Shown here piece by piece: positions 1 to 64,000 of a stretch of 64,000 nucleotides of DNA. Position 1 is the first letter of the stretch; every line of letters begins with the position of its first letter. The translations under genes were made by a program, and so were the position numbers. This DNA is from Saprospiraceae bacterium (GTDB lineage Bacteria > Bacteroidota > Bacteroidia > Chitinophagales > Saprospiraceae), in contig JAHDHL010000002.1 of the NCBI GenBank assembly GCA_020631355.1, positions 193,703 to 257,702 of the forward strand, in the 5' to 3' direction. The notes beneath the pieces were generated by a model. That model had not been told where the DNA came from, ran no database searches, and was given only the letters and a program-made list of their open reading frames with translations.

Positions 1-1
1 G

Positions 2-988
2 GCCAATCCCAGATTGATTACGTTCGAGGACAACTGGGGAGTAGCCTGCATGGGTGTCCATGACTTTTTCAAACCATTGAGGCATGTGACCAAAAAGGAC
101 CTGATTGCAGAAGTGATGGAATGGGCCGACCTCAAGGATACTGATATCCATGCCATTGAAGAAAGGACAAATGCTTCATTGGAATCCAAGGGAAACATAG
201 ATTATAATGAAGCTACACTTACATTCCATAAGTCAACCCCCATATTCGATGGACAATACTCCAACCAATGTTATCAGGACCGAATAACAGAAGCTTTCAA
301 CCATTTTAGGAAAAAAACCATTTCAAAGGGCATCTATCAGGATACGGATGCCATTACCCAGAGTTGGGAACGGTTGATTTTTCATTTACCCTACGCCTAT
401 CATGGACGACGCATATTCTCCAGTATCTTCATCGAAGAACTCGAAAGACAGGGCAAATGGGATTCATTCCTTACGGAAAATGGTATCGAAATCCCAAAGA
501 GAGCGGATTTTGAGGATGATGCATCCTACCAAAAAGCCAGCAGGGGTATTATCAGAGCAGTGAGCAAAACAGCTGAATACAAGGCATTCATCCAACAAAA
601 GGTAGCCAAAGGAGAATGGGCTTCAAGTGATATCGGCAATATGTATGCAGGTTCCGTATTCCTCTCATTGATGAGTAGCCTGGAATCCGATGCCAACGAG
701 AATTCCGACCTGAATGGTAAGAAATTGGGCTTCTTCGCCTATGGTAGTGGTTCCAAATCCAAGGTTTTCGAGGGGACACTTCAGGAGGGCTGGAAATCAG
801 TCGCCGGAAATTTCGGAATCAGGAACAGACTCGACCAAAGGGATAAGGTCGATTACGACCATTACAAGAATTTGCACACCGGATATCATCAGGGTAGCTA
901 CCAACAACCCAGTCGGACTTTCATGCTAAAAAGAATAGGAACGGATGGCACGGATTTGGGGGCTCGTTATTATGAATGGATAGATTGA
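2..988 (+). CDS. Hydroxymethylglutaryl-CoA synthase family protein, 3' part (truncated by window edge)
   Basis: The reading frame is open to the left edge, so the 5' end lies outside the window; the first in-frame TTG at 14 is not a credible start. HMG-CoA synthase condenses acetyl-CoA with acetoacetyl-CoA in the mevalonate pathway. The visible part matches the family after the catalytic cysteine: the VHDFFKP segment, FDGQYSNQCY, the IFHLPYAYHG segment holding the probable catalytic histidine, and near the C-terminus SSDIGNMYAGSVFLSLMS followed by FAYGSGSKSKVFEG, both hallmark stretches of the family. The N-terminal catalytic Glu and Cys cannot be seen. About 330 residues are visible of a usual 400-460. 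It could instead be a beta-branching HCS of a polyketide pathway, but no such genes are in view. Family assignment is firm; pathway role is inferred. Confidence 0.85.
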   Translation, partial: ANPRLITFEDNWGVACMGVHDFFKPLRHVTKKDLIAEVMEWADLKDTDIHAIEERTNASLESKGNIDYNEATLTFHKSTPIFDGQYSNQCYQDRITEAFNHFRKKTISKGIYQDTDAITQSWERLIFHLPYAYHGRRIFSSIFIEELERQGKWDSFLTENGIEIPKRADFEDDASYQKASRGIIRAVSKTAEYKAFIQQKVAKGEWASSDIGNMYAGSVFLSLMSSLESDANENSDLNGKKLGFFAYGSGSKSKVFEGTLQEGWKSVAGNFGIRNRLDQRDKVDYDHYKNLHTGYHQGSYQQPSRTFMLKRIGTDGTDLGARYYEWID

Positions 989-1066
989 TGCGCCTAGTAG
1001 GCATATAGCCTCCGAAGTCATGACATCTTTAGTATATTAGAGGCACAAACCATCCTAAAGGTTACA

Positions 1067-1708
1067 ATGAGCAAGAAACCATCTTTACAAGATTTTCTCC
1101 GTGACAATCCGGGCAAGGGACTGAATGATTATTTCGAAATGTATGGACAGCCAGAGGAAACCGCACCTGTGGCCCAGCAACCCATACAACAGGATATCCA
1201 ACAGGAAAGCTATGTCGACACCCCAAGGAGTTACATCAAGGGGAACCAAAAGGACCAGTCCAGTATTGATGTCTTGAATATCATAGCATCCTTAGCGATG
1301 ATGGCTGCTTTCTTTCTACCCTGGGTCAATGTGGAAGGTTTCAAACAAGCCGAGGAATTATCCACGGTCAGTGGTCTTGACATGTATTCCCTATTCACCC
1401 ATTTCGACCTAGAATCCTTTTCCGACCTTTCATATTACACCGTATACATCATACCACTGGGCGCCTTGATAGCACTTATCGGAGAACTGATGCGGAATTG
1501 GGCGGTCAGAATCATCGGACAGATCCTAGCGATTTCATTCGGAGTATATTGGGGTATCAAATTATACTTTCTTTATACGGCAGAAGGTATACACCCTGAA
1601 GACTTGGCTGTCATGGACTTCCTACAATACGGTTATATGATTGCCATTGTTGGTATCATACTCTTACTTGTGGATATTTTCAGAACAACATTCGGTAGCA
1701 AACGATAA
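1067..1708 (+). CDS. Conserved-type integral membrane protein of unknown function
   Basis: I do not recognise a family. The 213-residue protein has a polar Gln/Pro-rich N-terminal tail of about 65 residues and then four hydrophobic segments, near residues 67-87, 121-141, 146-168 and 184-207, so it is probably a four-pass inner-membrane protein. The N-terminal tail carries a short GKGLNDYFEMYGQ stretch. The ATG at 1067 follows an A-rich leader without a Shine-Dalgarno sequence, as is usual in Bacteroidota. It is followed 4 bp later by another small membrane protein and lies in a same-strand run up to the terminator near 2706, so the genes are likely co-transcribed. Function unknown. Confidence 0.7.
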   Translation: MSKKPSLQDFLRDNPGKGLNDYFEMYGQPEETAPVAQQPIQQDIQQESYVDTPRSYIKGNQKDQSSIDVLNIIASLAMMAAFFLPWVNVEGFKQAEELSTVSGLDMYSLFTHFDLESFSDLSYYTVYIIPLGALIALIGELMRNWAVRIIGQILAISFGVYWGIKLYFLYTAEGIHPEDLAVMDFLQYGYMIAIVGIILLLVDIFRTTFGSKR

Positions 1709-1712
1709 GTAT

Positions 1713-2162
1713 ATGGGAAAGTGGATTGGAATTGTATTCATGTTTTTCTTGGGATTGAACCCACATGTAGTCTACGCAACCATAGCTACACCTAATCATG
1801 TTCACCAAACAAATGCTGAAAAGGACGAAACAACATCGGGACAGAAAGTCAAAAAGGAAAGACCAAGGAAACAAGCAAGGAATTGGTTGAAAAAAAACAA
1901 GGGATTCCTCATCTATGGAGCTTCGGTTTTTTCAGGCGCATTACTTATAGCCTTTGGTTTTGTCAAGGCCATCAAATGGATGTGGATATTGGGTGTGCTT
2001 GTTATTGGCTTGCCCATATTCCTAGTACTCCTTTTCGTGATATTATTCATCATTTTCGGAAAAAAGAGACCTCGTCCACCACTTATGCCCGTTGACCCCA
2101 TAGAAGAACAGCCTAAATCTGAAACAGACAAAGAAGAAAAGAATGAGAATACTACTGAATAA
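1713..2162 (+). CDS. Small membrane protein with signal peptide, unknown function
   Basis: The start was placed at ATG 1713, 4 bp after the previous stop, because translation from there gives a clean signal peptide (MGKWIGIVFMFFLGLNPH then VVYA); a longer reading from 1641 would overlap the preceding gene and begin with a poor sequence. The 149-residue product has a Lys/Arg-rich stretch after the signal peptide, two hydrophobic helices (about residues 67-86 and 90-117), and a charged Glu/Lys C-terminal tail. No catalytic motif is visible. The end overlaps the next gene by 20 bp, which suggests translational coupling. Function unknown. Confidence 0.6.
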   Translation: MGKWIGIVFMFFLGLNPHVVYATIATPNHVHQTNAEKDETTSGQKVKKERPRKQARNWLKKNKGFLIYGASVFSGALLIAFGFVKAIKWMWILGVLVIGLPIFLVLLFVILFIIFGKKRPRPPLMPVDPIEEQPKSETDKEEKNENTTE

Positions 2163-2646
2163 CCTAATCCTAATCGGGTTCCTAAGTCTCTTATCCTGCA
2201 ATAGTGAACCTACCATTTTACCGGGAGAACAAGAAGCATCCATTCCGAAACCACCGGAAAATGGTTATGACAAGGCATTGGCAGAACAACTACAAGCTGA
2301 TGATTATGGCATGCACCAATATGTCATGGCATTCCTCAAGGCAGGCCCTAACAGGGACCAATCGCCTGAAGAAGCAGAAAAATTACAAAGGGCTCATCTT
2401 GATAATATCAATAAATTGGCTGAAGATGGGAAATTGGTATTAGCTGGCCCTTTCATGGATGATGGGGAAGTCAGAGGCATCTATGTTTTCGATGTCAAAA
2501 CCATTCAGGAAGCAGAGGAATTGACACAGACAGACCCCGCTATCCAAGCAGGTAGACTTACGATGGAACTACATCCTTGGTACGGTTCAGCTGCGCTGAT
2601 GCAAGTCAATGAAGTACACAAGAAAATCACCAAAACAGATATATAA
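2143..2646 (+). CDS. Lipoprotein with YCII (YciI-like) domain
   Basis: The 167-residue product begins with a lipoprotein signal whose lipobox ends at Cys19 (LSLLSC), followed by a short linker and, from about residue 60 to 155, a YCII-type domain: MHQYVMAFLKAGPN, a central helix ending AHLDNINKLAEDGKL, then LAGPFMDDGEVRGIYVF and a final HPWYG segment. YCII domains adopt a ferredoxin-like fold, and most are small cytoplasmic proteins of ill-defined enzymatic role. Here the domain is predicted to be membrane-anchored outside the cytoplasm, which is unusual. The gene starts inside the preceding one and is followed by a strong terminator. Domain assignment is confident; substrate unknown. Confidence 0.75.
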   Translation: MRILLNNLILIGFLSLLSCNSEPTILPGEQEASIPKPPENGYDKALAEQLQADDYGMHQYVMAFLKAGPNRDQSPEEAEKLQRAHLDNINKLAEDGKLVLAGPFMDDGEVRGIYVFDVKTIQEAEELTQTDPAIQAGRLTMELHPWYGSAALMQVNEVHKKITKTDI

Positions 2647-2705
2647 ACCAAGACCATCCCCTACATCAAGGAACTAATCCTAACGGAATCCAGTTGAAAC
2701 CCCAA

Positions 2706-2744
2706 AGCGAGGCTAAACCAATCATGGTTTAGCCTCGCTCTTAT
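2706..2744 (+). terminator. Rho-independent terminator after the YCII lipoprotein gene
   Basis: A perfect 14-bp stem (arms 2706-2719 and 2726-2739, GC-rich at the base, AGCGAGGCTAAACC) with a 6-nt loop is followed by CTTATT. It closes the 1067-2646 gene run and lies upstream of the kinase gene at 2771. Confidence 0.8.
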
Positions 2745-2770
2745 TAAGTCAATATTTCTAATGATTGATT

Positions 2771-3361
2771 ATGGGTATAATTACTATTGTCGGGCCGCCT
2801 GCTGTCGGAAAAATGACCGTAGGCCAAGCCATCGCAGAGAAAACAGGATATAAGTTATTCCATAACCATATGAGTATAGATATGGTCCTACCTATATTTC
2901 CTTTTGGTACGGACGCCTTTTGGAATAGTGTGAATCAAATCAGGCTAACAATCTTCAAAGAAGCTGCCAAAGCTAAACACCATAAGGGAATCATCTTTAC
3001 TTTCTGTTGGGATTTCGAAGACGAAAAGGATACTGACTTCGCATATAAGATCAAGGAAATATTCAATGCGGAAGGAAAGCCGGCCATGTTCCTAGAATTG
3101 TATAGCGACATCGATACAAGGCTCAAAAGAAACCGAACACCTAACAGATTGGAACATAAACCTACCAAGAGAGATTTGGAATGGTCTGACCAGAACGTCA
3201 GGGAAATGGATAAAAAATACAGTATGAATACAAACGGCCATCAGCAACCCATAGCACATTTCCTCAGACTTGACAACACCCAAATCACACCCAGTGAAGC
3301 AGCAGATATGTTCGTTAAGCATTTTGCGGAACAACTGAATACAACCTTAAGGGAAGAATAG
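2771..3361 (+). CDS. P-loop NTPase / shikimate-kinase-like small-molecule kinase
   Basis: A 196-residue AAA/P-loop protein with an N-terminal Walker A motif GPPAVGKM at residues 8-15 directly after a hydrophobic strand (IITIVG). The downstream helices and an Arg-rich lid region (RLKRNRTPNRL) fit nucleoside-kinase or shikimate-kinase-like phosphotransferases that are often annotated only as AAA family ATPase. ATG 2771 was chosen over TTG 2765 because it places the P-loop strand immediately at the N-terminus, as in homologous small kinases. No signal peptide; cytoplasmic. It sits alone between a terminator and a transpeptidase gene 24 bp downstream. The substrate cannot be read from sequence. 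Confidence 0.65.
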   Translation: MGIITIVGPPAVGKMTVGQAIAEKTGYKLFHNHMSIDMVLPIFPFGTDAFWNSVNQIRLTIFKEAAKAKHHKGIIFTFCWDFEDEKDTDFAYKIKEIFNAEGKPAMFLELYSDIDTRLKRNRTPNRLEHKPTKRDLEWSDQNVREMDKKYSMNTNGHQQPIAHFLRLDNTQITPSEAADMFVKHFAEQLNTTLREE

Positions 3362-3385
3362 GCATCCTTTAAGGAAAAATGAATA

Positions 3386-4141
3386 ATGTCCGGTAAAAAG
3401 CAATATTTCTTCTTCCTCTTTATGATGACATGGCTCATCTCCTGTCATCATAACGAGGAGCACGATAACATCAAGATTCCTCCGGAGACCTCCAGGGATA
3501 ATGCAGCCCGTATGCTGACCCTACCCCAAATCAATTCCGACCTAGAAACAAAGGACATATCATGGGAGCAACTTGAGATATACATACAAGCTTTCAAACA
3601 TGAGCAAGAACTGGAAGTCTGGGTGAAAAATAAATTAGACAACAAATACCAACTCCTCTATTCCTATCCTTTCTGCGCCAATAGTGGCAAACTCGGTCCA
3701 AAGCGAATGGAGGGTGACCGCCAGATTCCTGAGGGGATTTATCATATCGCCATTTTCAATCCAGTCAGCCAATTCCATTTATCATTGGGTATCAATTACC
3801 CCAACAAATCCGACCTTAAATTCAGTCATCCACAAAAACCCGGAAGTGACATTTACATTCATGGCGGATGTATGACCATTGGATGCATCCCCCTGACCGA
3901 CAAGAAAATCAATGTGTTATACACATTATCCCAACAAGCACATCGCCTTGGACAGCAACAAATTCCCGTACACATCTTTCCTTATCGGATGAAACAACAC
4001 CTGCATAAAAAAATGATAGCCCAATATCCCGAACACTTGTCTTTCTGGCATAGCCTACAACCCATCTACCTACAATTCCAACAACAAAAAGCACTTACTA
4101 ACTACAAAATCCTAAATGACGGGTACTATCATTTACCATGA
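3386..4141 (+). CDS. Lipoprotein L,D-transpeptidase of the YafK type
   Basis: The 251-residue protein starts with a lipoprotein signal (lipobox WLISC, Cys20). The catalytic core has the L,D-transpeptidase signature in YafK form, IYIHGGCMTIGCIPL at about residues 156-170, with the likely catalytic Cys167 and His159. Known family members form or cleave bonds to meso-diaminopimelate in peptidoglycan, for example detaching or attaching envelope proteins. The preceding YSYPFCANSGKLGPKRMEGD and PEGIYHI segments also match YafK-like enzymes, in which the signature PxGxY precedes the active site. The product is expected to act in the periplasm, anchored by lipid. ATG 3386 has an AAGGA run about 10 bases upstream, one of the few SD-like sites here. 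Confidence 0.82.
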   Translation: MSGKKQYFFFLFMMTWLISCHHNEEHDNIKIPPETSRDNAARMLTLPQINSDLETKDISWEQLEIYIQAFKHEQELEVWVKNKLDNKYQLLYSYPFCANSGKLGPKRMEGDRQIPEGIYHIAIFNPVSQFHLSLGINYPNKSDLKFSHPQKPGSDIYIHGGCMTIGCIPLTDKKINVLYTLSQQAHRLGQQQIPVHIFPYRMKQHLHKKMIAQYPEHLSFWHSLQPIYLQFQQQKALTNYKILNDGYYHLP

Positions 4142-4488
4142 TATACCACCCTAATTTGCTTCACATAATAATTTCAAATTATACATAACTCACATACAAT
4201 ACTGATGCCCAAGTATTTGGCAAAAAAATTGATGTGTTATAAACTTAACCTTTTGCATATTATTGGGTAGATATTTATATGTAATTTAATATGTTAGAAA
4301 TATTTTTTTCAGATATTTAGGATACTAATACAAAGCACCCTCCCCTAGGATCATCCTAAACTTACTTGAGAATATCATTGGCATTAAAAATGTCAATTTA
4401 ATTTAATGAAAGGCAATCAGAATCACATCTCGTAACAAGGTGGGTTCTTATTGTCGTATTGATATAAAAATCAGTTTAAAACGATACA
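4142..4488 (+). other. AT-rich intergenic region upstream of the DUF1800 gene
   Basis: 347 bp without a credible gene. It contains a perfect 6+6 palindrome around one base (TAGGATCATCCTA, 4346-4358) and a weaker AT-rich 7+7 inverted repeat (4168-4182). It probably carries the promoter of the following secretome genes; a TATTATTG at about 4257-4265 is only a partial match to the Bacteroidota -7 element. Nothing else recognised. Confidence 0.4.
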
Positions 4489-6132
4489 ATGGCTTCTTTA
4501 TTACCACTTACTGGTACAATGGGAATGTCCCGTGCCAAACACTTATTAAGAAGATCCACCTACAACATCACCAAAGCACGCCTGGACGCATTTGCGGGTA
4601 TGACCGTAGACCAGGCAGTAGATGCACTTTTCATCGACCACCCACTCACGATGGACGAACCATTGGATTACATAACAGGCCAACCCTTTATTAATTCAGG
4701 TATTGCATCCCAACTCGGCTCCTCTGCACAAGAGAGTACAGTTATCAGTTGGTGGTTGAATGAGGCGTTCAGTGATCTATCCATTAAGTCAAAAATCACT
4801 TTTTTCCTACACCAATACTTTGTAGTCGACCTCAATACCGAGGGAGCAAACAGAGCCTTTGACTACCTGGCACTATTGCGATTCTATGCCTATGGTAGTT
4901 ACAAGACGCTTGCAAGGAAAATGGTGTTGGATAATGCCATGCTCAGATACCTCGATGGAGACAGCAATACGGTAAGTAATCCCAATGAGAATTTTGCAAG
5001 GGAGTTCCTTGAATTATTCACAATTGGAAAAGGCCCACAAATCGGCGAGGGCAACTATACCAATTACACCGAGGATGATATTGTCATTGCATCCAGATTA
5101 TTATCCGGTTGGAATGACTCGGACAGACCCACACCTCCTGACAATGCCTACATTGATTTGGATACGGGACTCCAAGCAGGCTTCCCGGATTATAACAAGC
5201 ACAATCCCGACGATAAGGTATTCAGTTCGGCATTTGGCAATATCACCATCCCCGGAGCAGTCAACACCTCTGACATGGACAGGGAACTGAACGACTTCGT
5301 GGATATGATATTCAACCAAACAGAGACGGCCAAGGCCATCTGTAGAAGATTGTATCGTTACTTCGTCAGGGCCAGTATCAGCAGTACTGTTGAAAGTCAG
5401 ATTATTACTCCTTTGGCCAATACCATGAGGAACAATAACTATAGCCTAGAAATCACCCTGAAGCAATTATTGAAAAGCCAACATTTTTATGACGAGGATG
5501 ATAGTACGGTAGGTGACCACATCATTGGGGGAATCATCAAGAATCCCATTGAACTCCTATTCCCAACCATGACATTCTTCCAAATCGGAATTCCTGATGT
5601 GTATACAGATACCAAGGAACATTACAACGAATGGTATTTCCAATCCGTCATTGACACGATATTCAATCAGGCCAGTCTGAGTGTATTATCCCCTGATGCA
5701 GTAGCCGGGTATCCCGCTTATTATCAGGAACCGGGTTATGATAGGAACTGGATCAATGCCAGTTCAATGGTAGCCCGCTACAAGATTCCTGAAATGTTCA
5801 TTACAGGTAACCGAATCCTCAAGGGTGGAGACCTAGCAATAGGTGTTCAGATAGACCTTGTCGATTTCCTTGAAAATGGAGGTATCATTTCCAATGCATT
5901 CATTGCGGAAACCATCGTGACGGAACTGACCGATTATCTTTTTGCACATCCCGTGAGTGCCGAACGATACAATTACTTCCTCAATGAGGTATTCCTTGAG
6001 GGTGCCCCTTCCTTCGATTGGACATTGGACTGGGTAGAATATCAGAACACAGGGGATGATGCTGCTGTCCGGATTCCTTTGGAGAGCCTTTTCAAGGCCC
6101 TACTCTATTCCCAGGAATACCAAATGATGTAA
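4489..6132 (+). CDS. DUF1800 family protein
   Basis: The 547-residue product matches DUF1800 throughout: an N-terminal SRAKHLLRRSTYNITKARL segment, then MTVDQAVDALF, WWLNEAF, KITFFLHQYFVV, NENFAREFLELFTIGKG and ASRLLSGWN, all characteristic blocks of this family. The biochemical role is undescribed; DUF1800 genes are almost always next to DUF1501 genes, as here (next gene 46 bp downstream), and the two are thought to act together outside the cytoplasm. No clear signal peptide is seen at the N-terminus. The ATG at 4489 is preceded by an A-rich stretch without Shine-Dalgarno sequence. It likely forms an operon with the DUF1501 gene and the large T9SS gene. Confidence 0.88.
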   Translation: MASLLPLTGTMGMSRAKHLLRRSTYNITKARLDAFAGMTVDQAVDALFIDHPLTMDEPLDYITGQPFINSGIASQLGSSAQESTVISWWLNEAFSDLSIKSKITFFLHQYFVVDLNTEGANRAFDYLALLRFYAYGSYKTLARKMVLDNAMLRYLDGDSNTVSNPNENFAREFLELFTIGKGPQIGEGNYTNYTEDDIVIASRLLSGWNDSDRPTPPDNAYIDLDTGLQAGFPDYNKHNPDDKVFSSAFGNITIPGAVNTSDMDRELNDFVDMIFNQTETAKAICRRLYRYFVRASISSTVESQIITPLANTMRNNNYSLEITLKQLLKSQHFYDEDDSTVGDHIIGGIIKNPIELLFPTMTFFQIGIPDVYTDTKEHYNEWYFQSVIDTIFNQASLSVLSPDAVAGYPAYYQEPGYDRNWINASSMVARYKIPEMFITGNRILKGGDLAIGVQIDLVDFLENGGIISNAFIAETIVTELTDYLFAHPVSAERYNYFLNEVFLEGAPSFDWTLDWVEYQNTGDDAAVRIPLESLFKALLYSQEYQMM

Positions 6133-6178
6133 TAACTATTCAAACGCTACGAATTCTATTCGTCCAAATACATGATGC

Positions 6179-8221
6179 ATGAAAAGGCGAGATTTTTTCA
6201 AAAATTCACTTACTGTCGGAGCAGGCTCATTTCTTCTGAGCCAGTTACCATTCAAAACATTCGCTACGGAGGACATGCTCCCCTTACTCAATTGTCCCGA
6301 TGTATCTGACAGGGTACTGGTCATTATTTTCCTGAAAGGAGGTAATGACGGTGTCAATACCCTTATACCCACTGACCAGTATGGTACATATATGTCCCAT
6401 CGACCGGGTATCGGGCTTTCAATGACTGGTTCCAATGCCCTGATGGCCTTGGACAACACACTACCTGTTACGGACCAGATTCATTTGCATCCGGCCATGA
6501 CCGCTTTCAAGAATATGTACGATGCAGGTACTGCCCGAATCATACAAAGTGTGGGCTATCCGGATATCAATGGTTCCCATTTCAAATCCACAGACCTTTG
6601 GTTGTCCGGTGGAGATGGTACACCTGCGAATAATAATTTCACCAATGGTTGGATTGGCCGTTTCCTAGGAACTACATTCCCCGGACTATATGGAAATCCA
6701 ATCTTGGAATTCCAAGATCCATTGGGGATACAACTCGGAGATAGGAAACCTTCCCTGAGTTATCACAATCATGACGGATTCTACGTTGCTGCTAACCTTT
6801 CGCAACAAGAACCCGGAGGATTATACGACCAAATACAAGGTATCGGAACACCAGGCCACGCTGTGCTTGGTAATTCAGAATACGACCAACATATCTCCTA
6901 TATCATGAATGTGGAGAACAGTACCAACGTATATGCCCAAAGAATTACGGAAGTATTCAATGCAGGTACTAATTCCGGAACCGTATATCCATCCACTGAC
7001 CTTTCGGATCAATTGCGTACTGTGGCCAGAATGATTGCCGGTGGTAGTAAGACCAAGGTATTCATGGTACACCTTGGTGGATTCGATACCCATGCACTCC
7101 AAGTGGAATCAGGCTCACCACACACTGGTGAGCATGCAGAATTATTATCCAATCTTTTCAGTTCCGTAAAGGCATTCCATGAGGATCTCAATAATATGGG
7201 ACTGGAACAAAGGGTCGTATCGGCTAGTTTCTCCGAATTCGGAAGGCAGGTTATAGAGAATGGTAGTTTAGGAACAGACCACGGAACCCTAGGCCCCATG
7301 TTCATGTTCGGTTCGGCGGTAGAACCGGGTATCAGTGGAGCCAATCTCGACCTTAGTGATATTTCTTCAGGTGGAAAACCTCACGAAACACAAATGCAGT
7401 TCGATTATCGCCAAGTCTTCAGAACATTGATACAAAACTGGTTGGGTGCGAGTGATGGAGTGGCACAATCCACCCAATTCGATGCCTATCCTATCATACC
7501 GGGATTGTTGGCAACCAACATGATTGTGGACCCATCCTGCTATGTGGATACATATGTGGCCCAAATCAGGCTCAAGGCTAAGGTATACTTAGAGGGATTC
7601 TATGACACCATTGAAGGCAACATGAGAAGAAGCCTGAATGATAAAGGACTCATACCGCTCAACCAACCTTACAACACTGCCCCATTCAATTACACAGGTA
7701 CGGAATCCGTAGAAAATGTGAAATGGAATGCCGTGGATTGGGTACTTCTGGAACTTCGAGAAGGAGGCGATATCAATAACGTTGTAACCAGGCAGGCAGC
7801 ATTCGTCAATACCGATGGAAATCTAATGGACCTTAACGGTGACGTTGGAATCATATTCAAGAATGTGAATGCCGGTGCTTACTACCTAACGGTTTACCAT
7901 AGGAATCACATTGCTGTCGTGAGTAGTAATCCGATTTCATCCACCGATGATTCAGTCTTCGATTTCACTACGGGAGTTGCGTCGGCATACGGTACGAACC
8001 AACTCAAGAATCTTGGTGGTGTATATGCCATGTACGCAGGTGATTATACTGCCAATGGTTTGAATAATATTGATGATTACAATGCATGGGAAGCCAATAA
8101 CGCCGAAATCAATCAGTACATCAATATTGATGGTGACGGTAATGGTGTGGTAAACAATCAGGATTACAACCTGTGGAAAAAGAACCAAACCCAATCCGGT
8201 GACCCAATCATCCAACAATAA
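6179..8221 (+). CDS. Tat-exported DUF1501 protein with C-terminal dockerin-like repeats
   Basis: The 680-residue protein opens with a twin-arginine signal (MKRRDFFKNSLTVGAGSFLL), so it is exported folded. The body is DUF1501, related to the sulfatase/alkaline phosphatase superfamily: VIIFLKGGNDGVNTLIP near the start, HLGGFDTH around residue 300, and SEFGRQVIENGSLGTDHG further on. After about residue 455 comes an accessory beta-domain common in Bacteroidota secreted proteins (VYLEGFYD, AVDWVLLELREGGD, YLTVYHRNH). The tail (about 615-675) has two EF-hand-like dockerin-type segments, NGLNNIDDYNAW and GDGNGVVNNQDYNLWKKN. No canonical T9SS domain is seen. It pairs with the upstream DUF1800 gene. 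Family firm, activity unknown. Confidence 0.87.
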   Translation: MKRRDFFKNSLTVGAGSFLLSQLPFKTFATEDMLPLLNCPDVSDRVLVIIFLKGGNDGVNTLIPTDQYGTYMSHRPGIGLSMTGSNALMALDNTLPVTDQIHLHPAMTAFKNMYDAGTARIIQSVGYPDINGSHFKSTDLWLSGGDGTPANNNFTNGWIGRFLGTTFPGLYGNPILEFQDPLGIQLGDRKPSLSYHNHDGFYVAANLSQQEPGGLYDQIQGIGTPGHAVLGNSEYDQHISYIMNVENSTNVYAQRITEVFNAGTNSGTVYPSTDLSDQLRTVARMIAGGSKTKVFMVHLGGFDTHALQVESGSPHTGEHAELLSNLFSSVKAFHEDLNNMGLEQRVVSASFSEFGRQVIENGSLGTDHGTLGPMFMFGSAVEPGISGANLDLSDISSGGKPHETQMQFDYRQVFRTLIQNWLGASDGVAQSTQFDAYPIIPGLLATNMIVDPSCYVDTYVAQIRLKAKVYLEGFYDTIEGNMRRSLNDKGLIPLNQPYNTAPFNYTGTESVENVKWNAVDWVLLELREGGDINNVVTRQAAFVNTDGNLMDLNGDVGIIFKNVNAGAYYLTVYHRNHIAVVSSNPISSTDDSVFDFTTGVASAYGTNQLKNLGGVYAMYAGDYTANGLNNIDDYNAWEANNAEINQYINIDGDGNGVVNNQDYNLWKKNQTQSGDPIIQQ

Positions 8222-8257
8222 GACCAAATACAAACATTCATAAGAAAGACGGAATCC

Positions 8258-11200
8258 ATGAGATTTTTATCATATACTTTATTCATCATATTCTTCTTTT
8301 CCTCCTTGGTTAATACCCAAGCTCAGGGATTGGAATTACAAGGCGTTGGAGGAATCGATTGTTCTGACAATCTTTTCCATCTCACTTTCCAGGTACGCTC
8401 CAATGACGCCACGACCTTGGACCTCGGATCATTCTCCATCTATTTCACCTTTGATGATGAAACGATGAGCTATGATTCATTCAATAGTCTGAATTTTGAT
8501 GGCAGCGACAACTGTAATGCGGGGGCTGCTGCCTGGGGCATTCCCAAACATAGTCATTATGGTAGTGCATTCAACATGAACTTTGTACTGAAGGAGGGAA
8601 TGGGAGCCAATAGTTGCCCTACGCTGGACAATAATTGGACAGACATCGTAGACATCACATTCAATGTTACCGACTTCCCCCAAGAGGCAGACTTTGCTTT
8701 CATCAATGATTTCATCCATTTCAACAATCACATTCCCAATGACGGCACCAGTGCCATACCTGTAGTCATTACCAGCTGGCATATTAACAACTGCCTTGGG
8801 GACTTTGATAATGACGGAATTGGGGACGATACCGACAATTGTCCATTCGTAGCCAATCCTGGACAAGAGGATTTGAATAATAACAATATCGGTGATATCT
8901 GTGAGGTAGGCTGTGATTTGGAAGCATACACAGGAGGAGATATCATTATTTGTGAAAACGATTTCGTTACACTGGCTGCAAGTGGTATAGGAGGTACACC
9001 TCCATACACTTTTGAATGGAGCACAGGCGATATGAGTGATTTCGTAAACATCACTACTGATACTGATTCCAGTTTTTATGTTTCAGTAACGGATAGTGAG
9101 GGCTGTATAGATATCGACACCATTAATGTCAACATCAGTGATATGTTTGTGGAGACCGCATTGATTATCCTCCAAACCAGTCCTTGGTCTTATCTGGACA
9201 CCATATATGATGGGGATGTCATCAACTTCTCCGACTTACCCGAATTGTATCGTCTTAGAACCATTACGGAGGGTACATTTGAGAGTATGTCCTTGGATTT
9301 GAATGGCCCCATTGTTTATAACAGGGAAGACAATTCATCCCGATATGATTTCTGGATGCCCAATTCGGGAGGTAATGTCCAGCTGGTACCTGGAACCTAT
9401 ACCATGAACCTTACCCCATATAGTCAGGATGATTGGATAGGAATCAGTTGTATGAATACCAGCCTGACATTCACCGTTGTATCCGATTGTAACATAGAAT
9501 TGGGACAGGATACTTCATTCTGCTTGGGTGGATCCACAATCCTTGATGCCACATCAGATGGAGTGGCTCCGTTCGACTACATTTGGAGCACGGGCGAAAC
9601 CACACCAACCATTACAGCCGCACCTACGGAAGATACCCAATATAAAGTTACGGTAACGGATGCCAATGGTTGTTCTGTTGTGGATTTCAGAAACTTCGAA
9701 GTACATAATAGTGGAGTCATTGACCGTCTAATCATCCTTGATTTGGTTTCGGGCATGGCATACGACACCATCGAGGGAGGAGAAGTATATGTTGCTGATG
9801 ATTTACCATTATCCTATACGATTGCTGTTGATTCTGACATAGATATAGAGGGTAGTGTGATTTTCGACATGACAGGAGAAGTCAATGATGGTAGTACATC
9901 CAATGTTGTTCCTCACCATCTGAATGGTGATGGTATCCCATTGAATCTACCCATTGGTAATTATACCGTTGAAGCTACAGCCTACGAGGGAAATAATGGA
10001 ACTGGGGAAAGTTGTAGTTCCGTGAATTATTCCTTTACAGTAATCAGTTGTCCTCGTGTGGAGATGGAAGACGAATTGATATTTTGTACTTCCATATCAT
10101 CCAATACAGTAGAGACAATTACTCCCATCATTACTGGTAACAGTGCACCATATTATTATAATTGGAGTGATGGAACCAATCAGGATCATATTGATATTCC
10201 ACAACCACTCACCACGACCATGTACTATCTTTCTGTCACCAATGACATTCCGCTTTGTGGTACGACAGAAGACAGTATCGAAGTATTCGTAAGCGATATC
10301 GACATTACCAGTATCGGTTTGGTGGATTTGGATAATAGCGCTGCACTATACAAGACCATGCGTGATGGGGATGTTTATAATATTCAGGACCTGCCCGCTA
10401 ATTACAACATAGAAGCATTCGTAACAGGAGCAGTCGGTAGTGTATATTTCTATCTTTCCGGAGATTTAGCGGATGGAGATACTGAAAATGGCAGCCCATA
10501 CCGATACAATGGAGACAATACTCCAACAGCTTTACCGGTTGGGAATTACACCATGACAACCAATATTTATACCCTCCCCTCCGTACAAGGGCCGAGTTGC
10601 GAAGAAATCGTAATTGACTTTGAGGTGGTGGATTGTATGATGCCACCCATTGCAGGTACAGAAAAGGATGTTTGTGAATCCCATTCCGCTAATATCCCTA
10701 CAACCAACACATGGACTGACATCACGGATGAGAATGGACACGTCCTTGCTTCCTTTAAGGATCCCGGCACTGCCAATCTACAAAATGTCACCGTGGAAAT
10801 GATGAGAAGTTCGGATATCAATACCATGGATTTCCCATCAGGTGGAGCGGTTAAGTTATTGCCCAGACATTTCCATTTGTCTTCTTCCAACTATGCCAGT
10901 GGTGTCGCATTCCCGGAGCCGATTTCCGTAAGGCTTTACTTTACAGAAGAAGAATTGGCTAGAATGAATGGTTCTGCTAATGGCGATTATGGCTTATCCA
11001 ACTATACTGGTTCACAATTGATCCTGAGTCATTATTTTGGTAATAATCTGGATTGCGACCATAGCAATAATACAATGAACGACTCCAATGCCGAACAACC
11101 ATCATTCACATATTCCAGTCATTCATGCAATGGTCATTATATAGAATTCGAAATCAGTCATTTCTCTGAATTCATCCTGCACGAGCCAATGGGATTATTA

Positions 11201-11746
11201 CCTGTGGAATTAATTTCATTCGATGGAGAATTAGTGGGCAAGCGTACAAGACTGAATTGGGAAACAGCATGGGAAGAAAATGTCCTGATGTTTGAAATCG
11301 AAAAAAGTCGCAATGCGGCAAGTTGGGAAAAAATCGGTTTCGTACATGCCAATAATACTGCCAGCCAATACGAAGCATGGGATGAGGAGACATCCTTTGG
11401 AAATAATTATTATAGATTAAGAATAATTGATTTGGATGGCACTTTTGAATATTCCAATATCGCACAAATATATCTGGAACAGGAAATCCATTCCATAGGA
11501 GAAATCACACCCAATCCGATTCGAAATACCGATTTCAGAATTCCAATGACACTCATGAATGGAGAAAGTGTAGAAATACAAATTTCCAATAGTCTGGGAC
11601 AAATCGTCAAGACATTGAATAGGGATTTACCGAAAGGTGAAGTCTCCATAGAATTTAATTACAGGCATTTCCCAAGCGGTATTTATTGGATGAACATTCA
11701 ATTAGGAAATAAGAATTATCTGAGAAAATTCGAGATTATCAGATAA
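8258..11746 (+). CDS. Large modular T9SS-secreted surface protein
   Basis: A 1162-residue secreted protein. A signal peptide (cleavage near QAQG) is followed by an N-terminal beta-sandwich of about 150 residues with a cohesin-like look, then a thrombospondin type 3 calcium-binding stretch (about 179-218, GDFDNDGIGDDTDNCP). Residues about 220-800 are three copies of a two-domain module: a SprB/PKD-like repeat (PPYTFEWSTGD ... VTDSEGC) followed by a roughly 110-residue domain with an L-x-DGDV-x-DLP-x-Y motif. The last about 80 residues are a type A T9SS sorting domain (ITPNPIRN ... SGIYWMNIQLG), so the protein should be exported through T9SS and attached or released at the cell surface. It lies 36 bp after the DUF1501 gene. 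Probably adhesive or structural; no catalytic motif seen. Confidence 0.85.
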   Translation: MRFLSYTLFIIFFFSSLVNTQAQGLELQGVGGIDCSDNLFHLTFQVRSNDATTLDLGSFSIYFTFDDETMSYDSFNSLNFDGSDNCNAGAAAWGIPKHSHYGSAFNMNFVLKEGMGANSCPTLDNNWTDIVDITFNVTDFPQEADFAFINDFIHFNNHIPNDGTSAIPVVITSWHINNCLGDFDNDGIGDDTDNCPFVANPGQEDLNNNNIGDICEVGCDLEAYTGGDIIICENDFVTLAASGIGGTPPYTFEWSTGDMSDFVNITTDTDSSFYVSVTDSEGCIDIDTINVNISDMFVETALIILQTSPWSYLDTIYDGDVINFSDLPELYRLRTITEGTFESMSLDLNGPIVYNREDNSSRYDFWMPNSGGNVQLVPGTYTMNLTPYSQDDWIGISCMNTSLTFTVVSDCNIELGQDTSFCLGGSTILDATSDGVAPFDYIWSTGETTPTITAAPTEDTQYKVTVTDANGCSVVDFRNFEVHNSGVIDRLIILDLVSGMAYDTIEGGEVYVADDLPLSYTIAVDSDIDIEGSVIFDMTGEVNDGSTSNVVPHHLNGDGIPLNLPIGNYTVEATAYEGNNGTGESCSSVNYSFTVISCPRVEMEDELIFCTSISSNTVETITPIITGNSAPYYYNWSDGTNQDHIDIPQPLTTTMYYLSVTNDIPLCGTTEDSIEVFVSDIDITSIGLVDLDNSAALYKTMRDGDVYNIQDLPANYNIEAFVTGAVGSVYFYLSGDLADGDTENGSPYRYNGDNTPTALPVGNYTMTTNIYTLPSVQGPSCEEIVIDFEVVDCMMPPIAGTEKDVCESHSANIPTTNTWTDITDENGHVLASFKDPGTANLQNVTVEMMRSSDINTMDFPSGGAVKLLPRHFHLSSSNYASGVAFPEPISVRLYFTEEELARMNGSANGDYGLSNYTGSQLILSHYFGNNLDCDHSNNTMNDSNAEQPSFTYSSHSCNGHYIEFEISHFSEFILHEPMGLLPVELISFDGELVGKRTRLNWETAWEENVLMFEIEKSRNAASWEKIGFVHANNTASQYEAWDEETSFGNNYYRLRIIDLDGTFEYSNIAQIYLEQEIHSIGEITPNPIRNTDFRIPMTLMNGESVEIQISNSLGQIVKTLNRDLPKGEVSIEFNYRHFPSGIYWMNIQLGNKNYLRKFEIIR

Positions 11747-12139
11747 GGGTAATCCAAATTAAATAATGAAGTTGTTTGACCGAGGGGATGGATTTAAAAT
11801 TAAATCCATCCCCTCGGCACTTGAATCAAAGCATAAATACATGTATATTTGTATTAACAACTGATTTATTTATTAACACCAAAAAAACAACTTCTTCAAA
11901 CAACCCTATTTACTTACTTTCCATAAGGCTATTTTCCAAAAGATTCTTTCCAAAAAAGAATAGTATCATTCTTAGTTATACATCCTAAAATGTATGATTA
12001 AAAATAGCATAACTATTTCTTACAGGTAAGTATCCTAATCTATTTCAGGAATTGGAATTACTGAACTGCTTCTACCCAAAAGACTGATGCAGAACAGTCC
12101 TACTTTTGTCTTTTATTTCATTTTTAAAAATATATTACC
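11747..12139 (+). other. AT-rich intergenic region between two exported-protein genes
   Basis: 393 bp with no convincing gene. It holds the long terminator hairpin at 11780-11817, a weaker ATTCTTT/AAAGAAT hairpin near 11943-11961, and at 12101-12108 a TACTTTTG that matches the Bacteroidota -7 element and would start transcription about 25 bases before the next ATG. No good -33 TTTG was found at the expected spacing. Confidence 0.4.
11780..11817 (+). terminator. Long perfect hairpin terminator
   Basis: Arms 11780-11797 and 11800-11817 are perfectly complementary over up to 18 bp (CCGAGGGGATGGATTTAA). The downstream T-tract is poor, so it may act as an mRNA-stabilising or bidirectional structure as well as a terminator for the large T9SS gene. 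Confidence 0.7.
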
Positions 12140-12937
12140 ATGAAACAATTTTCTTTTATTTTACTAACAACTATCGCCATTTTAATGCTCATGCTCCCCT
12201 CCATTAAAATGGAAGCCCAGTGGGGCGGATCCACTACCAACACAGGTAAAATCAACCGTTGGGGACATGTAGGTATCGGCGTAGCTGACCCACAAGTCAG
12301 ACTGGACATCAGCAATGATAATAGTCCTGCCATTAGAATCAGCGACCAAACCCTTGGTTCCAGTATTTTTCTTACCGCTATCAGTACGGACGGTTTCTAC
12401 TCCAATGAGGCCAAGGCTGGAGATGTAGCGCTGATTACAGGAGGTAGCGCTACAGGAAATCTGATTATCGGTTCCAGAAGCAGTGATAATATCCTGTTCA
12501 CCACAGGAAACTGGAGTACGGAAGAAACCCGAATGAGCATCGGAGCTGACGGAAAAATCAAAATCGGTTCAAACCTCGGCACACTCGAAACCCCAGGGAA
12601 TTATAAATTATATGTCAAGGATGGTATCCTGACTGAAAAAATCAAGGTAGCCCTACATGACGACCCTAATAACTGGGCGGATTATGTATTCGACAATGAT
12701 TATGAACTCATGCCTTTACAACAATTCAGGAAATTCATTACCACCCACAAGCACTTACCCAATATCCCGTCATCACAAGAATTAATTGATGGAGGCGGTG
12801 TGGAATTAATGGAAATGACGCGCCTACAAATGGAAAAGATTGAAGAATTAAGTCTCTATATTCTTCAATTGGATGAAAGAATGAAAAAACTGGAAGAAGA
12901 AAATGAGGAATTGAGAAACCAATTAGATGCCAAGTAG
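12140..12937 (+). CDS. Exported protein with C-terminal coiled coil (Bacteroidota tail-fibre-like type)
   Basis: The 265-residue product has a signal peptide (MKQFSFILLTTIAILMLMLP, cleaved near EAQ) and then the GHVGIGVADPQVRLDIS segment typical of Bacteroidota exported proteins that resemble phage tail-fibre beta-helix sequences. The C-terminal third has the recurring motif WADYVFDNDYELMPLQQF and THKHLPNIPSSQELIDGG, followed by a heptad-repeat coiled coil (about residues 230-262, LQLDERMKKLEEENEELRN). Such proteins are abundant in this phylum and probably trimerise at the surface; the exact role is unknown. A -7-like TACTTTTG lies 32 bp upstream. The next gene, another exported protein, starts 53 bp later on the same strand. 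Confidence 0.7.
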   Translation: MKQFSFILLTTIAILMLMLPSIKMEAQWGGSTTNTGKINRWGHVGIGVADPQVRLDISNDNSPAIRISDQTLGSSIFLTAISTDGFYSNEAKAGDVALITGGSATGNLIIGSRSSDNILFTTGNWSTEETRMSIGADGKIKIGSNLGTLETPGNYKLYVKDGILTEKIKVALHDDPNNWADYVFDNDYELMPLQQFRKFITTHKHLPNIPSSQELIDGGGVELMEMTRLQMEKIEELSLYILQLDERMKKLEEENEELRNQLDAK

Positions 12938-12990
12938 TATCAAGGGTTTCAATATTCTATTTTTTCTCTTACTAATAATTCTTTCTTATT

Positions 12991-15414
12991 ATGAAAAAGA
13001 CTATATCAATTATATTATTCATTATTTCAGTTTATTCGTTACCCGTTTTTTCCCAAGGACCACCACTCAAGGATAAAAACTTGGAAATGTATTGGTACTA
13101 CCGACACAGACTCAAGAACATGTTCATGAAAATAGGTCCTAATTCCGGAGAAAGCCTACCCGCTGCATCCAGAAGTTGGCAGGCATTCGGGAATAATTTT
13201 GTAATTAATGATGACCAACTCCCTAATGCCCTGATGAAATGGGGCGATACTACATTCGATTTAGGTCATTACCTTGGAGTACTCGCTACCGAATACCGAC
13301 TCCTCACAGATAACGGACAACTGGCCGCAGCGGAAAAAACCAAGACGGAATTGTTTTATGCACTCGGTGCCTTGAGCAGACTGGATTTCCTAGGGGATTG
13401 TACGGATCCTTACTATTTTCCCTGTTCTAACAATGGTTATTTCATCAGGGATGATGTCTATAAGGTATTAGATTCTGATGAAACAGGCAATCCCACACTC
13501 AGCAACCTTATCTTACCTCCAGGATACAGTCCAACAGGCGGATTCGTATGGCAAAATAGTCGCGATTTGGTAGGACAGCCCTTACTTGAAAATCATTTCA
13601 ATCAGGCCAAGAAACTGGAATTATTCGATATGCCTCCAGTATATAAGGTAGGAAGTTCGGATTACTCTGATACGAACGGACGGAACAAGGAAATGAGTCA
13701 GGATCAGGTCTACCATCTATTATTGGGATTGACGCTCGTCCATGTCCTTATGGATTCGGGCACATTAAGTCTTCAAGACCTAGCTGGAAATCCAATTACG
13801 AATGATTTCAGAGCACAGGCCATGACCCTGACCATGGATATCGCACAACACTGTTCACAGGATTGGACGGCCATCAAAACACCAGTACAGAGTGCTGTGC
13901 TGAGGGGCTGGGATATGACATTCTTTGCACATGGATATTCCAAGGTTCTGGAAAAGAAGTTCGGAGCTTTCTCCTACAATGCAGATAATCTGTCCATATT
14001 CTGGAATTCCATCAATCCCAATTCTGGACTGGGTACAGGGATTCCATCTCAGATACTTTCCATTAATGTGGACAATAGGCATATGGCTGCGACTCTTGGA
14101 GCTTTATCGAATGGCTGGGGCAATGATACCGAATCCACCATCATCATTCTTGGAGGATCAGATGGTTGGAATCCATTCTATATAGCACTCAACCAGCTGT
14201 TGTACTCGGGTGGTAATTCTAGTTCCATCTGGTTTCTTAATAGTGATACGGCTTATGAGAATTTGTTCGATTCCGCACCTTGCCATGGACCGAAGTTACT
14301 CGTCCATAATCAGGATACAGAATTGCATTTCTCATTCAAGTGTTGGGAATTGGATTTGTATAGCCAAGGAGCATATGAAATCGAGCAAATCAAGAATCAC
14401 TTGTACCAACCCGGTATAGAACTGACCGCACAACAGGAACAGGAGATACTTACGAAAGCCTATGAATTATGCGACCAAGTCAATACTTCAGTTTTTGATG
14501 AGATTAATACCCAGATACATGTAACGATTCCTAACCCATTGTATCATGTCTATCCGTACGAACATCATCCCGGATGGCACTCGACTTCCAAATTCATCAA
14601 AACTTGGGAGAAACAATTGAATGGGGATCCTCTTAATGAGGGATATTTTAACGGACTGGATTATATGTTGGTACACAACCTTTATTATCTGACCAGTAAC
14701 CATGCCTTACCTAACTATGAGGATATAGAGGACAGGCATTATTCCAATTCGTTATATTCCTTTATCAATTCAGATCCATCCACTTTGGACGAAAGGAATA
14801 TTATCGGAATTAGTACCCTGACAGCCGATAATAAAATTTTTCCCTCGAGTAGTATCCCAGCAACAGCGGGTAATCCCAAACAGATTCATTACAAGGCCAA
14901 TGACTGGATTACCCTGGAACCGGGATTCGAAGTGACTCCTGAATTAAATGATGATATCTTTACTGCAAATATCGTTTCACAATTTGAATGCGATGACTAT
15001 GGATACCACAGGATTGCACAATCGGATGATGGTACCAAGGAATTGATTCAAAAGGGATATTACAAAAACCATAAATATATTATACCTGATAAAAAGGAGG
15101 CAACTACGACTGTGGATATCAAGGAACCTGAACTTTCGGAAGAAAAAATATCCACTCGTTCAGATTTCAGTGTTGCACCCAATCCCAGTCAGGGGACATT
15201 CACTTTCAGTGCTAACAATTTGGATCCTAATTCGGAACACCAACTTATTATTACAGACGTACTTGGTCAAATAATTATTTCCAAGAACTATGCATCATCC
15301 ACAATGATCAGTGATAATAGTTTCCTTGAATCCAACTTGGCAAAAGGAACATACTTCTTAATTCTGAAAACGGATGAATCTATACTATTCACAGAAAAAG
15401 TAATTATTCAATAA
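12991..15414 (+). CDS. T9SS-secreted protein of unknown function with C-terminal sorting domain
   Basis: An 807-residue exported protein with a signal peptide (cleavage near FSQG). The large N-terminal region (about 25-570) is largely helical, Trp/Tyr-rich and unlike any family I can name. Around residues 610-665 there is the IHYKANDWITLEPGFEV motif found in a small beta-domain common just before sorting domains in Bacteroidota. The final 80 residues are a type A T9SS sorting domain (SVAPNPSQGTFTF ... LAKGTYFLILKTDES). It should therefore cross the outer membrane by T9SS. It follows another exported protein by 53 bp and ends at a palindromic terminator shared with the opposite strand. Localisation is confident; function unknown. 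Confidence 0.75.
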   Translation: MKKTISIILFIISVYSLPVFSQGPPLKDKNLEMYWYYRHRLKNMFMKIGPNSGESLPAASRSWQAFGNNFVINDDQLPNALMKWGDTTFDLGHYLGVLATEYRLLTDNGQLAAAEKTKTELFYALGALSRLDFLGDCTDPYYFPCSNNGYFIRDDVYKVLDSDETGNPTLSNLILPPGYSPTGGFVWQNSRDLVGQPLLENHFNQAKKLELFDMPPVYKVGSSDYSDTNGRNKEMSQDQVYHLLLGLTLVHVLMDSGTLSLQDLAGNPITNDFRAQAMTLTMDIAQHCSQDWTAIKTPVQSAVLRGWDMTFFAHGYSKVLEKKFGAFSYNADNLSIFWNSINPNSGLGTGIPSQILSINVDNRHMAATLGALSNGWGNDTESTIIILGGSDGWNPFYIALNQLLYSGGNSSSIWFLNSDTAYENLFDSAPCHGPKLLVHNQDTELHFSFKCWELDLYSQGAYEIEQIKNHLYQPGIELTAQQEQEILTKAYELCDQVNTSVFDEINTQIHVTIPNPLYHVYPYEHHPGWHSTSKFIKTWEKQLNGDPLNEGYFNGLDYMLVHNLYYLTSNHALPNYEDIEDRHYSNSLYSFINSDPSTLDERNIIGISTLTADNKIFPSSSIPATAGNPKQIHYKANDWITLEPGFEVTPELNDDIFTANIVSQFECDDYGYHRIAQSDDGTKELIQKGYYKNHKYIIPDKKEATTTVDIKEPELSEEKISTRSDFSVAPNPSQGTFTFSANNLDPNSEHQLIITDVLGQIIISKNYASSTMISDNSFLESNLAKGTYFLILKTDESILFTEKVIIQ

Positions 15415-15443
15415 AGTGTACTTTATTATCCTATGAATAGTTT

Positions 15444-15493
15444 TTTAATAAATATCCGCTATCCTTTATAAAGGATAGCGGATATTTATTAAA
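15444..15493. terminator. Bidirectional terminator, perfect 25-bp-arm palindrome
   Basis: Positions 15444-15493 form an uninterrupted palindrome centred between 15468 and 15469 (core ATCCTTTATAAAGGAT), bounded by T and A runs. It lies between two convergent genes and includes the last codons and stop of the minus-strand regulator. Confidence 0.8.
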
Positions 15494-16970
15494 GTAAATT
15501 CAGATCTGTCTTAATTCCTGCTATTCGCAATTTCTTCTCCTCAACTATCGGAGGTGCAGCCCTGAATGCACAATCGGGCATGGAACAACGCTCACAAGTT
15601 GTATTGACTTTCCTTTTTGGCAAATCGGGGTCACTCAAAAAACGCAAGGTTTTCCTAAGGGCTTCATTCACATGCAATCCTAGTGTAACACTAACTCCGT
15701 CGAACTTCCCTCCATCATCACCCTTGGCAAAGGAAAGGCACAAATATTCGTTTGGACTTTCCCAGTAATCAGAAATCTGAACATCTGCCACAATTGAATT
15801 TTTCTCTCCCAGACTTTTTCCTGTCCGTAATTTCTTAATGATATTCAACGATACCCATTTCCTACAATAATGCTCATTGTTTTCATTGGCATACGGATTA
15901 TGCAAACGGGACAAATGGATTTCCTTGGTTATTCCGAATTCCTTTAAGTTATTCTGACCCACCAATCTTAAGAAGAATAAATCATTCAACCCGAATCTAC
16001 CCGGCAGGATATTCGTCAAACGCTGAAGCAACATTTCCGGAGTAACACAATATTCATCCAAAAATCCAAGGAACTTACTCCCATCCCATTGTGGCAATTG
16101 TGCAAATGATTTAATATCCGATGTAATTAAATCACCATCCATTAAAAAGGCTGCAGAAAAATAAGACGCCTTGAAATTATTCAATAATTTCTCGAAACTT
16201 TCCACTTCTAATATTCGGGTTACATAGGGTCTTTCTTCCAACTCTAAAAACTGGAAACCTATTTCACGAGCCAACAGAAAATTAATTTGGGACTCTTTCA
16301 AATGGGGTTGTATAAATAATTTATTTTCTTTCCTTGAAAAATAAGAACGTATACCCCTCAGGTTTTCATATTGATGAATTTGATTGTAATCCACTTGAAT
16401 CCCAAAAACATCCTCAAGGATTTTATTCAAATCTTCCTGACGATATTTTCTTTTGATTTCAATCTGATGCGTTCCCTTAAAAATCCTGACTTCATCTTCT
16501 AATGTTGGAAAATAATTGTCATGTAAATCCTGATAAGAACGCAATGCCGTCTTATAAAAACTATCGCTTTTCATTTGGTACTTTCTCGCTACATTGAAAA
16601 GCGTACTAATGAATGCCGTAACCTTATCAGGCGTATTCGAAAATAATTCGAACAATTTGAATGTATCTATCCCGAACATATCCAAAGGGAAAATCTGTAC
16701 GAATTCCGATGTCAACAAATCAATAATGGGTTGGAGTTTCTTATCTGACTTGGTGGAAACCATCTCATCATATTCCAAGTCCATGGCTTGTGCCAATGCA
16801 CGAATCTTAGCCGGCTTGGGATACTTCTTCCCTTTTTCTACCTCATGGATATAGGACAAGGACATTCCGGCCTTTTTTGCGAGTTGCTGATAAGTCAGTC
16901 CCAATTGTTGGCGATGATATTTCACCTTGAATCCGAAAATCATCTTGATGATGTCATTATCCGTTATCAT
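15489..16970 (-). CDS. XRE-family regulator of ScfR/RamB type, probable controller of the glyoxylate shunt
   Basis: The 493-residue protein has an N-terminal XRE helix-turn-helix (about residues 10-65: LTYQQLAKKAGMSLSYIHEVEKGKKYP), a central IrrE/ImmA-like region and a C-terminal DUF2083-like domain ending with a Cys cluster, CERCSMPDCAFRAAPP. This is the layout of RamB and other short-chain fatty acyl-CoA regulators that control aceA/aceB in actinobacteria. The metalloprotease HExxH of IrrE-like domains is degenerate here (LAREIGFQFL), so a sensory rather than proteolytic role is likely. ATG 16970 was preferred over an upstream extension to 17021 because it starts just before the HTH. The gene is divergent from malate synthase across a 197-bp spacer containing a palindrome. 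Regulation of the shunt is inferred from family and position. Confidence 0.83.
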   Translation of the reverse strand: MITDNDIIKMIFGFKVKYHRQQLGLTYQQLAKKAGMSLSYIHEVEKGKKYPKPAKIRALAQAMDLEYDEMVSTKSDKKLQPIIDLLTSEFVQIFPLDMFGIDTFKLFELFSNTPDKVTAFISTLFNVARKYQMKSDSFYKTALRSYQDLHDNYFPTLEDEVRIFKGTHQIEIKRKYRQEDLNKILEDVFGIQVDYNQIHQYENLRGIRSYFSRKENKLFIQPHLKESQINFLLAREIGFQFLELEERPYVTRILEVESFEKLLNNFKASYFSAAFLMDGDLITSDIKSFAQLPQWDGSKFLGFLDEYCVTPEMLLQRLTNILPGRFGLNDLFFLRLVGQNNLKEFGITKEIHLSRLHNPYANENNEHYCRKWVSLNIIKKLRTGKSLGEKNSIVADVQISDYWESPNEYLCLSFAKGDDGGKFDGVSVTLGLHVNEALRKTLRFLSDPDLPKRKVNTTCERCSMPDCAFRAAPPIVEEKKLRIAGIKTDLNLL

Positions 16971-17073
16971 GTATGATATGCTAATTATTTGCAGGAAGTC
17001 CAAAATGATATGAAATCCCAATCCTTGTATTATCTCACATCAAATGTAGCAAAAAAGCGTAAAATATTTTTTT

Positions 17074-17088
17074 AGCGAAAATTTCGCT
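17074..17088. promoter_or_regulatory. Candidate operator between the regulator and malate synthase genes
   Basis: A perfect 7-bp inverted repeat around one base, AGCGAAAATTTCGCT, lies in the divergent spacer. A TATCTTGC at 17105-17112 upstream of aceB resembles the Bacteroidota -7 element, so the palindrome would overlap the -33 region. A binding site for the adjacent XRE regulator is plausible but unproven. Confidence 0.45.
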
Positions 17089-17167
17089 TTTAGAGGAAAC
17101 ATCGTATCTTGCATTTACGTTAGACTAATAAAGGCCCCAAAAAACCAGTCTAAATCAAATTATCATT

Positions 17168-18775
17168 ATGACCAATACAACCATCCACACCGTGGAGGGG
17201 CTAGAAATCAATGCCCCTATCCAAGAGGGATTCAAACATATCCTTACTACCGAGGCCCTAACTTTCCTCAGAGCGCTACACATTGCATTCGCTGGCAGGC
17301 GAAAGTTACTTCTTGACAACCGGGTACAACGCCAAGAAACCATCAATAAGGGCATACTTCCCAATTTCCTAGAGGAAACGGCCCATATCAGGCAAAGTGA
17401 GTGGAAAGTGGCACCTCTACCGGCTGACTTGTTGGATAGGCGAGTCGAAATCACTGGTCCTGTAGATCGGAAAATGATTATCAATGCATTGAATTCAGGA
17501 GCCAAGGTATTCATGGCAGATTTCGAGGATAGCAATACTCCCAGTTGGAACAATGCCATCCAAGGACAAATCAACCTTAGGGATGCCATCAGGGGCAATA
17601 TCACTTTCGAAAATAAAACAAAGGGCAAATTCTACCAACTGAACGAAAAGACGGCTACACTGATGGTACGCCCTAGAGGATGGCACCTACTAGAAAAACA
17701 CCTTACCGTCGATGGTGAACCAATGCTTGGTGGTCTGGTCGATTTCGGATTATTCTTTTTTCACAATGCCAAGGCATTGATTGCTAAAGGAAGTGGCCCA
17801 TATTTCTATCTGCCAAAACTGGAAAGCCACCTAGAAGCCAGACTTTGGAATGATGTATTCGTCTTTGCCCAAGACTACCTAGGCATTCCACAAAGAACCA
17901 TCAAGGCTACCGTACTGGTCGAAACCATTATGGCATCTTTCGAACTCCATGAAATCCTTTATGAACTGAAAGACCATTCGGCAGGACTGAACTGCGGAAG
18001 ATGGGATTATATCTTTTCCTACATCAAAAAATTCAGGAACCTCCCTGAATTCCTTGTCCCGGATAGAGGCCAGGTTACAATGTCTTCCCCTTTCATGAAA
18101 GCATATTCCCAACTTGTGGTACAGACTTGTCATAAAAGAGGAGTACACGCCATGGGCGGCATGTCAGCTTTCATTCCTGTGAAGCATAACCCAGAAGCCA
18201 ATGATAAGGCCATCAAGAAAATCGTAGCCGACAAGTTACTGGAAGTCAATAATGGCCATGACGGGACTTGGGTTGCCCACCCCGGATTGGTACAAGTGGC
18301 AATGGATATATTCGACGAGGCCATGCCCGGAGATAATCAAATCCATAACAAAAGAACAGATGTCCGCGTATCAGCCAAGGACTTGGTGGAGGTTCCTTTG
18401 GGACAAATTACGGAACAGGGCCTCAGAAAAAACATCAATGTGGGCATCCTCTACATAGAAAGTTGGTTGCGAGGGAATGGGGCCGCAGCTATTTATAACC
18501 TCATGGAAGATGCAGCCACTGCGGAAATATCGAGAAGTCAGGTCTGGCAATGGTTAAAGAGAAAAGCAAAGATGGACAATGGCGCTTCTGTCACGCTTTC
18601 ATTGTACGAACAACTATTGGATGAGGAAATGGATAAAATCAAGGAATTAGTAGGTGAGCAATCATTCGAAAAGGGGCGGTTCCAAGAAGCCAAAAGTTTG
18701 TTTGACCGACTGGTAAGACAAGAGGAATTCATTGAGTTTTTGACACTGCCGGCGTATGAGATGTTAAAATGTTGA
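17168..18775 (+). CDS. aceB: Malate synthase A
   Basis: The 535-residue protein is full length for malate synthase A. It condenses glyoxylate with acetyl-CoA to malate in the glyoxylate cycle, in the cytoplasm. Recognisable blocks are VFMADFEDSNTPSW, ATLMVRPRGWHL (with the conserved Arg), a KATVLVETIMASFELHEIL stretch, GLNCGRWDYIFSYIKK, and the C-terminal ESWLRGNGAAAIYNLMEDAATAEISR-type segment, all typical of form A. Isocitrate lyase follows 113 bp downstream on the same strand, and a ScfR/RamB-type regulator is divergent, so the module is likely induced on acetate or fatty acids. No Shine-Dalgarno sequence precedes ATG 17168. Assignment is firm. Confidence 0.96.
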   Translation: MTNTTIHTVEGLEINAPIQEGFKHILTTEALTFLRALHIAFAGRRKLLLDNRVQRQETINKGILPNFLEETAHIRQSEWKVAPLPADLLDRRVEITGPVDRKMIINALNSGAKVFMADFEDSNTPSWNNAIQGQINLRDAIRGNITFENKTKGKFYQLNEKTATLMVRPRGWHLLEKHLTVDGEPMLGGLVDFGLFFFHNAKALIAKGSGPYFYLPKLESHLEARLWNDVFVFAQDYLGIPQRTIKATVLVETIMASFELHEILYELKDHSAGLNCGRWDYIFSYIKKFRNLPEFLVPDRGQVTMSSPFMKAYSQLVVQTCHKRGVHAMGGMSAFIPVKHNPEANDKAIKKIVADKLLEVNNGHDGTWVAHPGLVQVAMDIFDEAMPGDNQIHNKRTDVRVSAKDLVEVPLGQITEQGLRKNINVGILYIESWLRGNGAAAIYNLMEDAATAEISRSQVWQWLKRKAKMDNGASVTLSLYEQLLDEEMDKIKELVGEQSFEKGRFQEAKSLFDRLVRQEEFIEFLTLPAYEMLKC

Positions 18776-18818
18776 TAAGTCTCACAATCTTATCATCTAA
18801 TTATTTACTAATCCAAAA

Positions 18819-18852
18819 AGTCCCAACAGTAGCGGCAACTACTATCAGGACT
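18819..18852 (+). other. Nested stem-loop in the aceB-aceA spacer
   Basis: Two stacked 5-bp helices (AGTCC/GGACT outer, AGTAG/CTACT inner) are separated by a symmetric 4x4 internal loop and capped by a 6-nt loop. A second small hairpin (TGATAAG/CTTATCA, 18773-18795) overlaps the aceB stop. They may tune processing or relative expression of the two genes; there is no T-tract, so it is not a simple terminator. Confidence 0.4.
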
Positions 18853-18888
18853 CACAATATTAATTAACGAATTATAAAGATAACAAGA

Positions 18889-20169
18889 ATGAGCAAGGAA
18901 ATCAGAATCCAGCGACTAGAACAAGAATGGAAGAACAATCCGAGGTGGGAAGGTGTGGAGCGTCCATACACTGCAGCTGATGTTTTCAGACTAAGGGGTA
19001 CGATTGACATCGAATACACATTAGCCAAACAAGGAGCCCAAAAACTTTGGCATAAGCTAAAGACCCAAGACTTTGTAGCGGGTCTTGGAGCATTGACGGG
19101 CAATCAGGCCATACAGGAAGTCCAAGCGGGTTTGGAGGCCATTTATCTGAGTGGGTGGCAGGTAGCAGCTGATGCCAATCTTGCAGGCCATATGTATCCT
19201 GACCAATCACTCTACCCAGCCAATTCTGTCCCATCTGTGGTAAAGCGTATTAATAACGCCCTACTTAGGAGGGACCAAATCCAATCCGTATCAGGCGAAG
19301 GCAGCCTTGATTATCTGGTGCCGATAGTAGCGGATGCAGAAGCGGGATTCGGAGGCAATCTGAATGCCTATGAACTCATGAAAGGAATGATTGAGGCAGG
19401 AGCTTCAGGTGTACATTGGGAAGACCAGTTATCCTCCGCTAAGAAATGTGGCCACCTAGGAGGAAAGGTACTTGTACCGACACAAGAAGCCATCAACAAA
19501 TTGGTAGCAGCACGTCTGGCAGCGGATGTGATGGGTGTCCCTACGGTCATCATTGCCAGAACGGATGCGGATGCAGCTGATTTGCTGACTTCGGACGTGG
19601 ATGAGAGAGATCGAGTGTTCGTGACCGGCGAACGCACCTCTGAGGGATTCTACAGGGTAAGAAATGGTGTGGATCAAGCCATCGACAGGGGGCTTTCCTA
19701 TGCTCCATACTGCGATTTGCTCTGGATGGAAACTTCCCACCCTAGTCTGGAGGAGGCCCGTCAGTTTGCCGAGGCGATACATGCAAAATACCCCGGAAAA
19801 ATGTTGGCATATAATTGTTCGCCATCATTCAATTGGGCTGCTAAACTGAGTCGTAAGGAAATGCTCACATTCCGCGAGGAATTGGCGAAGATGGGATTCA
19901 AATTCCAATTCATTACCCTAGCCGGATTCCATGCATTGAACACGTCCATGTTCGAAATTTCAAAAGCCTACAAGGAAAGAGGAATGGCCGGGTATTCCGA
20001 ATTACAGGAAAGGGAATTCGCGTTACAAAAAGATGGATTCACTGCAGTAAAACATCAGACATTCGTAGGTACACAATATTTTGATTTTGTACAGAATGTA
20101 GTCCAACAGGGAAACTCGTCCACCACTGCGATGGCAGGCAGTACCGAAGAAGAACAGTTTGTACACTGA
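18889..20169 (+). CDS. aceA: Isocitrate lyase
   Basis: The 426-residue protein is a standard bacterial isocitrate lyase, which cleaves isocitrate to glyoxylate and succinate. The signature KKCGH at residues 185-189 carries the catalytic Cys187; other conserved blocks are [69 protein letters not shown] and [10 protein letters not shown]. It lies 113 bp after malate synthase in the same direction; a nested stem-loop sits in the spacer. It probably shares the regulator encoded upstream. ATG 18889 follows an A-rich leader (ATAACAAGA). The gene ends at a good terminator. Confidence 0.97.
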
Positions 20170-20212
20170 TATAAAAAAGTTAGTTTAACTTACTTGGTTT
20201 AAGGTTTGAAAT

Positions 20213-20247
20213 AGGTAGTTTCCAAAAGTGGGAACTACCTTCTTTTT
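20213..20247. terminator. Terminator after isocitrate lyase, convergent with the next gene
   Basis: An 11-bp stem (arms 20213-20223 and 20230-20240, one T-G wobble) with a 6-nt loop is followed by TTCTTTTT on the plus strand. It overlaps the 3' end of the minus-strand gene, so it may work in both directions. Confidence 0.78.
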
Positions 20248-21452
20248 AACTTGGAATCATGTTGGGGTATAAATTCTTTTTGCAGTAATGTTATCCTAAT
20301 TGCTTCGGCTAGTTTTTCATATCCTGCCTGATTATGGTGTTTATCAATCGGCCAGAAATATGTTTCATAATTAGTGGGTAAGATTAATTTTTCTTCAATT
20401 AATACTTCCTTTAAATCTATGATTTCAATTTTGTGATCAGAATTTATTTCCTCAAATAAAATATCCATGACATGCTTCCTATCTATTTCAAACTCTATCC
20501 CCAAAGGATGGGTAAATATGGCATATTCAATTTTTTTCGGTGATAATAACCGAATATATTCATCCACAACATCCCTTATTTCTTTTGCAGAATCCCGAAT
20601 GATTCGATTTTCATTTTCCGCCCCATTCATTCTCAATAAATTCTCATTATACCCCATTGCACGAATTACAATTCTGAACATCCTACTCGATGCATATAAG
20701 GGTTCGAAAAATGGCGGTGCATTATACTGTACCGTAGAATCGGGCTGGAATCGGGAAAGTCCGCCCTTAATGGGTATATCCTGAATATAATCCGTTGAAT
20801 TCATGATGGATATCACCAAGTCGGGTTGGTATTGCATGAGTTGGTCCCGCAACAAAGGAAAACAAGCCACAATATCGCTACCACTCACGCCTGCGCCTAG
20901 TATTCGTATAGGCGGGAGCGAATCCATGGCAGAGAGTTTCTGCTGCAACACCTGAGGAAAAGATGCTTCAAAAGGAACCCCTACCCCCTCGGTAAAGGAA
21001 TCACCCAAAAAGATAATCCGAAACTCGTTGCTATCCTTTTCCAACGGAAATTCATCTCCTATGATTCCAATCGAATTCGTTTTTTTGACAAAATTGAATT
21101 CCTTTCTTTTGATGTCTACTGTAACATTAGGTGTCCATGTATGATACCATGTAATATTCCCACGATTCACCCAATTAGAAAGATACTGATTCTCATTTTT
21201 CTCCGCATATGTGGATAAGAACCCGATACTCCAAAAAACAATTTCGATTATACATAAAATAATAAAAAAGGAATAAAGAGATAATTTAATATTAGGATAA
21301 TTCTTACCTCTTAGTTGTTCACCACATTCAATTAGAATATAAAAAATAGACAAGAATGCCACGGGAATAATCAGACTTGGATAATGCTTCAGCATGAGCC
21401 CGATATTCATTATGATAAAAATCACCCAAAATACAATCCACTTTTTTTTCAT
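20235..21452 (-). CDS. Membrane-anchored SGNH/GDSL-family hydrolase
   Basis: The 405-residue protein has two or three N-terminal hydrophobic segments (first about 90 residues) and then an SGNH hydrolase domain: block I FLGDSFTEGVGVPFEASFP with the nucleophile Ser, a Gly-containing GAGVSGSD block, the MNSTDYIQD block III position, and block V DKHHNQAGYEKLAEAI with the Asp/His pair. In polysaccharide and lipid clusters such proteins often add or remove acetyl groups. Start at 21452 was chosen because its ATG overlaps the upstream stop (ATGA), a translational-coupling arrangement; an in-frame ATG at 21464 and a longer reading to 21503 are possible. It is the last gene of the 20-28 kb minus-strand run. 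Confidence 0.75.
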   Translation of the reverse strand: MKKKWIVFWVIFIIMNIGLMLKHYPSLIIPVAFLSIFYILIECGEQLRGKNYPNIKLSLYSFFIILCIIEIVFWSIGFLSTYAEKNENQYLSNWVNRGNITWYHTWTPNVTVDIKRKEFNFVKKTNSIGIIGDEFPLEKDSNEFRIIFLGDSFTEGVGVPFEASFPQVLQQKLSAMDSLPPIRILGAGVSGSDIVACFPLLRDQLMQYQPDLVISIMNSTDYIQDIPIKGGLSRFQPDSTVQYNAPPFFEPLYASSRMFRIVIRAMGYNENLLRMNGAENENRIIRDSAKEIRDVVDEYIRLLSPKKIEYAIFTHPLGIEFEIDRKHVMDILFEEINSDHKIEIIDLKEVLIEEKLILPTNYETYFWPIDKHHNQAGYEKLAEAIRITLLQKEFIPQHDSKLKRR

Positions 21453-22333
21453 TTCCCCATCCATCTTTTTACAAAAACAGGAATCCCAGGTTGCCTTAGC
21501 CAATTCAAGAATTTATTCCACCAGAGGCATACCACATCTTTCCAAAATGTTTGTAATACCAAAATAATATATGGAATCTGAATGAATTCAATGGATAGGT
21601 CATCATGGTGTTGCTTATAGAGGTAAGCCAGTGCCGAATGTTCGATACAGGAATGCTTCGGAACTTTCCTACTCCGCCATTCCTCATTCAGCCAATGAAT
21701 AAAATACCATTCCTTTTTTATGGAATTAAATCTTAGTAATTTTTCGATCACCTCCCATCTGTCGAGGTTACTTGTTCGGTGATAAATAAAATCGGATAAA
21801 CCGTGTTCCTTGATTTGTTGATTCAGTATTTCGATGGGCATGAGCCAAGCAGTATTCTCCTTGGATATTTTTCTTTTTGCCTCATCATAGCAATCTTTCA
21901 TCAAGGCACTTCCCTTGGGACATTTCATTACATTCCCAACCATATTCAACACATCATGGGAACGAAAAAAATAAGGTGTATCAAATGCCAGTGGCTGTAG
22001 GCAGGTCACATCCATATCCACCCACCATCCACCATACTCATACAGTAACTTATACCTGAAAATATCCGAGAATCCGGCATAGCTTCCTTTTCCATGTCCC
22101 CATTCATTGCTATTCACATAAGAAAATACATCCTTGGACGGAATGATTTCAGAAGCATCATGAACAATGGTTTCCTTAGGAAGTGCTGTTTTGAGTTCAT
22201 CATATAACCACAAATGGAATTCGTGTCCCTGACGAACGAACGAGCGAATCGTTAGGAGTTCCAAAGGGCTCAACTCCTCCCCAATCCACAAACCATGGAC
22301 AATCTTGTTATCGTTGGACAGATGATTTCGCAA
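21449..22333 (-). CDS. GT32-like glycosyltransferase with DXD motif
   Basis: The 294-residue protein matches capsular/surface-polysaccharide sugar transferases of the GT32 (Gly_transf_sug) type: KIVHGLWIGEELSPLELLTIRSF, HEFHLWLYDE, then SDIFRYKLLYEYGGWWVDMDVTCL, in which DMD is the metal-binding DXD motif. It is soluble or peripherally membrane-associated and would use a nucleotide sugar donor; sugar and acceptor are unknown. It starts 4 bp after the preceding glycosyltransferase gene and its stop overlaps the hydrolase start, so the genes are tightly co-transcribed. Confidence 0.8.
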   Translation of the reverse strand: MRNHLSNDNKIVHGLWIGEELSPLELLTIRSFVRQGHEFHLWLYDELKTALPKETIVHDASEIIPSKDVFSYVNSNEWGHGKGSYAGFSDIFRYKLLYEYGGWWVDMDVTCLQPLAFDTPYFFRSHDVLNMVGNVMKCPKGSALMKDCYDEAKRKISKENTAWLMPIEILNQQIKEHGLSDFIYHRTSNLDRWEVIEKLLRFNSIKKEWYFIHWLNEEWRSRKVPKHSCIEHSALAYLYKQHHDDLSIEFIQIPYIILVLQTFWKDVVCLWWNKFLNWLRQPGIPVFVKRWMGK

Positions 22334-22337
22334 GTCT

Positions 22338-23924
22338 TCATTTTTCTGATGGAGCAGGGGGTGCCTCCATCTCTTTCCACTCCAAACCTAAGTGTTTTTC
22401 CACGTCTTGCCAAAGTTTCCATTCCTTATCCCCAAAATGGTGGTAGATATGAATCAAATGAGGACGGATATCCTCCCCGGCGTTATCCAGTCTGAATGTA
22501 AGGTCACCTTTGTAGCGCATGGTCGGATGGTAATAGTCCGCTAGAAAATTATAGGATAGTGGCAATGTCTTATGCTTTTCCAAGCCCAATTTCCATACGG
22601 TAGCTATCAGGGTTCCTTGGTCACGAGTCAGCCAATTGGGCAAATCGAATGCAGCCAATGTCCATTGGTGCCACTGGTCGAGAAAAGGCACGGAGTCCTG
22701 GTTGAACAGGAAAACACCACCATTCCAATGTTGGAAATTCGGTTCCTTAACATCCACACCCAAATCATCCTTTATTGCCTTTTGTAAACCATCACTCATA
22801 TGGGCCTTCAGAACCAAACCATCCGCATCTTTCCAGGCCGCCATCCTGGAATCCCAGACCAATCCGGTTTCTTTTTGTGTGTTACGAATCACATAGCCTG
22901 CATCCTTGACAATCTCCTGGGTTGCGGTATCCAGCCAGTACTTGTATTCCTCACTATATACGAAGCCCCTTTTCTCCCAAAACAGCTTGAACTCAAATTC
23001 GGGATCGAATAACCGTTGTCCATTCAGATCCGACCAGGATTGTTGTAATCCATTCCAAACAAAACCCTCCCCTTTCATAAATGAGACAAAGTCAGGATAG
23101 GAATCAATGGCGAGTCCCTTTCGCTTGAAATATCTTTCTGCTTTCCTGAATTGTGATTTAATGTTTTGCTTCGTCAGAAAGCGCATTCCCTTACGGGGAA
23201 TCCTCAACAATCCGCCTTTCAGAATCAATGATGACCAATGATTTTTCCGCCGCTCCAGTACATCTAATCTATCCCGGAGCATGTGTGTATAGTCATGATG
23301 CCTCATTTGTTCCAGAAACCTACTCCTACGGGATTCGAATTCCTGAATGGATTCGTTGAGTTTGTTTTCCATTCTCAATTTATCACCTGTATAGTAGGCT
23401 TCCCATTCCGCATTCGCTTTTTCCCAAGCCTCCAAACGAGGGTGATCATATTGTTTTCCATCCTTTTGGGATGCAAAATGGGACAGCGTTTCATCCAGCT
23501 GTTTCCGTAACCATAGGTTCCTTGCATTCGTTTCGAAATCCAATACTGCCGTAGGACTGAATTGTCTCATCCTACAATGGTCGGTACAGAATGTAATCGG
23601 ACTTTGGTACTGCCTGAATACTCCATCACAGCCCTCATCCAAGGCCAATATATCCGTATCCAGATAGCAGTGTGGTTCTTCTCCCAATTCCACGAATTGG
23701 TGAATACCCGTTTTGAGATAAATGGATGCCTGATGATGGTTGTATTGTAATGGAGTCTTGATGTCTATGATATCATCATGTTCAATATCACATTCGTTCC
23801 TTGAGGTATCGGTCAACACCAGAATCTCCCTTTGGGAAAATCGTCTTAGGAATCCCAAAGCATAATTGAGGGTACGAATGTGTTCGGCACCACCACACAC
23901 GACGAATATGAATTTTCCTTTCAT
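22338..23924 (-). CDS. GT-A fold glycosyltransferase with a large inserted region
   Basis: The 528-residue product has split glycosyltransferase halves. The N-terminal part (1-130) starts with a Rossmann-like strand and has HCYLDTDILALDEG, whose D89-T-D91 is a DXD motif; the C-terminal part (about 393-500) has QHWNGGVFLFNQDS and LTRDQGTLIATVW, as in GT8-like enzymes. Between them is an insert of about 260 residues: a charged helical region (about 140-220), then three spaced Trp/Tyr motifs of similar form, GFVWNGLQQSWSDLNG (about 287), GFVYSEEYKYWLDTAT (about 320) and GLVWDSRMAAWKDADG (about 354). I know no glycosyltransferase with such repeats. Neighbours lie 2-4 bp away on each side. Sugar specificity unknown. 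Confidence 0.72.
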   Translation of the reverse strand: MKGKFIFVVCGGAEHIRTLNYALGFLRRFSQREILVLTDTSRNECDIEHDDIIDIKTPLQYNHHQASIYLKTGIHQFVELGEEPHCYLDTDILALDEGCDGVFRQYQSPITFCTDHCRMRQFSPTAVLDFETNARNLWLRKQLDETLSHFASQKDGKQYDHPRLEAWEKANAEWEAYYTGDKLRMENKLNESIQEFESRRSRFLEQMRHHDYTHMLRDRLDVLERRKNHWSSLILKGGLLRIPRKGMRFLTKQNIKSQFRKAERYFKRKGLAIDSYPDFVSFMKGEGFVWNGLQQSWSDLNGQRLFDPEFEFKLFWEKRGFVYSEEYKYWLDTATQEIVKDAGYVIRNTQKETGLVWDSRMAAWKDADGLVLKAHMSDGLQKAIKDDLGVDVKEPNFQHWNGGVFLFNQDSVPFLDQWHQWTLAAFDLPNWLTRDQGTLIATVWKLGLEKHKTLPLSYNFLADYYHPTMRYKGDLTFRLDNAGEDIRPHLIHIYHHFGDKEWKLWQDVEKHLGLEWKEMEAPPAPSEK

Positions 23925-23926
23925 CC

Positions 23927-25288
23927 CTATGATTCCAGTAAGAATAATTGCTTCAATTCCTCCTTGGGTTTTTCAAGCATGTACATCAATATATTATCGT
24001 ACAAAATATCAGAAGTAAAATCAATCTGTTCCAAGCGTTTCCTTATCACAATCGAATCATTGATTTCTTTTTCCATCCATTTCATCTTTTCATTGAGGAC
24101 TTCTAATGTATGCTCTTTTTCCTTATCAGATTTAGAACGATCTTCCATTAACTTAACCCCCATGAAGGATAACAAATCCGAGAAATCCTGAATCATGGGC
24201 CCAGACCTAGGCAACTCAAGTTGATTCAATTTTGCCCTTATCTGAAGAATGAAGTCACGATAGTGGTTGCTATTTTTTTCATGAATAGGCCGAATCCTTT
24301 TGAATGAAAATGACTCCAAATAATCCACGACTTCTTCCAACGTTTCCTTTGGCATTGAAAAAATGGACATATGGGATGGATATACCAGATTATGAAAATA
24401 TATAGGCGCGTCCAAGCCATTACAAAAACGAATAAATTTGGGTAGTTCTTTCCAGTTTGAAACCATTGCACAGGCAGAAATCCCAAAGAATGTATTCCTA
24501 TTCCGAGTATATTCCCTAAACCATAATGTATTTTCCACTACCCTTTTCAAATTCGCATTCTTCCTGATACGGCCATAATTCTCGGATTCCAAGGAATCCA
24601 TGGATATATTGATATGGAAATCAATCTTGGAAAGTATATTTCTCACCCGATTATTCAAGATGGTGCCATTCGTCTGAATGGATACCCGAATACGAGGATT
24701 CACTTCGATTATCCTTTCCCAAATCTGATAGTAAATTTCAATCAGGAAAGGTTCTCCTCCATAAAACTTGACTTCGGTCAAATGGGGCAGGAATTCATCC
24801 AATTGGGAGACAAAGGCATCATCATAGGGAATTTGCAAGGGCGGCCTATTCTCCCTATTCTTCCGAATAAGCGATGAAAAATCCCCACTACACATCTCAC
24901 ATTCCAGATTACATAGGTTACTCAACTCGAATTCTATCACGGATGGATAGCCATTATCATTCAGTGGGAGTTCGTCATATTGCTTGGCCTTTGTGCCATC
25001 TATGTTCCCAGCAAGGATTTGTTGGCCACAACCCCTACAACCCAAATTCAGATTATTGGAGGATATTGCATTCCTTAATCGCTGGGCTTTCTTTCCTTGC
25101 CATATCTCACTCAGGCTCATTTCTGGATAAGTCCCCAGGATATAGGTCCGATTAAAACAACAAGCCACTACATTACCACCATGACCAATGTACATATTCT
25201 TGAATGGAGCGAAGCATAGTTTAGGCTGAGGGCCCAAGGGACGCCTTTCGTTGTAGTATGCCAACTTTTCTTTTGTCAACCCATTCAT
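23927..25288 (-). CDS. Radical SAM protein with N-terminal twitch/SPASM-like domain
   Basis: The 453-residue protein has the radical SAM cluster CNLECEMC (Cys126, 130, 133) after a EFELSN strand, and a KFYGGEPF motif. Unusually, the auxiliary Fe-S type region precedes the radical domain: CFAPFKNMYI, CCFNR and a CRGCG pair (Cys25, 43/44, 84, 87), the order seen in twitch-domain radical SAM proteins. The C-terminal about 150 residues are charged and helical. Substrate unknown; related genes occur in glycan and natural-product loci. Start at 25288, 1 bp after the upstream stop, was preferred over 25351, which would overlap asnB by 62 bp. Confidence 0.82.
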   Translation of the reverse strand: MNGLTKEKLAYYNERRPLGPQPKLCFAPFKNMYIGHGGNVVACCFNRTYILGTYPEMSLSEIWQGKKAQRLRNAISSNNLNLGCRGCGQQILAGNIDGTKAKQYDELPLNDNGYPSVIEFELSNLCNLECEMCSGDFSSLIRKNRENRPPLQIPYDDAFVSQLDEFLPHLTEVKFYGGEPFLIEIYYQIWERIIEVNPRIRVSIQTNGTILNNRVRNILSKIDFHINISMDSLESENYGRIRKNANLKRVVENTLWFREYTRNRNTFFGISACAMVSNWKELPKFIRFCNGLDAPIYFHNLVYPSHMSIFSMPKETLEEVVDYLESFSFKRIRPIHEKNSNHYRDFILQIRAKLNQLELPRSGPMIQDFSDLLSFMGVKLMEDRSKSDKEKEHTLEVLNEKMKWMEKEINDSIVIRKRLEQIDFTSDILYDNILMYMLEKPKEELKQLFLLES

Positions 25289-25289
25289 T

Positions 25290-27029
25290 TCACACCCATT
25301 GTTGCCACCAATGTTCCAATACGGCCCATTTCCAAAGCCGCCAGTGGTCATTTTTAGCCACCATTCTCACCAATGCATTCTTCTGTAGGATACCATCTTT
25401 CAGTAATCTTCCATTGGAAAGTGTTTCCACATACCAATTGAAATTCATGTAGTAACGGTCAGGGCCGACAAAGCCTTGTTTCCTACGATTCAGAATGCTT
25501 TTGGGGAATGTATCTTTGATTTGTTCATGCAGCAACCATTTGGTTACCTTAGGATGGTAAAATACAGATTTATCCAAGGAAAACATAAACTCCACGAGTT
25601 CATAATCCAAGAAAGGAACCCGAACCTCCAGGGAATGCGCCATACTTGCCCTGTCAACCTTGGTCAGTACCAATTCACCCATAAATGACCGTATATCCAT
25701 ATATTGGCAATTCCGCAGAGGAGTGGCAAAACCAGGATAGGAAGAAGCATAAAAATCATTTTCCCTTTCGGGAATGAATTCATGATAATCAGGATGCAAT
25801 GCCTGCTTCAATTCCGAATAGCCGTATTGCCCCATTGACATGGAATGTCCATAATGATTCAATAATTCATCCTTACTCCATTGTTTCTGACGTGCTACTT
25901 CCTTTTGCCATTCATAGCCTACGAATATTTCATCTGCACCCTCTCCTGAAAAAACCGTCTTGACTTTTCCGCTAGCCAATCGGCTCACCATATAAGTTGG
26001 AATGATTGAGATATCCGCTATCGGTTCATCATAATGATACATGAGCCGGGGAAGTAGGGAAAGTTGTTCATTACCCACAATGGTCTTGTGTAATTCCAAG
26101 CCTAACTCGTCCGCTACAATTTGTGCATATTGGTCCTCACTCTTTTCCCAATGCTGAAAACCGATGGTGAATGTCTCAGGTGGACGTCCTGATTGTGCCA
26201 TGAAGTAAGCCAATGCAGAGCTATCATAACCACCACTCAGGAATGCTCCGACAGGTACGTCGCTCCTGAGATGATTCTTTACCGAACGACTCAATAATGA
26301 GTGGACTTCTTCGACAGCTTCTTGGTGACTTATCCTTTTGTTATCCGGTTTCAACTGCCAATAGGATTCCATCGACATACTGAATGTATCAAAATCAAAT
26401 TCCAAATAATGGGCAGGCGGCAACTTCCCCACTTCTTTCCAAATGCTTTTGGGAGAGGGAATAAACCGATATGTGAAATAATCACAAACGGAAGAAAAAT
26501 CAACATTCAAATGAGCAGTCCTACATTTTTTTATAGCTTTTATTTCTGATGCAAAAATGAATTGTTCAGCATTATGCAAAAAATATAGCGGCTTGATTCC
26601 AAAACGGTCCCGCACCAATAATAATTTCCTTTTTTCAGCATCCCATATCCCAAAGGCAAACATACCTTTGAGTCGTTGTATCAATTCCTTACCCCAATAT
26701 TTGTATCCCAACAATATGACTTCCGTATCTGTACGGGTCCGGAATTGCATCCCCTCTGATTCGAGGATTTTTCTTAATTCAAGATAATTATATATTTCAC
26801 CATTGAATGTGATATGATAACGTTGTTCCGCATCACACATGGGTTGTTTTCCCTTTTCGGATAAATCCAAGAAAGACAATCGTCGGTGGCCTAATGCTAC
26901 TTGTGCATTTCCACTCATCCAAGTACCGAAACCATCCGGTCCACGATGCGTTAAGGTGTCCCGCATAGCATCGAAGACATCCCTATTTATAGCATTTTTC
27001 CTATCAAGTTGTCCGACTATCCCACACAT
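25290..27029 (-). CDS. asnB: Asparagine synthase (glutamine-hydrolysing) family protein
   Basis: The start was set at ATG 27029 so that Cys2 (MCGIVGQ) becomes the N-terminal nucleophile of the class II glutamine amidotransferase domain; an upstream extension would bury it. The 579-residue protein has the glutaminase domain (FNGEIYNY), the ATP-pyrophosphatase loop SGGYDSS at 265-271, and GEGADEIFVGYEW. The family makes asparagine, but in glycan and natural-product clusters paralogues amidate other carboxylates, for example uronic acids. Its placement between a radical SAM gene and a UbiA gene favours such a tailoring role, which is inference. The upstream gene overlaps by 26 bp. Confidence 0.85.
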   Translation of the reverse strand: MCGIVGQLDRKNAINRDVFDAMRDTLTHRGPDGFGTWMSGNAQVALGHRRLSFLDLSEKGKQPMCDAEQRYHITFNGEIYNYLELRKILESEGMQFRTRTDTEVILLGYKYWGKELIQRLKGMFAFGIWDAEKRKLLLVRDRFGIKPLYFLHNAEQFIFASEIKAIKKCRTAHLNVDFSSVCDYFTYRFIPSPKSIWKEVGKLPPAHYLEFDFDTFSMSMESYWQLKPDNKRISHQEAVEEVHSLLSRSVKNHLRSDVPVGAFLSGGYDSSALAYFMAQSGRPPETFTIGFQHWEKSEDQYAQIVADELGLELHKTIVGNEQLSLLPRLMYHYDEPIADISIIPTYMVSRLASGKVKTVFSGEGADEIFVGYEWQKEVARQKQWSKDELLNHYGHSMSMGQYGYSELKQALHPDYHEFIPERENDFYASSYPGFATPLRNCQYMDIRSFMGELVLTKVDRASMAHSLEVRVPFLDYELVEFMFSLDKSVFYHPKVTKWLLHEQIKDTFPKSILNRRKQGFVGPDRYYMNFNWYVETLSNGRLLKDGILQKNALVRMVAKNDHWRLWKWAVLEHWWQQWV

Positions 27030-28038
27030 CCCTGATGTTTTTAATGATGACTTGAATATCCTCTTTGAGCTTCGGAAATATCCTAGGAAATAGGACAATG
27101 TGAATCAATAAAAAATAGTACCATTCGGTTTTTATCATCACTAATATTAAAATAAAAAAAAGTGGTGCATAAAATTCATAATAATCATTCAGAAAATACC
27201 AGAATTTGAATTTCCATTGTCGCTTGGGTGTTGTGAATAATTTCCATGCACTGAACTTCAGAATGGTCATGGATAAAAAAAGAAACAGGAATAAGGGAAC
27301 AAACCAAAGGGTTTTGGCTAATATCAAATGTAGGCCAATCATGAGTACCAATTCAATCGGAATTAAATAATAATTCAAGATTGGCAACATATTCCTAGGC
27401 CCGACATTCAATACAAAAGTATTCGATTCATTTTCCATATCTGTTTTCCGATCATCTATCTGATGCAGGATGATATTTCTCCCCCCCTTAAAAAGGTATA
27501 AACATATCACGAAAAACAACAACCATTCGTGATGTAATAATTCGGGCTTCATCAATGGAAAAAACAAAAGGATACAAATGGACAAAGGAAGTACATGTCC
27601 ATATCCGACATCCAATATTACCCCAAGAAATGATTTCTCTTTCCATCTAAAAAAAGGCAAGGAATATAATAATAGACACAACACCAAAACAAGCCATAAG
27701 TGAAAGGGCCAACCCCTTATGCCCAAGCCATACCAAGGCATTATTCCCATTAGGAACAACACCAATAACAAAAATGTGATTCCTAGTGTATTCCAGCCTG
27801 ATAGACTGTTTGGTTTACCGGCTTTCTTATCCATTCCCCTATCAAAACAATCATTCAAAGCATAGCCGAACGAGGCTGTAAAAACAAAGGAACACAGGAA
27901 AAGTAACAGATGGTAGGCAACAGTTCCCCACTGGGTAGAAAGCATTAGCATAAGATAGAATACAGGTAACAATGGTGACAATAAATGATGCCACCAAACT
28001 GAAAACCGAAAAAAGGATAACAGGCTATTTCGCTCCAA
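27004..28038 (-). CDS. UbiA-family prenyltransferase
   Basis: A 344-residue polytopic membrane protein with about eight hydrophobic segments. The first Asp-rich motif is NDCFDRGMDKKAGKPNS and the second is HQIDDRKTDMENES, the two Mg-diphosphate sites of UbiA intramembrane prenyltransferases. The family transfers prenyl chains to aromatic or phospho-sugar acceptors; the first motif resembles the decaprenyl-phosphate phosphoribosyltransferase and digeranylgeranylglyceryl-phosphate branches as well as chlorophyll-synthase types, so the acceptor is open. The only suitable start is TTG at 28038. The gene heads the 20-28 kb run and overlaps asnB. It is divergent from an epimerase gene, which also starts with TTG, across 60 bp. 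Confidence 0.8.
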   Translation of the reverse strand: MERNSLLSFFRFSVWWHHLLSPLLPVFYLMLMLSTQWGTVAYHLLLFLCSFVFTASFGYALNDCFDRGMDKKAGKPNSLSGWNTLGITFLLLVLFLMGIMPWYGLGIRGWPFHLWLVLVLCLLLYSLPFFRWKEKSFLGVILDVGYGHVLPLSICILLFFPLMKPELLHHEWLLFFVICLYLFKGGRNIILHQIDDRKTDMENESNTFVLNVGPRNMLPILNYYLIPIELVLMIGLHLILAKTLWFVPLFLFLFLSMTILKFSAWKLFTTPKRQWKFKFWYFLNDYYEFYAPLFFILILVMIKTEWYYFLLIHIVLFPRIFPKLKEDIQVIIKNIRDVWDSRTT

Positions 28039-28098
28039 AATATGCTTTCTTAGTCTGAAAGTGTAAATTAGTATTTTGGTTGGTAAAACAGAACTGGC

Positions 28099-29052
28099 TT
28101 GGACAGAACTTGCTTAATTACGGGTGTAGCGGGTTTTATTGGTTCGCATACAGCACGACTCCTTTTGGAAAAGGGGTATGTCATCTATGGTATTGATGCC
28201 CTGCTTCCCTATTATGATGTAGCCATCAAGCAGCATAACATCAAGGATCTCAGCCAACATCCCAACTTTCATTTCTATCAAGAAAACATCCTCTCATTCC
28301 AATTCGAGCAATTACCCGTCAAACTAGATTATATCATTCATTTGGCGGCGAGTCCGGGAGTCCGCTTTTCTTCCCAACGTACCCAGGAGTATATTGATAA
28401 TAATATCACGGCATCCATTCGTATCCTTGACTATGCCAAGGGACAAGCTTTTAGGAAAATCATTCTGGCTTCCACTTCTTCCATCTATGATGACAAGGGC
28501 GAGCTCCCATATTCCGAACATTCCAATCTCGATCCAAAAGCTGTGTATGGAATCAGTAAACTCTGTATGGAAAGAATCAGCAATATTTACAGACAGGAAC
28601 ATGACCTTCCCATTATGACCTTGCGTTACTTCTCTGTTTACGGGCCAGGGCAAAGACCAGACATGGGCATTCATTTATTTATGGACAAGACCCGTAAGGG
28701 AGAAACCATATCCATCTATGGGGATGGTAACCAAACGAGGGATTTTACTTACATCGAGGATGTGGCACAGGCCAATTGGCAAGCATTGGAATCTGAGACC
28801 TTGCAAGGTATTTATAATATTGCCTCAGGGAGGAGCATTACCATCAACAGTATCCTCGATAAGATATTCAGGGTTGTAGGAAACACCACAACTATTCGAT
28901 ATGTACCCATTCTCAAGGAGGAAAGTCTGCATACCCTAGGAAATATTTCCAAGGCCCGAAAGGATTTGGGTTATGCTCCTAGTACGCATCTCGAAACCGG
29001 ACTCAGAAAACAATGGGAATGGATGGTCGATTCCGAATATAAATTAGGATAA
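28099..29052 (+). CDS. NAD-dependent nucleotide-sugar epimerase/dehydratase
   Basis: The 317-residue extended SDR protein starts with the NAD-binding GVAGFIGS motif (GxxGxxG) after LITG. It has HLAASPGVRFS, the active-site strand STSSIYD, and the catalytic YGISK (Tyr/Lys), followed by LRYFSVYGPGQRPDMG and the TRDFTYIEDVAQAN block that are typical of UDP-glucuronate or UDP-glucose 4-epimerases. It would supply an activated sugar to the neighbouring glycosyltransferases. The start is TTG 28099; no in-frame ATG lies nearby upstream before a stop. The 3' end overlaps the opposing P450 gene by 9 bp. Exact sugar substrate unknown. Confidence 0.82.
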   Translation: MDRTCLITGVAGFIGSHTARLLLEKGYVIYGIDALLPYYDVAIKQHNIKDLSQHPNFHFYQENILSFQFEQLPVKLDYIIHLAASPGVRFSSQRTQEYIDNNITASIRILDYAKGQAFRKIILASTSSIYDDKGELPYSEHSNLDPKAVYGISKLCMERISNIYRQEHDLPIMTLRYFSVYGPGQRPDMGIHLFMDKTRKGETISIYGDGNQTRDFTYIEDVAQANWQALESETLQGIYNIASGRSITINSILDKIFRVVGNTTTIRYVPILKEESLHTLGNISKARKDLGYAPSTHLETGLRKQWEWMVDSEYKLG

Positions 29053-31212
29053 TGCATGTAATGCAAATGCAGCCGTTAATCCGGGTGACCCTCCACAAAA
29101 AATTCGGCTCTTACTACAAAAATAAGGATAGGCTTTCCATTGGAATTCAGCATCGTTAATTTCCGCTAACAATTCCAATTCTATCTTTCTGATGATTCCA
29201 TCATTTTTAGAAACATGCTTCATGATATAAAGTACCATGCTCTTTTTCATGATATTCAATGAGGTATCAGAAATGATTCCCAGGACATCCGTATTAATGA
29301 TATCATATAATTTTCTAAATGACGGAACCCCATTCTCAGCGGCCCTGACGATATGATAATACACAACCAAAATATCGTCATAAAAAAAGAGAGTCATTTC
29401 TTTTCTTTTCTCAATATCCTGTATGAATTGTTTGATGATTTTGTCCGTCTTCTTTTGTTCACCCAAATACATCAAAACATTGGCCGCCACAGCAGGTTCG
29501 GTATCATTATGCTCCAACATATTTAATTCGAATACCTTTGCGCTCACTTTCTCCCAATCCTTTTTCAGAAATTGATTCAATCTGAATTTCCACCATGTTT
29601 TCTTATTCGGAATAACCCATGTCAATATCCTATGCTCATCATTCAAATTAAGATGCAGTATATCCTTATTTTTCAATCTCACTCCATTCTTTTCCAAAAC
29701 AAAGGATGCAATGGCTGTATCATCCACATCCAATGGAACATTCAGATTCGGGGAATCGTGTTGCCAATACCGCCATAAATCATAAGGATTATCCAATTGT
29801 GCTTTCAGAAACATAATACCCTTTTGCATTATCTCATCAACCAAAGGATGCTTAACATCCAATAATGAAAAAAGAATATTACCCTGAATAAATGGTGACG
29901 CGGAGGTATACATCCAACCATTTTCATGAAATGGAAAACCCTCCGGATATTTTTCCAAGGAACGAAATTCCCCATCATCCATTTGGGAACGATGTAGGAA
30001 TAAAATGATATTTTCCAAGGATTTCTCCTTGGAAAATCGGGGTGTTACCGTATTCCCCAAACGGATGTCCATCTGCCTGAATCCACGGACATGGCTAGAG
30101 GGCCTGAACTCAAGGGAGTTTTGTTCAAGATGAATATCAGGGTACTTTTCTAGGAATATTTCCATACCTATACGGGCTTCCAGAAGTGCCAAACGACTCC
30201 CTATACAATGGTGGGGCCCCCAACCGAATGGAATGATTTTTTTCAAATCCCTTTCCATATCAAAATGGCTCGGTTGTTCAAAAACAGCCTCATCCCTATG
30301 TGCTGCCCCCAAACAAACTGCAAGGTTACTTCCCTTAGGTATGACATAACCTTCCACAGGGGTATCCCTTGCTGCAACCCGATGTACAATTTGTGTGGGA
30401 GATACCCGACGCATACATTCCCGAAGTGCTGTCATCATCAGAGTGGGATGTGTTTTCATTTGCTCTCCTAATGCCTCATTGCATTGGATATCGTAAAGGA
30501 AATTACCCATGAGATTCGGAGTGGTCTCATTTCCGCCAACCAATAATATCTTGGTCAATTGAATGAGTTCTTCCTTATTGAATACATATTCTTCCTTTGG
30601 ATGGTGTATCAGTTCACTAATGGCTCCATCCCTGGGTTCCTGATAACAATCCTCGATAAACTGTGCCAGAATCGGTTTCAACCTATCCCAATGCAAAACG
30701 GAATATTCCATATTGTGAATCGATGAATTGGAAACGGCCACATCGGTCCAATTCCTAAGCATGCTACCCAGATGTTCGTACACTCCCAACACGTCCAGTA
30801 TGACCAAGGACGGCAAGGGTGCTGCATAATCAGCAAGGAAATCGAAATGCGTACGTTCATCTATGACTCCCAATAAATCATGGCAAATTTTCCGAATCCG
30901 ACTTTCCCATTCATCTATACGAATCTTATTGAAAGGTCGTCCGATCCCCTCTAGGGCTTTCCTCCGACTGAGATGGACCTTTCCATCACCACCTAATAAA
31001 ACCGGATCGAAAGAAGCATTAATGGAAGAATGAAAATCCTCCGTATTAGCCAGTACCTCCTTGCACGCGGCATAGGAAACAACAAAGTATTGTTGGTGTT
31101 TTTCCAAGTAATGTATCGGTCCGATTTGTTGCAAGGCCCGATAGGCCGGATAAGGATCCGAAAGGAATGCAGTCGAGGTCAAGTCCAAGTCTGAAGTAGG
31201 AAAAGCGCTCAT
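29044..31212 (-). CDS. Cytochrome P450 fused to a terpene-cyclase-like alpha-toroid domain
   Basis: The 722-residue protein has a complete bacterial P450 (about 1-395): I-helix GGNETT at 226-231, ExxR at 265-268 (ECMR), and the heme loop FGWGPHHCIG with Cys336. After a short linker, residues 400-722 form a second, helix-rich domain that starts LFLHRSQMDDGEF and contains WQHDSPNLNVPLDVDDTA, where DVDD at 495-498 matches the DxDD acid motif of class II terpene cyclases. It ends with a Gly-rich CGGSPGLTAAFALHAL. At about 320 residues it is shorter than a full two-domain cyclase. Domain identity beyond the motif is inference. It starts 1 bp after the acyl-CoA ligase gene. Confidence 0.78.
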   Translation of the reverse strand: MSAFPTSDLDLTSTAFLSDPYPAYRALQQIGPIHYLEKHQQYFVVSYAACKEVLANTEDFHSSINASFDPVLLGGDGKVHLSRRKALEGIGRPFNKIRIDEWESRIRKICHDLLGVIDERTHFDFLADYAAPLPSLVILDVLGVYEHLGSMLRNWTDVAVSNSSIHNMEYSVLHWDRLKPILAQFIEDCYQEPRDGAISELIHHPKEEYVFNKEELIQLTKILLVGGNETTPNLMGNFLYDIQCNEALGEQMKTHPTLMMTALRECMRRVSPTQIVHRVAARDTPVEGYVIPKGSNLAVCLGAAHRDEAVFEQPSHFDMERDLKKIIPFGWGPHHCIGSRLALLEARIGMEIFLEKYPDIHLEQNSLEFRPSSHVRGFRQMDIRLGNTVTPRFSKEKSLENIILFLHRSQMDDGEFRSLEKYPEGFPFHENGWMYTSASPFIQGNILFSLLDVKHPLVDEIMQKGIMFLKAQLDNPYDLWRYWQHDSPNLNVPLDVDDTAIASFVLEKNGVRLKNKDILHLNLNDEHRILTWVIPNKKTWWKFRLNQFLKKDWEKVSAKVFELNMLEHNDTEPAVAANVLMYLGEQKKTDKIIKQFIQDIEKRKEMTLFFYDDILVVYYHIVRAAENGVPSFRKLYDIINTDVLGIISDTSLNIMKKSMVLYIMKHVSKNDGIIRKIELELLAEINDAEFQWKAYPYFCSKSRIFCGGSPGLTAAFALHALS

Positions 31213-31213
31213 A

Positions 31214-32752
31214 TCACTTCAGTAATTTTTTCAATACCTTACCTGTTTTGCTCAGAGGTAATTCATTCACAAATTCAATCAATCTCGGATACTTGTACTT
31301 AGCCATGTGTTCCCTGGCATAGGATATGATATCTTCCTCAGTACAATCAGTTTCGGTTTCCCGGATGATAAGCGCCTTGATTTCCTCTCCATATTTCTCA
31401 TCCGCTACGCCAACCACGGCCACCATATTCACAGCAGGATGCTGCATCAATACTTCCTCTACTTCCCTCGGATATATTTTCCATCCTCCACGGATAATCA
31501 TTTCCTTAATCCTATCAATGATATATACATATCCATTCGCATCCATATAAGCCACATCGCCCGAATGCATCCATCCGTTTCTTAATGCCCTGGAAGTAGC
31601 TTCGGGTTGGTTAAGATAGCCTTTCATTACAGAATGTCCACGAAAGACCAATTCCCCCTTTTCCCCGACAGGTACCGGCTGGTCATTCTCATCGAAGATA
31701 TTGACTTCCATCCCCCATACTGCAGGGCCGATGGTTCCTGACTTATTGGACTCAGGATAATAATTGAAGCAGACACAACCGGAGCTTTCTGTCATTCCGA
31801 AGATTTCAGAAATCTGGACTCCGAATTTATTTTCAAATTGTTGTTGTAGGACAGCGGACAATGGTGCGCCTCCAGACACACACAATCTCATGGATTGCCT
31901 GACTTGTTCTATCGTTTTGGAATCACATGGAATATTATTCAACGCCCAATACATTGTGGGTACTCCACAAAAGATAGTAGGTTGTTCTTTTTTCACCCAG
32001 TCCAAAAATGCTTGCGGGCTGAATTTTGAAAGCAGAATGGAAGTATTCCCATTGAGAATGCTCGCATTTAATTGCATGGTATGCGAAAAGATATGGGAAA
32101 TAGGCAGTGCAATGATATTCTTATCTGATTCCGTATATCTCAATTCCCTAACACCTACGGTGGCATTAATCAACAAATTAAAATGGGTCATTTCGGTTCC
32201 TTTGGGCTGGCCTGTGGTACCCGATGTATACATGATTAGTGCTGTGTCTTGTGCAGCAGTATCAGCCAATGGGAAAGGAATATGTTTTTGGGATAGTATG
32301 TGAGACAAATGTAGGGATTCACCCTTATCCTCATTCCAATTCCTATCCAAGCATACCAAATGTTTACAAGTATCTGTTGAAGTGAATCCTTTCTCTCCTC
32401 CTTGAAAAATGGGCATATCTCCCTCGCCCTCATAACAACAATAAGCCTTGGCACCGGAATCTTCCAATAAGGCCGCAATCTCCTGTGGATTCAATAAGGC
32501 ACTGAGTGCAACAGCCACTCCTCCCATTTTCAGAATTCCATAGTAAGACATGACAAACTGTGGATTATTCAAACTTGTCAGGGCTATCTTATCACCCCTC
32601 CCCAGACCCAACTGACGAACCATATAATGGGCAAAGGTGTCAGAAACCTCATCCAGTTCTTTGAAAGTCAGACTAACATCATTCCAGACCAATGCTTTCT
32701 TGTCCGGATATCTCCTTGCTGATTCCCGAAGTATCGTAGCTAAATTCAACAT
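31214..32752 (-). CDS. AMP-forming acyl-CoA synthetase / ligase
   Basis: The 512-residue protein is a full-length adenylate-forming enzyme: P-loop MYTSGTTGQPKGTEMTH, the A5 motif FGMTESSG, the SGDVAYMDANGYVYIIDR block (A7-A8) and the C-terminal lysine motif KTGKVLKKLL. The family activates a carboxylate with ATP and transfers it to CoA; the sequence looks most like long-chain fatty-acid or 4-coumarate type ligases. It heads a two-gene run with the P450 fusion (1 bp gap), suggesting the CoA ester or acyl chain feeds the same pathway as the oxidised product. Substrate cannot be read. ATG 32752 has no Shine-Dalgarno sequence. Confidence 0.86.
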   Translation of the reverse strand: MLNLATILRESARRYPDKKALVWNDVSLTFKELDEVSDTFAHYMVRQLGLGRGDKIALTSLNNPQFVMSYYGILKMGGVAVALSALLNPQEIAALLEDSGAKAYCCYEGEGDMPIFQGGEKGFTSTDTCKHLVCLDRNWNEDKGESLHLSHILSQKHIPFPLADTAAQDTALIMYTSGTTGQPKGTEMTHFNLLINATVGVRELRYTESDKNIIALPISHIFSHTMQLNASILNGNTSILLSKFSPQAFLDWVKKEQPTIFCGVPTMYWALNNIPCDSKTIEQVRQSMRLCVSGGAPLSAVLQQQFENKFGVQISEIFGMTESSGCVCFNYYPESNKSGTIGPAVWGMEVNIFDENDQPVPVGEKGELVFRGHSVMKGYLNQPEATSRALRNGWMHSGDVAYMDANGYVYIIDRIKEMIIRGGWKIYPREVEEVLMQHPAVNMVAVVGVADEKYGEEIKALIIRETETDCTEEDIISYAREHMAKYKYPRLIEFVNELPLSKTGKVLKKLLK

Positions 32753-33040
32753 AAATACCTGTACCTTTTGTAGAGAATTGATTCAGAAATGACTGACAAA
32801 TCCAACCCGTCATCCAAAATGAAGAATTAAAAGCAGTTCTTGATATAAAAGTAACAAAATACCCGACTCAGACCAGAATGATTCTATCGTACCCTGACAT
32901 TATTTTGCATTAAACCCTATTCAAATTGGATGAAAGAATATTACCTTTATTCCCATAGTCTATTCAGATGTAACACTTTCATTCCGATGAGTGTCTTTTG
33001 ACTTCCCCTTCCAAAATATGCATTAGTAAAATTGCGAGAT
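32753..33040. other. Divergent intergenic region between the ligase and TonB-receptor genes
   Basis: 288 bp without a gene. A TACCTTTA at 32942-32949 is a one-mismatch -7-like element for the plus strand, and a TATTTTG reads on the minus strand (rc near 32857). No convincing -33 elements at the expected spacing and no strong hairpin were seen. Confidence 0.35.
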
Positions 33041-35764
33041 ATGAAATCAGCGCTGTTATCGAGACTTATAATAATCTTTTCTTTCTTACCCCTCTCATTC
33101 TCATTCGGACAACAAACCATTACAGGAACACTATCTTCGGAAGATGGCGAATCCCTGATTGGGGCGAATGTGAGTATCGTGAATACCATCATCGGAACCG
33201 TTTCTGATGAGAACGGATATTTTGAATTGAGAACGAATTTGGATGCTCCCTTTGACTTGTCTATTTCCTACACTGGTTATGAAACATTGAACCTTACTGT
33301 GGATGACAACTTCGACTTAGGAAATATTCAAATGAAATCAGCACCCAAGCAATTGAATGAGGTCATCGTTTCCGTTTCCAAAGTAGAGGAAAAGTTAATG
33401 GAAGCACCTGTTTCTGTGGAAAAACTAGACATCAGGGAACTACGGTCCTCTCCGGCAGCCGATCCCTATGGTGCATTGAGCCATATCAAGGGCGTACAAG
33501 CCAATACGGGTTCATTCTCATTCACTTCTGTGAATACGAGAGGATTCGCAGATATGCAAAATTGGCGCTTCGTCCAATTGATTGATGGGATGGATGCCAG
33601 TTCACCCGGATTGAACTATCCATTGGGTGGTAATTCGGGACCCTCCGAAATTGAAATCCTTTCGATGGAGCTGATTCCGGGTGCCAATTCCGCCTTGTAC
33701 GGTGCTAATGCATTCAATGGTTTACTGACCATACAAACCAAGTCTCCCTTTTATTACCAAGGACTCAGCGCCTATGCCAAGACTGGTATAACGACCCAGA
33801 AAGGTGAATCAACGAATCCTTTTTTGGATATGGGATTCAGGTATGCCCATTCATTCAATGATAAATTGGCATTCAGACTCAGTTTGGGAACCATCCAGGC
33901 TACGGATTGGACTGCCAATGATTATTCCTATCATATCGATACAAGGGATATTGCGAATCAGGATGTCTTATTGGCTTTGCCATCCAATCATCCGAATTTT
34001 GATGCAGTGAATGTCTATGGCGACCATGTGCAAGCCCAAGTGGATTTGGATGGTAGCGGAGAATTGAGCCCCATCAATCGGACAGGAATCAAGGAAAAGG
34101 ACTTGGTAGATTACAATGTCCAAACTTATAAGGGAAATGCACAGATTGCTTATAGGTTCAATGACCAACTGGAAGCATCCTATGATTATAGAATGGTTAT
34201 ATCGGATGGTATCCTGAGGCATACGGCAGTATACCCTTTGGTCAACTTCAGACAACAGTTCCATAGGTTGGATCTAAAGGGGAAAGATTTTCAATTCAAG
34301 ACCTATTATTCCTTGGAAAATGCAGATGAAATATACTCTACCCAATCCGCTGGAGCCTATATAGAGACTAGGCGGAAGTCAAATGAGGATTGGGCTGACG
34401 ACTACGGTATGGCTTTCCAAGGACTTGTGAATGGAATTGCGGCCAGTGACCATGATGCAGCAAGGAATTATGCTGACCGGGATTTAGTGGAAATCGGAAG
34501 TGAATTATTCAATCAATTCAGAAATGAGACACTCAACAATCCTGATTTCCCCAATGGGGGAGCCCAATTTTTCGAACAATCCCAATTATTCCATATGGAT
34601 GGGAATTACAATATCAGCCCCTTGGAACGTTACTTGGATTTGCAGGTGGGAGGAAGCTTCAGGAGATATGAGTTTTTCTCAGGCGGCAGTTTGTTCAATG
34701 ATGGCCCATTGGGTTTCAACCAATCCATTCCCATGTGGGAATATGGTATGTATGTGCAAGGTGCCAAATCGTTGTGGAAAGAGAGGCTCAAGCTAAGGGC
34801 GTCCTTGAGATTGGATAAGAATCAGAATTTCAAGGCTACACTGACTCCGAGGGTTTCGGCCGTAGTCGCATTGGATAAGAAAAAACAGCATTACTTCAGG
34901 AGTTCCTATCAAAGTGGCTTCAGGAATCCAGGTTCTCAGGAATCTTATTTCGCAGTGGATGTGGGGCCGGTCATTATTTTGGGTGGTGTGGAAAATAATC
35001 TGGATAATTATTCCGCTATCACTACGGACGGAAGTCTGATCGATGGTAAGACACTCCATGCGAACTTATACACGCTCCCCTCCTATTTGGAATTCTTGGA
35101 TTCGGGTGACCCAAGCGTATTGACCCTGGCTAATCTTCCTTACATGGAACAAGAGAAAAATTCAACCATAGAAGTGGGATACAAGGGAATCATCAAGGAG
35201 AAACTATTCATTGATATCAATTATTACCATACCCGTTACAGTAATTTTGCTGTTCGTATCAACACAGCCAGTCCGGATGTGGGTCGTATATATGCCATTT
35301 ATACCAACATTACGGATGATATAGTTACCTCCCAAGGTATCGGAATGAAGCTGGATTATAGTCTGCCCCTGAACCTTAAACTGGGATTGGGTTATGAGTT
35401 CAGTCATTTCGATGCGGATGATGCTGTGGCCAATACACCCGGCTTCTTACCGAGCTTCAATACGCCCAAACACAGGCTGAATGCTTCCATTAGCCAAACG
35501 GACATCGCAGGAACCGGTTTGGGATTCAATCTGAAGTATCGATGGTCTGATGATTATATATGGCAATCCCCATTCGGCCAGGGGAATATTGATTCATTTT
35601 CCGTGGTGGATCTTGCATTCACCTATTCTGTTCCCTCATTAAAATCCAATATTAAATTAGGTGCTGCCAACTTACTGAACCAAGGTTATAATACGGTATA
35701 TGGCGGACCCAAAGTCGGAGGGATGTATTATATCTCCTGGACGTTTGATGATATGTTGAATTAA
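33041..35764 (+). CDS. TonB-dependent outer-membrane receptor with carboxypeptidase-like N-terminal domain
   Basis: The 907-residue protein has a signal peptide (cleaved near FGQQ), then a CarboxypepD_reg-like beta domain (about 22-105: ITGTLSSEDGESLIGANVSI ... GYETLNL), a plug domain (about 110-235 with NTRGFADMQNWRFVQLIDGMD and ANSALYGANAFNGLLTI) and a C-terminal beta-barrel rich in aromatic/Gly strands. It imports a large ligand across the outer membrane using TonB. No SusD partner follows; instead an acyltransferase lies 8 bp downstream. ATG 33041 was preferred over TTG 33032. Ligand unknown; position in the cluster suggests uptake of, or signalling by, a related compound, which is inference. 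Confidence 0.88.
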   Translation: MKSALLSRLIIIFSFLPLSFSFGQQTITGTLSSEDGESLIGANVSIVNTIIGTVSDENGYFELRTNLDAPFDLSISYTGYETLNLTVDDNFDLGNIQMKSAPKQLNEVIVSVSKVEEKLMEAPVSVEKLDIRELRSSPAADPYGALSHIKGVQANTGSFSFTSVNTRGFADMQNWRFVQLIDGMDASSPGLNYPLGGNSGPSEIEILSMELIPGANSALYGANAFNGLLTIQTKSPFYYQGLSAYAKTGITTQKGESTNPFLDMGFRYAHSFNDKLAFRLSLGTIQATDWTANDYSYHIDTRDIANQDVLLALPSNHPNFDAVNVYGDHVQAQVDLDGSGELSPINRTGIKEKDLVDYNVQTYKGNAQIAYRFNDQLEASYDYRMVISDGILRHTAVYPLVNFRQQFHRLDLKGKDFQFKTYYSLENADEIYSTQSAGAYIETRRKSNEDWADDYGMAFQGLVNGIAASDHDAARNYADRDLVEIGSELFNQFRNETLNNPDFPNGGAQFFEQSQLFHMDGNYNISPLERYLDLQVGGSFRRYEFFSGGSLFNDGPLGFNQSIPMWEYGMYVQGAKSLWKERLKLRASLRLDKNQNFKATLTPRVSAVVALDKKKQHYFRSSYQSGFRNPGSQESYFAVDVGPVIILGGVENNLDNYSAITTDGSLIDGKTLHANLYTLPSYLEFLDSGDPSVLTLANLPYMEQEKNSTIEVGYKGIIKEKLFIDINYYHTRYSNFAVRINTASPDVGRIYAIYTNITDDIVTSQGIGMKLDYSLPLNLKLGLGYEFSHFDADDAVANTPGFLPSFNTPKHRLNASISQTDIAGTGLGFNLKYRWSDDYIWQSPFGQGNIDSFSVVDLAFTYSVPSLKSNIKLGAANLLNQGYNTVYGGPKVGGMYYISWTFDDMLN

Positions 35765-35772
35765 TGGTCTGA

Positions 35773-36819
35773 ATGAGTAAGAAAGAAAGAATCTGGGGTT
35801 TTGATTATGTGCGGGCAATCTTGGCAGTGGTAGCTACCCATTTCCATACGGCATTTTTTGGTATCCGGATGCAGGATTTCCTACACCAACCTACATTCGG
35901 ACCCGATTATTTCCCTAGTACCATCCAGATTGTATTCTTTAATTTTTTCTTTCATTCCATCCCGTCTTTTTTCATGATGTCCCTTTTTTTGATATACCAT
36001 TTTAGGGAACAAAAAGGGATTTTCCAAAAAAGGCTGAATTATTTAGTGCAGCTTTTTTTATTCTGGTTTACGATGCAGAATATTTTATTATTCTTCACTA
36101 AAAGAGATCGTCTCAATTATTTATTTTCCGATTTCAATCTTACCTTACAATGGATTGTTTCTGGTGCCTATTCTGAATTCTGGTTTTTATTTTCCTTGAT
36201 ATCATTGGTTATTTTATTCTGGGGATATCTAATATTACAATCCCATTTTTCTTTTTTCAAAAAACGGAGCACACAGTGGGCCCTATTCATCATTGCCATC
36301 CTATTTGTATTAACCATACCTTATTTCCATTCCAAGGATAATTACCTTATCCCATTGAGTTTCCTTCCTCTTATTTTCATTACTCCCATCATCTATCAAT
36401 TATGGGTAAAAAATAAAATAAATACTAAGTGGATTATAGGATTCGGCATAATATGGTTACTGGGTTCACTATTGGACTGGATTTTAAGAATAACATACAC
36501 CGACCTTGATTATTTATTTATGGTTATACCGATGTTTGCTAGGTTTTCCATATCATTTGGTGCATTAATTATTATTTGTTCCGCTTTATTAATTCCCAAA
36601 AAACCACCCTCATTCATCAGGACATTATCCGATTACGCACTACCTATTTTCTGCGTACACTGGTTCGCACCCTATTGTTTGGAAATCATGGAATATTTGG
36701 TGGAATTAGGAATTAATATTTGGATAGCCGAAGCTATTGTTACTTTATACCGCGTAGCCTTCTCCATAGTCGTAGCCTATTTTGCTAGGAAAGTACCTTA
36801 TCTGAATCGATATTTCTAA
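35773..36819 (+). CDS. Acyltransferase 3 family integral membrane protein
   Basis: The 348-residue protein has about ten hydrophobic segments and the N-terminal FDYVRAILAVVATHFHTAFF signature of the acyltransferase 3 (OafA/YrhL-like) family, with a conserved His in helix 1. Such enzymes O-acylate glycans and glycosylated natural products at the inner membrane. Phe-rich stretches raise the local AT content. It follows the TonB receptor by 8 bp. Its TAA stop overlaps the stop of the convergent PhyH gene by 3-4 bp (CTAA). Acceptor unknown. Confidence 0.82.
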   Translation: MSKKERIWGFDYVRAILAVVATHFHTAFFGIRMQDFLHQPTFGPDYFPSTIQIVFFNFFFHSIPSFFMMSLFLIYHFREQKGIFQKRLNYLVQLFLFWFTMQNILLFFTKRDRLNYLFSDFNLTLQWIVSGAYSEFWFLFSLISLVILFWGYLILQSHFSFFKKRSTQWALFIIAILFVLTIPYFHSKDNYLIPLSFLPLIFITPIIYQLWVKNKINTKWIIGFGIIWLLGSLLDWILRITYTDLDYLFMVIPMFARFSISFGALIIICSALLIPKKPPSFIRTLSDYALPIFCVHWFAPYCLEIMEYLVELGINIWIAEAIVTLYRVAFSIVVAYFARKVPYLNRYF

Positions 36820-37703
36820 AGCAACCCTCGGAGTTCCTTATTCTGATATGCATTCAATAATTCCTGCAATTCCTCTGGTGTCAGCATACCGGGCTTTCTT
36901 AGTAACTTCCTGGGTCTTATCCCCCCTAACATTTCTCCTTTAGTATAATCCTCATAAATCCTATGTGAATTATACGCATTCATGAATTGCACATCAATAG
37001 GAAAGATACCTATTCGTTCATTATCATTTGGCAACTGATACATCATTTGCATCGGTGCGGCTTCATGTGTAATGGCTATGGATGCAACCAATCGATTCTC
37101 ATCACACGAATTGGGAACAGAGCCATGCAAGACCCTGTGGTCCCATAATATGGCTTCGCCAGCTTTGAGCGCTTCCATCCTAAGCAGCGGCACCAAATCC
37201 TCCTTGATGGGTTCGAAAGGACTTTGATACACCTGCATGGGCGTGAATCTTATGGGGTTAAAATCCTTATGACTTCCCGGAATGAATCCGATACCTCCCC
37301 GCTTTACCGGAACATCATCCAATGCCATCCAGAGGGTGGCGGAATGATATCCTTTTTGTTCATCCACGAAGATCCAATCCTGATGAATACCAATCTCACT
37401 TCGTTCCTCTGCTCCTTTCTTGATGATGAAACTTCCTAGAAAAACCTTGTAATCAATGAAACAACGATCCAGTGCCGTAGTTATGATTTCACTTATGGAC
37501 TGCCTAATCCTGTTTCCTTGGCTACTTCCGCACATTTCCACTGAGATGTGTATTCCATTATGGAATGGTAAATCATTTTTCAGATTATCATATAACTGAA
37601 GTAGCGCATTGCGTTCTTCGGTATTCAGGAATTCCATCTTGGTATAACCATCCCTGAGGAACCGTTCCTCGTATTCGTCTTTCCTTAATATCCTCGATTC
37701 CAT
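36816..37703 (-). CDS. Phytanoyl-CoA dioxygenase (PhyH) family protein, copy 1
   Basis: The 295-residue protein is an Fe(II)/2-oxoglutarate dioxygenase of the PhyH type. The metal triad is His107/Asp109 in GIHQDWIF and His193 in LHGS; Arg204 in NRLVAS probably holds 2-oxoglutarate. RGGIGFIPGSHK is the usual strand-turn block. The family hydroxylates CoA esters and many natural-product scaffolds. It lies 9 bp downstream of a second, diverged PhyH gene, so two hydroxylation steps or a heterodimer are possible. Its 3' end overlaps the acyltransferase gene by 4 bp. The C-terminal 50 residues contain RKLLRKPGML, not seen in copy 2. Confidence 0.84.
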   Translation of the reverse strand: MESRILRKDEYEERFLRDGYTKMEFLNTEERNALLQLYDNLKNDLPFHNGIHISVEMCGSSQGNRIRQSISEIITTALDRCFIDYKVFLGSFIIKKGAEERSEIGIHQDWIFVDEQKGYHSATLWMALDDVPVKRGGIGFIPGSHKDFNPIRFTPMQVYQSPFEPIKEDLVPLLRMEALKAGEAILWDHRVLHGSVPNSCDENRLVASIAITHEAAPMQMMYQLPNDNERIGIFPIDVQFMNAYNSHRIYEDYTKGEMLGGIRPRKLLRKPGMLTPEELQELLNAYQNKELRGLL

Positions 37704-37712
37704 GAAATATGA

Positions 37713-38555
37713 TTAGGCGGATGTATATTCCCTTACCAATGACTTCATTTCATCAGCATTGACTGGTTTTTGGTCGTAAGGATAGGATTGTCTGAATCTG
37801 GCATGTTGGCTGGGTCGGGACTGGTAATCGTATACATAGAAGAATTCAGAATCGATTTCGTATTCCTCTACCCTATTGTTTTCCTTATCCAGATAATGAA
37901 AAAGCAACGGGGATGTCTTCCTAGCCACTCCGAAAATCATGGCACAACGCATATCATCGGATCGGTTGGCTTCGGTAGAGTGAATGATATTCCCATCAAA
38001 AATAATGGCCTGTCCTTTTTTCATATCAAAAATGGTACGGTTCTCCTCAATCAAATTCCTCAATTCCTCATCCTGATAATCATAAATGGGTGGCACCATA
38101 CAACTCCTGAAACTCCTTCGATACAGATGACTTCCCTCAAGTACGGAAATAGTACCATTGTGGCGATTGACATCCAACATCGGAATCCAGACGGTATAGC
38201 AGCTATCCTCAACGATATCCACCAGGCTCCAATCCTGATGAAAATCAAATACACCTACTCCTGGCATCTTTACGTTGAATACAGGTTCGATGATTCTACA
38301 TCCATTCAGAAAGGTTTCCAACTTGGGTTGTATGGTCTCCAATAAAAGTTGTTTTACTGCCATTTGATAAACAGGGTCGTGTCTTCTATGGCTACCAAAA
38401 AGCTCTGTATTGGGAATTTCAAAGTCATGGAGTCGGTCAAATTCCTTCTGGACATGATCCACCTCCTCTGCTGCCAGAAAGTCAAAGATGGCATACCCCC
38501 TATCTCTCAACTGCTGGTCCAGCCTATCATTCCTAAGTACCTGTTTTACCTGCAT
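37713..38555 (-). CDS. Phytanoyl-CoA dioxygenase (PhyH) family protein, copy 2
   Basis: The 280-residue protein has the dioxygenase iron site as FDFHQDWSLVD (His106, Asp108) and NIIHSTEANRSDD (His192) with Arg203 nearby, plus HNGTISVLEGSHL. It is clearly related to the following gene in layout but strongly diverged in sequence, so it is not a recent duplicate. A true Shine-Dalgarno-like AGGAG lies about 9-13 bases upstream of the ATG (complement of 38565-38569), rare in this window, and a TATCTTGT (complement of 38578-38585) may be a -7 element, so the PhyH pair may have its own promoter. Substrate unknown. Confidence 0.84.
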   Translation of the reverse strand: MQVKQVLRNDRLDQQLRDRGYAIFDFLAAEEVDHVQKEFDRLHDFEIPNTELFGSHRRHDPVYQMAVKQLLLETIQPKLETFLNGCRIIEPVFNVKMPGVGVFDFHQDWSLVDIVEDSCYTVWIPMLDVNRHNGTISVLEGSHLYRRSFRSCMVPPIYDYQDEELRNLIEENRTIFDMKKGQAIIFDGNIIHSTEANRSDDMRCAMIFGVARKTSPLLFHYLDKENNRVEEYEIDSEFFYVYDYQSRPSQHARFRQSYPYDQKPVNADEMKSLVREYTSA

Positions 38556-38622
38556 GATTCTTTTCTCCTATTTGATAACAAGATACAAATATTAGATTGG
38601 CATCAATATTTTTGGGATGCTT

Positions 38623-39846
38623 CTATTCATTCAGGTATTCCAAGTTAAAATCAGAGGCAATCTTAAGCGGGATATAGTATTCGGTACCATTGATGGGTGG
38701 TTCGTGGCCTTGGATATCAAGCGTTGCGAAGCTTGTATCCTTATATTTCATTTCCTCACTCACCCATACATTCAGCATGATGCGATACTGGGTGGGATAG
38801 AAAGTATTCGCAGGAATTTCCCATGTTATCTTTTTCTTTCCCTTTCGGACGGAATCATTCCAATGCAAGGTATTGATGGCAAAAAGACGGGTATCGAAAG
38901 GGTCTATCACGACTAAAGAAATGGCAACATCCTCATTTATATGACCCAATTCCTCATATTCCAATTCCAACAACACGGGCTTATCCCGATACAATGTAGC
39001 AGTCTGCTCCAAGGGATTGGTAATGGTCAACTGATGAATATCAATGAAATGATTCTCGAATACCTCATGCTCCAATGGATGGGGCGTAGATACCTTCTGT
39101 GTTCGTTCATTGGTACTGTTTTCCATTTTCATGACTTCAAGCAGAGGACCTTTCCCCTTAACCTTTCCATTCTCCAACAGCAATACGGTATCTATCCATT
39201 CGCTGAGTTCGCCCAATGAATGACTCACTACGACAAAGCTTTTTCCTTGTTGATTCAATGCGATGACCCTATCCTTGCATTTTTGTCTAAATTCCTTATC
39301 CCCAACAGCTAGCACCTCATCAAAAAGCATGATATCCCGATCCAGATGAGTTGCTTGGGCGAACGCCAAACGAAGAAACATACCGGATGAATAATACTTT
39401 ACGGGCGTATCGATGAATTTCTGTCCAATGCCACTGAAAGCTACAATCTCATCAAATCTTTCGGTTACTTCATTTTCATTAACACCTAATATCTTAGCAT
39501 TGTAATGGATATTCTCCCTCCCTGTCAATTCCGGATGAAAACCTGAGCCTATATCCAATAATGAAGCTACGGTACCGTTGATGGTCAAGTGACCTGAAGT
39601 GGGTGCTGTCACGCCTGCAAGGAGCTGGAGCAAAGTGCTTTTCCCTGCACCATTCTGACCTATTACGCCTAAGGATTCTCCCTTACGCAATTCGAAGGAA
39701 ACATCATGCAATGCCCAAAGTGCATCGGATTCATTTCTTTTTTGAGATACAAAAATGGATCGGATGAATTCATTGATGGACATGCTCTTTTGGTTCAGTA
39801 GATACCGTTTAGATAAATTTTCCGCCTTGATGAGCAATTCCTTCAT
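38623..39846 (-). CDS. Polysaccharide-type ABC transporter ATPase with C-terminal carbohydrate-binding-like domain
   Basis: The 407-residue protein has Walker A GQNGAGKS, the signature YSSGM, and Walker B MLFDEVLAVGD followed by a switch VVSHS. From about residue 255 there is an extra beta-rich domain (IHQLTITNPL ... VWVSEEMKYKD) like the Wzt C-terminal domain, which recognises the terminally modified glycan in O-antigen exporters. The matching ABC-2 permease gene ends 3 bp upstream, so the two form an export complex of Wzm/Wzt or TagGH type. It would move a lipid-linked or glycosylated product across the inner membrane. It is followed by 67 bp and the PhyH pair. Confidence 0.88.
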   Translation of the reverse strand: MKELLIKAENLSKRYLLNQKSMSINEFIRSIFVSQKRNESDALWALHDVSFELRKGESLGVIGQNGAGKSTLLQLLAGVTAPTSGHLTINGTVASLLDIGSGFHPELTGRENIHYNAKILGVNENEVTERFDEIVAFSGIGQKFIDTPVKYYSSGMFLRLAFAQATHLDRDIMLFDEVLAVGDKEFRQKCKDRVIALNQQGKSFVVVSHSLGELSEWIDTVLLLENGKVKGKGPLLEVMKMENSTNERTQKVSTPHPLEHEVFENHFIDIHQLTITNPLEQTATLYRDKPVLLELEYEELGHINEDVAISLVVIDPFDTRLFAINTLHWNDSVRKGKKKITWEIPANTFYPTQYRIMLNVWVSEEMKYKDTSFATLDIQGHEPPINGTEYYIPLKIASDFNLEYLNE

Positions 39847-39849
39847 ATC

Positions 39850-40650
39850 CTAAATATAATCCACAAAATCTTTTTCCACTTGTGCAAAACGTTGCCATCC
39901 TGCAATCATGATGATACATCCGATAGCAATTCCTATCAGAAATAAGACGGATGGTGTTTCGGTTCCCAACATGACCCAACGATAAGCTTCTATGATGCCC
40001 GCCATAGGGTTGAAGTAAATCCAGAAACGATATCTTTCAGGAATGACCTCAGGCGTATAAAATACGGGAGTCAACCAAAATCCAAAGTTGATGATGGTCG
40101 TAATGAAATGGGAAAAATCACGAACCCTGATACTCAACTGACTCGTCCATAGTGCGAGGCCGAATCCCATACAAAAATTCAATATCAGAATAATGGGAAT
40201 GAAAATGACCGTCCATTGAAACGGATGTCCCAGAATGATTTGGATGATAAAAAATATGAGCAATGATATCATGAATTCTACCAAGCCCAACAAACTCTTA
40301 TAAACTGGCAGAACTATCTTGGGAAAATAATTTTTCTTGATAATCTGTGCTTCATGAATGATGGATTGCCCTGCCGAGTTGAGGATATCCATGAAATAAG
40401 CCCAGGCCATTAATCCACATAAAGCCACTAGTGCATAAGGTGCATTCAAAGAGGAAATGGGCATGATGACACTAAAAAAGAAACTATAAATCCCGAGATA
40501 GACCAAGGGTTTCAAGACAGCCCAAAACATCCCTAATGCTGTTTGGGCATATCTGATCTTGAGTTCCCGCCTTACCATGGATACAATCAGGGAACGATAG
40601 GATATTACTTCCCTGAATGATGTGATGATATGCCTCCCCTCATTTTTCAC
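39850..40650 (-). CDS. ABC-2 type permease (Wzm/TagG-like)
   Basis: The 266-residue protein has about six membrane helices and the N-terminal amphipathic segment SMVRRELKIRYAQTALGMFW of ABC-2 polysaccharide and teichoic-acid exporters. Other family blocks are YFMDILNSAGQSIIHEAQI, KKNYFPKIVLPVY and WIYFNPMAGIIEAYRWVML. It pairs with the ATPase gene 3 bp downstream and is 5 bp after a TPR membrane protein. Export substrate is not determined by sequence; neighbouring glycosyltransferases suggest a glycan or glycolipid. Confidence 0.88.
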   Translation of the reverse strand: MKNEGRHIITSFREVISYRSLIVSMVRRELKIRYAQTALGMFWAVLKPLVYLGIYSFFFSVIMPISSLNAPYALVALCGLMAWAYFMDILNSAGQSIIHEAQIIKKNYFPKIVLPVYKSLLGLVEFMISLLIFFIIQIILGHPFQWTVIFIPIILILNFCMGFGLALWTSQLSIRVRDFSHFITTIINFGFWLTPVFYTPEVIPERYRFWIYFNPMAGIIEAYRWVMLGTETPSVLFLIGIAIGCIIMIAGWQRFAQVEKDFVDYI

Positions 40651-40655
40651 TCTAT

Positions 40656-42584
40656 CTATTCGGATAATAAATCCAAGAACTGCTGGCTGACTCCCACCCC
40701 CAAGGATTGGGCCTTACTTACATCCGATCTTGCATTCTCCTTTTGTCCTAATAGGAAATATGCCTTGGCTCTACTAACATAATATCTCCCATTCTCAGGA
40801 TGTTCTTCTATTGCAATGGAAATATAATTGGTACTTTCCTGATAATTCCCTAATCGTTCTTCGATGACTCCTTTCAGGTAATTCATTTCAGGGTCCCGTG
40901 GATAAAAATTGAGGTACTTCTGATAACTATCCGCTGCCTTTTGGAATTCCCCTTGGTTAATATAAATCTTGCCCAAGTTCCGATAGGCATCCAAACTAAA
41001 CAAGCCCATACTTACTGCCTTTTCCAAGTCAGCTATGGCTTCAGTTTCCTTGCCCAGCTTGGCGAGAACACCTCCTCTTGCACCATATCCCCGTTGGTCC
41101 TCAGGGTATTGTACAATGAATTGATTCAAGTTTTTCAATGCCTTATCCAAGTCATCATTCTTGAAAGCATACACTGCACTATTCATTAGGGCTTCTTTCA
41201 GATTGGGATTCAGCTTCAATGCCTTGGCATAATAGTCATTCGCTTTTTCTTCATCCCCCTGATTGTAGTAATACAGACCTAAGTTATTATAACCTATTTC
41301 CTCATTGGGATATTCCTGAATCAATTGCGTGAACAGGGTCTCAGAATTCTTCCAGGTATAAGTCCTTAGGTGGGATAGGCCTACGAATATCAGAATTAAA
41401 ATACCTGTAAGATACAAGGCATACTTCTCCCTTACCCTTGGGGTTACCATCTCCACCACACCCAACACCATTACGACCATACCGAAAAGTGGCAGGTAGG
41501 TATATCTATCCGACATGAAATTCGTACCTGTTACCGGAATCAGTAATATAGGTGACAACATCAGTAGATAAAGTCCCAACCCCAAGTAGATTGTAGTTTG
41601 TTCATTCCCTTTCCAAATGCCCCAGATAAATGTAATCAGAACTAATAGTGGGGATAACAATAAAAGGATGGAATGTTCATCCAAATAAGAATCATACGGA
41701 AAGATGATTGACTGTTTGAATGGCACTACGATATGGCTTGCATAGGCGACTATTTTCAATAGCATGACCCAGATTGCCGTAAGGGTTGCGCCTAAATTGG
41801 ATATAGGAAAGACGGGACTCACTATTTCATTCAATCCTGATAAATCTGCGGTCAAGGTGGCGTATTTGTCCGGAGTAATGGCATAGAATACCAAGGCAGC
41901 CAAAAGTGCCAAAACGGGTATTCCGATAAAAAATCGGTTTCTCCATCCTGACCATTCCTCTTTTTTAAAAAGAAATACCCAAACCAAAACCAAGGGTAAT
42001 GTAACCGCCAAGGCCTTGGAAAGGAATGAACACAAGAACAATAAGACTACCAAGCCCCAACCGAGTACAGGGCTGATTTTGCTATCCAGAATTCGTAGGA
42101 AAACATATACGGCTCCCAGATAGAAACAACCGAACATCGTATCCTCCAATTCTGATGCCCAAGCAATCGATTCCACTTTCAATGGATGGACTGCCCAAAA
42201 CAAGGCTCCAAGGAAAGACCACTGGGTCTTAAATTCCAAATTACTTTTTGACAATAAATTCCTCAATATGGAGAATGCATAAACAGCAGCTACCAAATGA
42301 AAGAGTAGACTGATTGCATGAAAAGCAAAAGGGGACAATCCGAACCATTCATGTATCGTTTTGTATATTATGAATACCAATGGTTTGTAATCCGAACTTC
42401 CAAACTGGAATGAAAAGACGGAACCTATGGTATCCCAATGACCACTCGTCACGATGGTATTCTCCAATATGAGGAATGGATCATCAAAATTGACGAACCC
42501 ATTGGAAAATACAGGGAAGAATGCCAGAATGCACAAGGCCATCATTCCCAATATTGAATATCTTGATCCGATTAGTTTTTCCAT
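40656..42584 (-). CDS. Polytopic membrane protein with C-terminal TPR repeats (TMTC/DUF1736-like)
   Basis: The 642-residue protein has about ten to twelve hydrophobic helices in its first 430 residues. The first periplasmic loop has GFVNFDDPFLILEN, typical of TMTC-like and bacterial GT-C glycosyltransferases, and AVHPLKVESIAWASELED follows. Residues about 440-640 are at least five TPRs (GYNNLGLYYYNQGDEEKANDYY, YRNLGKIYINQGEFQKAADSY). It probably transfers sugar from a polyprenyl donor outside the cytoplasm, or scaffolds such a step. ATG 42584 was chosen; the upstream in-frame TTG at 42599 is less likely. It is co-oriented with, and 5 bp from, the ABC exporter genes, which supports a joint export or assembly role. 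Confidence 0.77.
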   Translation of the reverse strand: MEKLIGSRYSILGMMALCILAFFPVFSNGFVNFDDPFLILENTIVTSGHWDTIGSVFSFQFGSSDYKPLVFIIYKTIHEWFGLSPFAFHAISLLFHLVAAVYAFSILRNLLSKSNLEFKTQWSFLGALFWAVHPLKVESIAWASELEDTMFGCFYLGAVYVFLRILDSKISPVLGWGLVVLLFLCSFLSKALAVTLPLVLVWVFLFKKEEWSGWRNRFFIGIPVLALLAALVFYAITPDKYATLTADLSGLNEIVSPVFPISNLGATLTAIWVMLLKIVAYASHIVVPFKQSIIFPYDSYLDEHSILLLLSPLLVLITFIWGIWKGNEQTTIYLGLGLYLLMLSPILLIPVTGTNFMSDRYTYLPLFGMVVMVLGVVEMVTPRVREKYALYLTGILILIFVGLSHLRTYTWKNSETLFTQLIQEYPNEEIGYNNLGLYYYNQGDEEKANDYYAKALKLNPNLKEALMNSAVYAFKNDDLDKALKNLNQFIVQYPEDQRGYGARGGVLAKLGKETEAIADLEKAVSMGLFSLDAYRNLGKIYINQGEFQKAADSYQKYLNFYPRDPEMNYLKGVIEERLGNYQESTNYISIAIEEHPENGRYYVSRAKAYFLLGQKENARSDVSKAQSLGVGVSQQFLDLLSE

Positions 42585-42671
42585 AACTATGCAGGACAAG
42601 ATACGAAAGCTTTGCTTGTATGGATATTTGTGGCAATAATTTTGTATTTATCCTGTAAAATCCAAACACAT

Positions 42672-42689
42672 CCTACGCTTTTGCGTAGG
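42672..42689 (+). other. Hairpin in the leader of the TPR histidine kinase gene
   Basis: A perfect 7-bp stem with a TTTT loop (CCTACGCTTTTGCGTAGG) ends 20 bases upstream of the TTG start. It could control translation or be an operator in the 125-bp divergent region. Confidence 0.4.
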
Positions 42690-42709
42690 CTATATAAACT
42701 GTATACAAC

Positions 42710-44668
42710 TTGACTTTGAGCACGGACATACTACCACATTTTAAGGATGTGGAACCGCTTCTCATCCAGGACCCAAAGAAAGCGCTGGAATTGCTGGAAG
42801 AAATCAGCAAGCATCCTCTCATGGAACAATCCAAGGATTTCAAGGCTCACTTCCTGATTACCCAAGCCAAGGGTTATATGCAGTCCGATGATGTCAATAC
42901 TGCCTTACAAATTTTGGAAAAGGGATGGGAAATAGATGATATACATCCTTATTACCTGAACCAGTTCATGATGTTCAAGGGCTTTTTGCTTACCTATGCC
43001 TACAAAATAGAGGATGCAAAGGTCTATCTCAATGAAAGTATTGAATTCTTTTCCAAAGAACAACACCTTGAGCTCCTAACTGAAGCCCAATCATATTTGG
43101 GAGTAGCTTATCTCAAGGAATCCAATTTCACCGATGCCATTACCACATTGATGAATAGTATTGATATGGCGATGAAATTGGATTTACCCACTATTGAGGC
43201 CAAGGCATGTTCTTACATCGGCATCATTCATCTGTGGTTAAAAAACACATTGGAATCCACTAAATGGTTGGATCGTTCCTTGGACATTTCCAAGAAGAAT
43301 AATCTGAGCCGTATGGTTGCCACCAATCAAATCAATGCAGCAAGTATTGATTTGATGGATAAGAATCCTAAAAAGAGTATTACCCGACTCAAGGAAGCAC
43401 TGAAATACCTTGAGTTATCCACTTCAGTCAACAATCATACCCATGCCATTATCTACAATAACCTAGGTAATGCCTACATGGATGATGAGGTACTCAATAT
43501 ACCGGAAGCCCTGGATTGCCATTACGAAGCTTTGATCATCGGGGAATCCATTGCTTCAAAAAATTCCATCTGTCATGCCCTTTGGGGAATTTCGAATGTC
43601 ATGTTCAAGAAAGATCTCTACGAATATCCTGTCAACTTGCTCATCGGACATGGATGGTTTGAGGAAAAACTGGGAAAAGCCCGGGAAATCGTAAAGAACA
43701 ACAACGACCTTATGCTCAACCAAACAACCTGGCATGCGCATACCAATTATTATAAGGTCACACACCAATACGAAAAAGCACTTTTCTATCTTGAAAAATT
43801 AATGACTTTCAAGGAAAGGCATATCGAAAAGGAGAAGAACGATTCCGTAAAAACATTACAAATCCAATATGATTTGCAACAAAAGGAATTGGAACTCCAA
43901 AAGCTGGAACTCAAACAGAAGAAGGAACTTGAAATCATCAATAAGACCCTGGAAAAAAAGGTAGAGGAGCGAACCAAGAATATCATTACCCAGAACAAGG
44001 AACTAGAGGAGTATGCCTACATCGTAGCGCATGACCTCAAGGAACCCATCCGTTCGATTGTGAGCTTCACCCAACTTCTCGAAAGGAAAATCAAGGGTAA
44101 GATCGATGAGGAGGAAAAGGAGTTACTGAATTTCATCAGGGAATCCGGGATGAATATGGGTAACCTGGTGAATGCCTTGCTCAAGTATTCTACTGTGAAG
44201 ATTGACTATGAGGAACTTCCTACGGAAAACATGAATGATATCCTTGATGAGGTCATGACAATCATTAGTTTTTCTGTCCAAGAAAGTGGGGCGGATATCA
44301 GAACGCGGCTGCTACCGGAATCCGTCAAATGCGATAGGACCAAAATCAAGCAATTGTTCCAGAATCTGATTTCGAATGCCATCAAATTCAGAAAGAAAGA
44401 TACTGATTTGGTCATCGAAATCAATTGTACGGACAAGGGTGACTTCCACATCTTCAACGTCTCTGATAATGGAATTGGAATTGATGCCGAATATCATTCC
44501 AAGATATTCAAGATGTTTAAGAGGTTGCATAAGAATGATAACTACGAGGGTACCGGCATAGGACTTTCCATTAGTAAGAAAATCATTGACCAACATCATG
44601 GTGAAATTTGGTTGGAATCCGCCAAAGATGAGGGTACTACATTCTATTTTAGCCTACCGAAGCATTAA
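42710..44668 (+). CDS. Soluble TPR sensor histidine kinase
   Basis: The 652-residue protein lacks transmembrane segments. Residues about 40-360 are TPR-like helices (AQSYLGVAYLKESNFTDAITTL, YNNLGNAYMDDE), then a coiled coil (about 370-435, LQQKELELQKLELKQKKELE), HisKA with phospho-acceptor His441 in YIVAHDLKEPIRS, and HATPase with the N box LISNAIKF (553-560), G1 DNGIGID (586-592) and G2 GTGIGL (614-619). No receiver domain is attached and no response regulator is adjacent. The start is uncertain: only TTG 42710 or TTG 42716 fit, since a stop lies just upstream and the first ATG is at residue 38. It is 31 bp upstream of an HTATIP2-like gene. Confidence 0.85.
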   Translation: MTLSTDILPHFKDVEPLLIQDPKKALELLEEISKHPLMEQSKDFKAHFLITQAKGYMQSDDVNTALQILEKGWEIDDIHPYYLNQFMMFKGFLLTYAYKIEDAKVYLNESIEFFSKEQHLELLTEAQSYLGVAYLKESNFTDAITTLMNSIDMAMKLDLPTIEAKACSYIGIIHLWLKNTLESTKWLDRSLDISKKNNLSRMVATNQINAASIDLMDKNPKKSITRLKEALKYLELSTSVNNHTHAIIYNNLGNAYMDDEVLNIPEALDCHYEALIIGESIASKNSICHALWGISNVMFKKDLYEYPVNLLIGHGWFEEKLGKAREIVKNNNDLMLNQTTWHAHTNYYKVTHQYEKALFYLEKLMTFKERHIEKEKNDSVKTLQIQYDLQQKELELQKLELKQKKELEIINKTLEKKVEERTKNIITQNKELEEYAYIVAHDLKEPIRSIVSFTQLLERKIKGKIDEEEKELLNFIRESGMNMGNLVNALLKYSTVKIDYEELPTENMNDILDEVMTIISFSVQESGADIRTRLLPESVKCDRTKIKQLFQNLISNAIKFRKKDTDLVIEINCTDKGDFHIFNVSDNGIGIDAEYHSKIFKMFKRLHKNDNYEGTGIGLSISKKIIDQHHGEIWLESAKDEGTTFYFSLPKH

Positions 44669-44699
44669 TTTCATACCTTAAGGGCTCAATTATTCTGGA

Positions 44700-45359
44700 A
44701 TGGGAAAAGTAGCCAATATCATTGGATCGACAGGCTTAGTCGGTAAACAGATTGTCCATTTACTATTGGATGATGACCGGTATGATACCGTAAGGGTATT
44801 CCAAAGGAGAAGCCTAGGAATCGATTCCAACCGACTCGATGAACATATCGTGGATTTTGATTCTATCAACGATTGGAAACATTTGGTACAAGGAGATGAA
44901 CTGTACTCAGCCCTTGGCACCACCATCAAAACAGCAGGGAGTAAGGAACGGCAATATGAGATTGATTACCATTATCAATATCAGGTAGCAAAGGCCGCAT
45001 CAGAAAATGGAATCGGAACCTACTTACTGGTTTCTTCTGCCGGAGCCAGTTCCAAATCCCCTAACTTCTATCTGGGCATGAAAGGTGCATTGGATGAAGC
45101 AGTCAATCAATTATCCTTTCAAAGAACCTATATTTTCCAACCCTCCCTCCTCGCTGGCGAAAGGGAAAAGAACCGACTCGGTGAGAAAATCAGCTACGCT
45201 ATTCTACAACCACTTTCAGGTATTCCTTTCATTAAGAAATACAGGCCCATTATGGGATATGAGGTCGCATTGGCCATGATTAATGTTGCCAATAATTGTG
45301 ATACATCAAAACAAACATTCGTATTGGATGAATTATTCGATTGGATTCATCGACGGTAG
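44700..45359 (+). CDS. NAD(P)H-binding oxidoreductase, HTATIP2-like atypical SDR
   Basis: The 219-residue protein has an N-terminal dinucleotide-binding loop GSTGLVGKQIV and the LYSALGTTIKTAGSKE block of the HTATIP2/CC3-like atypical SDR group, followed by YLLVSSAGASSKSPNFYLGMKG, in which Ser and the downstream Tyr/Lys lie at the SDR active-site positions. Bacterial members are of unknown substrate. It follows the histidine kinase gene by 31 bp, so it may be co-transcribed. A hairpin plus T-run at 45361-45390 ends the transcript. Cytoplasmic. Confidence 0.8.
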   Translation: MGKVANIIGSTGLVGKQIVHLLLDDDRYDTVRVFQRRSLGIDSNRLDEHIVDFDSINDWKHLVQGDELYSALGTTIKTAGSKERQYEIDYHYQYQVAKAASENGIGTYLLVSSAGASSKSPNFYLGMKGALDEAVNQLSFQRTYIFQPSLLAGEREKNRLGEKISYAILQPLSGIPFIKKYRPIMGYEVALAMINVANNCDTSKQTFVLDELFDWIHRR

Positions 45360-45360
45360 G

Positions 45361-45390
45361 AAAAATACACTCAGACAGCAGGGTGTTTTT
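45361..45390 (+). terminator. Terminator-like A-tract/hairpin/T-tract
   Basis: AAAAATACACTC pairs with GGGTGTTTTT across an 8-nt loop (one wobble and one bulge), directly after the HTATIP2-like gene stop. The A-run and T-run extend the stem. Confidence 0.55.
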
Positions 45391-45419
45391 GGACCCGAAA
45401 AAGACATGAATGAGGTTGC

Positions 45420-45520
45420 CATCATGGTTCAGTAATCCCCTTGTCCTACCGAAGTAGGAAGCCGGACAAGTCAACGGCCTGAGGCCCGCCCTACCCAATC
45501 GTGAAACTCCCCCAATATTG
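45420..45520. repeat. GC-rich structured intergenic element, candidate dispersed repeat or RNA
   Basis: Within the 257-bp gap, positions 45440-45470 can fold with outer arms CTTGTCC/GGACAAG and an alternative inner hairpin TCCTAC-CGAA-GTAGGA that shares bases with the outer arm; 45476-45486 is GGCCTGAGGCC. The stretch is much richer in G and C than the flanking DNA. A short minus-strand frame through it is unlikely to be a gene. I cannot tell whether it is a multi-copy element or an RNA. Confidence 0.4.
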
Positions 45521-45616
45521 ATAGTGTTGACCCAAAACTTCTGGTGCCTGAGTGGACAACAAAACTAAGGGAATTAGTCGAGGGTGTCAATACATACTTC
45601 CGAACATTTTTCCGGT

Positions 45617-46288
45617 TCATTCATCCTCCGAAGATATGTAGGACCATTCTACATCCAATATTTCCAAGAGATGTTCAAAACGGTCAGAATTATTTGTTCC
45701 AATGAATATTCCTGTACCCTTACCATCTCCATCAAAACTCAGACTCAATACTTCCAGATAGTCATTGGTATATACTTTTTGGACATCCGTACTGATATCT
45801 GTTATTCCTTTCCAATTGTCCTGAATGAATCGGATGGTATCCCCATCAACTGTCCGAAAACTATTGGCCGTGAATGACAATCCGCCCATAACACCATTGT
45901 ATATGGCCATAAGCAAAAGGAAATCATCCATACTCCTTGATTCCATATACCAATCCGCTCCATGACCTGCTCCGTAATTCCCCCATACCGGCGGATTTTC
46001 CAATGCCATATCTGCTTTCTTGACACCCCATTCCACTACCCCCTGGTTCTCCTCATAGAAAACAAAGTAATCGTCATCGGTATATTGAATCTTATCCAGA
46101 CCCAATAATCTATTATGTACATAATTAATGGAGGGATGAAGTCCCAAATCGAGATAATACTTCCGTAATACCAAAGGCAATGGATTCCCAACTCGCTCCT
46201 CAAGTGTACGAATGGCATCTTCAGTATGGCCATCGGTCCTTACCATTTCATCTACTCCGTACAGTTTCCTAATGTTCATCCAATCCAT
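45617..46288 (-). CDS. SMI1/KNR4 (SUKH) superfamily protein
   Basis: The 223-residue protein begins with a SUKH-like helix and signature, AIRTLEERVGNPLPLVLRKYYLDLG, the E-x-x-x-G-x-x-LP-x-x-LRxYY pattern of the SMI1/KNR4 superfamily, followed by LLGLDKIQYTDDDYFVFYEENQGVVEWGV, also characteristic. Many SUKH proteins are immunity proteins against polymorphic nuclease toxins; others have no known role. No toxin gene or Rhs/WXG module lies beside it here. It is on the minus strand, 31 bp upstream of the T9SS esterase gene. The function is uncertain. Confidence 0.72.
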   Translation of the reverse strand: MDWMNIRKLYGVDEMVRTDGHTEDAIRTLEERVGNPLPLVLRKYYLDLGLHPSINYVHNRLLGLDKIQYTDDDYFVFYEENQGVVEWGVKKADMALENPPVWGNYGAGHGADWYMESRSMDDFLLLMAIYNGVMGGLSFTANSFRTVDGDTIRFIQDNWKGITDISTDVQKVYTNDYLEVLSLSFDGDGKGTGIFIGTNNSDRFEHLLEILDVEWSYISSEDE

Positions 46289-46319
46289 GATACTCTTTAA
46301 CCTATCCAGTCCTGAAAAA

Positions 46320-47564
46320 TCAGCGTAGCATCCATTTTCCTTGCCAATATCTTATCCCTTGTTCATTCCTTAGTTCTAGGAAATACACTCCCTGTGCCAA
46401 ACCATTACCATCCAAGATGATACTGGACCCCATTATTTCATAATCAATGGAGACTTCCCTGCCACTGATATCATATCCCAACAACAAAACATCATTGGGT
46501 AAGGTAATCGGGTATTGGATTTCGCTGAGTCCTAAGGATGGATTAGGAAAGAGCTTTCCCGACAACCCATTCTCTAGTGTTCCCGCGTAGGAAGAAGCAG
46601 TACAATTGACATCGTAAAGAAAATCCCGGACTTGCCAGAATGTCGTATCCATATAATCCCCATCGAATACAAAAGGAGTATGTCCCTCGCCCCAAAAAGT
46701 ATAAAAGGAATGATTGATTTGTAATTCATCCATTCTTTCCGCAATCGTAGCACTTCCGTTGAATGGCAGGTTCACACCCAGTGTAGTAATCATCTCATCA
46801 CCGTAGGGTACCGTTCCATCCTCGTTACCATGTAGACTGACTATGGGTTCGTCAAATGGCTGTATCCAAGCCGTATCCAATATACCTCCGGATAGATTAA
46901 TGACAGCTTGTACATCAGAACTATATCCGGGGTTTCCACTTTGTCCCTCTAATCCCCCCTCATTCAATATATCATCAAGAATGATATCGGGTACCTCACT
47001 CAAATCATCCAGATAGGCCAGATGCACAGCTGCAATGGCTCCTGCCGAAACACCTCCGACGTAAATCCTCGTGGTATCCACCCTGAATTCATTATCCCCC
47101 TGGGCATCCTTATAAAAAAAACGAACTGAAGCTTTCATGTCCTGCATGGCTTTCTTCACCGCACTATAGGCATTCAATGTCTCATTATCCCAAATCAAAT
47201 CCGTGCTGAGCCTATAATTGATGGATGCATTCACATATCCTAGTTCAGAAAAACGAGTACTCAAATCGACCAAATCAGGAGACAAAGAAGAACCAAATAC
47301 AAAAGACCCGCCAAAAGCCCATATAATCAGAGGGCGGGCAGATAGTGTATCTCCCTCTGGTTCGTAGAAATCAAGGGTCAATTCCTGAGTCGCATTCGGG
47401 TTCAGAAAGTTCGGTTGGGGTGCTTCTCCATAGCTGATACCGTATTCAACTTCCACATCCCCAAAAATTGGTTCCAAATATCTTTGACCATCGCAATCCT
47501 GGGCATGGAGAGTCGGTAAAATCAAAACCAAGGATATCATACTGATTATGAGCGCTTTCTTCAT
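46320..47564 (-). CDS. T9SS-secreted alpha/beta-hydrolase (esterase/lipase-like)
   Basis: The 414-residue protein has a signal peptide (MKKALIISMISLVLILPTLH, cleaved near AQD), an alpha/beta-hydrolase domain (about 30-325) with the oxyanion-type FGGSFVFGS, the nucleophile elbow GGVSAGA, LHGNEDGTVPYG around the acid, and GEGHTPF with the likely catalytic His. The last about 70 residues are a T9SS type A sorting domain (LFPNPSLGLSEI ... LAQGVYFLELRN). It should act at the cell surface or outside on esters, for example acetylated glycans. ATG 47564 was chosen over 47579 for the better signal peptide. It is divergent from rpsU. Confidence 0.82.
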   Translation of the reverse strand: MKKALIISMISLVLILPTLHAQDCDGQRYLEPIFGDVEVEYGISYGEAPQPNFLNPNATQELTLDFYEPEGDTLSARPLIIWAFGGSFVFGSSLSPDLVDLSTRFSELGYVNASINYRLSTDLIWDNETLNAYSAVKKAMQDMKASVRFFYKDAQGDNEFRVDTTRIYVGGVSAGAIAAVHLAYLDDLSEVPDIILDDILNEGGLEGQSGNPGYSSDVQAVINLSGGILDTAWIQPFDEPIVSLHGNEDGTVPYGDEMITTLGVNLPFNGSATIAERMDELQINHSFYTFWGEGHTPFVFDGDYMDTTFWQVRDFLYDVNCTASSYAGTLENGLSGKLFPNPSLGLSEIQYPITLPNDVLLLGYDISGREVSIDYEIMGSSIILDGNGLAQGVYFLELRNEQGIRYWQGKWMLR

Positions 47565-47643
47565 TTTGTCGAGTTCCATTTTTTTGAATGATGAAGATAC
47601 AACCCACCCTGAAAAAAGAAAAATTCAATTCGCGACAAAAACA

Positions 47644-47676
47644 TTTGGCAAATAATCAGAGAAAATTGTATTTTTG
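47644..47676 (+). promoter_or_regulatory. rpsU promoter, Bacteroidota type
   Basis: TTTG at 47644-47647 and TATTTTTG at 47669-47676 match the -33 TTTG and -7 TAnnTTTG elements with 21 bases between them. Transcription would start a few bases after 47676, giving a leader of roughly 45 nt before the rpsU start codon. Confidence 0.75.
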
Positions 47677-47728
47677 CCATCCGTTTGTAAAACGGGATTG
47701 TATTATTTTCAAAAAATCATTTTACTAC

Positions 47729-47917
47729 ATGCTAATCATCGACGTAAAAGAATCAGAATCAATCGACAGAGCACTGAAGCGTTATAAGAGAAAGCACCAG
47801 AGTGTTAAGTTGATGAGACAACTTCGTAACAGAAAGTATTTCACTAAGCCTTCCGTAAAAAGAAGAGCTGAAGTTCTTAAGGCGGAGTATATCAATAAGA
47901 AATACCACCTAGACTAA
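47729..47917 (+). CDS. rpsU: 30S ribosomal protein bS21
   Basis: The 62-residue basic protein reads MLIIDVKESESIDRALKRYK and continues with RNRKYFTKPSVKRRAEVL, a clear bS21 signature, and has the usual length. Earlier in-frame Met codons would add an unrelated extension, so ATG 47729 is the start. No purine-rich Shine-Dalgarno sequence is visible in the 30 bases before it (TTTTACTAC precedes the ATG). bS21 sits at the 30S platform near the anti-SD and, in Bacteroidota, has been linked to control of SD-dependent initiation. A good promoter is 53 bp upstream and a strong bidirectional terminator follows. Confidence 0.95.
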   Translation: MLIIDVKESESIDRALKRYKRKHQSVKLMRQLRNRKYFTKPSVKRRAEVLKAEYINKKYHLD

Positions 47918-47987
47918 GCAACGCTTAGCATCGGGTCTTCATATTGGGGTTCAACTATTGGTTATAGTTGATACTCTATTGCATATG

Positions 47988-48020
47988 AACTAGGACAATC
48001 AAAGATTGTCCTAGTTTTTT
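47988..48020. terminator. Bidirectional terminator after rpsU
   Basis: A 13-bp perfect stem (47988-48000 and 48004-48016, AACTAGGACAATC) with a 3-nt loop is followed by a T-run; it lies between rpsU and the convergent GlsB-like gene. A second hairpin, TCAACTAT/ATAGTTGA, lies just upstream at 47951-47971. Confidence 0.82.
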
Positions 48021-48285
48021 ATTTCTTGCCTCCGAATAATATCCTTGCTACAAGCAGTAAGATTACTGAACCTATAATGGCGGATACCACTCCCTGCCAG
48101 GACATACTTCCAAATTCAGGGTTTCCCAATTGGGGAATGTACTGTGAGACATAAGCTCCCAAGTACGAACCACCTATACCAATGATGATGGTCATGATTA
48201 ACCCGAAGCGATCCCTACCCGGTAGGATGAACTTGGCCAATGATCCCGCAGTTAAGCCCAGTAGGGCCAGCCATACATATTCCAT
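48019..48285 (-). CDS. GlsB/YeaQ/YmgE family stress-response membrane protein
   Basis: The 88-residue protein has three predicted membrane helices (about 2-18, 28-48, 64-84) and Gly-rich segments LALLGLTAGSLAKFILPG and IIGIGGSYLGAYV, as in the transglycosylase-associated (GlsB/YeaQ/YmgE) family, which is induced by general stress in several bacteria; its molecular role is unknown. It lies convergent to rpsU and its stop lies within the shared terminator. No signal peptide other than the first helix. Small and full length for the family. Confidence 0.82.
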   Translation of the reverse strand: MEYVWLALLGLTAGSLAKFILPGRDRFGLIMTIIIGIGGSYLGAYVSQYIPQLGNPEFGSMSWQGVVSAIIGSVILLLVARILFGGKK

Positions 48286-48492
48286 ATCTAATTTTGATTT
48301 AGTTACAGATACAAACTACAACTTTAATCCCAATTAATCCGGATGTCTTTTCAGCTTAACAGACCAGACCAAGAATATTTGGTGGCAGTAGCTCCATTCT
48401 TCCCAACTTGTTGCAACCAACCATGTGTAAACCCAAATTAAATAACGCACCTGACATACACATTACAAACTACCTTAATCTTTGAAAAACAG

Positions 48493-48523
48493 TAGTTTAT
48501 AAACTAAATAAAGCGTACCTTTG
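48493..48523 (+). promoter_or_regulatory. typA promoter region with palindrome
   Basis: TACCTTTG at 48516-48523 is a perfect TAnnTTTG -7 element, leaving a short leader to the ATG at 48544. Upstream lies a 14-bp palindrome TAGTTTATAAACTA (48493-48506) over the -33 region, with no exact TTTG at the usual spacing. The palindrome could bind a regulator. Confidence 0.5.
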
Positions 48524-48543
48524 CGGCTCAAAATCCAGTATCC

Positions 48544-50364
48544 ATGCAGGAAATAAGAAATATCGCCATTATTGCACACGTTGACCACGGTAAGACCACC
48601 TTGGTAGATAAAATTCTCCACCAAACCAATATTTTCAGGGACAATGAGGAAAAGGGAGAATTAATCCTTGACAACAATGACCTAGAAAGGGAAAGAGGTA
48701 TCACGATTACTTCCAAGAACGTAGCGGTCACGTACAAGGGCACCAAGATTAATATCATAGATACTCCGGGTCACGCCGATTTTGGTGGTGAGGTGGAGCG
48801 TGTCCTCAAAATGGCTGATGGTTGTCTACTTTTGGTAGATGCATTTGAGGGTCCTATGCCCCAAACCCGTTTTGTTACATCCAAGATGTTAGAATTGGGT
48901 TTGAAACCAATGGTCGTAGTGAACAAGGTAGACAAGGATAATTGTCGTCCGGACGAGGTACACGAAGCGGTATTCGAACTATTCTTCAATTTGGAAGCCA
49001 ATGATGAGCAATTGGATTTCAGAACCTTGTATGGTAGTTCCAAGCATGGCTGGATGAGTGAGGATTGGCAAAACCCGACAGAGGATATTACCCCTCTATT
49101 GGATGCTATCCTTGAGGAAATTCCTCCTACTCCAATCAAGGAGGGAACTCCACAGATGCAAATCACTTCCTTGGATTATTCCAATTTCACCGGTAGGATT
49201 GCCATTGGTCGTGTCAACAGAGGTACACTTAGGGAGAATTCTCCGGTATCCTTGGTCAAGCATGATGGTTCAGTGGCCAAAACCCGAATCAAGGAGCTAT
49301 TCGTTTTCGAAGGCTTGGGTAGAAAGAAAGTGAAAGAAGTTCGTTCGGGAGATATTGCTGCTGTTGTAGGACTCGAAAACTTCCAAATCGGTGAGACTGT
49401 AGCTGATTTTGAAAATCCTGAAGGATTACCCAACATTGCGATTGGAGAACCAACCATGAACATGTTATTCACCATTAATAATTCTCCTTTCTTCGGCAAG
49501 GAGGGGAAATATGTGAATTCAAGACAAGTAAGGGAAAGATTGGAGAAGGAAACCGAGAAAAACCTAGCACTCCGTCTGGAAGATACAGAATCCCCTGATG
49601 CCATTCTCGTTTATGGTAGAGGTATCCTGCACTTGAGTGTATTGATAGAAACCATGAGACGGGAGGGATTCGAACTTCAGGTAGGGCAACCTAGGGTTAT
49701 CATCAAAGAAATTGATGGAGTGAAACACGAACCTGTGGAATTCATGAGTATCGACGTACCTGAGGAATATGCAGGAAAATGTATCGAATTGGTTACCCTA
49801 AGAAAAGGTGAGCTCAACGTCATGGAACCCAAGGGTGACCTTCAGCATTTGGAGTTCCTAATCCCATCTAGGGGAATCATCGGACTGAGAAACAGAATGT
49901 TGACTGCTACTGCCGGTCAAGCTATCATCAATCACCAGTTTGATTCATTCCAACCTATGAAAGGTGATATTCCTAAGCGTTTGAATGGTGTATTGATTTC
50001 TGCATCTAATGGTACCTCAACACCGAATGCCATTGGCAAACTACAGGATAGAGGTAAGTTTTTCATTGATCCGGGAGAGGCTGTATATGAGGGACAGGTT
50101 GTAGGTGAGAACTCTAGGGACAATGATATCGTAGTCAATGTTGTCAAGGGTAAACAATTGAACAACATGCGTTCTGCAGGAAAGGATGACGGCATCAAGA
50201 TTACACCTGCCATCAAATTCTCCTTGGAACAAGCATTGGAATATATCCAAGAGGATGAATATGTGGAAATCACACCCACCTCAATGAGATTGAGAAAGAT
50301 ACTCCTTACTGATAGTGATAGGAAGCGTGCTGCCAATAAGGCATTGGCGGGTATCAAATTCTAA
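48544..50364 (+). CDS. typA: Ribosome-associated translational GTPase TypA/BipA
   Basis: The 606-residue protein is a complete TypA. The G domain carries AHVDHGKTTL (G1), GITIT (G2), DTPGHADF (G3) and NKVDK (G4), followed by the beta-barrel and the TypA-specific C-terminal domain (GMISCAR-like region here NGVLISASNGTSTPN). The family binds 70S ribosomes, supports ribosome assembly and growth under cold or other stress. Length and all domains are normal. A -7 element TACCTTTG lies just upstream of ATG 48544, and a strong terminator follows the stop. No operon partners. Assignment firm. Confidence 0.96.
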   Translation: MQEIRNIAIIAHVDHGKTTLVDKILHQTNIFRDNEEKGELILDNNDLERERGITITSKNVAVTYKGTKINIIDTPGHADFGGEVERVLKMADGCLLLVDAFEGPMPQTRFVTSKMLELGLKPMVVVNKVDKDNCRPDEVHEAVFELFFNLEANDEQLDFRTLYGSSKHGWMSEDWQNPTEDITPLLDAILEEIPPTPIKEGTPQMQITSLDYSNFTGRIAIGRVNRGTLRENSPVSLVKHDGSVAKTRIKELFVFEGLGRKKVKEVRSGDIAAVVGLENFQIGETVADFENPEGLPNIAIGEPTMNMLFTINNSPFFGKEGKYVNSRQVRERLEKETEKNLALRLEDTESPDAILVYGRGILHLSVLIETMRREGFELQVGQPRVIIKEIDGVKHEPVEFMSIDVPEEYAGKCIELVTLRKGELNVMEPKGDLQHLEFLIPSRGIIGLRNRMLTATAGQAIINHQFDSFQPMKGDIPKRLNGVLISASNGTSTPNAIGKLQDRGKFFIDPGEAVYEGQVVGENSRDNDIVVNVVKGKQLNNMRSAGKDDGIKITPAIKFSLEQALEYIQEDEYVEITPTSMRLRKILLTDSDRKRAANKALAGIKF

Positions 50365-50407
50365 AATCATATTCGAAATGTATCAATAATACATCTTCCA
50401 TGTATAA

Positions 50408-50440
50408 CAGGACTCCGTATATCATATATTCGGAGTCCTG
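50408..50440 (+). terminator. Terminator after typA
   Basis: A 10-bp perfect stem CAGGACTCCG/CGGAGTCCTG (50408-50417, 50431-50440) has an inner ATAT/ATAT extension. There is no long T-run, so termination strength is uncertain. Confidence 0.65.
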
Positions 50441-50560
50441 CATATACTACCCACTCGTTTTGAAACAAATCACCCCATCCGGATAATAAAACTACCCAAG
50501 AATAACGTTTAAGCAACCCTATCTAATCCATTCACTTTCAGATAGGTCTATAACCAAGCA

Positions 50561-50592
50561 TTTGTATTTTCATTGTTCTATTCGTAATTTCG
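50561..50592 (+). promoter_or_regulatory. Promoter of the LysM/CAP gene, Bacteroidota type
   Basis: TTTG (50561-50564) and TAATTTCG (50585-50592, one mismatch to TAnnTTTG) are 20 bases apart, the expected spacing, and the ATG follows at 50621. Confidence 0.6.
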
Positions 50593-50620
50593 AGTAGAAT
50601 CAAGTAACAAACTGAATAAA

Positions 50621-52477
50621 ATGAGGAACTTTTTATTACTAGCTCTCCTAGTAGTGGGCAGCTATAACCTGACATTCGCTCAATGCCCTCCTAGCACTAC
50701 TCCGGGAATCCACATTGTACAAGACCAAGAAAACCTTTATCGAATTTCATTAGCTTATGGCGTTTCCATGGGAGACATCTGTAAATGGAATGACATGGAG
50801 GTGGACGACGTATTACCTTTATGCAAGAAACTACTTGTCGCAGCTCCGATTGAAGTGAAGACGGTAGTTACACAAGCCGAAATCGTACCCAAGGAATACA
50901 ACGATACGAATGATGAATTCTTTGATAAGTCCGGTACTGAAAGTAATGGATACAATTACAAGAAACAAGGAAAGAAACACATTGTCAGACCAGGGGAAAC
51001 CGTTGAGGGTCTTGCTGATCTCTATGGATTCACAGAAAAGAAATTCAGAAGTCTTAATGCCCTGAATGATAATACGAAATTAACTCCGGGATCGGTTCTG
51101 ATTACCACGGATTGTTCCTGCGAAGTCCTCAATGAGGATATCCATACAGCTAAGACACCTCCGGCTCATCATCGTTCTTCGACGGACCACCAACCAAGGG
51201 TCCCTAGTCCGAACACCATACCAGTCCGACCTAAGATACAACATTCACCCAACAAGAACCTACACTCTAGAAGTGATGAGAAACTGACAACCAAAGGTGG
51301 CGGATTCGCTCCTGCTGCACCATATATGAAGCAAGTGGAATATTCCATGTTGCAAGAGGTGAATATGCTTCGAAGTAATCCTGCTGCATACATCAAGTAT
51401 GTAGAACAGTACAGAAAAGACCAAAAAAGACAAGGTTATCCTGTCCCTGATGCGACTGTGGATGAACTCATTACAGAGTTAAGAAACAGTCCTGCCCTAT
51501 CCCAACTACAACCTGCGGAATGCGTGTATAATGCAGCTAGGAATCATGGTCAGGATATTATGAGAATGGGACAAGCCAGCCATACCGGAAGCAATGGTTC
51601 CCAACCTTGGGACAGGGTCAAGCAGTACTGTCCGGAATTCCAAGACGGGAATGAAAATCTTGTAGGTGGGCCTGCATTGGTGAGGGAATCCATTATCCTA
51701 CTTTTGATTGATAATGGAATTTCAAGCAGAGGACACAGAAAGACTCTTTTGAATCCACATTGGACACACGCGGGATTCTACAAGATTGGACAAGTTGGTA
51801 ATATGCCCAATACCTGGGTTCAGAATTTTGCCCAAAAAAGTAAGTCATCATTCAACCAGCACCATTCTTCTGATACCTTTACGCCTAAGACGGGACATCA
51901 ATATGCCTCATCCGGCAACTTCAACTCCGGTCCCAGACTATCCTCCAGTGCTTCTTTCATGAAATCTGATGAGAATGCAATGGTCAGGGAGATTAATCTC
52001 ATGAGAGCTAATCCTTCAGGCTATATCCAATATGTGGAAGCATACCGTGCGGCCAAGCGTGCCCAGCCCGGATATCCTGTTCCTGAAGATGCCATCAATG
52101 AACTGATTACCGAATTGAGAAGTACGAAGTCATTGAGTGTCCTTAAACCATCCCAATGCGTTTATGATGCAGCTAGGAACCATGGTCAGGATATCCTCAG
52201 AATGGGTAGGACCAACCATCAAGGAAGTGATGGCTCATGGCCTTGGGACAGAGTAAAAAGAACATGCACCAGTTTCGAAGACGGCAATGAGAACCTTGTA
52301 GGTGGTATCGATAATGTAAGGGATGCTGTCATCATGTTATTGATAGATGATGGAATTTCAAGCAGAGGACACAGAAGATCCTTGATGAACCCTAACTGGA
52401 CCCATGTTGCTTGTTATAAAATCGGACAGGTAGGTAATTTACCAAACTGTTGGGTACAACAATTCGGACAAGAATAA
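50621..52477 (+). CDS. Secreted protein with two LysM domains and two tandem CAP (SCP/PR-1) domains
   Basis: The 618-residue protein has a signal peptide (cleaved near FAQC), LysM 1 (HIVQDQENLYRISLAYGVS), LysM 2 (KHIVRPGETVEGLADLYGF), a Pro/His-rich linker (about 185-235), and two CAP domains (about 242-408 and 450-616). Each CAP copy has the His in HTGSNGS or HQGSDGS, the ENLVGG block and SSRGHR; they are closely similar even at the DNA level, with long shared runs (GGAATTTCAAGCAGAGGACA in both). LysM domains bind peptidoglycan or related glycans; CAP domains have proposed roles in lipid or peptide binding and hydrolysis. It is likely periplasmic or surface located. A promoter and a strong terminator flank the gene. 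Confidence 0.87.
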   Translation: MRNFLLLALLVVGSYNLTFAQCPPSTTPGIHIVQDQENLYRISLAYGVSMGDICKWNDMEVDDVLPLCKKLLVAAPIEVKTVVTQAEIVPKEYNDTNDEFFDKSGTESNGYNYKKQGKKHIVRPGETVEGLADLYGFTEKKFRSLNALNDNTKLTPGSVLITTDCSCEVLNEDIHTAKTPPAHHRSSTDHQPRVPSPNTIPVRPKIQHSPNKNLHSRSDEKLTTKGGGFAPAAPYMKQVEYSMLQEVNMLRSNPAAYIKYVEQYRKDQKRQGYPVPDATVDELITELRNSPALSQLQPAECVYNAARNHGQDIMRMGQASHTGSNGSQPWDRVKQYCPEFQDGNENLVGGPALVRESIILLLIDNGISSRGHRKTLLNPHWTHAGFYKIGQVGNMPNTWVQNFAQKSKSSFNQHHSSDTFTPKTGHQYASSGNFNSGPRLSSSASFMKSDENAMVREINLMRANPSGYIQYVEAYRAAKRAQPGYPVPEDAINELITELRSTKSLSVLKPSQCVYDAARNHGQDILRMGRTNHQGSDGSWPWDRVKRTCTSFEDGNENLVGGIDNVRDAVIMLLIDDGISSRGHRRSLMNPNWTHVACYKIGQVGNLPNCWVQQFGQE

Positions 52478-52493
52478 GATTCTTATTCCAAGC

Positions 52494-52537
52494 AAAAGAA
52501 AAGCGGCTAGATGTAAACATCTAGCCGCTTTTCTTTT
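52494..52537 (+). terminator. Strong terminator after the LysM/CAP gene
   Basis: A 20-bp perfect stem (arms 52494-52513 and 52518-52537) with TAAA loop and A-rich/T-rich ends; the core is AGCGGCTAGATG. It is symmetrical enough to act on both strands. Confidence 0.85.
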
Positions 52538-52597
52538 GGAAGTTGTTTCAAACTCAGTGGTCAATCATTCCTAAGTTACTTCTTTATATCATCGGAA

Positions 52598-53752
52598 TCA
52601 TTCCTTTAGAATCCTATCCAATCTTTCATTGAAATGTTCCAACATCAAAGGGTGTTCCTCATAGGCATCCTTGACTTCCTGGGCCAATTCCTTGGCCTTG
52701 ACCATATCAGAATCGTAGAGGAATTCAGCTTTTTGCAACACGAACCCGGGTTGGCTCATGGATGCTTTCTCCTTTGAAATGGCCTTGTCTATGGATTGTA
52801 GTGCCAATCCCAACTTACCATTCCTAAAATGAATATCAGCCCTTTCGGCATAAAAATTCTGTTTCCATTCCTCATCATACTTCGGACAACGCTTCAAGGC
52901 CATATTGATATCTTTCAAAGCAGATGCATAATCACCCGTATCCTTATGAATCATTGCTCGATTATAATATTGATAATGGGGGTCGTATCCTTTCTTTATC
53001 AATTGGGTCACCAAGGCCACAGCCTTTTCATATTCCCCAAGGGACTTATAGGTATCCACATAGTGGTCATCCAGAATGATGTTGGATTGTAGTTTTTTCT
53101 GGTACTCCAAATCCTCCAAGGCTTTCTGATGTTCTCCCATCCTCGTATGGACAAAGTACCGTTGGTAATAGTAATTCCTATCATCCGGATTCAAGCTGAT
53201 GGCCTTATTGAATCGTTCCAGAACCAATTGGTCATCCCCTTCTTTCTCGAATGCATAATGTTTGATGGCTGCTTGTCCCGCAGCCATCCATGCATCAGGA
53301 TTAGTGGGATTCCTCTCTAATAATTCGGTTACCAATTGTTCCGCCTGTTCTGGTTGGCGGGTATATTTCATCCTAGAAATCATACTACTCCATGCATGGA
53401 TACAAGAGGCATCCATATCCACTACCTTGGAACAAAGGTCAAAACTCTTATCTGCATCCTTATCCTGATAATAATCGGCCAGAGCCAAATAGGAAAGGAG
53501 GTGACGGTCATCCACAATAATGGCCTTATCCCAAGCATTCTTGCTTTCTTCTTCTTGTCCCAGGCCATCATGGCACTTCCCTTTCCAATAATAGATATCT
53601 GCATTATCCGGCTGCATTTCAGCCAATTTGGCCAGTTCGGATAAGGCTCCGTCCATATAATAATCACAATCCTGTTCCTCAAAAAGGGCAGCAATTTCCT
53701 TTAGTTTTCTTTCTACCGCACTGGAAGCAGATTCCGGGTTGTTGTTCTTCAT
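52598..53752 (-). CDS. Tetratricopeptide-repeat protein
   Basis: The 384-residue protein has no signal peptide and is composed of tandem TPRs from about residue 15 to 350, for example ADIYYWKGKCHDGLGQEEESKNAW, ALDYYQDK-type helices and YYQRYFVHTRMGEHQKALEDL. The helices follow the W-x-x-L/A-x-x-Y pattern. It is a protein-protein interaction scaffold without an enzymatic domain. It is 5 bp downstream of a small lipoprotein gene on the same strand and opposite the LysM/CAP gene, from which it is separated by a terminator. Partner and function are unknown; I do not recognise a named family. Confidence 0.72.
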   Translation of the reverse strand: MKNNNPESASSAVERKLKEIAALFEEQDCDYYMDGALSELAKLAEMQPDNADIYYWKGKCHDGLGQEEESKNAWDKAIIVDDRHLLSYLALADYYQDKDADKSFDLCSKVVDMDASCIHAWSSMISRMKYTRQPEQAEQLVTELLERNPTNPDAWMAAGQAAIKHYAFEKEGDDQLVLERFNKAISLNPDDRNYYYQRYFVHTRMGEHQKALEDLEYQKKLQSNIILDDHYVDTYKSLGEYEKAVALVTQLIKKGYDPHYQYYNRAMIHKDTGDYASALKDINMALKRCPKYDEEWKQNFYAERADIHFRNGKLGLALQSIDKAISKEKASMSQPGFVLQKAEFLYDSDMVKAKELAQEVKDAYEEHPLMLEHFNERLDRILKE

Positions 53753-53757
53753 TCCTA

Positions 53758-54246
53758 TTATTCAGCGAAAGTCCACATAATGTTAATGGAAATACTACTT
53801 GATCCGTTACTGATGGTTACGCTGGAGGGTGCATCATCTGTGTAATCATTTGCATTGAATGTGAAAGTTGCCATTTGGTCGCTACCAATCACATCATAAT
53901 CATAGATAGCTACGGTATAATCATCCGTTAGCACATCCAAAAGCCAAGGCGCATCAAACTCATCAAAGGTGAATGGTCCGTCCGCGTTGGTGACATCATC
54001 ATACCTTTCACTTGACCCGATGGGGTCATTGGAGATGGATGCTCCCCTGTTGAACTGTACTTCCAAATCAGGATTTTCGGAACCAATCAGGTCAAAATCC
54101 CATTGGTCTCCATCCGCATCCGTTTCAGGGAATGATAGGATTGTTACAGCGGTAATTTCTCCACTGATGACTTCTTTTTTATCCTTACAACTGCTCACAA
54201 AAAGCAATACCATGGCCAAGGCCACGAATCCTGTTATCTTTTTCAT
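53758..54246 (-). CDS. Lipoprotein with a beta-sandwich (C2-like) domain, unknown function
   Basis: The 162-residue protein has a lipoprotein signal with lipobox ending at Cys20 (VSSC). The rest is Asp-rich and strand-rich with TILSFPETDADGDQWD and TVAIYDYDVIGSDQMATF, which resemble the calcium-binding strands of C2-like domains found in other Bacteroidota lipoproteins, but the match is by eye. It is likely anchored in the outer or inner membrane. It is co-directional with the TPR gene 5 bp downstream. The upstream region holds the MITE-like element, which may affect its promoter. Function unknown. Confidence 0.6.
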   Translation of the reverse strand: MKKITGFVALAMVLLFVSSCKDKKEVISGEITAVTILSFPETDADGDQWDFDLIGSENPDLEVQFNRGASISNDPIGSSERYDDVTNADGPFTFDEFDAPWLLDVLTDDYTVAIYDYDVIGSDQMATFTFNANDYTDDAPSSVTISNGSSSISINIMWTFAE

Positions 54247-54592
54247 GTTTGTCTAATTTTTTAAATGATGTTTTCTGAAAATGGAATACCTCTACTATTG
54301 GAATCAATTCACAATGAAATTGTTTCAATAATATTTAGAGCGTGTTCAGATTTAGCTTTTGAAGATAATTTTAGTCTATTTTGTATCTAATTGAGGCTTG
54401 AAAATGTGAGTTACGCCTATGCGTAATGATCATTTTCGGAACGAAAAGCAGGTACAAAAGGGGCAAAACTAGCCCAAAGTGTTAAATCTGAACACGCTCT
54501 TAGAATACAAAGGTAACATTTTGCCCGTGAGCCTAAACCAGATTTAGGAATTAGTCCCATTGTATGTAAAATACATGGAATAAGGAGGTCTA
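54247..54592. other. Intergenic region holding a MITE-like insertion
   Basis: 346 bp between two minus-strand genes. Besides the 162-bp inverted-repeat element at 54338-54499 it has AT-rich DNA with no gene or clear promoter motif. Confidence 0.5.
54338..54499. mobile_element. MITE-like element with 17-bp terminal inverted repeats and TTA target duplication
   Basis: Left end GAGCGTGTTCAGATTTA (54338-54354) and right end TAAATCTGAACACGCTC (54483-54499) are perfect inverted repeats. Each is flanked by TTA (54335-54337 and 54500-54502), a 3-bp direct repeat that would be the target-site duplication. The interior has two hairpins, TTACGCCTATGCGTAA and TTTTCGGAACGAAAA, and no coding capacity. A 3-bp duplication at TNA and a GAG-type end fit a non-autonomous derivative of the IS5 superfamily (IS1031/IS427 groups), which is inference. 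It lies in the region upstream of a lipoprotein gene. Confidence 0.78.
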
Positions 54593-55693
54593 TTATTCAT
54601 CCACCCAATCCTCCTTGGGAACGGCACCGAATTCTTCAATCAGTACATTATCATAGTGATCCGCCATCTTGAATAGATTGAAAAACAGTTCCCGACCCGT
54701 TTGTTCATTCAGATAACGGTCATAGATAAAAAGGGACAGTACGATATCCTTACTGTTTTCAGGAACAGAAAAACACAAGCCCTCCAGATCATTGTTCTCT
54801 TTCAGTAGATAATGATAAATCGGGGAAATATCCTGCTTGGGTAGATAACACAAATAGGCATCTCCGAATATCATTCCTGTTTTCGCGTTGTAGTATAACT
54901 TGATTCTTGCGGAGCCCTCCTTGATAATCCAGTGAGCCGGGCCCATTCTGCATAGTTTCACATCATGTCCCAAAATGGTAATGAAACTCTCTATCGTCTG
55001 GGATATCCCAGAGGGTTCGTAGTCTCCCAATGATGAGGGAAGTATGACCTTGGAACCACAATGTGAGCAGTATCCGTTATCGACATTGGATTCATGTACG
55101 ATATTCGAACAGGTCATACATCTTGCAGAGGTTACATCCGCTACTTTCCGAAACTCCTCTATTGAATTCTTCAAGTGTTCGACAGGTAAGGAGAAACCTA
55201 CGCTCTGGCCATCCTTGACAATAAAATTATTGATGCCGATAACGGCTCCCTTTTCATTGATGAGCGGGCCGCCACTATTTCCGGGATTCAGTGCCGCATC
55301 ATGTTGTATGTAGCCGATATTATGCTCAACGTGACGGGTATTGGAGATAATACCTTGCGTAGCCGAGTAATCATATCCGAATGGGTGTCCTACCGCTACG
55401 ACAACCTCACCTTGTTTGATTTCACCATTCGATAAACTCACTGTTACTTCCTGTCCCCTCAGTGCCTCATTCGGTTCAAGGAATGCCAAATCATACAGAG
55501 GGTCGGAGAACAGCACCTTGGATGTACAACGGTCGAAGTGTTTCCCATCCAGGGTTACCTCCCTATTATCACGGATGACGTGTTCATTCGTGATAATTAG
55601 ATCCTCATCTTTCAAGTAGAACCCTGTCCCTACACTGTAGGGTGTTCCTATCTGAACGACAATGGCCTTATATTTCTCAATGATATCTTTCAA
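54593..55693 (-). CDS. Cytoplasmic Deg/S1C-type serine protease with zinc ribbon and C-terminal chaperone-like domain
   Basis: The 366-residue protein lacks a signal peptide. Residues 10-180 are a trypsin-like S1C protease with triad His38 (TNEHVI), Asp68 (DPLYDLAF) and Ser140 (GNSGGP). There is no PDZ domain; instead a four-Cys zinc ribbon (CMTC at 192-195, CSHC at 209-212) follows, then a C-terminal domain (about 230-355) with IYHYLLKENNDLEGLCFSV and FFNLFKMADHYDNVLIEEFG. That domain resembles the YbjN/CesT type-III-chaperone-like fold. The next upstream gene has the same domain. It probably processes or polices cytoplasmic proteins. Identity of the C-terminal fold is inference. Confidence 0.8.
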   Translation of the reverse strand: MKDIIEKYKAIVVQIGTPYSVGTGFYLKDEDLIITNEHVIRDNREVTLDGKHFDRCTSKVLFSDPLYDLAFLEPNEALRGQEVTVSLSNGEIKQGEVVVAVGHPFGYDYSATQGIISNTRHVEHNIGYIQHDAALNPGNSGGPLINEKGAVIGINNFIVKDGQSVGFSLPVEHLKNSIEEFRKVADVTSARCMTCSNIVHESNVDNGYCSHCGSKVILPSSLGDYEPSGISQTIESFITILGHDVKLCRMGPAHWIIKEGSARIKLYYNAKTGMIFGDAYLCYLPKQDISPIYHYLLKENNDLEGLCFSVPENSKDIVLSLFIYDRYLNEQTGRELFFNLFKMADHYDNVLIEEFGAVPKEDWVDE

Positions 55694-55750
55694 GATGAAT
55701 CAAATATTACGTTTCAATATGATTTGTTCCTTGACGGCAACTCTCCCCAA

Positions 55751-57082
55751 TCACATTACTTTCGGATCCACATACATTTCGTGAATCATCATCAGGAATG
55801 AACGGGCAAATTCATATTTATTGGAAAAATCCAACATACTCGGATCACACCAGAGTGACTCGAACTGATTCTTATTGGACTTAATGATTTCGTTGATTTC
55901 CTTTTTGATGGCAGACTTATTGAACTTATCATTCTGATAATAATCCACATCATATCCTACGGCATCGAAGAAATCCGATTCGATGATTTCATAATACAAG
56001 TGCAACAATTCCCGATGTGGCCGGGGAACGGCCCAATAAAAGAGACTGTATCCTACGATATAACCTGTCATTGCCAGTGCAATTTCGTAGTGTTTGTTCT
56101 TGACGTACCAATCATGCTCCTTGATGACCTCATCGATGAATCCCGCCAATCGTTCATGGTCCACTACCTGTGTAACACCGAATGTACTCAGGGTTCCATA
56201 CATCTCACTGAAGCATTCTTCCTTTGTCCGTTCATCTATCTTCTCCAATTCCTTACGGAATTCCCTATTCTTTTCCACAATTGAACGCTCATCCTGTGCG
56301 AAATAATCCCTATTGATGCGTTCGAATGCTTCCATCATATAACCCTCCGGCTTCACTAGGTAGTCTATCTTATAGATGGTATCCAAAAGGATGTAACCTA
56401 TGGCCTGTGGATAGAGATTCTGATCGAGTTTGCCATAATCAATATTCTCCAATGCCTTTTTCAGGCTTGCCTTAATGAATTCGTACTTGGCTTCCTTTTC
56501 AGCACCTGAAATTTCCCTGATGTGCTCATTGGCAATGGGATGTAACATTTCGAATTCACTCACTAGCAAATCATCCATCTTATCGGCATTGGTTGCCAAT
56601 TCATTCAGTGCGTAATACAATTTTTGGGGAGAACCATCCAAAAGATAAGTGTCAAAGACAATGGAAACATCCTCATTCTCATCCAATGCAAACCGACTGT
56701 ATTTGAGTGTGAAATTCTTTTCCAATAATCTTCTCATGAACCCCACATGACTACCATCAGAACGAGCAACTTTTGCTTCGGCACGGAATTTCCGACCATC
56801 CGAATACCCCTTGATTTTCTTGGAACCTTGATAGAGTTCGAATGAGAAATGGGTATCACCTAACCTCTGGTATACGACGTTTTCCTCCTTGGGGTCACCC
56901 AAATAGAAGAAGAAGTCCTCGTAAGCGCTGAAGTGATTGCCATCATCAAACTTATCCAAGGAATTTTGCCAGGCTTCGTACTGTTTTTCGGATTTGTAGG
57001 AGTCGCTGTAACGACCGAATTTGATATCCGGTTTCTCGCTCTTTTCTGCCGTCCTTCCAAACCAACTATCAAATAGACCCAT
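55751..57082 (-). CDS. Protein with YbjN/CesT-like domain next to a Deg-type protease, function unknown
   Basis: I know no named family for this 443-residue protein. It starts GLFDSWFG, a short amphipathic segment. Residues about 68-180 have GSKKIKGYSDGRKFRAEAKVA, FMRRLLEKNFTLKYSRFALDE and LNELATNADKMDDLLVSEFE, which align by eye with the C-terminal domain of the adjacent protease (LLKENNDLEGLCFSVPEN ... ADHYDNVLIEEFG). The rest (about 180-443) is helical with a hydrophobic GYIVGYSLFYWAVPRP segment. No signal peptide. It is upstream of the protease on the same strand with a 57-bp gap. The shared domain suggests a joint complex or common partner; this is inference. Confidence 0.65.
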   Translation of the reverse strand: MGLFDSWFGRTAEKSEKPDIKFGRYSDSYKSEKQYEAWQNSLDKFDDGNHFSAYEDFFFYLGDPKEENVVYQRLGDTHFSFELYQGSKKIKGYSDGRKFRAEAKVARSDGSHVGFMRRLLEKNFTLKYSRFALDENEDVSIVFDTYLLDGSPQKLYYALNELATNADKMDDLLVSEFEMLHPIANEHIREISGAEKEAKYEFIKASLKKALENIDYGKLDQNLYPQAIGYILLDTIYKIDYLVKPEGYMMEAFERINRDYFAQDERSIVEKNREFRKELEKIDERTKEECFSEMYGTLSTFGVTQVVDHERLAGFIDEVIKEHDWYVKNKHYEIALAMTGYIVGYSLFYWAVPRPHRELLHLYYEIIESDFFDAVGYDVDYYQNDKFNKSAIKKEINEIIKSNKNQFESLWCDPSMLDFSNKYEFARSFLMMIHEMYVDPKVM

Positions 57083-57239
57083 TTTCGCAATTCATTCGGT
57101 GTAAAGATAGTGTTTAGAATTATAAGTCCATAGTTCAGGATTATTTGTCGTTTAAGATTAGCAATTTAAGAACGTATCCACAAGGATAAACCTTGGAAAT
57201 CCTTATCAATTTATTCTTTCGTATCATTTCAACATAAAA

Positions 57240-57839
57240 ATGAAACCAACACCTTTTGCCCATCAAATTATTGAACTGAAAAAGAGGGATCTGAACCTAA
57301 GGAAAGAGCTGATCAACCAAGGGATATTATCAAAGGGATATCATCAAGAAATGGAAGCCCTACACATTCGGAATGCCCGTGAATTGGATGCCATCATGGA
57401 ACAAATCGGGTATCCAACAATGGATAAGGTTGGCAAGGAAGCCAATGAAGCTGCATGGCTCGTGATACAGCATGCCATCAGTTTACCCAAATTCATGAGA
57501 AAGTGCGCCAAGTACTTACAGGAAGCTGTCCAAAAGGGTAAGGATAGTCCGATTCATCTCGCTTATCTTACAGATAGAATAGCTGTATTTGAGGGCAGAT
57601 TACAATTTTATGGAACACAGTTCGATTGGGACGAATATGGTATGTTGAATCCCCAACCATACGATGATTTAGAAAAAGTCAACCAAAGAAGACAATCCAT
57701 CGGACTGAATACACTGGAAGCACAACTACGGATTATTCGCCAAAGGGCAGAATTGGAGCAGGAAACTCCACCAACAAATTATCAAGAACGACAACAACAG
57801 TATCTCGAATGGAGAAAACAAGTGGGATGGGTCAAATGA
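57240..57839 (+). CDS. DUF6624 family protein
   Basis: The 199-residue protein matches the DUF6624 type: ELKKRDLNLRKELINQG near the N-terminus and IGYPTMDKVGKEANEAAWLVIQHA, whose GYP and WLVIQHA blocks are the family signature, followed by LAYLTDRIAVFEGRLQFYGTQ. Biochemical function unknown; often found in Bacteroidota. No signal peptide. It is convergent with the Hsp70-like gene, with 2 bp between stops and a small ATTCTA/TAGAAT palindrome there, and divergent from the protein of unknown function at 57082. Gene is short but complete. Confidence 0.76.
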   Translation: MKPTPFAHQIIELKKRDLNLRKELINQGILSKGYHQEMEALHIRNARELDAIMEQIGYPTMDKVGKEANEAAWLVIQHAISLPKFMRKCAKYLQEAVQKGKDSPIHLAYLTDRIAVFEGRLQFYGTQFDWDEYGMLNPQPYDDLEKVNQRRQSIGLNTLEAQLRIIRQRAELEQETPPTNYQERQQQYLEWRKQVGWVK

Positions 57840-57841
57840 TT

Positions 57842-59104
57842 CTAATAGAATAACACATGACTGTATGCCATGCCATTGGAAACAGAATTGAAATTATCTC
57901 CTGATTTAATGGCTTTCGTTCCGAATAATTCCCTCATGAAATTCTGAATGGGAACCACCAATGAAGTCCCACCTGTCATGAATACGGTATCCACTTCACC
58001 TACTCCAATATTCAACTCATCCAAAAAAGATAACAAATAAGACCTTATCTTTTCCACATCTGCGCCTATGATTTCCGTGGAGAATTCATTCCGTGAAATG
58101 CATTCTTCCAAATCAATGCCGTGGCTCTTGAATGCAAAGACGACCTGCTCTGATTGTCCCAATTCGATTTTCGTTCTTTCAATTTCCTGAAAAATGGAAT
58201 AACCAAGATTTTCATTCACCAAGGTGACCAAGTTCTGGAACTTGGGGTGATTATGGGTCAGGTAAAGGAACTTCTTCAGATTAGTCTGCATCCTGATACT
58301 ATCAAAGAAATTCATCTTCTCCCAAGAAGTAATATTCGTGAAAAAGCTTCTTGGTATTTCCAAGACATTACTAAAATCCCTGTAAGTCAATCCCCGGCCA
58401 AAATGTGGCGTTCCTCTCTCCCACATGATGGACGAGTCAAAATTATCACCACCAATATAGATACCTCCCTGCCCGATAATATCGCTTTTTCTATCTCTTT
58501 GGTCAATCCTATCGGGACTCAGGCGCATCAAGGTAAAATCAGAGGTACCACCACCCAAATCGGCCACCAATACTACTTCCTCTTTCTCGATGGTTCTTTC
58601 ATATGTGAATGCAGCCGCAATCGGTTCCATTTGGAAATACACCTCACTAAATCCTGCTTGGGTGGCAGCCTGCAACAACCGTTTCTCAGCAAGAGCATCC
58701 TTATCCGGATGTTCATCAAACACCACGGGCCTACCCAATACGGCCCTATCTATTTCCACTCCAAGGAAAGCATCCGCTTTTTTCTTTAAATGGAGGATGA
58801 TAATACAGACCAAATCCTCAGCATAATATCGCTTGCCATGGATTCTAGTTTCCTTGAATCCACTCCTTGGTAAAATACGTTTGACCGACTTCATGAACCG
58901 ACCTTTCATCTGGCTACCAACATATTCTTCCCTCGCATCCAAACCTACATGATAACTCAATGACATGCTCCGTCTTACCGGTTTCGGAAAATATATCAAA
59001 GACCCCTCATTAAAGGTTTTCAGAATCTTATTGGTCCTTGTATCAATGATAGAAAGGGCAGAATTGGTCGTACCGAAATCGATACCGTAGATGTAAGGAT
59101 GCAT
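57842..59104 (-). CDS. Hsp70-like (YegD/actin-fold) ATPase without substrate-binding domain
   Basis: The 420-residue protein starts YGIDFGTTNSALSI, the phosphate 1 loop of Hsp70s, and has phosphate 2 LVADLGGGTSDFTLM and an adenosine-type FMTGGTSLVVPI near the C-terminus. It ends there, so the peptide-binding domain of DnaK is absent, as in YegD-like proteins. ATG 59104 was chosen; an upstream TTG would add 11 poor residues. It is predicted to be a cytoplasmic ATPase with a regulatory or chaperone role. It sits beside DUF6624 and near the cytoplasmic protease genes. Confidence 0.85.
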   Translation of the reverse strand: MHPYIYGIDFGTTNSALSIIDTRTNKILKTFNEGSLIYFPKPVRRSMSLSYHVGLDAREEYVGSQMKGRFMKSVKRILPRSGFKETRIHGKRYYAEDLVCIIILHLKKKADAFLGVEIDRAVLGRPVVFDEHPDKDALAEKRLLQAATQAGFSEVYFQMEPIAAAFTYERTIEKEEVVLVADLGGGTSDFTLMRLSPDRIDQRDRKSDIIGQGGIYIGGDNFDSSIMWERGTPHFGRGLTYRDFSNVLEIPRSFFTNITSWEKMNFFDSIRMQTNLKKFLYLTHNHPKFQNLVTLVNENLGYSIFQEIERTKIELGQSEQVVFAFKSHGIDLEECISRNEFSTEIIGADVEKIRSYLLSFLDELNIGVGEVDTVFMTGGTSLVVPIQNFMRELFGTKAIKSGDNFNSVSNGMAYSHVLFY

Positions 59105-59302
59105 AATGGATTGGATTCGGGTTAGTAAGGGGCGCAAAGATAAGGGATATCGAATATAATTGTTGGTATCTTTTCATACACACATTATACTTTCCATTTC
59201 AAATTCACCTATTTTTCATCAAAACCAAATCCTAATACGCTCCTAAACCAATAAACACTTACTTTTGTATTAGAATCCAAGCATCAAGGAAGAACATATT
59301 TT

Positions 59303-60982
59303 ATGATAATAGATCAGACCTTTCGAAATATCGGTCGGGTAAGGGAAATAGCAGCCATACTGAGTAAGTATGGCTTTGAGGAGTTTGTGAATGCCACTCC
59401 TTTGAGTTCCCTGATTCCGGACAAGCGAAGGTTGAGCTGGAAAAAGGAAAAGGAAGCAAAGAAATACAACCGTTGGGAGCTGATTCGCATGGCGGCTGAG
59501 GATTTGGGGCCTACCTACATCAAATTGGCGCAAGCCTTGAGCAATCGTCCTGATTTATTACCTGATGCACTGATCGAGGAATTACAGAAATTACAAAGTG
59601 AAGTCAGCACTTTGGAATACGAGGTCGTGGAGCATATCATCGAACATGAATTGGGCAATGATATTGAGAATATCTTTGATGAATTCTACAAGAAGCCCTT
59701 GGGTTCCGCTTCTATTGGGCAAGTACATCGTGCCAGACTGAAGGATGGTTCCAATGTAGTGGTGAAAGTCCAAAGGCCAGGTGTAAGGAAGAAAGTCCAG
59801 ACCGATTTGGATATCCTCAAGATACTGGTGCGCTGGGGACAACAACAACTAGAAAGCCAGGGCGTATATGGGGCCAGAGATATCATTGATGCCTTTGAGC
59901 GGAGTTTGATGAAGGAATTGGACTACAATACGGAAGCCCGATTCATGGAACAATTCCGTTCCTATTACAAAAAGAATCAAGATTTTTATGTCCCCAAGGT
60001 ATACAGGGAACTAACGACCAGTAAGGTCTTGGTGCAGGAATTCATTCGTGGAGCCAAGATTACCGATGTTGAGAAACTTCAGAAATGGGGTGTCGATACC
60101 CCGAAACTCGCAGAAAAGGGAATTGATATCTATCTTTCCCAAATCTTCGAACATGGTTATTTCCATGCGGACCCCCATCCTGGCAATATCATCATCAAGG
60201 AAGATGGTACTCTATGTCTGATTGACTTCGGTATGGTCGGCAAACTATCCAAACATGACAGATTCGCCTTTGCCAGTATCCTGATTGGAATGGCCAAACA
60301 GGACCCGAAGATGATGGCTCGTAATTTCAAAAAACTAGCCATTGAAGCTGTCATAGAGGACGAAAGGGCTTTCGAAGCAGAATTGGGTGACCTGATAGAC
60401 GATTATGCCACACTCAATGTATCCGAGGTTGATATTACCGAAGTAACCATCAAATTGCAGGATATCATCCGAAATCATAAAATGAAGATGCCAGGTGGTA
60501 TTTTCATAATCATGAGGGCCCTGACCATTCTCGATGGAATCGGTAGAACCATACATCCCGACTTCAAGACATATGAATTTTTCAAACCCTATGGGTTGAA
60601 GATTCTCAAGCAGATGTATGCACCGGAGAACATTGCTGATGATATATTCCAAAATATGACCTCCTTTTACGAGTTCATGACCAGCTTCCCGGTTGAGCTT
60701 CGTGAAATACTGGAAAAAACGAGAAAAGGAACACTCCGCCTCGAGCATCAGAACTATGTAGACGAATTAGTCGTAGATAAATTCAACCGAGCAGCCAACC
60801 GTTTGGTACTTGGGATTGTTACGACAGGTATATACCTGGCTTCTGCCATTGTTCTTTTTGCATATACTTTCTATGAGGGGCCCTACAGTTTGGCCATTCT
60901 CATACTCAGTCTTGTAGGATTCATAACGGCCATTCTTTTCACCATGAGTCTTTTGGTAGGAAATTGGTGGAGCAATAGATAG
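59303..60982 (+). CDS. ABC1/AarF (UbiB) family kinase-like protein
   Basis: The 559-residue protein has the KxGQ-region variant DLGPTYIKLAQALSNRPDLLP, an ATP-binding segment IGQVHRARLKDGSNVVVKVQRPG, the catalytic loop HADPHPGNIIIKEDG, and metal motif DFGMVG. Two hydrophobic helices at the C-terminus (about 508-555) anchor it in the membrane. UbiB-family members support ubiquinone or menaquinone synthesis or lipid transport; in a menaquinone-using Bacteroidota the role is open. A -7-like TACTTTTG at 59260-59267 precedes the ATG. It is followed 74 bp later by bshA on the same strand. Confidence 0.88.
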   Translation: MIIDQTFRNIGRVREIAAILSKYGFEEFVNATPLSSLIPDKRRLSWKKEKEAKKYNRWELIRMAAEDLGPTYIKLAQALSNRPDLLPDALIEELQKLQSEVSTLEYEVVEHIIEHELGNDIENIFDEFYKKPLGSASIGQVHRARLKDGSNVVVKVQRPGVRKKVQTDLDILKILVRWGQQQLESQGVYGARDIIDAFERSLMKELDYNTEARFMEQFRSYYKKNQDFYVPKVYRELTTSKVLVQEFIRGAKITDVEKLQKWGVDTPKLAEKGIDIYLSQIFEHGYFHADPHPGNIIIKEDGTLCLIDFGMVGKLSKHDRFAFASILIGMAKQDPKMMARNFKKLAIEAVIEDERAFEAELGDLIDDYATLNVSEVDITEVTIKLQDIIRNHKMKMPGGIFIIMRALTILDGIGRTIHPDFKTYEFFKPYGLKILKQMYAPENIADDIFQNMTSFYEFMTSFPVELREILEKTRKGTLRLEHQNYVDELVVDKFNRAANRLVLGIVTTGIYLASAIVLFAYTFYEGPYSLAILILSLVGFITAILFTMSLLVGNWWSNR

Positions 60983-61056
60983 GCATTCAGGATTTTTTGA
61001 GAAAGAATGGCTTTCGGGTATCGTAATGTGTTAAAACGGGAAATTATTCGTCTGAT

Positions 61057-62205
61057 ATGAAAATAGGTGTAGTCTGTTATCCTACTTATGGAGGCAGTGG
61101 TGTATTGGCCACTGAATTAGGAAAAGGCCTTGCTCGCCGGGGGCATGATGTGCATTTCATCACATATAGCCAACCGGTACGCCTGAATTCCTTTCAGAAC
61201 AATGTCTATTATCATGAAGTAAGGGATGCAGATTATCCATTATTCCAATATCCACCCTATGATACTGCGCTCACGAGTAAATTGGTGGATGTGGTCAAGT
61301 ATGAAAAACTCGACCTCCTACATGTACATTATGCCATTCCACATGCTACGGTAGCTTACCTGGCCAAGAAAATCCTATTGACCCAGGGCAGATATATTCC
61401 TACGGTCACCACACTTCACGGAACCGACATTACCCTTGTGGGAAAGAACCAGGCATTCCACCCTGTTGTGGAATTTGCCATTAACAAATCGGATGGTGTC
61501 ACTGCGGTTTCAAATAGTCTTAGGAAGGATACCCTAGACCAATTCAATATAGAAAAGGATATTCGGGTTATTTATAATTTTATTGACTTGGAACGGTTCA
61601 GGAAAGCCAATAAGGACCACTTCAAAAAAGCCATTGCCCCGAATGGGGAAAAAATCCTTATACATACCTCCAATTTTCGAAAGGTGAAACGCGTAGAGGA
61701 TGTGGTGCATATCTTCAAACGGATTTATGAAAAAATTCCTTGTAAGCTTCTCCTCGTCGGAGATGGTCCCGAACGAGCCAATGTGGAACGGCTTTGTAGG
61801 GAAATAGGCCTTTGTCATGAAATCAGGTTCCTAGGAAAACAAGAAGCTGTCGAGGAATTATTGGCCATTGCAGACTTATTCCTCATGCCATCAGGAAGCG
61901 AGAGTTTCGGTTTGGCTGCTTTGGAAGCCATGGCTTGTGAGGTTCCTGTCATATCATCCAACATCGGTGGTTTACCGGAAGTCAATATTGAGGGGGTCAC
62001 CGGATTCTTGAGTGATGTGGGTAATGTGGATGAAATGGCTGCTAATGCCATACGACTCCTAGGAAATGAAACGATGTTCAAGGAATTCAAATCGAATGCA
62101 TTGCAACAAGCCGAACAATTCGACATTGAGAATGTCCTCCCGCTTTATGAGGAATATTACCAACACGTATTGGAAACAACCGTTTACGATTACAAGCCGA
62201 GGTAA
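61057..62205 (+). CDS. bshA: N-acetyl-alpha-D-glucosaminyl L-malate synthase BshA
   Basis: The 382-residue GT4 glycosyltransferase has the BshA hallmark VCYPTYGGSGVLATELGKGL at the N-terminus and YYHEVRDADYPLFQYPPY, VHYAIPHATVAYL, the donor-binding SNFRKVKRVEDV, LVGDGPER and the MPSGSESFGLAALEAMA block. The enzyme joins UDP-GlcNAc and L-malate as the first step of bacillithiol synthesis, so this organism probably makes bacillithiol. The other bsh genes are not in the window. The next gene starts 3 bp after the stop. Assignment is firm. Confidence 0.94.
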   Translation: MKIGVVCYPTYGGSGVLATELGKGLARRGHDVHFITYSQPVRLNSFQNNVYYHEVRDADYPLFQYPPYDTALTSKLVDVVKYEKLDLLHVHYAIPHATVAYLAKKILLTQGRYIPTVTTLHGTDITLVGKNQAFHPVVEFAINKSDGVTAVSNSLRKDTLDQFNIEKDIRVIYNFIDLERFRKANKDHFKKAIAPNGEKILIHTSNFRKVKRVEDVVHIFKRIYEKIPCKLLLVGDGPERANVERLCREIGLCHEIRFLGKQEAVEELLAIADLFLMPSGSESFGLAALEAMACEVPVISSNIGGLPEVNIEGVTGFLSDVGNVDEMAANAIRLLGNETMFKEFKSNALQQAEQFDIENVLPLYEEYYQHVLETTVYDYKPR

Positions 62206-62208
62206 GCC

Positions 62209-62586
62209 ATGCTCCAAGCATTCACCCACTATTTCCTGCACCTTGGATTTGTTGGTCTAATCGCCATTATATGGGATAGAAAAAATTGGTGGAAATGCTG
62301 GCTGGTGTTATTGGGAACCATGTTGGTTGACTTGGACCATCTATTGGTCAATCCGATATTCCATCCCGAACGATGCAGTATTGGTTATCATTATCTACAT
62401 TGTCCATTACCAATCCTGATTTATCTTATCGGATTCCTGTATTTCAAACATTCATATACAAGATTGTTTTGTTTGGGATTATTGTTTCATATGCTGACGG
62501 ATTCCATAGACTGCATCTGGACCTTTTCCCATTGCGAAAGCTGTTATCAACAATCCATTGTTCATGAATGGATGCAAGGATTTTGA
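62209..62586 (+). CDS. DUF6122 family membrane protein
   Basis: The 125-residue protein has about four membrane helices and the motif LVDLDHLLVNPIF followed by HYLHCPLPILIY, the pattern of DUF6122 proteins, which are small and mostly restricted to Bacteroidota. The conserved Asp/His residues (DLDH, H near HPERCS, HMLTD) could bind metal. Function is unknown. Its ATG is 3 bp after the bshA stop, so it is co-transcribed with bshA. Confidence 0.78.
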   Translation: MLQAFTHYFLHLGFVGLIAIIWDRKNWWKCWLVLLGTMLVDLDHLLVNPIFHPERCSIGYHYLHCPLPILIYLIGFLYFKHSYTRLFCLGLLFHMLTDSIDCIWTFSHCESCYQQSIVHEWMQGF

Positions 62587-62710
62587 TGGAGCCATCTGTG
62601 ACGGATTCCTCAGAAATACACTTAACTTGGATACAAGGGAGAATTAAATTAGACATAATCATCCCAAATCTTAATATCTTTACATATCAACATCAATTTA
62701 AAAAAAGTAC

Positions 62711-63208
62711 ATGTTCATAGAAGATAAGGCCATCAAAGAAAAACTAAAGGAATTGTCACTTTTGACTCGAAAGGTTTACAGTATCAGGGAAAAGGAAGCC
62801 ATTTCTTTCAAAAAACATCCCAAGTTCGTTACGGATGTGATCAAGGATATGACCAATATTTCCTACAACCTCGCCATTGCGGACCATGTGAACAGCGAAG
62901 AAGAAAAACAACTCCTTTTGTTGGCACTGAAATATATCTTCTACCCTACCGGGAATTATAATGCGAACTTCCTGGATTCCATCGGAACACAATTCGATAA
63001 TTTCGAATCCAATTCACCAGAAATAGACAGTCCCATACTCATTGTGGAAAAGGCAAAGCAATACGACCAGGAACATGATGAGGGAATGACAGAAAGAATC
63101 AGGGAACTTATTGTAGATTATGCCGAAGCCCTTGTGATGGCGGATGGTTTCCAATCCGTAAGAGAGTTTGATGTTCTGGAGACATTCAAGTTTTGGGTCT
63201 TTGACTAG
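62711..63208 (+). CDS. TerB-like helical protein, unknown function
   Basis: The 165-residue protein is soluble and helical, with two similar halves: ISYNLAIADHVNSEEEKQLL (about 51-70) and AEALVMADGFQSVREFDVL (about 138-156). The AD-x-x-x-x-x-E pattern is that of TerB-like domains, which are linked to stress and metal sensing and occur beside many membrane-associated systems. This assignment is by eye. A TATCTTTA at 62677-62684 is a one-mismatch -7 element before the ATG. A terminator follows. The family is tentative. Confidence 0.62.
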   Translation: MFIEDKAIKEKLKELSLLTRKVYSIREKEAISFKKHPKFVTDVIKDMTNISYNLAIADHVNSEEEKQLLLLALKYIFYPTGNYNANFLDSIGTQFDNFESNSPEIDSPILIVEKAKQYDQEHDEGMTERIRELIVDYAEALVMADGFQSVREFDVLETFKFWVFD

Positions 63209-63231
63209 AAATCACATCCAAGGATAATATA

Positions 63232-63277
63232 AAGAATCCCTTACTCAGGCATCGTCCCGGGTAAGGGATTCTTCTTT
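63232..63277 (+). terminator. Terminator after the TerB-like gene
   Basis: A 13-bp stem AAGAATCCCTTAC/GTAAGGGATTCTT (63232-63244, 63261-63273) with a 16-nt loop and a CTTTACC tail, in the 284-bp gap before the next gene. Confidence 0.75.
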
Positions 63278-63492
63278 ACCCACACATCTTCATAGTTCAT
63301 CCTTGAACCGACTGATATCCAATGTGACACTCGCCCCACAAAAAAACACCATTTTCCTTTCCACCTCCATTTTTGTCAACTACTTGGCAAATGACACACC
63401 CCCTAGGTGTCACATTCTCCTTTTCATAAGGATATAATGTAGTGTAAGGCTTGATCATGCTGCATTCAATTGTATTCATCAAAATCTAAATC

Positions 63493-64000
63493 ATGAAAAA
63501 ATTAAATTGGCTAACAATGTGCATCCTTTTCTGTTGCACTTGCCTCATATACACTTCCTGTACGGACGAACTAGACGAAACAGAAGTTCTTCCTGACTTC
63601 GAATGTACAGACCTACAAGCATTTGTAGGAGATAGTTGTACTACTGATGCAGGAGAAGTAGGATTTATTGACCCTGACTGTAACTGTTTCCCCATTCCAC
63701 AACCAGAAGACTTCGATTGCCCTGACCTGTATTCCAATATCGGTGACCCTTGCTTGAGCGAAACGGGTATCATCGGTGTTGTGAGTGATGTCTGTGAATG
63801 TGAAACTTCAAATGACACCATTCCCGGAGGCTTTGATTGTCCTGACCTCCAAGCATATGTAGGTGATCCTTGTTTCACTGATGCGGGCCTATTCGGTCTT
63901 GTGAATCCTAATTGTGAATGTGAATCCATAGAGGATGGTAGTGGAGATGTTGACTGTCCAACCATCGGTGCCAATATCGGTGATCCATGTTATACAGAAG
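63493..64000 (+). CDS. Cys-rich repeat lipoprotein, 5' part (truncated by window edge)
   Basis: The frame from ATG 63493 stays open to the right edge (about 169 residues). It starts with a lipoprotein-type signal ending in CLIYTSC (Cys23), then has four copies of a roughly 40-residue repeat of form D-x-x-CPDL-x-A-x-VGDPC-x-T-x-x-G-x-x-G-x-V-x-P-x-C-x-CE (starting near FECTDLQAF, FDCPDLYSN, FDCPDLQAY, VDCPTIGAN). Each complete copy has four Cys. Similar repeats (GANIGDPC) occur in secreted Bacteroidota proteins. Role unknown, likely surface located. The total length and C-terminus are not visible. Confidence 0.72.
   Translation, partial: MKKLNWLTMCILFCCTCLIYTSCTDELDETEVLPDFECTDLQAFVGDSCTTDAGEVGFIDPDCNCFPIPQPEDFDCPDLYSNIGDPCLSETGIIGVVSDVCECETSNDTIPGGFDCPDLQAYVGDPCFTDAGLFGLVNPNCECESIEDGSGDVDCPTIGANIGDPCYTE

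Follow-up and report, generated by a model that had tools for sequence, protein, structure and literature searches.

The 722-aa protein encoded on the minus strand at 29044-31212 of the window (the whole stretch of 64,000 nucleotides that was analyzed) combines a complete cytochrome P450, residues 1 to about 385, with a following domain of about 330 residues that carries the motif DVDDTA, and the frame runs through both without an internal stop. Terpene diversity originates largely from cyclases and subsequently acting P450s, which are normally separate proteins. We consider it probable that the protein is bifunctional, comprising a P450 and a competent one-domain class II cyclase, and that it belongs to a meroterpenoid-like pathway in which a UbiA-type prenyltransferase would make the substrate and the P450 would oxidize the ring product.

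Architecture of the fusion and its P450 half

An earlier note, made from the DNA letters alone, had described a P450 and a cyclase-like domain within one frame. This observation was confirmed, including the continuity of the two parts, the position of DVDDTA and the lengths given for them. The features of the protein are as follows:

30058..31212, minus strand: cytochrome P450 domain, residues 1-385 (Pfam PF00067, E 2.3e-25)
30520..30537, minus strand: I-helix motif GGNETT, residues 226-231, invariant in 6/6 aligned fusions
30409..30420, minus strand: ExxR motif (ECMR), residues 265-268, with E265 and R268 invariant in 6/6 aligned fusions
30205..30207, minus strand: heme-ligand Cys336 in FGWGPHHCIG, invariant in 6/6 aligned fusions
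29047..30057, minus strand: single-toroid class II terpene cyclase (TC-beta) domain, residues 386-722, according to profile, model and VIA-align
29713..29730, minus strand: class II acid motif DVDDTA, residues 495-500, with D497 as predicted proton donor
29380..29382, minus strand: Tyr611, equivalent of the acid-activating Tyr427 of AsDMS; Tyr in 24/25 domains, Asn in the reversed Calditrichia fusion
29503..29505, minus strand: Asp570, probably at the place of the diphosphate-binding Arg380 of AsDMS (alignment extended by one residue); Asp in 24/25 domains

The marks of a cytochrome P450, namely the heme cysteine (the CIG of the heme loop begins at 336), the ExxR motif and the acid-alcohol pair of the I-helix, are all present in the first half. 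With a profile of six fusions, P450 structures were matched over about positions 11-386, the best matches being 4rm4, 5l90 and 5ofq, which carry the Foldseek names CYP109B1, CYP109E1 and CYP109A2. A fused reductase or ferredoxin, as comprised by self-sufficient P450s, was not found, since Pfam gave p450 alone for the 722 aa at E up to 0.1. The full-length model of the fusion, for which six fused rows covered the P450 half, was weak (mean pLDDT 77, pTM 0.54), with the lowest values in the P450 half. A search of positions 26000-34000 against Rfam gave no match.

Fold and active-site residues of the cyclase half

Although the C-terminal 337 aa alone stayed below every Pfam cut-off, structure prediction, which the earlier note had proposed as a check with an unrelated fold as the outcome that would speak against a cyclase, gave a confident model (pLDDT 91.0, pTM 0.91). 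The predicted fold is the alpha-alpha toroid of class II cyclases. VIA-align of the predicted domain resulted in a Z of 28.4 for drimenol synthase, 24.8 for MstE and 23.0 for squalene-hopene cyclase, and other toroid enzymes such as glycosidases and epimerases appeared at Z 18.6 and below. The assignment as a class II cyclase-like domain is thereby supported. Drimenol synthase was also the best PDB match of profile A1, built from the window domain and six relatives (E 2.1e-18), and matched profile A2 with an E of 4e-17; AstC was absent at E up to 1 with the 18-row profile. As expected in the earlier note, the model comprises one toroid only. Since the remaining half of the chain is the P450, there is no second toroid (gamma domain), and a full squalene-hopene cyclase is ruled out. 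Complement proteins were found among the Foldseek matches of the domain. The Actinoplanes protein 6ij1 gave a Z of 25.3 to the predicted domain.

Both the acid motif and the activating tyrosine of class II cyclases have counterparts in the window protein, as DVDD 495-498 and Y611. In the profile alignment, with the numbering matched to PMC12365925, the middle aspartate D497 stands opposite D333 of AsDMS, which according to that source donates the proton within the pocket that binds FPP; by this alignment DVDD would lie in a pocket, as the earlier note had required of a cyclase. The same source reports no activity for the AsDMS variants D333N and Y427F. D497 was kept in 25/25 aligned domains, and together with the Tyr611 count this disfavors the vestigial cyclase that had been considered in the earlier note. 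The outer residues of the motif vary, with D495 in 21 and D498 in 15 of the 25. In the reversed Calditrichia fusion, Asn replaces Y611 and Ala stands at the place of D570, so that at least one fusion is without the full set of residues. For the three pairs of L073-L075, a dN/dS of 0.15-0.25 indicated purifying selection on the cyclase half. Altogether, the alignments and the predicted model show both domains to be complete and their predicted catalytic residues to be conserved in the window protein.

The head-group residues bear on the substrate. It is rather unlikely, in our view, that the cyclase half acts on free FPP or GGPP like drimenol synthase, with the P450 oxidizing a drimane- or labdane-type product and UbiA attaching the finished terpenoid elsewhere. 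Drimenol synthases are the closest solved relatives, and a diphosphate could be held by K701 and R703, kept in 9/9 forward fusions, and by the aromatic residue found in 25/25 domains at the place of AsDMS Y426; either K701 or R703 may correspond to AsDMS R513 and could replace it. Nonetheless, the places of R378 and R425 hold Arg or Lys in only 8/25 and 4/25 domains, that of R380 is almost always Asp, and no match to a HAD phosphatase was found anywhere in the 722-aa chain. Partly by extension of the alignment (for R378 and R380 by one to three residues beyond the printed part), the window residues opposite the diphosphate set of AsDMS are W532 for Y373, H568 for R378, D570 for R380, F609 for R425 and F610 for Y426. 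In the profile A1 alignment, an Arg of AstC is printed opposite the D570 column. According to passages of PMC12365925, AsDMS R380A is still active. Since most of the diphosphate-binding arginines appear not to be conserved, a free diphosphate substrate, such as the GGPP that the earlier note had suggested beside squalene-type substrates, becomes somewhat less likely.

We consider it improbable that the toroid has no catalytic role and binds isoprenoids only in order to offer the P450 an acyclic prenyl chain or a lipid. The motif DxDD is indeed partly lost in some relatives, with E-T-D-T-N in L060, L061 and L063 and C-T-D-D in L058, and the reversed Calditrichia fusion lacks the tyrosine. However, a pure binder need not keep the acid-tyrosine pair, which is nearly invariant among the 25 domains.

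Recurrence of the fusion and gene neighborhood

The search for the same fusion in other genomes, likewise proposed in the earlier note, yielded eight further Bacteroidota genomes at about 31-35% identity, amounting to nine forward P450-to-cyclase fusions including the window. The reverse order (cyclase-P450) was observed once, in a Calditrichia MAG and thus in another phylum. In five loci the two are adjacent separate genes, the P450 gene lying directly upstream of the cyclase gene. While this adjacency might suggest that two neighboring genes were joined by chance or during assembly, such an origin, like an assembly artefact or a lost stop codon, can be dismissed, because the frame lies well inside a 411-kb contig and its combination of two domains recurs in the eight other assemblies at about a third identity. 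This recurrence, including the opposite order, looks like that of a real two-step enzyme for a terpene-containing molecule. The support for the clade of forward fusions was 92/91, which falls short of the star of the tool, and no starred set contains the domain of the window.

Among viral contigs no relative of the fusion was found, and a first scan of genome contigs with the single 722-aa protein gave no match. Judged by titles and abstract openings, no account of a fusion between P450 and class II cyclase was recognized in the literature, which is weak evidence of absence. L016/L021, a weak hit (E 5.5e-4) that does not align and carries none of the motifs, was left out. The 18-, 21-, 24- and 25-row sets exclude contig-end or broken fragments (L006/L010, L007/L011, L027/L055, L071/L076) as well as L035/L062, apparently a near-duplicate of L033/L060. 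The weak partial hits L072 (G599, E 1.7e-6), L049 and L050 stand outside the counts, and twelve partial hits in frames of 468-535 aa (L037-L048) were regarded as another group and likewise left uncounted.

The fusion gene lies in the window among the following genes:

31214..32752, minus strand: acyl-CoA/AMP ligase gene, directly upstream with one base between the frames (Pfam AMP-binding, E 9.7e-90)
27004..28038, minus strand: UbiA-type membrane prenyltransferase gene (Pfam UbiA, 39.6 bits, cut-off 34.2)
25290..27098, minus strand: asparagine-synthase-type amidotransferase gene (Pfam), family in 13/24 TC-beta loci
28099..29052, plus strand: NAD-dependent sugar epimerase/dehydratase gene (Pfam), related gene in 5/17 loci
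22338..23924, minus strand: uncharacterized gene with no Pfam or NCBIfam match, family beside the cyclase in 13/24 loci
36816..38555, minus strand: two PhyH-type dioxygenase genes, 36816-37703 and 37713-38555 (Pfam PhyH)
38623..40650, minus strand: ABC exporter ATPase and permease genes (Pfam ABC_tran, ABC2_membrane), permease family in 16/24 loci

UbiA was found in 20/24 cyclase loci compared to 0/71 control loci with a related P450 and no such cyclase. This contrast overstates independence, since 13 of the 24 loci had served to train the UbiA profile, several of the loci represent homologous blocks of genes and the control loci belong to other groups. Among the 11 loci outside the training set, UbiA was present in 7. 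It was not found in L008, L020, L058 and L063, the last three being 12-kb stretches. The residues N62, D63, D66, D70, D196 and D200 of UbiA were invariant in 13/13 aligned neighbors, and the profile gave only weak matches to solved structures, namely to DGGGP synthase, chlorophyll synthase and decaprenyl-phosphate phosphoribosyltransferase. The ABC exporter is, by the look of its sequences, presumably of the polysaccharide-export (Wzt/Wzm) type. Another conserved neighbor family (L009/L056/L058 and, more weakly, L052/L057) had been suspected to be an ABBA-type prenyltransferase; no supporting match was obtained, as none of the 4/5 members scanned reached a Pfam cut-off and the five-row profile gave no match in the PDB even at E up to 10.

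Proposed function and comparison with known systems

Cyclization and oxidation by one chain are predicted from sequence and model. In the reading that we favor, the C-terminal toroid would bind an isoprenoid chain, and D497, polarized by Y611, would protonate its terminal double bond and cause ring closure. The P450 would then hydroxylate or otherwise oxidize the ring product, although the reverse order is conceivable. The electrons for the P450 would be supplied by a separate ferredoxin system, since the protein gave no match to a reductase domain. With less weight, the substrate may be a lipid or an aromatic compound prenylated by the neighboring UbiA rather than free FPP or GGPP, which is proposed by analogy to the cyanobacterial merosterol pathway. 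The product might then undergo further decoration, and export through the ABC transporter encoded in this gene block. More tentatively, it is possible that Bacteroidota and Calditrichota share an undescribed class of cyclized and oxidized prenyl lipids or meroterpenoids, which would originate from a UbiA/one-domain class II cyclase/P450 module and be placed on or through the cell surface together with glycans. In this module, two or more fusion events with opposite domain orders would have joined P450 and cyclase for direct transfer of the product between the active sites. The occurrence of the fusion in two opposite orders points to a coupling of the cyclase and P450 steps and offers a ready scaffold for the engineering of oxidized terpenoids, and it marks a recurring UbiA-cyclase-P450 module within gene blocks of Bacteroidota that also carry genes resembling those for surface glycans.

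By profile and fold, the CYP109-type bacterial P450s named above are nearest to the P450 half. Their chains of about 400 aa comprise the P450 only, whereas the window protein adds the cyclase half. The CYP170 albaflavenone synthase (NF051859) resembles the fusion in that both a P450 and a terpene synthase activity are ascribed to one chain; its match to the window protein covered residues 263-346 only, with 17.5 bits (cut-off 700). The second activity of CYP170 is class I and housed inside the P450 fold, unlike the separate toroid here.

The HAD-TC-beta drimenol synthase AsDMS (PDB 9mhs, 9m7d-f) and the fungal AstC (22ty), like the fusion, combine one TC-beta toroid with an N-terminal second enzyme and have the acid aspartate and the activating tyrosine in common with the cyclase half of the window. 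Their N-terminal partner is a HAD phosphatase, in contrast to the P450 here, so that the window protein is not of the HAD-TC-beta type, and the diphosphate-binding arginines of AsDMS appear mostly not to be conserved in the aligned domains.

MstE (PDB 6sbb-6sbg), a monodomain class II cyclase which we take to be the SHC-like cyclase of the merosterol pathway and which is not known to be fused to a P450, comprises a single toroid like the window domain. The structural alignment of the two extends over 295 residues with 12% identity. According to their titles, the MstE structures contain farnesyl and geranylgeranyl dihydroxybenzoate as ligands. According to PMC5618424, the merosterol pathway brings together two P450s with a UbiA-like enzyme and a cyclase of the SHC-like type. 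The mark of MstE-like monodomain meroterpenoid cyclases is a single toroid that acts on a UbiA-type prenylated aromatic; for the window protein, the single toroid is seen in the model and a UbiA gene among the neighbors, and a prenylated aromatic may be the substrate.

The fusion gene and the fold of its cyclase half

The fusion gene, its P450 features and the adjacent gene are the following:

29044-31212, minus strand: P450-cyclase fusion gene, one frame, 722-aa protein
Residues 1 to about 385: P450 domain (Pfam p450, E 2.3e-25)
Residues 226-231, 265-268 and 336: I-helix GGNETT, ECMR and heme Cys336
31214-32752, minus strand: acyl-CoA/AMP-ligase gene, its frame separated by one base from the start of the fusion gene

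The complete P450 claimed in the earlier note is borne out by these motifs and the Pfam match. The fusion gene lies on a 411-kb contig of a genome of 6.16 Mb in 142 contigs, in which a search with the full-length protein gave, besides the protein itself, one further P450-like place.

For the C-terminal part (residues 386-722), searched alone, no Pfam cut-off was reached. Of the seven sequences in the initial set of relatives, three matched SQHop_cyclase_C (best E 2.3e-6), the row of the window being absent among the matches listed. Compared to solved structures, the seven-row profile matched drimenol synthase best (AsDMS, PDB 9mhs; E 2.1e-18), followed by the fungal AstC (E 7.1e-9), whereas squalene-hopene cyclase (SHC) was far weaker (E 0.0044). 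With an 18-row profile, drimenol synthase showed an E of 4e-17 and AstC no longer appeared at E up to 1. The AlphaFold2 model of the domain (pLDDT 91.0, pTM 0.91) gave drimenol synthase as top Foldseek match (E 1.4e-9). In VIA-align, Z was 28.4 for 9mhs (rmsd 2.8, 284 residues), 25.3 for the Actinoplanes protein 6ij1, 24.8 for MstE with farnesyl dihydroxybenzoate (rmsd 3.3, 295 residues) and 23.0 for SHC, compared to at most 18.6 for non-cyclase toroids among the matches listed. The cyclase-like domain proposed earlier thus has the predicted fold of a toroid cyclase.

By single-sequence search, the domain matched four of 148 genomes and, within the phylum, six of 395 (own genome counted in both); none of the eight further genomes listed for the genus had a match. 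One of the six phylum matches was discarded as false once aligned. In the other Bacteroidota genomes, the matches are stand-alone proteins of about 330-400 aa that resemble the domain. The seven-row profile matched 29 of 395 genomes of the class, own counted, including twelve partial matches (frames of 468-535 aa) and two still weaker ones. Among the twelve (loci L037-L048), seven inspected sequences, with N-termini that appear signal-like by eye, comprise NDNDDT in five cases and NDADDT or DDADDT in two; possibly, the twelve represent a separate secreted toroid family.

Recurrence and origin of the fusion

Two complete enzyme domains are combined in one recurring chain. The same fusion was found in five other genomes (G824, G655, G893, G895 and G892), with identities to the window protein of 31-35% over the full length; for the separate halves, identity is 33-38% (P450) and 29-32% (cyclase). 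A GTDB species-genome scan with these six fusions as query gave 458 relatives. Among the best 80 of the 458, nine comprise a cyclase domain, eight in forward order (P450 then cyclase) and one reversed. Five of the eight are taken as those already named; three are new, from a Bacteroidia, a Fluviicola and a Bacteroidetes MAG (32-34% identity in the best segment). The reversed fusion, from a Calditrichia MAG (locus L086), is one 787-aa frame with the cyclase at 17-362 and the P450 at 404-782. The search in other genomes suggested by the earlier note yielded eight further forward fusions and a reversed one. Altogether, at least nine forward fusions, the window's counted, and at least one reversed exist, these being lower bounds since only the best 80 of 458 relatives were examined. 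While class II cyclases with one toroid, and fusions of such cyclases to a HAD phosphatase as second enzyme, are already known, literature searches of limited coverage gave no such fusion with a P450 as partner.

In five further loci (L009, L056, L057, L058, L059), the cyclase gene is directly preceded, on its own strand, by a separate P450 gene, confirmed by Pfam in the three cases scanned and found by a project HMM in the other two. Compared to GGNETT of the fusions, the separate P450s at L057:10429-11607 and L059:8130-9410 showed TSIENVAS in the I-helix region, without the usual Thr and with ExxR and the heme Cys kept; such P450s may do something other than ordinary monooxygenation.

A tree of 21 cyclase domains places the six forward fusions it includes on one side of a branch (support 92/91, not starred), and the split group has a support of 100/99. 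Since these forward fusions share one side of the branch, they probably, though not with proof, arose once within Bacteroidota. The opposite domain order argues for a second, separate origin in Calditrichia. Among loci L073-L075, dN/dS of the cyclase half was 0.15-0.25, while dS of the P450 half was saturated. For HAD-TC-beta enzymes, too, a fusion of once separate genes was considered by their discoverers (PMC9128629).

Catalytic and head-group residues

As described in PMC12365925, AsDMS protonates FPP by D333, which is activated by Y427, and activity was absent in D331A, D331N, D333N and Y427F. HMMER alignments, which print the AsDMS stretch with DLDTT and an RYY read as R425-Y426-Y427, consistent with that numbering, place D497 opposite D333 and Y611 opposite Y427. 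Among 25 aligned domains (window's counted), the D497 place is Asp in all and the Y611 place Tyr in 24, with Asn in the reversed Calditrichia fusion, while the D495 place comprises Asp in 21, Glu in three and Cys in one, and the D498 place Asp in 15. Therefore, the predicted protonation pair is kept, and the outer residues of the acid motif are variable.

Unlike this pair, the diphosphate-binding residues of AsDMS are differently kept. The Y373 place comprises Trp (21), Tyr (2) and Phe (2), the R425 place Arg/Lys in 4/25 and His in 5/25, and the Y426 place an aromatic residue in 25/25. With the printed alignment extended by one to three residues, the R378 place showed Arg/Lys in 8/25 and the R380 place Asp in 24/25 and Ala in the reversed fusion; for AstC, Arg is printed opposite this Asp column. 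We read these differences as hinting at, without proving, a head group that is not a free diphosphate. K701 and R703 are kept in all nine forward fusions.

Gene neighbourhood and comparison with known systems

Neighbour-family HMMs, for which a portion of the loci counted had served as training set, were run on 24 cyclase loci and, as controls, 71 cyclase-free loci from the GTDB scan with the six fusions. Contig ends truncate some loci, 64 kb were covered for the window, training overlaps and the controls come from other groups; the following contrast is therefore an association and no independent test. UbiA was found in 20/24 cyclase loci compared to 0/71 controls (of the 11 loci outside its 13 training loci, 7 match), an ABC permease in 16/24 (0/71), an Asn-synthase-type amidotransferase in 13/24 (1/71), the family of window 22338-23924 in 13/24 (0/71), the TPR membrane family of window 40656-42599 in 10/24 (0/71) and PhyH in 10/24 (1/71). 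A P450, fused or separate, occurs in 16/24 and, by selection, in all controls. Neither Pfam nor NCBIfam matched the 528-aa protein of 22338-23924 at E up to 0.1; for 40656-42599, which we take to be DUF1736/TMTC, Pfam gives TPR-type repeats only. UbiA is the next gene downstream in eight of nine forward-fusion loci; the window is the exception, with one epimerase gene on the opposite strand standing between the two.

Several loci showed further features. L086 (3427-21893) comprises, besides the fused pair, two separate-gene pairs in which a P450 gene directly follows a toroid gene passing the SQHop_cyclase_C cut-off and matching the domain HMM in fragments only, as well as one Stf0 sulfotransferase, two below-cut-off sulfotransferase-like genes, UbiA, MBOAT, an AMP ligase and a halogenase-like FAD enzyme. 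At L019:11074-13335, a PKS-type acyltransferase domain and a P450 share a 754-aa frame, with UbiA close by and a one-toroid cyclase gene beyond one intervening gene. A conserved family of about 280-320 aa occurs at L009:10610-11452, L056:12387-13343 and L058:4813-5757, with weaker members at L057:14000-14845 and L052:2329-3252; four scanned members reached no Pfam cut-off, and its profile had no PDB match at E up to 10. At L020:289-2759, a one-toroid relative directly follows a frame that is radical SAM-like by eye, and two frames related to ABC transporter ATPases lie further along; this is perhaps a peptide-modification cluster.

For the fusion, we infer that the terminal prenyl double bond would be protonated by D497 with Y611, followed by ring closure and, last, P450 oxidation with electrons from outside donors. 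Less surely, the neighbouring UbiA enzyme might supply the substrate, and the product might be decorated and exported via the ABC system.

The merosterol pathway originates from a cyanobacterium, and MstE, whose structure entries carry farnesyl and geranylgeranyl dihydroxybenzoate in their titles, is presumably its SHC-like cyclase. In this pathway, two P450s are combined with an SHC-like cyclase and a UbiA-like prenyltransferase (PMC5618424). The full-length fusion model (pTM 0.54) is too weak to place the two pockets relative to each other. In the AsDMS monomer, the pockets lie back to back, and channelling across the dimer was proposed by the authors (PMC12365925); therefore, the same question applies to the P450-cyclase fusion.
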